From positions 1 through 26,382 of the IMG/VR virus record IMGVR_UViG_3300042328_000299: 26,382 nt of DNA. One strand, given 5' to 3'. Position numbers and translations under genes: made by a program. A model generated the notes under the pieces. The model was not told where the DNA came from, made no database searches, and saw nothing but the letters and a program-made list of their open reading frames with translations. This document shows positions 1 to 26,382 of the stretch, one piece after another. Source of the DNA: a virus. How positions within the stretch are numbered: position 1 is the first letter of the stretch; every line of letters starts with the position of its first letter.

Positions 1-1
1 T

Positions 2-214
2 ACTGACAATCCACAGGCAGATAAACATCTTAGAGAGTATGCTAAGCATATAATACAAGAGTTTATCTCTAATGGGGTTCCAGCACCATCTGATTGGGTA
101 GTACAGAAAATGACTCCTACAGCAGAGAATCCTTATGATACTATCTACAGAGCTTTGCATGTACCTAGTGATACAGAGTTTAAATTCAAAGACTCAGAAT
201 TCATACCATTCTAA
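2..214 (+). CDS. C-terminal 70 codons of an unidentified phage protein
   Basis: An open frame enters from the left edge and ends at a TAA at 212-214, giving 70 residues that finish in FIPF. No start lies inside the window. The composition (mixed charged, no low complexity) and codon use match the next genes, so this looks like a genuine gene end. The stop TAA runs straight into the AGGAAC ribosome-binding site of the next gene, whose ATG is 10 bases further on, so the two are probably co-transcribed and translationally coupled. In N4-like genomes this position would fall between the DNA polymerase and the gene 42 type protein. I do not recognise the family. Confidence 0.72.
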   Translation, partial: TDNPQADKHLREYAKHIIQEFISNGVPAPSDWVVQKMTPTAENPYDTIYRALHVPSDTEFKFKDSEFIPF

Positions 215-224
215 AGGAACAACA

Positions 225-1040
225 ATGAAACCTATCATTACACATTCAGCCTTACCAGACATCCACCCCCAGTCGTGGCTACAGAAGCTTCCTACAAAAG
301 ATACAGTGATATTTAATTACCGTAATCTTCTGCACTTTAAGTCTCATGTGAAGACTCTTACTCAGGCAGATCCTTATAAGTGTGATGTCAGTTATGATAT
401 TGCATTGAAGGAACTTCTTACTGATACTCCCACTATCACTGAGGGTGAATACGAAATCATAAAGAACAGAGTGAAGCAGTCTCTCCTTAAACGAGGACTC
501 ATCTCTGAATCAGTATACGAGTCTTACCACTATGATGTTGAAGGTGAACTATGGGATGTTGCTAAAGTCATAGCAGAAGACCCCGCTTGTTTCTTAGTAC
601 CTACTGAGAAATATATCTCATACTTTTATGAATTGTACATCAGCATATCATATCCCTATTATGTTTCTGACAGTACCATCCGTGAGAACATGGCGAAGAT
701 TCTTGCTACAGTAGAACTACTAGAACGTGAGCATATCTACTGCAAGATTTCACTTGTATTCCCAGACCAAGCATGTAGCTCAGGAGACAAGAAGAACTTT
801 CTTGCTACTATTCCACTCTTCTCTCATCGAGATCAGAAGTCCATTCAGACCATGTCAGCAGTCCTCAACGATAGACTCTTACGTAAGTTCTTCTTTGCAG
901 TATTAGAGGATACATTTGGAGCCACTCTAGACGAGAACTATGGTAATGCTATTACAATACCTGACGTTATTAATGTTGGTGACACTCTCGATGAAGTTGA
1001 ATTCTGTAAAGGAATCCTAGACAAAATCATTATTAAATAA
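225..1040 (+). CDS. DUF7192-like phage protein (N4 gene 42 position)
   Basis: This encodes 271 residues. The frame is open from 135, but ATG 225 is the likely start because it has a clear AAAGGA Shine-Dalgarno and follows the upstream stop at 214. The C-terminal half has the layout I associate with the phage DUF7192 family: a beta strand (YISISYPYY), a helix with a conserved-looking ATVELLERE, another strand (CKISLVFP), then a basic LLRKFFFAVLED helix. That topology resembles a von Willebrand A-like fold, but I see no convincing metal-binding DxSxS motif. It sits directly ahead of the primase gene, with 8 bases between stop and start, as in N4-like phages, so a replication accessory role is an inference from context. 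The family assignment is from remembered pattern, not a search. Confidence 0.6.
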   Translation: MKPIITHSALPDIHPQSWLQKLPTKDTVIFNYRNLLHFKSHVKTLTQADPYKCDVSYDIALKELLTDTPTITEGEYEIIKNRVKQSLLKRGLISESVYESYHYDVEGELWDVAKVIAEDPACFLVPTEKYISYFYELYISISYPYYVSDSTIRENMAKILATVELLEREHIYCKISLVFPDQACSSGDKKNFLATIPLFSHRDQKSIQTMSAVLNDRLLRKFFFAVLEDTFGATLDENYGNAITIPDVINVGDTLDEVEFCKGILDKIIIK

Positions 1041-1048
1041 GGACCATT

Positions 1049-3241
1049 ATGTTAGACCTACTTAAACAAGATCTCCAAGCTAAAGGAGCTTTCTCTGGTG
1101 CATTGCCTGACATTGTTAGGCAAACCGTTGACTCCATTAATAACCCACAAGCTCCATACCGTTTTAAGCTTACCATTGCTGCATCAGAACTAGTTCTATT
1201 TGCATCACATCTTAGACGTAACATCAAGCACTGGAATGGATCTATGATTCCTATCAATGCTATCTCATTTGCTATTGCAGCATCTGGCTTTGGTAAAGAC
1301 TCAGCAGTTAATGCAGCACGTAAGTGTTTCAACGAAGGCTACAGCATCATAGAAGACAAGCGTAAAGCAGTAGCCACATCCAATGCTATACGTTCTGCTC
1401 AGCTTGCTGGTAAGCCTGACCCTACTGAATGGAATACCTACAAGGAATTCTATGAGAAACCTGAAGAACTCTTCGCCTCAGTAGATAGTACACAGAAGGG
1501 TCTCATGAAGCATTTCAACACCTTAGAGGAATCTGGTATTGGTGGAGGCTTCGTATACTCAGGTGAATTCGGAGGAGAACTCACATCAGGTTCTATAGTA
1601 CCACTTCTACAGTTTATGTCTGAAGTATATGATGAAGGCTCTAAAGAAGTGAAGCTCATTGGTAATAAGGAAGAACAGGGTAAACCTCTGAAGAACTTTC
1701 CTGTTACTGCTCTCTTTGTAGGTTCTCAGGATAACATCCTGTATGAAGCTCCAGTCAAGAAGATATTCGACAGAGAGTTTTCTACTAAGCTTGCTCGTAG
1801 ATCATTCTTTAACTTCTCACCTACCACTGTACCATCCATCCAGTATCCTACAGTATCTGAGATGTTAGCAGCTGAGACAGCAGCTGAGGATGCAGCATTA
1901 GCAGCTAGAAAGCATGTATCAGGTCTCATCAAGACAATAGCGGCAGAAGCTGTTAAAGGAGCTGGAGCACCCTTAGAAGTATCACCAGAAGTACGAGAAC
2001 TCTTCATCACCTATAAGCGATACAATGAGGAACTCTCTGCTACACTTGACCCTCAGTTCAAGATATCTAAACTTGTACGTATGCATATGCAGTGGAAAGC
2101 ACTGAAGTTCTCTGGAGCTATTGCAATATTCAACAAGCACAACAGTATCATGGCTGAAGACTATATTGCTGCTATCACATATTGTGAGATGCTAGATGAG
2201 GATATGATCAACTTTGAGGTAGCTATGGTGAAAGAACCATACGAACTCTTCGTTGACTTTACGCACACCAAATCTAAAGACGGACGTTCCTTCATCAGTC
2301 TTCATGAACTTCGTAAGCATGGCTACATTCCTACCACTGGAGTACCTGCTGTTAAGATGAAGGAGCTTGTTACACTTGCTACATCATATGATAAGACAGG
2401 TATCTACACCATATGTGAAGATGGTATCTGCTATGAAGCCATTCAGAAGACTGATGTTATTGGAGTATCATACCTTACAGTATCAGGTACGAAAGAAGAA
2501 CGACAGTCTCAGTGTGCTTCAGGCTACGAATTCTCTGAGACTTTATTCAAAGACTTAGATGAAGTACTCAAGTACGACTTAGCATATTCACCATTTCAGT
2601 TCAAAGGTGGTAAGCGTTCTAAGGAGAACATCATTGGTGGTTGTAAGTGGATATGTCTTGACATTGATGACTCTGCAATAACAGATGAAGAATGTCACTT
2701 CATACTTCAGGATATCAATCACCATATTGCCCGTACTTCAGACAGTACCAACCCATTCAAGTTCCGTATCCTTCTAGAGCTTGATGCTGTAGTTGACATT
2801 CCTGATATGCAGTGGAGACCATTCATTAAGTCCATTGCTGAATCTCTGTCACTAAAGACTGATCTTCTACCGAAGTCTCAGATCTATTTTGCCTATACAG
2901 GACGTACTGTATTATCAGTTACTGATCAGTCTCCTATTGAAGTGAAAGAACACCTTCTTGTAGCATCCTCTACAGAACCACGTAAGGAACCTCAGAAGCT
3001 TTCATCTGCTCAGTCTAGGGCATTGCTCTCTGATGAGCTAGAGACATTCTCATACGCTTATAATGCAGTCCCTGGAGAACGATACCGTTCTTTAGTACGA
3101 CTAGTCTATCATGCTCATGACTTAGGTGCTGACATTGATTACACCTCTGACTTAGTTGAAGCAGTCAATGCTTACTGGGATGAACCTGCATCTGCTAATG
3201 CTATGAGAAACATACATACTATGATCCGTAGAATCTTTTAA
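1049..3241 (+). CDS. ATPase/helicase-like plus archaeo-eukaryotic-type primase fusion (N4 gp43-like DNA primase)
   Basis: This 730-residue protein has two parts. Residues about 40-260 look like a DUF3987-type P-loop ATPase: a Walker A-like segment at 78-85 (ASGFGKDS, with an Asp between Lys and Ser), an acidic SGEFGGEL at 171-178, a strand ending in GSQDN at 225-229, and an arginine-finger-like KLARRSF at 247-253. Residues about 510-640 carry primase-polymerase features: the strand CKWICLDIDD with metal-binding D538 and D540, ARTS at 561-564, the basic strand KFRILLELD (R573), and TDLLPKSQIYF at 604-614. ATPase first and primase second is the reverse of the usual PrimPol-helicase order. The likely role is priming and unwinding at the phage replication fork. 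ATG 1049 has AAGGA fused to the upstream stop. Primase-polymerase identity is fairly secure; helicase activity is inferred. Confidence 0.75.
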   Translation: MLDLLKQDLQAKGAFSGALPDIVRQTVDSINNPQAPYRFKLTIAASELVLFASHLRRNIKHWNGSMIPINAISFAIAASGFGKDSAVNAARKCFNEGYSIIEDKRKAVATSNAIRSAQLAGKPDPTEWNTYKEFYEKPEELFASVDSTQKGLMKHFNTLEESGIGGGFVYSGEFGGELTSGSIVPLLQFMSEVYDEGSKEVKLIGNKEEQGKPLKNFPVTALFVGSQDNILYEAPVKKIFDREFSTKLARRSFFNFSPTTVPSIQYPTVSEMLAAETAAEDAALAARKHVSGLIKTIAAEAVKGAGAPLEVSPEVRELFITYKRYNEELSATLDPQFKISKLVRMHMQWKALKFSGAIAIFNKHNSIMAEDYIAAITYCEMLDEDMINFEVAMVKEPYELFVDFTHTKSKDGRSFISLHELRKHGYIPTTGVPAVKMKELVTLATSYDKTGIYTICEDGICYEAIQKTDVIGVSYLTVSGTKEERQSQCASGYEFSETLFKDLDEVLKYDLAYSPFQFKGGKRSKENIIGGCKWICLDIDDSAITDEECHFILQDINHHIARTSDSTNPFKFRILLELDAVVDIPDMQWRPFIKSIAESLSLKTDLLPKSQIYFAYTGRTVLSVTDQSPIEVKEHLLVASSTEPRKEPQKLSSAQSRALLSDELETFSYAYNAVPGERYRSLVRLVYHAHDLGADIDYTSDLVEAVNAYWDEPASANAMRNIHTMIRRIF

Positions 3242-3251
3242 AGGAACGATA

Positions 3252-3545
3252 ATGCAACAGTATCCCATCTGGATTGATGTAGAGGCTTGTATCTATAAGT
3301 CTTCTAAATCATATGGTGCTAAGAACACCAACCATGAGAAAGTATTAGTAGGCACATCCTCTAAGAACTCTCATCATCTCTGCACTAGATCAGTTACTCG
3401 TAAGGAACTATCAGAGTACAGAGGCTTTACAGACGTATTAGTATTCCGTTCATTTCATAATGGACTGCTACTGAGAGAACTAGTACTATCAGTTAAGACG
3501 AAGGAAGTGCTTGAGACTCGTACAGCACAGATCACACCATTATGA
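3252..3545 (+). CDS. Small hypothetical protein in the replication operon
   Basis: This 97-residue protein has a beta-strand-like start (YPIWIDVEACIYKS) and a basic middle rich in Lys, Arg and His, which could suit nucleic-acid binding. I see no CxxC zinc motif, P-loop or catalytic signature and do not recognise the family. The ATG at 3252 follows TAAAGGA, in which the primase stop codon forms the first bases of the Shine-Dalgarno. Its end overlaps the next gene by four bases (ATGA), indicating translational coupling with the GIY-YIG-like protein. Function unknown. Confidence 0.72.
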   Translation: MQQYPIWIDVEACIYKSSKSYGAKNTNHEKVLVGTSSKNSHHLCTRSVTRKELSEYRGFTDVLVFRSFHNGLLLRELVLSVKTKEVLETRTAQITPL

Positions 3546-3976
3546 CTTGGACATATGAGGATCAGCCTGTAGAGTCTCTACCAGAGAACACTTATGGTTT
3601 CATTTATCAGATAGAGTATGATGATGGTACTATGTATCTTGGCAAAAAACAATGTTATTCTGAGACTCATCTTCCAGCATTGAAGTCAGGGGTTGTTAGA
3701 CCAGAAGCATTGTATCGTATTGGTCGTAACATAAAAGGCAAGAGAGTACAGTTTGATGTTATGCGTAAAGAGAACAACTGGAAATCATACAAAGGATCTT
3801 CTGACCTTACTAAAGGGAAGACTATACTACGGAAAACAATATTAGCATTTTGTATATCTAAAAGAGAACTCACCTATATGGAGTGTAAAGCTCTCTTCTG
3901 TCTTAATGCTATTGAGGATGAGAAGTATCTCAACATTAACATTCTCGGTAAATTCTACCGTGATAATTTACAATAA
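3542..3976 (+). CDS. GIY-YIG-like endonuclease (putative)
   Basis: This 144-residue protein has the order of motifs of a compact GIY-YIG nuclease: FIYQIEY (Tyr22) in place of GIY, MYLGKK (Tyr32, Gly34) in place of YIG, a WKSYKGSS stretch at 80-87 typical of phage members of the fold, a conserved-position glutamate (Glu114 in YMECKALF), and a closing Asn at 131 or 133 (LNINILGKF). Such proteins make single- or double-strand DNA cuts and occur both as homing endonucleases and as phage recombination nucleases. It overlaps the previous gene by four bases inside a tight operon and has ordinary codon use for the region, which favours a resident role over recent invasion. No separate DNA-binding domain is present. 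The variant first motif lowers certainty. Confidence 0.6.
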   Translation: MTWTYEDQPVESLPENTYGFIYQIEYDDGTMYLGKKQCYSETHLPALKSGVVRPEALYRIGRNIKGKRVQFDVMRKENNWKSYKGSSDLTKGKTILRKTILAFCISKRELTYMECKALFCLNAIEDEKYLNINILGKFYRDNLQ

Positions 3977-3985
3977 AGGAATACC

Positions 3986-4183
3986 ATGTCTAAAACGTAT
4001 ATAGCATATGATGATGAAAAAGTCATCATAGGATTTGAGAACTCAGATGGTGAGTTGGAGTATACAGTGTATCATGCTAATGATGGTGGTACTGCTGGAG
4101 ATTTCAGTCTTAGAGAATTTGATAGAGTAGCAGAAGAGTACGGGATTGATGAAACAATTATGAAAATAAAGGAAATCAAATGA
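3986..4183 (+). CDS. Small acidic hypothetical protein
   Basis: This 65-residue acidic protein has alternating hydrophobic and polar residues early (TYIAYDDEKVIIGFE), suggesting a small beta sheet, and a C-terminal helix (FDRVAEEYGIDETIMKIKEI). There are no cysteines and no recognised motif. The ATG follows TAAAGGAAT, with the stop of the upstream gene forming part of the ribosome-binding site. The stop TGA overlaps the ATG of the next gene (ATGA), so the pair is translationally coupled. Function unknown. Acidic small phage proteins sometimes act as inhibitors or DNA mimics, but nothing here proves that. Confidence 0.72.
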   Translation: MSKTYIAYDDEKVIIGFENSDGELEYTVYHANDGGTAGDFSLREFDRVAEEYGIDETIMKIKEIK

Positions 4184-4707
4184 AGATTATACTTGTAGAC
4201 GAGGAAGCTCATCACTATATGGATATGCGAGATGACATTGCAGAATACAAAGAACGTATTGCTGAATTGAATACTGCGATAGATACACTTACTAAGAAGT
4301 ACCATGATATTAATACAGAATGTAATAGCATGGTATCTGAACTCACAGAACTACGTAAGAAGTGTGGTGATAAGGAAGTTTTCATTGAGTGGGTATGCCC
4401 ACCTGACGACCATACTGAAGCATACAATACTGCTATAGAAGTAATACGTACACATGACTATCCTGCCGATACTACTAGAGAAGAACACACTTCTGTTAGA
4501 TGGAGTATTAGGGACAAAGAAATGCTTACCAATCGTATATTTATGACTGGGAAGTATTATGGTATTGATCGTACATTCGATATGATCAGAGAACTATTTC
4601 CTGATCGTACAGAAGCTTCAGTAACTGCTATGATCTACCATCTTGGTGGTACTGTAAAGAAGGGTATTGTACATCCACGTATTCAACCCAAACACAAAGG
4701 AGAATAA
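4180..4707 (+). CDS. Coiled-coil protein with Myb/SANT-like DNA-binding domain
   Basis: This 175-residue protein has two clear parts. Residues about 16-62 form a heptad-like coiled coil (the stretch through KERIAELNTAIDTLTKKY and SELTELRKK). Residues about 107-157 resemble a Myb/SANT three-helix domain: RWSIRDKEML, then a middle helix, then ELFPDRTEASVTAMIYHL, whose P-x-R-T-E-x-S-V pattern is the usual recognition-helix entry of such domains. The tail is basic. A dimeric DNA-binding protein is therefore likely, either a regulator or a replication accessory. Four-base overlap with the preceding gene and one-base overlap (TAATG) with the following nuclease gene place it in the same translation unit. 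Start at ATG 4180 is supported by AAAGGAAA upstream. The domain call is by pattern only. Confidence 0.62.
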   Translation: MKIILVDEEAHHYMDMRDDIAEYKERIAELNTAIDTLTKKYHDINTECNSMVSELTELRKKCGDKEVFIEWVCPPDDHTEAYNTAIEVIRTHDYPADTTREEHTSVRWSIRDKEMLTNRIFMTGKYYGIDRTFDMIRELFPDRTEASVTAMIYHLGGTVKKGIVHPRIQPKHKGE

Positions 4708-5519
4708 TGCATGACATTTTCACATACACTAAGCTAGACATTCCTGAAGCATCCTTCAAGATCAGTCCTTCATCTATAGGCAAGTTCTTTTCATACCCTT
4801 CGGTATGGTATAAGGACAACGTATTAGGAGAGAAGTCATTCACTGCTTCTACTTCTACAGTACTAGGAACATGTATGCATGCAGCAGCAGAAGCCTACGT
4901 AAAGAAAGAACCTTTCACTCGTGAGATGGTAGAAGAGTACATCACTGAGACTGCTAAGAAGCAACCTCTCACAGAAGATGCTATACAGCTTGACGTTATC
5001 CGTAATGCTTATCCTGATATGGCTATGACTCTTATCAATGACTACATTCGTCACAATAAACCTACTGAAGTAGAACGATCTCTATGGTGTCCTATCTTTG
5101 ATGACATCTACATTGGTGGTACTTGTGACAATCGTACAGGTGATACCATCATAGACTACAAGACATACAGCAGTGCTACTGAGCCTACTAAGATCTCATT
5201 TGATTATAAGATCCAAGCTCTTGCGTATGCTTTCATGTTTCGCTACAATGGCATCCCCATTAACAGAATACGTCTTGTATATGTTAACCGTCCTATTGAT
5301 GGAAGATACATATCTGAAAAGACAGGAAAGGAATGTGGTAAATTAACACCACCTAGAGTTACAGTATTAACAGAAGTCATCACAGAAGATGATTGGAAGC
5401 TCATTGAGGATACTATCATGCTTATTGCTGAATCTATCATAGCAGTCCGTTCTTACCCAGAACTCACACACATCATATTCAAATCTATGTCACTAAAGGA
5501 AAATACTAATGGCAGTTAA
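4707..5519 (+). CDS. PD-(D/E)XK nuclease, RecB/Cas4-like (N4 gp44 position)
   Basis: This 270-residue protein shows the full RecB-type nuclease pattern: LGTCMHAAAE at 53-62 with His58, the GGTCDNRTGDTIIDYKT block with Asp141, Asp150 and Lys152 as the metal-binding and catalytic set, and Gln170-x3-Tyr174 (QALAY), the QxxxY motif characteristic of RecB, AddB and Cas4-like enzymes. There is no cysteine cluster for a Cas4 iron-sulfur site and no helicase domain. It would process DNA ends as an exonuclease during recombination or replication. The start overlaps the preceding stop by one base, and the end overlaps the RecA-like ATPase start by 11 bases, with the Shine-Dalgarno AAAGGAA inside this gene, so the two products are probably made in fixed proportion and may form a nuclease-ATPase pair. 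Confidence 0.82.
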   Translation: MHDIFTYTKLDIPEASFKISPSSIGKFFSYPSVWYKDNVLGEKSFTASTSTVLGTCMHAAAEAYVKKEPFTREMVEEYITETAKKQPLTEDAIQLDVIRNAYPDMAMTLINDYIRHNKPTEVERSLWCPIFDDIYIGGTCDNRTGDTIIDYKTYSSATEPTKISFDYKIQALAYAFMFRYNGIPINRIRLVYVNRPIDGRYISEKTGKECGKLTPPRVTVLTEVITEDDWKLIEDTIMLIAESIIAVRSYPELTHIIFKSMSLKENTNGS

Positions 5520-6279
5520 ATTACTAATCAATGGTAAAGCAGGAGCTGGTAAGACAGACCTTCTACGTACCCTAGGAAAAGAATCATTCGTTGTATCTAG
5601 AGATGCTAAGTCTTTCTCATTGAAAGTACCTCATATGCTTGTAGATACATTCTATGATATGAAGACTCTCTGCTTTGGAGGTAACATCACAGTAGATGGG
5701 GAGAAGACTCACATTGATGGTATCATGGATAAACTAGAACTGTTCAATGAACGCTTTGGTTCATATCCAGAGATTGTTGCTATTGATTCAGTATCTCAAA
5801 TCTTCATGGATGTCATTGATAAAGCCTCACAGAAGCCTAACGTCTATGGAAGTCAGGGAGCTGAAGTCACTAAAGAGATGGCTATCCTTACCAGCTTCAT
5901 TCATGAAACATTAGAACTCAATGGTATCTCTGTCATCTTACTCAATCATGTTATTGAAGAGAAAGCTGATGGTAAGACCACTGGTAACTATATCTCATTT
6001 GGATCTGGTAAGTTCCTTGAGAAAGGTGGCTTTTACAGTACGGTCAATGAATCTATCACTCTTGTCTCTGAGCTGAAACATCGTGCAGTATATATGAGAG
6101 GTGAAGACAAGCAAGCTCGTACAGCTATCATTGATCTTCCAGATAAGATGTATGTAGCCAACACAGTAGACCCGTCTAAAAGCAAGTCCTTAAAAGAAGG
6201 TGAAGAGTACTTCTCGCTTAAAGCTCACATTGATCTTCTCTTATCGCAGCAGACAGATCTAGCTGAGTGGTCATTTTAA
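5509..6279 (+). CDS. RecA/Sak-like P-loop ATPase (AAA_24 type)
   Basis: This 256-residue ATPase opens with a Walker A loop at 9-16 (GKAGAGKT, Lys15 and Thr16) and has a Walker B strand ending in Asp93 (EIVAIDSVSQI). A later strand, VILLNHVIEEK at about 144-154, matches the polar sensor strand of RecA-like folds. The architecture is that of the AAA_24 family of phage RecA-like recombinases or Sak4-type single-strand annealing helpers, which load on ssDNA with an SSB. Its position between a RecB-like nuclease (11-base overlap) and the SSB gene strongly supports a recombination or replication-restart job. No DNA-binding loop can be assigned with confidence. ATG 5509 is the only well-placed start, with AAAGGAAAAT upstream. 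Confidence 0.82.
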   Translation: MAVKLLINGKAGAGKTDLLRTLGKESFVVSRDAKSFSLKVPHMLVDTFYDMKTLCFGGNITVDGEKTHIDGIMDKLELFNERFGSYPEIVAIDSVSQIFMDVIDKASQKPNVYGSQGAEVTKEMAILTSFIHETLELNGISVILLNHVIEEKADGKTTGNYISFGSGKFLEKGGFYSTVNESITLVSELKHRAVYMRGEDKQARTAIIDLPDKMYVANTVDPSKSKSLKEGEEYFSLKAHIDLLLSQQTDLAEWSF

Positions 6280-6461
6280 TGTATGAATGGCTCTTGATTA
6301 TTAGACTATCCACCTATGATACAGAACAAACCTTATTAGAAAAGTTTAGTACTGTACAAGAGTGTAAAGAGGCTAGTAAGCTTATTCATAAAGTTCAAAG
6401 AACACCATCCACTTATCTAGACACAAAAGCAGTATGCTTAAAAGTATTAAAAAATAGTTGA
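6279..6461 (+). CDS. Small hypothetical protein with hydrophobic N-terminus
   Basis: Sixty residues from ATG 6279, which overlaps the ATPase stop by one base (TAATG). An in-frame ATG at 6267 would add four residues but lies inside the ATPase gene without a ribosome-binding site. The N-terminus MYEWLLIIRL is hydrophobic, followed by a polar region with a CKEASKLIHK helix and a second Cys near the end. This pattern, a short hydrophobic start and then a 'V-x-F-x-S-x-x-x-C' type helix, is common among unnamed small phage proteins. A membrane anchor is possible but the hydrophobic stretch is short. Expression would depend on coupling to the ATPase. Confidence 0.6.
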   Translation: MYEWLLIIRLSTYDTEQTLLEKFSTVQECKEASKLIHKVQRTPSTYLDTKAVCLKVLKNS

Positions 6462-6472
6462 TACATAGTATC
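6460..6472 (+). promoter_or_regulatory. Small 5-bp hairpin with 3-nt loop ahead of SSB gene
   Basis: GATAC-ATA-GTATC is a perfect 5-bp inverted repeat with a three-base loop, in the 58-base gap before the SSB gene. N4 early promoters are hairpins of this geometry (5-7 bp stem, 3-base loop) recognised by the virion RNA polymerase, but those have GC-rich stems and SSB is a middle gene in N4. Repeats this short are expected by chance many times in a window of this size, so this is only a candidate regulatory site. Confidence 0.25.
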
Positions 6473-6519
6473 TTAGAGTACGGGATGTTACCCACTCAGA
6501 ACATATAAGGAAATATACA

Positions 6520-7203
6520 ATGGCATTTTTTAAAGTAGACGTAGCAGCAGCTGCTAAGAACGAAGGCGGTAGCAACACAATCAATAAGTCAGGCATCTAT
6601 GATGTGACACTCAAGAACATCATCGTTGATATCAACGATAAAGGCGCTCGTACTCTCAATCTATTTGTAGATAACAATGGTACAGCTCAAGTAATGTATG
6701 GTGCTATCCGTCTTGATAACAACGATGGTACACCTAACTTCCAAGCAAGTCTATTCAGCAAGCTAGCAGTAGTCTGTGGAATTGAAGACATCAGTGACCC
6801 AGAAGAAGCAGAGCTTCCTATCGGTAAAGCAGGAGCTATGAAAGAAGTAGCTATCCTTCCTGACTTCCAGGACATCGAACTGAAGATGCGTGTACAGATG
6901 GAATACTCAGTAGTTCCAGAAGGTTACGCTAAAGCAGGACAGATCTCTGAGAAGAAAGTAATCAAAGCATTCTATACAGACTCTGGTGCTTCAGCAGAAG
7001 AGATCCTCAATGAGACAGAAGCTGGTGTCAAACTTGCTAAAGACTTGGCTTATGCTGAGAATGTAACATACAAAGATGGTCTAACTGAAGAAGCTATAAC
7101 TGCATGGATTGCTGGTGGACGTGACTCTGGATCAGCTCCAGCATCTACTACCAAAGCAGCACCTAAAGCATCTTTCGGTAAACCATCATTCGGTAAGAAA
7201 TAA
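6520..7203 (+). CDS. Single-stranded DNA-binding protein, N4SSB (gp45)-like
   Basis: This 227-residue protein has an OB-fold-like core (residues about 25-155), with strands such as SGIYDVTLKNIIVDI and ARTLNLFVDN and a long insertion, in the style of N4 gp45 (265 residues as I recall). The last 25 residues are an Ala/Ser/Pro/Lys-rich flexible tail ending in a repeated SFGKPSFGKK. The tail is basic, unlike the acidic tip of bacterial SSBs. In N4 the SSB stimulates replication and recombination, and its C-terminus activates host RNA polymerase at late promoters, so this tail is the natural candidate for the same contact. It has the clearest upstream gap in the replication block (58 bases) and a good AAGGAAA site, suggesting its own promoter or strong translation. 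Confidence 0.8.
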   Translation: MAFFKVDVAAAAKNEGGSNTINKSGIYDVTLKNIIVDINDKGARTLNLFVDNNGTAQVMYGAIRLDNNDGTPNFQASLFSKLAVVCGIEDISDPEEAELPIGKAGAMKEVAILPDFQDIELKMRVQMEYSVVPEGYAKAGQISEKKVIKAFYTDSGASAEEILNETEAGVKLAKDLAYAENVTYKDGLTEEAITAWIAGGRDSGSAPASTTKAAPKASFGKPSFGKK

Positions 7204-7379
7204 TGGAACTCGTATCAGAAGCAATAGATGCTTTTGATGTAGATCCTTGCATCATTGCTACTACTATTACATTTGAGAATTCACACCTAGTTGCCCAGGC
7301 ATTGAAGGACATTGATCCTACTATTGCTAGAGCTTTATATGATGAGCTGTCCTACTGGGCAGAACACAACCAAATCTAA
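7203..7379 (+). CDS. Small acidic hypothetical protein (58 residues)
   Basis: ATG 7203 overlaps the SSB stop by one base (TAATG), and the frame runs to TAA 7377-7379. The product is acidic and helical, starting MELVSEAIDAFDVDP and ending YWAEHNQI, with one cysteine. There is no strong Shine-Dalgarno of its own, so it probably depends on ribosomes finishing SSB. The codon pattern matches the surrounding genes. I do not recognise the family. Confidence 0.6.
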   Translation: MELVSEAIDAFDVDPCIIATTITFENSHLVAQALKDIDPTIARALYDELSYWAEHNQI

Positions 7380-7387
7380 GGATCACC

Positions 7388-7558
7388 ATGTTAGAACAAT
7401 TCAACACACTCGTATCGAAGTATCAGTCAGAAGTATCACTATATGCTTCTAAGCCTACTAAGGCATCATCTAAGCGTTTACGTGATCTTATCAATCAGAT
7501 GCAGAAGCTTGCTGTTGCTACTAAGAAGCATCTCATCGAGTTAGATAAAGGAGTCTAA
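7388..7558 (+). CDS. Small basic helical hypothetical protein (56 residues)
   Basis: ATG 7388 follows TAAGGATCACC, in which the preceding stop codon forms part of the Shine-Dalgarno. The product is Lys/Ser-rich and predicted helical (SKRLRDLINQMQKLAVATKKH), with no cysteine and no tryptophan. Its end abuts the start of the next gene (TAA followed directly by ATG). The spacing and ribosome-binding site make it a believable gene. Function unknown; a small nucleic-acid-binding or protein-binding helix is possible. Confidence 0.6.
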   Translation: MLEQFNTLVSKYQSEVSLYASKPTKASSKRLRDLINQMQKLAVATKKHLIELDKGV

Positions 7559-7663
7559 ATGGCTCTCTTTATTAAATTTGCATGGAGAGTGCTTATCTCT
7601 ACCATCATTAGCATTATTGCTAGTATCACTAAACGTAAAGTATTACGTCACATTGGAGTATAA
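7559..7663 (+). CDS. Micro-protein with one membrane-spanning helix (34 residues)
   Basis: The ATG directly abuts the preceding TAA, and the Shine-Dalgarno-like AAAGGAG lies inside the upstream gene about six bases before the start. The 34 residues contain a hydrophobic helix (about 2-24, FAWRVLISTIISIIASIT interrupted by one Arg) and a strongly basic tail (KRKVLRHIGV). This looks like a single-pass inner-membrane peptide with its basic end in the cytoplasm. Phage proteins of this size include superinfection-exclusion factors and holin-like peptides, but there is no lysis context here. The coding call rests on spacing and composition. Confidence 0.5.
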   Translation: MALFIKFAWRVLISTIISIIASITKRKVLRHIGV

Positions 7664-7665
7664 CT

Positions 7666-7962
7666 ATGACTATCACACTTAACACAAAGGAATTCGATGA
7701 GGCTGTACTACTTTGGCTCAAGGAGCAAGGCTTCAGTACTGACCGTTTCAATATTAGTACTAAGCTTACTGTTGGTCGTGGGGACCTCGGTGCTGGTACT
7801 CGTATGGAGGTAACACTAGATCCTATTACTACTGTAGCAGAGCCTGCCAATATGTTTGTTGCTATGAAGATGGAAGCACCAGTATTACCTTCAGTAGCTG
7901 TTCCTCGTCCTGATCCATTCAAGACTGGACCATCATTCAGTAGAGGACATGCAGATGAGTAG
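7666..7962 (+). CDS. Hypothetical protein with helix-strand N-terminus and proline-rich tail
   Basis: Ninety-eight residues. The first half reads as a helix (EFDEAVLLWLKEQGF), then strands with a TVGRGDLGAGTRMEVTLD stretch. This layout recurs in small uncharacterised phage proteins that I cannot name. The last 30 residues are Pro-rich and probably disordered. The start lies two bases after the preceding stop. The gene ends at TAG 7960-7962, 23 bases before a strong hairpin, so it appears to be the last gene of the replication transcription unit. An equally long antisense frame over it lacks a ribosome-binding site. Confidence 0.65.
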   Translation: MTITLNTKEFDEAVLLWLKEQGFSTDRFNISTKLTVGRGDLGAGTRMEVTLDPITTVAEPANMFVAMKMEAPVLPSVAVPRPDPFKTGPSFSRGHADE

Positions 7963-7985
7963 AGACTGGAATTCATTACCAGCTT

Positions 7986-8023
7986 TAAATGGTTTCACCA
8001 GCTATTGTGTATGAAACCATTTT
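7986..8023 (+). terminator. 12-bp hairpin, probable terminator or transcript end of the replication operon
   Basis: Bases 7986-7997 pair perfectly with 8012-8023 (core AAATGGTTTCA / TGAAACCATTT) around a 14-base loop. It lies 23 bases after the stop of the last replication-block gene. The right arm ends in TTTA, then TAGTATAAT, so there is no long separate U-run and factor-independent termination would be weak. It could equally stabilise the 3' end of the message or regulate the overlapping promoter, whose -35 lies in the loop. Confidence 0.55.
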
Positions 8024-8033
8024 ATAGTATAAT
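8005..8033 (+). promoter_or_regulatory. Sigma70-like promoter for the HNH/RNR block
   Basis: TTGTGT at 8005-8010 and a perfect TATAAT at 8028-8033 are separated by 17 bases. Transcription would start near 8040, about 20 bases before the HNH ATG, which has AAAGGATAC as ribosome-binding site. This is the best-formed rightward host-type promoter in the window and marks the start of the nucleotide-metabolism block. The -35 element sits in the loop of the hairpin at 7986-8023. Confidence 0.55.
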
Positions 8034-8060
8034 ACAGTATCTTAATTTTAAAGGATACAT

Positions 8061-8546
8061 ATGTGCTATATAAAGTGTAATAGATGTGGTAAAGAGTCAG
8101 ATAGTTATACAGATGCCTTAGACACATTTATAAGATACAGTAGATACACAGCAGGATCAAAGAAATTTAGACCTATGTGTAAGCAATGTAAAAAAGATAC
8201 TACTATTCCTACACGAAATAATGGAAAAGATGGGTATAGAGAACGTGAGAGAGAGACAAATAGGAATAGAAGAGCTAACTACTATTCAGCCAATGTGCTA
8301 AAGATTAAAGAGCATTTAGGTGGAAAGATAGCTTGCTCTATTTGTAACTATGAGGATGAGTGCTTTGCACCATTTGACTTTCATCATCTAGACCCTTCTA
8401 CTAAAGAGTTTGGAATTCATAAGAAGATAGATATGTCTCCTTTTGAAAGTTGGAAGACTGAAGTAGATAAGTGTATCTTAGTATGCAGCAACTGTCATAG
8501 AAAAATTCATTCAAAAAGGTGTACAGATGTTACAGCTATTACATAG
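8061..8546 (+). CDS. HNH endonuclease with N-terminal zinc ribbon (free-standing homing type)
   Basis: This 161-residue protein has an N-terminal zinc-binding cluster (Cys6-x2-Cys9 and Cys40-x2-Cys43), a basic linker (the RERERETNRNRR region), and an HNH domain with structural cysteines Cys92-x2-Cys95 and Cys142-x2-Cys145, the catalytic His pair 108-109 (FDFHHLDP) and His146/His150 (SNCHRKIH). It cuts DNA, and in phages such genes usually spread themselves into neighbouring sites. The gene overlaps nrdA by 20 bases, so nrdA's ribosome-binding site (AAAAAGG) lies inside it. Arginine codons are 9 AGA, 2 AGG, 1 CGA and 1 CGT, whereas the first 280 codons of nrdA have about twice as many CGT as AGA. 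Different codon use plus position suggests recent acquisition. nrdA appears complete, so this is not an intron. Confidence 0.85.
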   Translation: MCYIKCNRCGKESDSYTDALDTFIRYSRYTAGSKKFRPMCKQCKKDTTIPTRNNGKDGYRERERETNRNRRANYYSANVLKIKEHLGGKIACSICNYEDECFAPFDFHHLDPSTKEFGIHKKIDMSPFESWKTEVDKCILVCSNCHRKIHSKRCTDVTAIT

Positions 8547-10329
8547 TAGAAGTTGGTCAGGCTTACCTGACTTTTCCAAAGCATTGTATAAAGAAACTTA
8601 TTTTTTACCCAACGAAGATTATGATCAATGGGTACATAGAGTAAGCAATGCTTATGCCAACGATACAGAACATGCTGATCGTATGGCTATATATTTAAAA
8701 AATTACTGGTGGCATGGTTCAACGCCTATTTCATCTAACGCTGGTACTGATAGAGGACTTCCTATATCATGCTTCACTAAGAGTGTTGCTGACAATAAAC
8801 CCTCCATCTTCCAGAACTATAATGAAGCATTTAACCTTGGTGCTTATGGTGGAGGTATTGGTACTGACTGGTCTAAGGTACGTTCAGTCAATGAATCTGT
8901 AGGACCTCATGGTGGAAAGTCTTCTGGACTCATACCATTCTTAGGTATCTCAGACCGTAGTACTCTTGCCATCAGTCAGGGAGGTCTTCGTAGAGCTTCT
9001 GAAGCTACATACCTTGATATCTCACATCCTGAGATTGAGGAGTTCATTGATATCCGTAAGGAGACTGGTGACAGTAGCCGTAGAACTCCTAATCTCCATC
9101 ATGGTGTGGTTATCTCTGATGACTTCATGCATTGTGTCTTGAATGATTACAACTGGAATTTATTATCACCAAAGACTGGAGCAGTAGTTCGTACTGTATC
9201 AGCTCGTAAGCTATGGTCTCAGATCCTAGAGGCTCGTATTACTACAGGAGAACCTTATCTACTATTCATTGATACTGTCAATGACTTAGCACCAGAGGAA
9301 TATAAGAATGAAAACATCAAAGTTACAACATCTAACCTCTGTACTGAGATTACGCTTCGTACTGACGATAACCATAGTGGAGTTTGTTGTCTTGGTAGCA
9401 TTAATCTTGAGTATTGGGATGAGTACCAACATTGTTTTGATCAGTTCATTGCTGATTGTTCTGATTATCTTGACAACGTACTTCAAGACTTCATCAACCG
9501 TACTGAGCATCTCAGTGGATTCGAGCGAGCTAGAGCAGGAGCCATTGACGAAAGAAGTATCGGACTTGGAGTAATGGGCTTCCATTCACTTCTACAGTCT
9601 AAGCTTATTCCTTGGGAATCCTCTATTGCTAAAGGTCTTAACATGAAGATCTTCAGTATGATTAAGGAATCAGCTGATAATCATAATGATGAGATTGCTA
9701 GCTTACATGTAGGAGGTCATAAGTGCCCTATGTCTGATCGTAATGGAACATTGAAACGTAACATTCACGTTACTGCTATTGCTCCTACCATGAGTATCTC
9801 ATCATTGTGTGGTGTTACTTCATCTGGTATTGAGCCTTGGGTCACTAATGCTTTCACTAAGAAGGTTAAGCAGGGATCTTTTGCTATTAAGAATAAGTAT
9901 CTTGAACAGTATATCTCTGACTTCTTTAATGAGGCAGGAGAAGGATATCCTAGTGCTTGGGAATCTCAGCAGTGGGACTCCATTAAGAAGAACAGTGGTT
10001 CTGTACAGCATCTAGATTGGATGCCACAGAATATTAAGGATGTATTCAAGACTGCTTTTGAGTTAGATCAGCGTTGGCTGCTAGAGTTTGCTGGAGATCG
10101 TTCTGCTCTCATTGATCAGGGACAGTCACTGAACATCTTCATACCAGCAGGATCATCTGTACAGTTCATCTCAGACCTTCACATTCTTGCTTGGAGGAAG
10201 AAGATCAAGTCACTATACTACGTCCGTTCTACTGCAGGAGTATCAGCTTCTACTGCATCAGGTGAACGTAAACAAATACAACATAAGGAAATAGATATGA
10301 TGTCTGATACCTGCTTAGGCTGTACATGA
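8527..10329 (+). CDS. nrdA: Ribonucleoside-diphosphate reductase, class I, alpha (large) subunit
   Basis: This 600-residue protein reduces ribonucleotides to deoxyribonucleotides for phage DNA synthesis together with the beta subunit at 10490. Visible landmarks: redox cysteine Cys82 (PISCFT), the active-site trio Asn270-Cys272-Glu274 (SNLCTEI), the partner redox cysteine around 287-288 (VCCLGSINL), the paired radical-transfer tyrosines (SLYYVRS) near residue 574, and a C-terminal DTCLGCT with the swinging-arm CxxC. It lacks the N-terminal ATP-cone of E. coli NrdA (761 residues), so activity control by dATP is probably absent. The start at ATG 8527 lies 20 bases inside the HNH gene. The sequence reads straight into the N-terminal RNR domain (RSWSGLPDF), so nothing seems lost. 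The stop overlaps the next ATG (ATGA). Confidence 0.95.
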   Translation: MLQLLHSRSWSGLPDFSKALYKETYFLPNEDYDQWVHRVSNAYANDTEHADRMAIYLKNYWWHGSTPISSNAGTDRGLPISCFTKSVADNKPSIFQNYNEAFNLGAYGGGIGTDWSKVRSVNESVGPHGGKSSGLIPFLGISDRSTLAISQGGLRRASEATYLDISHPEIEEFIDIRKETGDSSRRTPNLHHGVVISDDFMHCVLNDYNWNLLSPKTGAVVRTVSARKLWSQILEARITTGEPYLLFIDTVNDLAPEEYKNENIKVTTSNLCTEITLRTDDNHSGVCCLGSINLEYWDEYQHCFDQFIADCSDYLDNVLQDFINRTEHLSGFERARAGAIDERSIGLGVMGFHSLLQSKLIPWESSIAKGLNMKIFSMIKESADNHNDEIASLHVGGHKCPMSDRNGTLKRNIHVTAIAPTMSISSLCGVTSSGIEPWVTNAFTKKVKQGSFAIKNKYLEQYISDFFNEAGEGYPSAWESQQWDSIKKNSGSVQHLDWMPQNIKDVFKTAFELDQRWLLEFAGDRSALIDQGQSLNIFIPAGSSVQFISDLHILAWRKKIKSLYYVRSTAGVSASTASGERKQIQHKEIDMMSDTCLGCT

Positions 10330-10493
10330 ATAAATACTATGCATTTACTGAAGATTGTAAGATATCTTATTTAGGTGAGTTTGAGTCTATGGGAGATGCT
10401 ATGGAGCATTATTCAGATATAGATTCATATGTATGGTTTATGTCTGCACATGACCTAAACCAATTATACTTTAGTATAGGAGAATACTTATGA
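10326..10493 (+). CDS. Small acidic hypothetical protein between nrdA and nrdB (55 residues)
   Basis: ATG 10326 overlaps the nrdA stop by four bases (ATGA), and its own TGA at 10491-10493 overlaps the nrdB start by four bases. Such double coupling makes a random frame unlikely. The product is acidic and aromatic-rich (MNKYYAFTEDCKISYLGEF at the start, SYVWFMSAHDLNQLYFSI later), with a single cysteine. It is therefore not a glutaredoxin or thioredoxin (no CxxC), the usual companions of class I RNR. It contains the nrdB ribosome-binding site (AGGAG). Function unknown; an RNR-associated role is only guilt by position. Confidence 0.65.
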   Translation: MNKYYAFTEDCKISYLGEFESMGDAMEHYSDIDSYVWFMSAHDLNQLYFSIGEYL

Positions 10494-11515
10494 GTACACT
10501 CATTCACATTAATGGTATTCCCACATTCAAGTCTTCTAAAGGCTTTCGCTATCCTAAATTTTGGAATTATTACAAAGAACATGATCGTGCTCACTGGACT
10601 GCTGATATCATATCACTAGCTAAAGACATTCAGGACTTTGATAGAGCTTCTCCTAAAGAGAAGGATGACATCACTCGTACCATGAGACTATTCACTCAGC
10701 AGGAAGTATCAGTTGAGAATGGCTATGCAGTCTTACTTCGTATCTTCAAACCTATTGAGGTACAGGCTATGCTATCGAACTTCATGGCTAGAGAGTTTAC
10801 TCACATTGAGAACTACTCTCTATTCACTGAGACCATAGGGCTTCCTAACAGTATCTATCAGGACTTCCTTGATATACCTGTTATGGCTTCTAAAGCTGAT
10901 TACCTTGAGAAAGCTAAGGTCAAGAAGTACGAAGAATACAAGGCTATGAACTTATCAGAGCTTGCTCTCGATAAAGTATTCCGTAGAGATGTAGCTCGTA
11001 TGCTTGCCATCTATGCTGGAGGTGCTGAAGGTATCTCTCTCATGGCACAGTTTGCAGCACTCCTTAAGTATCAGTTCTCTGGGAAATACCCTGGTCTTTG
11101 TACCATAGTAGAGTATAGTATTCGTGAAGAGAATATGCACTTCATTGGTAACTGCCACTTGTTCCGTACATTCATAGCTGAGAATCCTGATATTTGGGAT
11201 GATGAGTTGAAGTATGATATCTATCAGGGTATCCGTGAGATGGTAGCATATGAAGAAGCTCTGGTAGATTACTTTGATTATGCCCACATTGCTAATAGTG
11301 ACTTGAAGCGTTACATTCAGTATCGTGCTGATATTGCTTTAAAGGAACTTGGTATGAAACCTAACTATAATACTACTGTCAACCCATTACCATACATGGA
11401 TGATGTTGTTGGTACTGTCTTAACTGATTTCTTCAGTGGTCGTGTAACAACATACAGCAAAGCCGTAGATGGTGACTGGGAAGATATAGATTATAGTAAA
11501 TGGAGTAGTGTATGA
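10490..11515 (+). CDS. nrdB: Ribonucleoside-diphosphate reductase, class I, beta (small, radical) subunit
   Basis: This 341-residue ferritin-like subunit generates the radical for the alpha subunit. Metal ligands and radical site are visible in order: a first ligand that appears to be Glu72 (FTQQEVSVENGY, where Asp is usual), Glu102-x2-His105 with the radical Tyr109 (REFTHIENY), Glu180 (GGAEGIS), and Glu214-x2-His217 (REENMH). The C-terminus (WEDIDYSKWSSV) is the flexible tail that docks on alpha. Length and motif order fit a tyrosyl-radical class I enzyme, with the Glu-for-Asp change as the one oddity. It follows nrdA across a 55-codon ORF and overlaps the next small gene by four bases (ATGA). 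Confidence 0.94.
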   Translation: MSTLIHINGIPTFKSSKGFRYPKFWNYYKEHDRAHWTADIISLAKDIQDFDRASPKEKDDITRTMRLFTQQEVSVENGYAVLLRIFKPIEVQAMLSNFMAREFTHIENYSLFTETIGLPNSIYQDFLDIPVMASKADYLEKAKVKKYEEYKAMNLSELALDKVFRRDVARMLAIYAGGAEGISLMAQFAALLKYQFSGKYPGLCTIVEYSIREENMHFIGNCHLFRTFIAENPDIWDDELKYDIYQGIREMVAYEEALVDYFDYAHIANSDLKRYIQYRADIALKELGMKPNYNTTVNPLPYMDDVVGTVLTDFFSGRVTTYSKAVDGDWEDIDYSKWSSV

Positions 11516-11682
11516 CACCAAAAGAATACAGTAAGAAGTATGATGCTATTGCTACATCAGAAGCATCTGCTACAGTGAAAGCTGAAGCACTTGCTAAACT
11601 GAATGAACAATACAAAGGCATATACTTTAAAGCTATGCAGGTCATTATTGACTCTGCACCAGACTTACCTAAAGGAGATTAA
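11512..11682 (+). CDS. Small helical hypothetical protein (56 residues)
   Basis: ATG 11512 overlaps the nrdB stop (ATGA), and the frame ends at TAA 11680-11682. The product is Ala/Lys-rich and almost entirely helical (SEASATVKAEALAKLNEQY), ending SAPDLPKGD. There are no cysteines and no recognised motif. Its last codons contain the AAAGGAG that serves as ribosome-binding site of the DUF6378 gene, so the two are coupled. Function unknown. Confidence 0.62.
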   Translation: MTPKEYSKKYDAIATSEASATVKAEALAKLNEQYKGIYFKAMQVIIDSAPDLPKGD

Positions 11683-11684
11683 GT

Positions 11685-12023
11685 ATGTCATTAGCATTTT
11701 CAGATCACGGAGGAGGAGACGCAGTAATGTCACCATCATTAGAAAAACAGTATATAGGTGTAGAAGATATTCTACTAGAAAGAGGAAACCGTTATGGTAA
11801 GTTCTCAGGTCATGCAGCACTTACTCAGGCATTGAAAGATGCTTTCATTAAGCACTCTAACAACTTCAGCAGACTTACTCCTGCCATGAGAGAATCCTTA
11901 GATATGATCTTCCATAAGATTGGTCGTATTGGTAACGGAGATCCTTTCTATGATGACTCATGGATTGACATTGCAGGCTATGCCCAGCTTGTAGTAGATG
12001 AACTTCATGGAGAAGGCAAATGA
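11685..12023 (+). CDS. DUF6378 family phage protein
   Basis: This 112-residue protein matches the pattern I know for DUF6378: ERGNRYGKFSGHAALTQALK near the front, then ESLDMIFHKIGRIGNGDP, and a closing DDSWIDIAGYAQLV. The family is common in tailed phages and, because it resembles the all-alpha NTP pyrophosphohydrolase helices and often lies beside such enzymes, may act on nucleotides; its biochemical role is not established. Two starts are possible: ATG 11685 with AAAGGAG eight bases upstream, and ATG 11727 with a stronger GGAGGAGGA nine bases upstream, which would remove a Gly-rich 14-residue leader. The stop overlaps the MazG-like start by four bases (ATGA). Confidence 0.78.
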   Translation: MSLAFSDHGGGDAVMSPSLEKQYIGVEDILLERGNRYGKFSGHAALTQALKDAFIKHSNNFSRLTPAMRESLDMIFHKIGRIGNGDPFYDDSWIDIAGYAQLVVDELHGEGK

Positions 12024-12394
12024 AATGGGTTGATGGTCTCCGTCAGTGGAGAAAGAATCGTAACAGTGTAGCATTACAGGACTCATTCATACCTGCTATA
12101 CAAGAAGAACTTCAAGAGTACTCAGATGCTAAGACTGAGCACGATAAGATTGATGCCTTAGCTGACATATTAGTATTTACTGCTAATGAGATAGAACTCG
12201 AAGGATACAACGTAGATCTTGTTATGAAGCAGGTTGTCAAGCACATCTCTTCTCGTATGCAAGATCATGTTCAGGCTTCTGAGTGGCTGAAGAATGGACC
12301 TTCTGGCAAATGGCAGAAGTGGCAATCACAACCATCAGATTCCTTGTATGAACCAGACTATACTATCTGTCGATTGTCTAAAGCAGTCTCTTAG
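12020..12394 (+). CDS. MazG/PRA-PH-like NTP pyrophosphohydrolase
   Basis: This 124-residue protein has the four-helix all-alpha NTP-PPase pattern: metal-binding EELQEY (Glu29, Glu30, Glu33) followed by KIDALADILVFTANEIELEGYN, whose Asp45 and Asp49 form the second metal set. The tail SLYEPDYTICRL is typical of phage relatives of phosphoribosyl-ATP pyrophosphohydrolase. Such enzymes hydrolyse nucleoside triphosphates to monophosphates, clearing dUTP or aberrant nucleotides or lowering alarmone levels. Its position after RNR and DUF6378, with four-base coupling, fits control of the dNTP pool. It is the last rightward gene. Its stop codon lies in the loop of a hairpin, 10 bases from the end of the convergent RNA polymerase gene. 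Confidence 0.8.
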   Translation: MKWVDGLRQWRKNRNSVALQDSFIPAIQEELQEYSDAKTEHDKIDALADILVFTANEIELEGYNVDLVMKQVVKHISSRMQDHVQASEWLKNGPSGKWQKWQSQPSDSLYEPDYTICRLSKAVS

Positions 12395-12401
12395 GAGACT
12401 G
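12384..12401. terminator. Hairpin at the convergent gene junction, candidate bidirectional terminator
   Basis: CAGTCTC (12384-12390) and GAGACTG (12395-12401) form a perfect 7-bp stem with a TTAG loop that contains the stop codon of the MazG-like gene. The convergent RNA polymerase gene stops at 12405. The site is right for separating middle and late transcripts, but neither direction has a U-run (TCATTAG rightward, CTTTAGAC leftward), so factor-independent termination is doubtful. Confidence 0.45.
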
Positions 12402-12404
12402 TCA

Positions 12405-15400
12405 TTAGAACATCCCAGCTCCTAGTGCTATTGATTCTAACGATATAGTCTCAGTAGGGCTATGGATGATACCATAGTATCCTCCAGCTTTAGTCACGAT
12501 ATTCTGGTTCAGTACATTCAGATTCTCTACACCCATTGCAGTCTCTACAGCATAGCTTCCCAGTGTACTTACAGGATGATATCTTAGTAGTCCTGCTATC
12601 ACCTTCTGCACTCTCATCCAGTATGCTGGGAACATCAGTATTCCATAGTCACTTAGTACTTTGATCTCTTTAGGGAGATTTGCTCTGTAGTCTATGAATG
12701 TATCATTTGCTAGAGCATATGCTTCTTCACTCGTATACTTTCTTCTGTTTCCTCTTGTACCACTTCTAGGATTCTCTTTTCCTATCAGATGCTTAGCCAG
12801 TGTATACTTTGCCATTACATCTCCCAGTACCATATAAGCACTACCATATGCTGCAGCTTCTGATGCTGGACTTCCTAGGAACTCACTTACATATCTGCTC
12901 ACACTTTCCTTATCATTCTTCTTATTCTTCAGTCTCTCAGCTATCTCTACCAGTTCAGTTCCTACATCAGTACCTTTCATTTTAGCACTTGTACCTGCTG
13001 CTATCAGCCACTCATCCATTTGAGGACCAGTATTTGCAAACCACTTTATAGCATCAAACAGCTTATTAGGATTTCCTTTCTTATCATGTGTGTACTTGTT
13101 GATCACATCATCTATATCTTTCTGTATACCACTGATAGTATCGAACTCTTTTATTACTAGATCTGTACTGTATGACTGTACGAATCCTGCATTGTATGCT
13201 TCATGGAAATCCATCTCTTTCATGGCTGCTATATGCTTATCCAGGACATTCACTGCTTTTTTCTTAGCAGTCTCATTCTCTTTTGTCTTATTCATCTCAT
13301 ATGCAGCGTCTGCCATCCTAGCAGCCATTTGCAACTCTACCAGCTTACCTCTTGCTTTGGAGTATTCACCATATGCTGTGTACCCTGCTTTCATGCCATA
13401 GTAGATCTCTGTAGGTGTCATGTCCATCATAGACAGTACACCCACATTTGTTACAGTATCATTCAGTAGTTTCACTGGATTCATCACTACCATCTTCTGC
13501 TTTGCTAGTACTACCATCTTCTTGAACATATTCTCCCATCTTGCAGCATCTCTATTATCATTACCGAATATCTGTCCATTCTTATATCCTAGTAGTACTT
13601 CTGATACACCTCTCTTCACTAGAGATACTTTCTTATTGAAGTTATTAAATGTTGTCAGTCCTTCTGGAGTCTTGTAGTACTGGGCTATCATAGGATATTC
13701 TTTCTTTAGATCATCGAAGCTTTTGATATGCTTCAGTTCTGGAGATTCATAGTCTATATTGATGAATGGTTCTACTTCTGTTCTTTCACCTTTTAGACCT
13801 ACTCTATCGTTATCCTTCAGTATTCTCTCTAGTTCTTTCATTCCATTTTCATTCTTGATAGTTCTTGTCCCATTCTCCAGTAGAGTTCTTCTGATTGCTT
13901 CTGATGCTATCAGGTCTTTATTATGGAGATATGTTCTGTATAGGCTATGAGCAGCATTTTCTACCATATGTAACTTCTCTGTCTTCATCTCTTTACTCAG
14001 TAGCACTCTGAATCTTGATCCTTCTTGTACCATCCCATTGTGGAATAACCATGACTCTCTTGCTTCATCACTGTTGAATGTTCGTAGCTTATCCACTATA
14101 GGCTTACTTTGTTCTCTTGACAGCAGTGCACCATTGGAGTATCTATTCAGTTCTAGTCCTACACCAGTATTGTACCCTGACTCATAGTTCTCTCTTGCTA
14201 GGATTCCTACAGTATCTTTTGTAGCTTCTTTTACTACTATCCACCCATTCTCACTTGAATTATCACTTCTTCTCATCTCAGACAATGTTACCGCTTTGTA
14301 CTCGAAGACTTTATCATGAATATCCATGCTATAACTTCCGTCATACATACCATGATATCCTGCATCATCAGAGTAGTTCATTCCTCTATAGTCTACACCC
14401 TTCTCATTTAGCTCATCATTCATCTTCTTATTGATCAGTGCTAGAGACATCATCCAGCTTCTAGTATCATTATCCATATCCTGTAGTAGCTTCTGACTTC
14501 CAGGGATTGTACTCATTGCTTTTAGTGTTGTATATAGCAGTGCTTCCTTGCTGAAGATTCCTGTAGCATACACATTTGTATTATTGGTAGCAGTCTCGCC
14601 TGTAGTCCAGTAGTTTGCTACATCATCCAGTTTTGCTATATTCTCAGCAGGCATCTTAGAGCTTACCTCTACCATTGCTTCTTTTATGGTGGTCTTACCT
14701 TCTAGGATGTTATTGAGCATTTTCTCATTCAGTACTAGGTTTGCTATACCTGTATCAGCGAACATTCTATGGATTTTCTTCTGATCAGCTTTAGAATAAG
14801 TATCCTTTAGTAGTCTATCCAGCTTAGCCATATTCTCAAGTTCTTTCACTGATTCTTGCTGATACTGATTGGATAGTTTCAATGATTCTTTTATCACTTT
14901 ATCTTTTACATCTCCTGCCAGTCCTAGAAGGTAGTGCATACGTTGAGCGAAGTCACTGCTATAGAATCCATTACGTAGCATGCTCACAGCAGTCTTATAC
15001 AGTGCAGAGTTTCTCTTCATGTTGACATGTGCTTTCTTGAGAGGAGGACCCATATGCTCCACCATAGTATCTCCCCATATCACCATCCAGTCTGACATGA
15101 AGCTGTTACTCTTAGAGATAGTATCATTGATAGCATTGTATGGTGCCATTACGATATGATCGTTATGGTCTTTATCATTACCAGCTTTAGCAGGTTTAGT
15201 CTTAGTATTAGGCTTTGCTTTAAGAGATATAGCATTAGCTCTAGCATTATGATCCAGTGCTGCCAATGCTATCTGTATATTCATTACAGATACATCAGTA
15301 GCCAGTCCTTTCTGCAGTATGCTTTCTACACGCTTAGGATCTTTATTCAGTAGCATTGCTACATAGGCTTTAACCTTAGCTATTAATCTTTCTACCATAG

Positions 15401-18400
15401 TCATTAGATTGCTTGCTGATGCTATTCTCTGAATCTCTATAGCTACATCTGGTTCACTTGTTAGTATTGCTATAAGCTCTGCTAGTCTGTTCTCTGCAGG
15501 AGCTTCTTTTGTAGCGTAGTCTAGACGAGGAATAGTTCTATCACTGTTGGAGAACTCATTCAGTCTCATTAGATCTTCAGGAGGAAGATTTGATAGCTTA
15601 TCCAGAACCTTCTGCATGTACTTCACTTCTACACTATCTTTATTATTTTCGATATAGTCTAACTGATAAGCATGATCCACTTCATGCGCTAGAGTCTCTA
15701 TTAGACTTTCTATAGTATGAGTTACACCATGTCTTATATCTCTACCAGCAGTATTACTTGTATCTATTGTGACTTGCTTTGATAGTGCCATGTATTCATT
15801 TCCTACATTGAATGTCATTGTAGGATCACGTAGAGCATCTATCACTTTACCATATAGCTCTTTATGAGACTCAGGAATATTCAGCTTACTCAGTACACTT
15901 TCTATAGTACTTGCCAGTCCTTTTGGACTTGCTTCTGTAAGCATCTTGATAGCAGCTTTTATAGATACACTTATAGCTTCAGCAGTAGCGATAGTTTCTT
16001 TTACAGTATCAGGTTCTACTTCAGTGTCATTTCCCCATAGATCTACAGCATCCTTCTGCCCCAGTATGTTTGTTTTTACTGGAGAGAGGAATTCTACCTT
16101 ATTCTTCTTCAGTTCAGTGATCTTTTCTTTCAGTACTTCTATCTGTTTTGCTATGGCTTTAGAAGTATTATCTTTATACACTTCTTCCACTTCGTTAAGT
16201 GCAGCAGTAAGGTAGTCATAGTCCTTTGCCAGTTGTACCGTATACTTGTTGTATGCTTTCATGATACTCTTTGCTGTATTAGCATCTGAATATAGTGCAT
16301 CATGTACTGTCATGATTCCATCAGTATTACCCTTAGAAGCCATCACATCTCTGAGTGTCAGCAGCAGTAGCGCAGCATCTGTAGCATGTTGTAGGTTGAC
16401 GTTGAATGATGTCTTATTATTCAACATTTTATTCACTACTAGGAGTTCTTTGTCTATGTCTTTGAGAGTCATTGACTTGAGCTTCTGTATTGACATCTTC
16501 TCATTCGTTCCTAGTTCTGTACCCATTGCACTCTTGATAGTACCTTCCCACTTTCCGCTCTTGTCCAGGAGAGTATACATATCATTCATCATCTCTCTGT
16601 ATTTTACTACATCCTCAAATGTAGCTTTTAGAGTACGAACATAGTGATCACCTACAGTATCACCGAAGAACTTTGATAGAGTCTCTATATCCTTTTGAGA
16701 TACTTCTTTTATCATAGGTTGTAGCTTTCCTGTCACACTGCTGATCTTTGCTGTATCAGTTGTAGTGTATTCTGTATTCAGTATTTCATTCACCCACTTC
16801 AGTGCTGCTGTATTACCACTGATAGCTGACTTCACCATATCCACTGCTATAGAGTTACCCATGCTATGCTTTGTGTTATCACCCTTTTGTCCGTAGAACC
16901 AAGGCATCATTGCATACTTTACCAGTTCACGTAGGAACTTATTAGCACCACCTTCTTTACCATTTGACATTACAGTAGTCAGTCTATCCACTATAGGCTT
17001 AACCTCTTCATTGTATCTCATGGTGTCATTAGCCACTGCTACATCTGACAGTATGTTGTATGGATCTTGTACTTGTCCTTCTATAGCATACTTTCCGATA
17101 CCCAGTTTACCTAGTATCTTCTGGATAGATTCAAACCCTGAGATATTCAGTAGAGTATTTACCACACCACTTGCAGTAGCATCACTCTCCACCATATATG
17201 ATGTAGTCACTTTGTATCCATCTGCTTTACTGATGTCATGTACAGCTCTCAGTAGAGATAGCAGTTTGAATGGTGATCCTACATCGAACTTTCCTGATAG
17301 ATACACCAGATCTGCTAGAGCTACTGTTCCATTCTTCCCTTTTATGTTCTCTATTACATTACCCAGCTTACCAGTAGGATTCTTCACTTCATCTTCTGAT
17401 ATTCCCATCTCATCAGCTACATTTGCTACCAGTATGTTGAACGCATCTTTATTAGCTGTAGTATATTCACCACCTGTCACCATCTGTCTTGCCATGTACT
17501 TATCACCTTGGAACTCCAGTACAGTTTGTAGTACATGTATACGTTCATTGATAGCACTCTCATAGTGGTAATTGAATCCACCTTCTTCTGACATCATAGC
17601 TTCTATCTCATCCAGGCTTTCCAGTACAGCTGCTAGGTTTCCAGTACGATTTATCTTTCGTCCTACTTCACTCATCTTAGTCAATGCTGAGTTTCCATCT
17701 ACTAGCTGAAGTGCTTCTACCACATCTCTCTCTTCTGCTATCAGCTTATCAATATCTTGATCATGCTTATCATACAGCTTCTTAAGATCTTTCAGTATAC
17801 TCATTGCTTCAGGTTTGATCTTGTATTTCAGTTCACTGTATTGTTTGATGATGTCTTGGTGTTCTTTTGAGATCTTGACATCTTCAGCTCCTTTTGACAT
17901 TACCACAGCAGTCTGCCCTTCTGTAGCTGGTATTTCCACATTAGGAGGAGTAAACAGCTTACTGAATGTACTCACTGCATCTGCCAGTCTATTCTTATTC
18001 TTTCTACTGCCAGTACTCTCATTTGATGTTAGTGTCAGTACTTTCATCATAGCTGTACGCTTCTTCTTGTCAGCATATCTCATAGCAGGATTCATTGGAT
18101 CACTCTCTACGATATTGTGCACTGGAAGATTCTCTTCAGTCTCTGTCACCATACCCAGATCTTGCATCAGCTTTATGATATGTTCTCCACGTTCAGCATA
18201 TGCTTTAGCCACATCTTCTGCTGTACCTGTCAGCTTGAATCCAAATGCATTAGTATATGCTTGTCCTATCTGATTTACCAGCTGTAGCTTTCTTGCACCA
18301 CTTGTCTTATGCTCCATACCATACTTGTTACTGATATCATACTCTGCAGTCTGCCCACTTCTTATGTTGCTCATACCTATTGCTACAGCTCTCAGTACAT

Positions 18401-20906
18401 TTGCCACAGTAGCTGTCTCACCATCTGGTAGAATATTACTCATCGCTTCTTGTGCTACATCAAGTTTACCTTCTATCTCTTTTGCTAGGTTCTGTATCTG
18501 TGTATGTTCTTGCTTACCATACCCTAGCTTCTTTGCTATACGCTTCATGAATGTAGTATCTTTATTGTCTTTATCATATCCTTCTGCTACCACTTCATTG
18601 ATCTTCTCATCAGTAGTGCTCATAGGATCGAATAGCTTACCCTTCTTCTTTGAAGTCTCTGATACACCTGTCTCAGTTATAGCTGATACCTTCACCTTAG
18701 AAGTTCTGTCAGTGAGTGTAGTGATCTTATCCATACCAGCTTTATGCAGTCTCTCTTGTTGTACTTCATCCAGTTGGGCATCCTCTTCTACTTGTACTTT
18801 AGACTCTTGTACTATAGGTGTAGTTTCCTCAGCAGTAGTAGTAGACTCTACTTCTGTAGTTGTAGTAGGAGTCACTACAGTATCCATTTTAGCTCTTAGT
18901 TTCTCCACAGGAGCTAGAAGAGTATCCACACTTGCAGTGTAGTCTTCAGCTTTTGGGTCTAGCTCCATAACAGAGTCTAGTCTAGCATTGATACCTTCTG
19001 CTAGCTTAATGTCTCTTTCACTCATACCTTCAGTGATAGGTACTCGTCTTGAGTTGATATCAGCAGTAAATGCTTTTCTTTCAGCTTTAGTAGTATTGAT
19101 ACTTTCTACAGTCTTGCCTGTAGTAGTCTCTGCTAGGCTTGTTAGTCCTTTATTAGTGGCATCCATTACAGGAGACAGCACAGCTCCTATGGTTTCTTTA
19201 GGTGATGTTACTACATGCATTCCAGCACCACTCCCAAACCCTCCTCCGAATGCTTGGAACAGTTCTCTTCCTGTCTTACTAGAGAAGATTTCATTAGCTT
19301 TTTCATCCCCAAGCTTAGCTCCTACGATGTCTAAGAACTGCTGTGCTACTTCTTCAGTACCTTCATATAGTCCTTTACCAGTTGCTACTGTCAGTGCCCC
19401 TGCTAGTCTCTTGCCAGCATTCAATACCATCCCATCTGTTAGCTTATTAGACTTGATCAGCTTATCCATTACACCAGATACGATCTTTGTTCTACCGATC
19501 ATCTCATCTACACCAGCTTTATTCAGTATAGCTTGTCCCCATCCTGTTAGACCTGCTAGAGCTTTATCTCCTAGGGTAGTGTATGCTTTACCAGTTTCTT
19601 CTTGTCTTCTCTCTAGAGTCTTATTAGCATAGTCGAATGTATTAAGGATTACACCTGCAGCTCTCATAGGTCCAGTCAGGAATTCTCCAGCACTCTCTGC
19701 TATAAATTCAGGAGCAGCATCTAGATTACGTGCTATAGACTTAGCCATCTCCACAGGGCTTCCACTATCAAAGGCTTTACCGAAGTCTGCCATAGCAGCT
19801 TGAGTAGTAGCATCATCATATCCATACTCTGCAGCTTTCTTGTACTTGTCTAGTCCTATGAAGTCCCCATTTTTATTGTAGTAGTCTTTGGTGAAAGAGT
19901 TTCCACCCATAGTCTTAGCCATCTTCTTTTGTACTTGCTCTTGAGTCATCTCAGGATTCATCATACCATATCCAGCTACTGCTACTTGTCCTCCAGCATC
20001 CACAATAGCATCTGCTATTCCAGCAGCTTTTCTACCAACACCGTACTGTAGTGCATCTATTAGGTTAGAATCAGTTATCTGTAACCCATTTTGATACTTA
20101 TGCAGTTTATCCATTTCTTTAGGTAGAGGAGTATTTGGAGCTAGTCTTGGATTAGTATTAGCAGATTGATTCCACATAGGAGCATTCTGTGTTGTATACT
20201 CAGTCTTACCACTTCCGAAGTTTGCTATATCTTGTTTTGATACAGGACCTTGACCTATAGCTCTATTAGCCAGTTGTCCTCTGTTAGAGTGCACACCATG
20301 CTCGAATTGAGTAGCTACATTATATGGTAGTTGGATATCCATTAAGGCACCATCTTGAGGTGTTACACCTTTAGGTCCTGGAGTCCATCCATACTTCTTA
20401 CCTTTACTGTCCTCTGTAGGAGTGTACCGTCCTAGGAATCCTTTATCACTACGAGCTAACCCTAACTTCATATTCCCTTCTAGCGTATTATCTATATAGA
20501 GATTTCTTGTATCTTCATTACCATATGCATTTTCTTTTGTGTAAGGTACCTTAGTGATAGTAGTGTTTCCATTACTATCTTTACCATACATCTCTTGGTA
20601 CTTGTTACCATTAGCATCTGTGTACACTTGCTGGTCTACAATGTCTGATAGAGCTTGTTGTAGCTGAGCACCAGAGCTTGTAGATGTAAGAGCATGTAGT
20701 CTATTTATCTTTTCATTTCTAGCCTCTAAGAGCTTCTCTGCTTTAGTAGGTTCACCATATGGAGCAAGACCAGTGTATCTTCTATCAGCTAGTGTAGGCT
20801 CATTATAAGGTATGTTTGGATTGTTAATATAGGAGGAAGATCCTATCTTAGATCTTTCAGCTTGAATATCCTTAGCAGCTTGATTACGCAGTTCAGTAAG
20901 GTTCAT
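12405..20906 (-). CDS. Virion RNA polymerase, N4 gp50-like, with HExxH domain
   Basis: This 2833-residue protein is injected with the DNA in N4 and transcribes early genes. T7-family polymerase motifs occur in order: INERIHV (Arg1122, TxxGR position) then FQGDK (Gly1134); motif A ESDATASG with Asp1242; motif B Arg1326-x3-Lys1330-x7-Tyr1338-Gly1339; motif C VHDALY with Asp1536. The enzyme core is thus roughly residues 740-1650. Before it lies a helical N-terminal region with hydrophobic stretches and a Thr/Glu-rich linker at about 670-715. After it comes HEVDH (1741-1745), a metallopeptidase-like HExxH with possible third ligand Glu1805 or Glu1810, then about 1000 residues ending in segments like other N4-type C-termini (DYGILMFPAYWMRVQKVI). 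N4's version is about 3500 residues, so this one is shorter. ATG 20906 has AAAAGGAC and its own TATAAT upstream. Confidence 0.92.
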   Translation of the reverse strand: MNLTELRNQAAKDIQAERSKIGSSSYINNPNIPYNEPTLADRRYTGLAPYGEPTKAEKLLEARNEKINRLHALTSTSSGAQLQQALSDIVDQQVYTDANGNKYQEMYGKDSNGNTTITKVPYTKENAYGNEDTRNLYIDNTLEGNMKLGLARSDKGFLGRYTPTEDSKGKKYGWTPGPKGVTPQDGALMDIQLPYNVATQFEHGVHSNRGQLANRAIGQGPVSKQDIANFGSGKTEYTTQNAPMWNQSANTNPRLAPNTPLPKEMDKLHKYQNGLQITDSNLIDALQYGVGRKAAGIADAIVDAGGQVAVAGYGMMNPEMTQEQVQKKMAKTMGGNSFTKDYYNKNGDFIGLDKYKKAAEYGYDDATTQAAMADFGKAFDSGSPVEMAKSIARNLDAAPEFIAESAGEFLTGPMRAAGVILNTFDYANKTLERRQEETGKAYTTLGDKALAGLTGWGQAILNKAGVDEMIGRTKIVSGVMDKLIKSNKLTDGMVLNAGKRLAGALTVATGKGLYEGTEEVAQQFLDIVGAKLGDEKANEIFSSKTGRELFQAFGGGFGSGAGMHVVTSPKETIGAVLSPVMDATNKGLTSLAETTTGKTVESINTTKAERKAFTADINSRRVPITEGMSERDIKLAEGINARLDSVMELDPKAEDYTASVDTLLAPVEKLRAKMDTVVTPTTTTEVESTTTAEETTPIVQESKVQVEEDAQLDEVQQERLHKAGMDKITTLTDRTSKVKVSAITETGVSETSKKKGKLFDPMSTTDEKINEVVAEGYDKDNKDTTFMKRIAKKLGYGKQEHTQIQNLAKEIEGKLDVAQEAMSNILPDGETATVANVLRAVAIGMSNIRSGQTAEYDISNKYGMEHKTSGARKLQLVNQIGQAYTNAFGFKLTGTAEDVAKAYAERGEHIIKLMQDLGMVTETEENLPVHNIVESDPMNPAMRYADKKKRTAMMKVLTLTSNESTGSRKNKNRLADAVSTFSKLFTPPNVEIPATEGQTAVVMSKGAEDVKISKEHQDIIKQYSELKYKIKPEAMSILKDLKKLYDKHDQDIDKLIAEERDVVEALQLVDGNSALTKMSEVGRKINRTGNLAAVLESLDEIEAMMSEEGGFNYHYESAINERIHVLQTVLEFQGDKYMARQMVTGGEYTTANKDAFNILVANVADEMGISEDEVKNPTGKLGNVIENIKGKNGTVALADLVYLSGKFDVGSPFKLLSLLRAVHDISKADGYKVTTSYMVESDATASGVVNTLLNISGFESIQKILGKLGIGKYAIEGQVQDPYNILSDVAVANDTMRYNEEVKPIVDRLTTVMSNGKEGGANKFLRELVKYAMMPWFYGQKGDNTKHSMGNSIAVDMVKSAISGNTAALKWVNEILNTEYTTTDTAKISSVTGKLQPMIKEVSQKDIETLSKFFGDTVGDHYVRTLKATFEDVVKYREMMNDMYTLLDKSGKWEGTIKSAMGTELGTNEKMSIQKLKSMTLKDIDKELLVVNKMLNNKTSFNVNLQHATDAALLLLTLRDVMASKGNTDGIMTVHDALYSDANTAKSIMKAYNKYTVQLAKDYDYLTAALNEVEEVYKDNTSKAIAKQIEVLKEKITELKKNKVEFLSPVKTNILGQKDAVDLWGNDTEVEPDTVKETIATAEAISVSIKAAIKMLTEASPKGLASTIESVLSKLNIPESHKELYGKVIDALRDPTMTFNVGNEYMALSKQVTIDTSNTAGRDIRHGVTHTIESLIETLAHEVDHAYQLDYIENNKDSVEVKYMQKVLDKLSNLPPEDLMRLNEFSNSDRTIPRLDYATKEAPAENRLAELIAILTSEPDVAIEIQRIASASNLMTMVERLIAKVKAYVAMLLNKDPKRVESILQKGLATDVSVMNIQIALAALDHNARANAISLKAKPNTKTKPAKAGNDKDHNDHIVMAPYNAINDTISKSNSFMSDWMVIWGDTMVEHMGPPLKKAHVNMKRNSALYKTAVSMLRNGFYSSDFAQRMHYLLGLAGDVKDKVIKESLKLSNQYQQESVKELENMAKLDRLLKDTYSKADQKKIHRMFADTGIANLVLNEKMLNNILEGKTTIKEAMVEVSSKMPAENIAKLDDVANYWTTGETATNNTNVYATGIFSKEALLYTTLKAMSTIPGSQKLLQDMDNDTRSWMMSLALINKKMNDELNEKGVDYRGMNYSDDAGYHGMYDGSYSMDIHDKVFEYKAVTLSEMRRSDNSSENGWIVVKEATKDTVGILARENYESGYNTGVGLELNRYSNGALLSREQSKPIVDKLRTFNSDEARESWLFHNGMVQEGSRFRVLLSKEMKTEKLHMVENAAHSLYRTYLHNKDLIASEAIRRTLLENGTRTIKNENGMKELERILKDNDRVGLKGERTEVEPFINIDYESPELKHIKSFDDLKKEYPMIAQYYKTPEGLTTFNNFNKKVSLVKRGVSEVLLGYKNGQIFGNDNRDAARWENMFKKMVVLAKQKMVVMNPVKLLNDTVTNVGVLSMMDMTPTEIYYGMKAGYTAYGEYSKARGKLVELQMAARMADAAYEMNKTKENETAKKKAVNVLDKHIAAMKEMDFHEAYNAGFVQSYSTDLVIKEFDTISGIQKDIDDVINKYTHDKKGNPNKLFDAIKWFANTGPQMDEWLIAAGTSAKMKGTDVGTELVEIAERLKNKKNDKESVSRYVSEFLGSPASEAAAYGSAYMVLGDVMAKYTLAKHLIGKENPRSGTRGNRRKYTSEEAYALANDTFIDYRANLPKEIKVLSDYGILMFPAYWMRVQKVIAGLLRYHPVSTLGSYAVETAMGVENLNVLNQNIVTKAGGYYGIIHSPTETISLESIALGAGMF

Positions 20907-20932
20907 GTATAAGTCCTTTTATGTGGTAAGGA

Positions 20933-20938
20933 ATTATA
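20933..20938 (-). promoter_or_regulatory. Late promoter -10 ahead of the virion RNA polymerase gene
   Basis: A perfect TATAAT reads leftward (ATTATA on the top strand) 27 bases from the polymerase ATG, in the 43-base gap after the preceding gene. No TTGACA-like element lies 16-18 bases upstream. The predicted leader is about 20 bases and contains AAAAGGAC. The same layout recurs at 22818 and 25969. Established N4 biology: late promoters use host sigma70 RNA polymerase activated by the phage SSB. Confidence 0.5.
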
Positions 20939-20949
20939 CACTATTTATA

Positions 20950-21906
20950 TTATCTTCCACCCCATGTTCCAAAAGGACTCCAGCCTCTTTCTGAAAATGT
21001 AGGCATTCCAGCAGCTTTCCACTGCTGGTAATCATAAGCATCGACTGTAGATGGTACTTGTGAGAGATACTTAGTGAATCTTTCTTGTTCTAGATCCTTG
21101 TTCTTTATTAACTTTTCATTAGCAGCAGTCTTTCTTTCTGCTATTTTTACAGGGTTGGTAGCATCTAGTTCCTGTTGTAATAGACCTAGTCTCATAGCTT
21201 TTGTGTAGTAGTCGTCTTTAGGTGTAAGCTTAGCCTGTAGTTTTACTTTTGCTATATCATTAGCATTTCTCATATTTTCTAGTGCTATTTGCTGTTTATA
21301 CTTCAGTTCATCTGATGCTAGTTGTGCAGCTGCTAGCTTATCAGCAGCAATACGAGTATCATACCCACCTAGCATTTTATTCTTTAGTTCTTGTGCTACT
21401 GATACATCACCTTGTACTTCTTTAGTTATAGGATTACCATCAGCATCCATACCTACAACCACTTCCTGAGGACCTTGATCTATGTTGACACCACTGATAT
21501 ATTGTCTCTGTAGTGTAGGACTTGCTTCATACTGAGCTTTAGCAGCATTCTGCATAGCTACTACATCAGCTTTTGGATTCTTGTTATATGCTGCTAGGAT
21601 TACATCTGCTTGCTCTGGTGTGATTAGCCCTTGAGTAGCATTCTGTAGATCCTTATTAGCTAGTATGTTACCTTGAGTAGTTGCTTTATCAATACCGAAC
21701 TTCTCAGCTTGCATATCAGCTGCTGCTTTCTGGAGTGAGAATGACTTATCCCAGTTAGCTTGTTGTCTTGCTTCTGCTGCTAACTTATCTGCTCTATCTC
21801 TATCCTTATCTGCTCTAGCTAAGAATTGGGTAGCAATACTACCAACTGCTTCTAATGGATTACCGTATTGCCCTATCAGGCTTGCAACACTTGAATTGTT
21901 TCTCAT
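20950..21906 (-). CDS. Putative internal virion protein, Ala/Gln-rich helical (N4 gp51 position)
   Basis: This 318-residue protein is dominated by long polar helices, for example residues 30-60 (DKDRDRADKLAAEARQQANW) and about 185-225 (DKLAAAQLASDELKYKQQIA), with a short beta-like middle (VVVGMDADGNPITKEV) and an aromatic, Gly-rich C-terminal tip (FSERGWSPFGTWGGR). No enzymatic motif is seen. Helical, Ala/Gln-rich proteins encoded beside the packaged polymerase are typical of podovirus internal or ejection proteins, and N4 gp51 and gp52 are virion components. ATG 21906 has a strong GGAGGAG site, and the upstream gene stops only 10 bases away, so the two are co-expressed. The aromatic tip could be a partner-docking peptide. 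Assignment by position only. Confidence 0.68.
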   Translation of the reverse strand: MRNNSSVASLIGQYGNPLEAVGSIATQFLARADKDRDRADKLAAEARQQANWDKSFSLQKAAADMQAEKFGIDKATTQGNILANKDLQNATQGLITPEQADVILAAYNKNPKADVVAMQNAAKAQYEASPTLQRQYISGVNIDQGPQEVVVGMDADGNPITKEVQGDVSVAQELKNKMLGGYDTRIAADKLAAAQLASDELKYKQQIALENMRNANDIAKVKLQAKLTPKDDYYTKAMRLGLLQQELDATNPVKIAERKTAANEKLIKNKDLEQERFTKYLSQVPSTVDAYDYQQWKAAGMPTFSERGWSPFGTWGGR

Positions 21907-21916
21907 GACTCCTCCA

Positions 21917-22765
21917 TTATGCTGATAGTCCAGAAGCTTTTAGATCACTTCTGAACTTATCTTCTTGAGCATTCTTTCTGTTGATCTCATTCTTGATCAT
22001 CTTATTACGATCTTTAGTAGTATCATACATACCGTATGCTGCTAGTCCTTGCATTATAGTGCCAATACCTTGTGCACCCCCTAACCCATCATAGATACTC
22101 TTTCCAGTTTCTAGTAGTCCTTCCCCTAGCCCAGCACCTGCTTCATATAGGTTACTACCAAATCCTTTTGTACTGTCCCACATACCAGCTAGTCCATTAC
22201 TCATACGATCATACCCACTGGGGACACTCACATATGGATTCTGCACTGCATCTAGTTGAGCAGCATCTAATGTTACTGACTGCTGTGCTCCTGTGATAGG
22301 GTCTACATAACCATAGTTATTACCCACTAGTCCTTGAGACCATGCTGGTTTTACTGCTGGTTCACCATCTGCTTTTGTAGTAGATTGTTGGAGTAATTGC
22401 CCTGTTGGAGTCTGTGGTGCGCTGACTCTTTTAGAGTCTGCACCTCTTGGTACATTATTGTTAAATAGTGCACTACCACTATCAGCATCAATACCTCCTG
22501 CAAGTCCTATTCCATAGCTTATTGGAGCAGAGTCAGATGTAGTTACAGGAGCAGTAGTTGCTTTAGGCTTTACTGCGGGAGCACTATATGCTTTTGTAGT
22601 AGTTGTCCCTTTAGGCTTAGCTTTTACTGCTTTATATCCACCAGGAGCTCTTTCATTTAACATTTCTTGGTAGGGGTCATACACAGATGCTTTTACAGTA
22701 GGTACTGTCTTCTTTACAACAGGTTGAAGCCCTCTTCCTGCAACCCATATTTGTTGTTCTGCCAT
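21917..22765 (-). CDS. Putative virion protein with disordered N-terminal half (N4 gp52 position)
   Basis: This 282-residue protein has residues about 15-150 rich in Pro, Thr, Ala, Ser and Lys, with repeated KPKATT/KPKGTT-like segments, so they are probably disordered. Residues 195-245 are Gly-rich and mildly hydrophobic (AGAGLGEGLLETGKSIYDGL, then IGTIMQGLAAYGMY), and the C-terminus is a charged helix (RNKMIKNEINRKNAQEDKFR). This composition suits an internal head or ejection component that must unfold to pass the tail, or a flexible tail-associated protein. It is the first gene after the TATAAT at 22818 and has AAAGGAT before ATG 22765. No enzymatic motif; the family is not recognised beyond its position between the virion RNA polymerase and the membrane-block protein. 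Confidence 0.68.
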   Translation of the reverse strand: MAEQQIWVAGRGLQPVVKKTVPTVKASVYDPYQEMLNERAPGGYKAVKAKPKGTTTTKAYSAPAVKPKATTAPVTTSDSAPISYGIGLAGGIDADSGSALFNNNVPRGADSKRVSAPQTPTGQLLQQSTTKADGEPAVKPAWSQGLVGNNYGYVDPITGAQQSVTLDAAQLDAVQNPYVSVPSGYDRMSNGLAGMWDSTKGFGSNLYEAGAGLGEGLLETGKSIYDGLGGAQGIGTIMQGLAAYGMYDTTKDRNKMIKNEINRKNAQEDKFRSDLKASGLSA

Positions 22766-22789
22766 ATCATATCCTTTATGTTTATATAT

Positions 22790-22812
22790 AAAGCTATTAG
22801 CTATTTAGCTTT
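22790..22812 (-). promoter_or_regulatory. Hairpin at the predicted 5' end of a late transcript
   Basis: Leftward reading gives AAAGCTA, a nine-base loop AATAGCTAA, then TAGCTTT: a perfect 7-bp stem. It lies about six bases after the TATAAT at 22818-22823, so a transcript started there would begin at or within one base of the stem. It is followed by the palindrome TTTATATATAAA (22781-22792). A 5' hairpin can protect mRNA from 5'-end-dependent decay. It could also act as a weak terminator for the upstream gene, though no U-run follows. Confidence 0.4.
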
Positions 22813-22817
22813 TCAGT

Positions 22818-22823
22818 ATTATA
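22818..22823 (-). promoter_or_regulatory. Late promoter -10 ahead of the gp52-position gene
   Basis: A perfect TATAAT within AGTATAATAC reads leftward, just after the stop of the 760-residue gene (stop at 22833-22835). No good -35 is present at 16-18 bases. The same core AGTATAATAC occurs in the rightward promoter at 8028. The leader would be about 45 bases and starts with the hairpin at 22790-22812. Confidence 0.5.
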
Positions 22824-22832
22824 CTACAATTA

Positions 22833-25115
22833 TCATGCATATTGCTTTTGTAGTACACCTTGTGTTGCATGCATACCATACTGTAGATTCATCTTCTCAT
22901 TAAGTGCTTCTATAGCATCGAATGCAACAGTTCTTGTTTCTAGTAGGAATACACTCTCTACACCATCTTCAGGTACTGCTTGTTCTTCTGCTGTAGGTGA
23001 TGTAGGAGTCTTTGTACCTACAGCATCTACCATCATGTACCCTCTATACCCAGACTCTGCTAGCTTTATAAAGTTAGTCACATTCTGTACTGGACCTACT
23101 GATGGTGCTGACATACCTGCTGTGAAGTTACCCCATGAATTATATGCTCCCATTATAGCAGTAGCTGCATTTATGATCTGTCTTTCTTTCTCACCACCCA
23201 TGCCTAGAGCGTTTACACCAAACGATGCTACCCCTAGTACTAGCGTTACAGCAGACATAGCAGTACTTATCATTATACTCTGAGTTATAGCTGCTACAGC
23301 TTGAGGACCACCAACAGCTGCTATCTGTGAAGCTGATAGCCCAGCCATAGAATTGAGAGCACCTATTCCATTCATTACATCAACATAGCCACTCACTATT
23401 GATACTACTGCTAGGGCTATACCATTTATATGTATAGCTCCTCCTATAACTTTCATACCCCATTCATCCCCAACATGTTTAGCATATATCATCATTGCAA
23501 TCTGTAAGAATAGCATGCTAGCTGCTAATGCTAGGAGTACTGATGATAGTTTCCACCCAGCACCTTTTGTTAATATAAATATAGCTACTGCTACTATTAC
23601 TATTATGACAGCTAATGCTTTTTGCCACCACTTAGCCTTCTTCTTTTTGAAGCCTGTATCAAAACACTTAGTAAATACAGTATGAAACTCATTAGCAGTC
23701 ATTGCATTGAATGCATCAACTCTCAGATATCCTCTATGAAATATAGCATTATCTTCATAGTAGAACTCAGTATGTAGATTCTTTATAGCATCCTTTATTG
23801 TAGTATCCATTACAGCTGAATTGATAGAAGCTGGTTCAATGAATAGACCAGGAAACTGTATAGTACCTCCAGTTGGGAACTTACTTGCTACAATAGCTTG
23901 TCTTGTTATTAGAGTACTTGTCTCAGTAGCTACTGCTTTTACCTTGAATCTCTTTGTATAGGTATATGACATGTTGAACAGCTGTGTGTATGCTGTACCT
24001 CTGGACCCTACTGCAGATGATCTTTGTACCTCCATAGGAGTTAGTTCTATTACTTCCCCTATAACTGGTTCTAGCACATCGTATAGCTCGCCATCATCTA
24101 ACACTGCTAGTGTGTCTAGTTCATGTCCCCAGTCTTCATTGTATGCTATATCAGCTACCTTCATGGATAGTCTTTTACTTCCTACATTTATGGTGTTGTT
24201 ATATGTAGGTACCCCCCATGCATTAGTAGGATATACTCCAGCAAGATACTGCATAGCATTACTTTCTATAGAAGCTCTCAGTGCTGCTAGGTCATTGAAC
24301 ATCTCTGGTGTTCCTCCAGCTACTGGGTTAGCAGTACTGATTGTATTGGTATATTGACCACCTACTGTGATCTGTACATCAATATAATCTCTTTTTATCT
24401 TTAGTACTATAGAGACATCACTAGTAGTATTATTCAGGTGAGTTCTTCTTACAGTATACCCAAACTGATTACTACCACCATCATGGTTCATCTTGTTTGT
24501 AGGAGGATTGATAGTATCACTGTATACATCATATGGATCTGATAGAATAGGTTCTACTCCAGCAGCAGTTATTCTGATTTTACCATCAGCAGTTATTCTG
24601 TAGAAGCCATCAGCAGTAGTATCGAATGTTCCTGTACCATTTACGAATTGGTAGTTCTTTATATCAGAATCTATTGGTAGAGTAGCTATTACTTCATTAG
24701 CTATTCTGCCCTGACTATAGTAGTATGTAGTAGCTGTATTTGTGTATGGTACTGACATATCATACAGATAGTCGTTATTGAGTTTATCTGCTATATCAGC
24801 ATTACTCTGAGGAGAGAATAGTAGCTTACTCTGATTCATCTTGAAGTATATGTTTTCTACTTTATCTATATTTTCAGTCTCTAGTATCTGCTTATTCATC
24901 TCCTTATATGATGTACCTATATTACGCAGGAATCTCTTGAATGTTTTATCAGATCTTACTTTAGAGCTATTTTGGTATATTTGAGCAGTACCATATACTT
25001 GTACTCCACCTACCATGCTCTTAGTGAATACTTTATCGAATAGAGACTTACGCATTACCTTATTGTTATGCATAGCTATTCTAGGTTTATTGTAATCCCT
25101 ATGGATGAAGCTCAT
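22833..25115 (-). CDS. Large structural protein with C-terminal membrane-spanning block, putative ejection protein
   Basis: This 760-residue protein has a soluble, beta-rich front two-thirds (residues about 120-480, many Thr/Asn/Gly strands). A strongly basic KKKKAKWWQK at 490-499 then leads into hydrophobic segments at about 500-516, 523-544, 556-577 and a Gly/Ala-rich stretch at about 605-632. The last 130 residues are polar. Short podoviruses deliver internal proteins that form a channel through the envelope, and a virion gene with 3-4 predicted membrane helices next to the packaged RNA polymerase fits that role; this is inference. It follows the 272-residue gene with an 8-base gap and a weak ribosome-binding site, implying translation by reinitiation. 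A promoter for the next genes lies right behind its stop. Family not recognised. Confidence 0.7.
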   Translation of the reverse strand: MSFIHRDYNKPRIAMHNNKVMRKSLFDKVFTKSMVGGVQVYGTAQIYQNSSKVRSDKTFKRFLRNIGTSYKEMNKQILETENIDKVENIYFKMNQSKLLFSPQSNADIADKLNNDYLYDMSVPYTNTATTYYYSQGRIANEVIATLPIDSDIKNYQFVNGTGTFDTTADGFYRITADGKIRITAAGVEPILSDPYDVYSDTINPPTNKMNHDGGSNQFGYTVRRTHLNNTTSDVSIVLKIKRDYIDVQITVGGQYTNTISTANPVAGGTPEMFNDLAALRASIESNAMQYLAGVYPTNAWGVPTYNNTINVGSKRLSMKVADIAYNEDWGHELDTLAVLDDGELYDVLEPVIGEVIELTPMEVQRSSAVGSRGTAYTQLFNMSYTYTKRFKVKAVATETSTLITRQAIVASKFPTGGTIQFPGLFIEPASINSAVMDTTIKDAIKNLHTEFYYEDNAIFHRGYLRVDAFNAMTANEFHTVFTKCFDTGFKKKKAKWWQKALAVIIVIVAVAIFILTKGAGWKLSSVLLALAASMLFLQIAMMIYAKHVGDEWGMKVIGGAIHINGIALAVVSIVSGYVDVMNGIGALNSMAGLSASQIAAVGGPQAVAAITQSIMISTAMSAVTLVLGVASFGVNALGMGGEKERQIINAATAIMGAYNSWGNFTAGMSAPSVGPVQNVTNFIKLAESGYRGYMMVDAVGTKTPTSPTAEEQAVPEDGVESVFLLETRTVAFDAIEALNEKMNLQYGMHATQGVLQKQYA

Positions 25116-25123
25116 ACTTCAGC

Positions 25124-25942
25124 CTATACAGCTGGAGTATTAGAATTCAGGTAGTCAATAGCAGCATTGAACTTGTTAATTATAGTAGCTTGATCAGGTA
25201 CGATGTCAGTAGCTAGTAGTTGCCCTATAGTCTGACTTAGTGCATTAACAGCATGACTTCTCTTACTGTCTTCAAATGATAGTATCTGTCTTCTAGCATA
25301 CTTATCTTGTGCATCTGTGTACCCTGTAGAAGTTCCTGATAGCCCTTTAATTGTACCATCCCCATCAGTTCCTATCTGTACTACTCCTGACTTTCTGTAT
25401 GCATCAGATAATGCAGCATATGCTTGAGCCTGGTATACTGCTTTCTGATCCCACTTAGTACCTTCATTCATCAGTGTCAACGGAGTACATCCATCAGCAG
25501 CATATGTTTCAATTCTACCATTGTCTCTGATACTTGTTGCCATTGTTGCTGCAGACTGTTTACACGTAGCATCTATCTCTTTGATAATCTTATCTATTTG
25601 ATATCCTACCATCATTCTATTAGCCATTGTAAGAGCTGTATCAGCTTCTATCTTAGCTAGACTATATGCTAGCTCTTTCTCTTGCTGTGCCCACTGCATT
25701 GCACCTTGTAGAACCTGCTGTGTAGTAGTAGTTGCTAACTGACTTATGAATTGACTAGCTAGTTCAGCATACTGAGGTCCTGTAAGCTTACTACCATCTA
25801 GCAGTTCCTTGAATGTATCCTTTGCTCTCATATAGATACTATCAATACCTAGAGCTGTTTCTGTTAAGGTATTAAACTTTGATACTACATCTAGTGTACC
25901 ATCTTCTTGTGTTGCTACTGGGAGTGTTTGTGTGTATGGCAT
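25124..25942 (-). CDS. Putative internal virion protein (N4 gp54 position)
   Basis: This 272-residue protein is mostly helical and rich in Ala, Gln, Thr and Asp, with one short beta/Gly region around residues 195-215 (VQIGTDGDGTIKGLSGTST). Examples of helices are LTGPQYAELASQFISQLATT and AYSLAKIEADTALTMANRM. Two cysteines occur in the middle third, including CKQSAATMA. No enzyme motif is seen. N4 gp54 is a virion protein of similar size (about 30 kDa as I recall) encoded at the equivalent place, so an internal head or core protein is likely. ATG 25942 has AAAAGGAC and a TATAAT 27 bases upstream, the same arrangement as for the RNA polymerase gene, and it heads a coupled pair with the membrane-block protein. 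Confidence 0.68.
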   Translation of the reverse strand: MPYTQTLPVATQEDGTLDVVSKFNTLTETALGIDSIYMRAKDTFKELLDGSKLTGPQYAELASQFISQLATTTTQQVLQGAMQWAQQEKELAYSLAKIEADTALTMANRMMVGYQIDKIIKEIDATCKQSAATMATSIRDNGRIETYAADGCTPLTLMNEGTKWDQKAVYQAQAYAALSDAYRKSGVVQIGTDGDGTIKGLSGTSTGYTDAQDKYARRQILSFEDSKRSHAVNALSQTIGQLLATDIVPDQATIINKFNAAIDYLNSNTPAV

Positions 25943-25968
25943 ATCTCGTCCTTTTATCTGTTATTGAA

Positions 25969-25974
25969 ATTATA
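25969..25974 (-). promoter_or_regulatory. Late promoter -10 ahead of the gp54-position gene
   Basis: A perfect TATAAT reads leftward in the 48-base gap between the partial gene at the right edge and the 272-residue gene. It is 27 bases from the ATG, exactly as at the RNA polymerase gene. No TTGACA-like element lies 16-18 bases upstream (that DNA is the end of the preceding gene). Confidence 0.5.
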
Positions 25975-25990
25975 GCGTAGATCTTAGATG

Positions 25991-26382
25991 TTAGTTGTCC
26001 TGATTGAACACTTCAAAAAAGGCTGTAGCGCTCCACCACTCGTTAGCTACAGTATCAGTGACAAGACGATATTCCTTTGTATTAGCAAAAGCTGTAGTAT
26101 CATATAAACCAAAAGGTGTAGATTCAATGGAGTAGCTCAACCCATTGCTTACAGATACTCCACCTGATGCAATCGTTACCCATGCACCACCATCTATACT
26201 TAGCTGTAATTTTCCATATGCAGCAAGACCAGTAATCTTTACGCCATAGTCAGATCTTAGATTACGAGTCGCTAGAAATCCACTTCCAAATGATTTACTA
26301 TGGATTGTGATTGTACCTCCTGATAACCCGAGTTGGCTTTTGAGGGTAAGGGATATAAGAAGTTTAGCGGTGTTGTTTGGGT
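25991..26382 (-). CDS. C-terminal 129 codons of a beta-rich structural protein
   Basis: A leftward frame enters from the right edge and ends at TAA (25991-25993), giving 129 residues with no start in the window. It is almost all short strands and turns, rich in Gly, Ser and Thr: for example LGLSGGTITIHSKSFGSG, KLQLSIDGGAWVTIASGG and STPFGLYDTTAFANT, with a Trp-containing end (NEWWSATAFFEVFNQDN). This looks like a beta-sandwich domain of a capsid decoration or tail-associated protein. In N4 the neighbouring genes are gp55 and the capsid protein gp56, but I cannot match it to either. The fold call is from composition only. Confidence 0.65.
   Translation of the reverse strand, partial: PNNTAKLLISLTLKSQLGLSGGTITIHSKSFGSGFLATRNLRSDYGVKITGLAAYGKLQLSIDGGAWVTIASGGVSVSNGLSYSIESTPFGLYDTTAFANTKEYRLVTDTVANEWWSATAFFEVFNQDN

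Follow-up and report, generated by a model that had tools for sequence, protein, structure and literature searches.

Introduction

The closest described systems are the tail plugs of phage N4 (gp53) and Pseudomonas phage DEV (gp74). N4 gp53 is reported to be a tail plug at a 12:6:1 symmetry mismatch (PMC12633501), and in the two phages together the mismatch is given as 12:6:1 or 12:1, with one plug per tail (PMC12633501, PMC12892993). Residues 29-56 and 670-716 of N4 gp53 make up a hydrophobic knot that corks the base of the tube, the last 160 residues lie in the lumen and were not resolved, and the plug is present in full as well as empty particles (PMC12633501). In DEV, gp74 is described as the plug orthologue, and its gene directly follows that of the tube; the fibre gp56 holds gp74 in place, and loss of gp56 leads to virions that lose their DNA (PMC12892993). 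Ejection across the envelope has been linked to N4 gp51 and gp52 and to DEV gp72 and gp73 (PMC12633501, PMC10925440), and N4 gp51 and gp52 are reported to form channels in lipid bilayers (PMC12633501). The table given for schitovirus B2 lists no gp53 homologue (PMC11654681).

Here we analyze a locus from a 26,382-base virus record, IMGVR_UViG_3300042328_000299, which we call the window. The protein of interest, P0001, had been proposed in an initial annotation to be a structural protein that could form a channel in the host inner membrane.

Results

Gene Cassette Surrounding P0001

The minus strand of the window carries, in the order of transcription, a partial ORF and then genes for proteins of 272, 760 (P0001), 282, 318, and 2833 amino acids, the last being a virion RNA polymerase (vRNAP). 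The genes downstream of the partial ORF are as follows.

25124..25942, minus strand: P0004, tail-tube-like protein of 272 amino acids in the slot of N4 gp54
22833..25115, minus strand: P0001, tail-plug-like protein of 760 amino acids
21917..22765, minus strand: P0003, 282 amino acids, located where N4 has gp52 (outer-membrane channel), assigned by position only
20950..21906, minus strand: P0002, 318 amino acids, located where N4 has gp51 (periplasmic tunnel)
12405..20906, minus strand: P0006, vRNAP of 2833 amino acids (phrog_2206, E 2e-24)

The N4 gene order is gp54 (tail tube), gp53 (plug), gp52, gp51, and gp50 (vRNAP), and the window has the same order. P0001 has this cassette in common with the ejection channel proteins N4 gp51/gp52 and DEV gp72/gp73. 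P0004 aligned with the gp54 family by hhalign (prob 81.4, E 1.2e-5, 215 columns; reversed control 0.3), and 8 bases separate its end from the start of P0001. Profile comparison gave no match of P0003 to gp52 (prob 2.2) and no direct match of P0002 to gp51 (prob 0.2), so the roles of these two proteins rest on position and, for P0002, also on 38% identity (E 3.7e-38) to a 393-residue protein in the gp51 slot of contig L060. The order in L060 is tube (phrog_2050), plug (phrog_2220), gp52 (phrog_2646), the P0002 relative, and vRNAP, with two ORFs between tube and plug; its vRNAP is 80% identical to that of the window over residues 362-2833. Judged by these matches, L060 ties the cassette of the window to N4. 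The plugs of L060 and L061 matched window-type plugs at prob 81 only.

Downstream of the gp53-slot gene, Vibrio phage pVa5 encodes proteins of 229 and 285 amino acids and Pseudoalteromonas phage pYD6-A proteins of 262 and 288 amino acids, sizes close to the 282 and 318 amino acids of the window; a vRNAP, or a long ORF in its place, comes next. P0001 had been described as lying beside the packaged polymerase. Its gene is indeed near that of the vRNAP, yet the genes for P0003 and P0002 intervene.

The plus strand carries N4-type replication genes, namely a primase (phrog_2135, E 1e-91), an SSB (phrog_743, E 2.4e-14), and Sak4 (phrog_2872, E 8e-9), and also encodes both ribonucleotide reductase subunits.

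Two further observations concern the minus strand. The partial ORF (25982-26382, 129 amino acids) had no PHROG match and, unlike the adjoining tube gene, no nucleotide match in the compared pieces of contig G001 (see below). The vRNAP contains HEVDH (HExxH) at window position 15686 (residue 1741), which we take to be a zinc-protease-like motif; it sits after the T7-like polymerase motifs, as read by eye.

P0001 and Its Hydrophobic Stretches

The ORF at 22833-25115 is real. It lies on the minus strand, which the initial annotation had not stated, starts with ATG, and encodes 760 amino acids; the plus-strand reading of the same interval is riddled with stops. The gene is under constraint because dN (0.15-0.18) is far below dS (0.75-0.90) over codons 114-455 in comparison with the relative L002. 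The features of P0001 used below are as follows.

24828..24947, minus strand: soluble block, residues 57-96, aligned to N4 gp53 residues 383-423
23619..23648, minus strand: basic-aromatic belt KKKKAKWWQK, residues 490-499; the N4 gp53 counterpart is KKVKKKWYQ at 656-664
23478..23636, minus strand: hydrophobic stretch 494-546 (two adjacent peaks), aligned to the N4 hydrophobic knot at 670-716
23364..23453, minus strand: hydrophobic stretch 555-584
23196..23291, minus strand: hydrophobic stretch 609-640

Hydrophobic stretches were defined with a 19-residue Kyte-Doolittle window and a cut-off of at least 1.6. They agree with the three to four helices previously placed at about 500-577 and 605-632, and the belt was likewise found where it had been reported. 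When the P0001 sequence was shuffled 2000 times, its top hydropathy peak (2.73) was reached in 8 cases. How many segments there are carries less weight: three or more segments appeared in 603 of 2000 shuffles, P0001 itself giving 10 overlapping pieces.

The AlphaFold2 models of whole P0001 and of residues 1-125 had mean pLDDT values of 41.8 and 59.2, respectively. The soluble part had been called beta-rich, and AlphaFold2 does draw strands there, but at the low mean pLDDT of the whole model. Foldseek found no PDB or BFVD match to the whole-protein model at E ≤ 0.001, and VIA-align gave no informative match with either model; both models are too poor to judge likeness to the fold of 9yft chain FA (N4 gp53). 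PDB entries 9yft and 9ze4 were not among the matches listed by the fold searches, which tells nothing either way. We disregarded three-helix matches of the NuoK/MrpC type (model residues 496-584, Z up to 9.2), because this part of the model is of low quality and because in VIA-align a Z below about 13 for helical bundles may reflect common arrangement alone. A PDB sequence search returned potassium-channel tetramerisation domains (E from 0.014, residues ∼96-157), judged to be chance matches in a poorly conserved stretch. The same search gave 9ze4_M, an "N4 gp53-like protein," collinearly (493-582 against 522-612) at an E of 2.3, too weak to count; 9ze4_M was not listed in the profile search of alignment A2 against the PDB. 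Assignment as a holin or lysis protein was set aside on size and position, and assignment by sequence as a channel or ejection protein was dropped for want of similarity to gp51 or gp52. Among the papers listed by literature searches, no title or abstract opening described P0001 or the block exchange reported below, which is no claim of absence from print.

Relatives of P0001

A tblastn search of 50,697 phage records with P0001 gave no match at E ≤ 0.01 and five unrelated records at E ≤ 10. In IMG/VR, relatives were found directly (L001, 91% identical; L002, ∼70%; L006; L007) and via the adjoining tail-tube gene (L023-L027, L030, and L048). The L048 protein has 554 amino acids, the counterpart of P0001 region 114-455 being much shorter there. 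Several relatives (L007 and L024-L027) have a weak belt, and the strict belt pattern was not found in the L060 and L061 plugs.

P0001 matched phrog_25216 (636 positions, function unknown) at E 5e-8, as did all five members of A2 tested against this family. The length of phrog_25216 is that of Alteromonas phage AD45-P1 gp003, a hypothetical protein of 636 amino acids that resembles P0001 in profile over 165 columns, at ∼18% identity. Its gene lies upstream of gp002, gp001, and a vRNAP gene, and the replication module of AD45-P1, with ribonucleotide reductase, resembles that of the window. AD45-P1 differs by one additional gene, gp004, which separates gp003 from the gp54-like gp005.

In all seven IMG/VR relatives examined for gene order (L006, L007, L024-L027, and L030), tail tube and plug are followed by the portal gene (phrog_1216, E 1.4e-103 or better), with no vRNAP cassette next; L007 has a 126-residue ORF between tube and plug. 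In G005, the contig of L030, vRNAP matches lie ∼13 kb or more beyond plug and portal. The steadier neighbor of the plug is the tail tube rather than the polymerase. As a separate observation, two distinct ORFs of G002, the contig of L023, match phrog_2206 (loci L031 and L034; ORF lengths 2824 and 1477 amino acids), which suggests that the vRNAP of G002 is split.

P0001 as a Probable Divergent Relative of N4 gp53

P0001 had no direct HMM match to phrog_2220, the family of N4 gp53, at E ≤ 0.1, and none was listed for five members of A2. BLASTP of P0001 against N4 gp53 aligned only the belt (E 0.6). Because of the missing HMM match, we name P0001 a divergent gp53 relative by its profile similarity and not a member of phrog_2220.

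Profile-profile comparison of 11 window-type plugs with 12 gp53 proteins gave prob 96.1 and E 3.6e-9 (reversed controls 6.4 and 8.5). Addition of L048 and AD45-P1 raised this to prob 97.2 and E 3.4e-11 in local alignment and to prob 99.2 and E 2.1e-18 in global alignment, with reversed global controls at E 0.15 and 0.10. Since the strongest block is short (57 columns) and hydrophobic, the other parts of P0001 were compared with gp53 separately. Residues 57-96 matched N4 383-423 (prob 54.6, E 1.2e-4; reversed 0.2), a score reached by none of 40 column shuffles (best prob 0.4), and the C-terminal part matched at prob 41 (reversed at most 0.5). The soluble, belt, and C-terminal blocks are collinear between the two families, and P0001 residues ∼500-550 align to the N4 knot.

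AD45-P1 gp003 bridges the two families, matching the window family at prob 99.0 and E 2.3e-18 and gp53 at prob 91 and E 1e-6. The tail tubes behave otherwise: the P0004 family matches gp54 but not the AD45-P1 tube (prob 0.3), and gp54 matches the AD45-P1 tube at prob 99.0.

P0001 thus resembles N4 gp53 (885 amino acids; PDB 9yft chain FA) in cassette slot, in a belt followed by helices of transmembrane (TM) strength, and in three collinear profile blocks. It differs in lacking the N-terminal ∼250-350 residues, which include the 29-56 half of the knot, and in having a region of its own at 114-455. Specifically, the alignment begins at about N4 residue 250-340, and the N-terminal parts of the P0001 family taken alone gave no match to gp53 (prob 0.3). 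P0001 is likened to DEV gp74 from the published description of that protein.

Membrane-type Helices in the Cassette Proteins

At least one TM-strength segment was found in every plug of the main comparison (24/24): 11 of 11 window-type plugs (a single weak one in L006), the AD45-P1 homologue, and 12 of 12 gp53 proteins. Two further plugs also have such segments, and their four channel-slot neighbors have none. TM-strength segments were absent from gp51 (0/5), gp52 (0/10), the window-type equivalents (0/2 and 0/3), the short gp51-slot proteins (0/2), and the tubes (0/10 and 0/11). Among the cassette proteins scanned, strong membrane-type helices occur only in the plugs, of which hydrophobic segments are a lasting feature. 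P0001 is unlike N4 gp51 and gp52 in this respect and also in profile, its family giving prob 0.0 against gp51 (five sequences) and prob 1.1 against gp52 (10 sequences).

Block Replacement in the Window

The window is nearly identical to G001, the contig of L001, over positions 1-12412 (97.3-99.98%, with a 27-base gap), 19129-21525 (at least 99.5%), and 23616-25981 (96.9%). Three blocks are replaced relative to G001.

23136..23615, minus strand: P0001 residues ∼501-660 (hydrophobic domain), recognized by nucleotide differences and dS
21526..22545, minus strand: P0003 residues 74-282 and P0002 residues 1-127, with no or weak blastn match between near-identical flanks
12413..19128, minus strand: vRNAP residues 593-2833, most of it with 91-93% DNA identity to L058-L060

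The boundary in the plug gene is sharp: nucleotide differences from the G001 plug number 2/60 over codons 481-500, 29/60 over codons 501-520, and 0/180 over codons 701-760. Between P0001 and L001, dS is 0.80-1.86 inside the block and 0-0.19 outside, so the block is a replacement and not the result of fast point change. In the vRNAP, residues 1-592 have 99.5% DNA identity to G001. The vRNAP looks like a hybrid, since most of its polymerase part is 91-93% identical to the N4-like lineage L058-L060.

Pattern searches of IMG/VR did not find the hydrophobic allele of the window or its P0003 allele; the polymerase allele was found in six IMG/VR loci. Exchange of the plug hydrophobic domain was seen in none of eight cultured schitovirus pairs, among them PW8-Moo19, whose divergence throughout makes it uninformative. 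Among these pairs, gp51 residues 151-650 were exchanged in the three with ECBP1.

At face value, in one metagenomic contig pair, the hydrophobic domain of the plug follows the ejection proteins and not the plug's own soluble part. Contact between plug and ejection proteins in the tail lumen would account for such joint exchange without a membrane step. The three-block pattern could possibly come from chimeric assembly of the metagenomic contigs.

Mosaicism was also observed elsewhere. Window positions 7729-11116, the ribonucleotide reductase region, are 99.94% identical to L059, whereas identity to L059 falls to 91-93% across the vRNAP and the sequence upstream of the vRNAP is different. In ECBP1 (L053), positions 17125-19071 hold a whole different allele of gp51 (residues ∼151-650), with an identity of 0.44-0.64 to three other Gamaleyaviruses that agree mutually at 0.92 or above across this region.

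Discussion

Judged from its profile similarity and gene position, P0001 most likely plugs the tail of an N4-like phage that is divergent and uncultured. Several points stand against this reading: P0001 gave no direct match to phrog_2220 and aligned with N4 gp53 by BLASTP only at the belt; the best-matching block is short and hydrophobic; the N-terminal half of the knot has no counterpart; the belt is weak, or missed by the strict pattern, in some relatives; the window-type tube does not match that of AD45-P1; window-type plugs match those of L060 and L061 at prob 81 only; the models are too poor to judge the fold; and a gp53 homologue is reported to be missing from schitovirus B2 (PMC11654681). 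As the initial annotation held, P0001 very probably belongs, on the strength of homology, to the virion proteins that make up the ejection apparatus. Its hydrophobic helices are more likely to be part of a cork than of a polymerase channel.

We propose a plug mechanism for P0001 because residues ∼500-550 align to the N4 knot and because of the plug function of its relatives, from which we infer its copy number, corking, and release by analogy. The soluble part would lie outside, beneath the receptor-binding parts. In the mouth of the tube, the belt and hydrophobic helices would fold as a cork, and the rest of the chain would run up the lumen toward the stored ejection proteins. Receptor binding would displace the plug, and the gp52-like and gp51-like proteins would then exit, followed by the vRNAP.

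It is conceivable, if doubtful, that the plug has two roles, the helices corking the tube in the virion and on release entering a host membrane, where they would dock or seed a channel of the gp52-like and gp51-like proteins. This would fit the restriction of TM-strength segments to plugs among the cassette proteins scanned, and the block exchange that two near-identical contigs show in the hydrophobic domain, at the gp52-like/gp51-like junction, and in part of the polymerase. However, the N4 plug is reported to be present in full and empty particles (PMC12633501), joint exchange needs no membrane if plug and gp52 touch in the tail lumen, the cultured pairs (one of them uninformative) showed no exchange of the plug domain, and the pattern comes from a single contig pair in which chimeric assembly is possible.

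Less probable still is a lineage-specific tail-tip protein non-homologous to gp53, the profile match reflecting convergence on a basic-aromatic and hydrophobic segment. The shortness and hydrophobicity of the 57-column block and the missing phrog_2220 match would suit such convergence. Against it, reversed alignments keep composition and hydrophobic runs yet give nothing, a soluble block is collinear, the cassette slot is identical to that of gp53, and AD45-P1 gp003 matches both families.

The model of the initial annotation, an oligomeric inner-membrane channel through which the polymerase is threaded, is very improbable: it would accommodate the three to four hydrophobic stretches of P0001 and a gene within the ejection cassette, but homology and slot indicate a single-copy plug, one copy with three to four helices would be too few to line a wide pore, profile similarity to gp51 and gp52 is absent, the portal gene and not the vRNAP cassette follows the plug gene in 7/7 relatives examined, and the nearest characterized relatives, N4 gp53 and DEV gp74, are tail plugs, the pores being gp51 and gp52. 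Burial of the helices in a core, which that annotation had named as the observation that would speak against a channel, is by analogy close to how the N4 relative is described in the virion.

The reading of P0001 as a tail plug bears on N4-type phages at several points. It sharpens a question raised by the N4 structure: why strong membrane-type helices are confined in the cassette to the plug when the pores are made by other proteins, and where the unresolved luminal part of the plug goes at ejection. A tentative and rather unlikely reading is that N4-type plugs hold a membrane module in store in their hydrophobic knot, which would seal the tail while touching the luminal ejection proteins and on release insert into a host membrane beside them; if so, the helices of the plug, the region of gp52/gp51 contact, and the polymerase would form one functional set and be exchanged together. 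The domain of interest is delimited by a natural allele boundary at residue 500, just past the belt. The divergence of P0001 from N4 gp53 suggests that the N-terminal part, which supplies half of the knot in N4, is dispensable to a gp53-like plug. Finally, the analysis provides a likely role, that of tail plug, for a hypothetical protein of uncultured N4-like phages and for AD45-P1 gp003.
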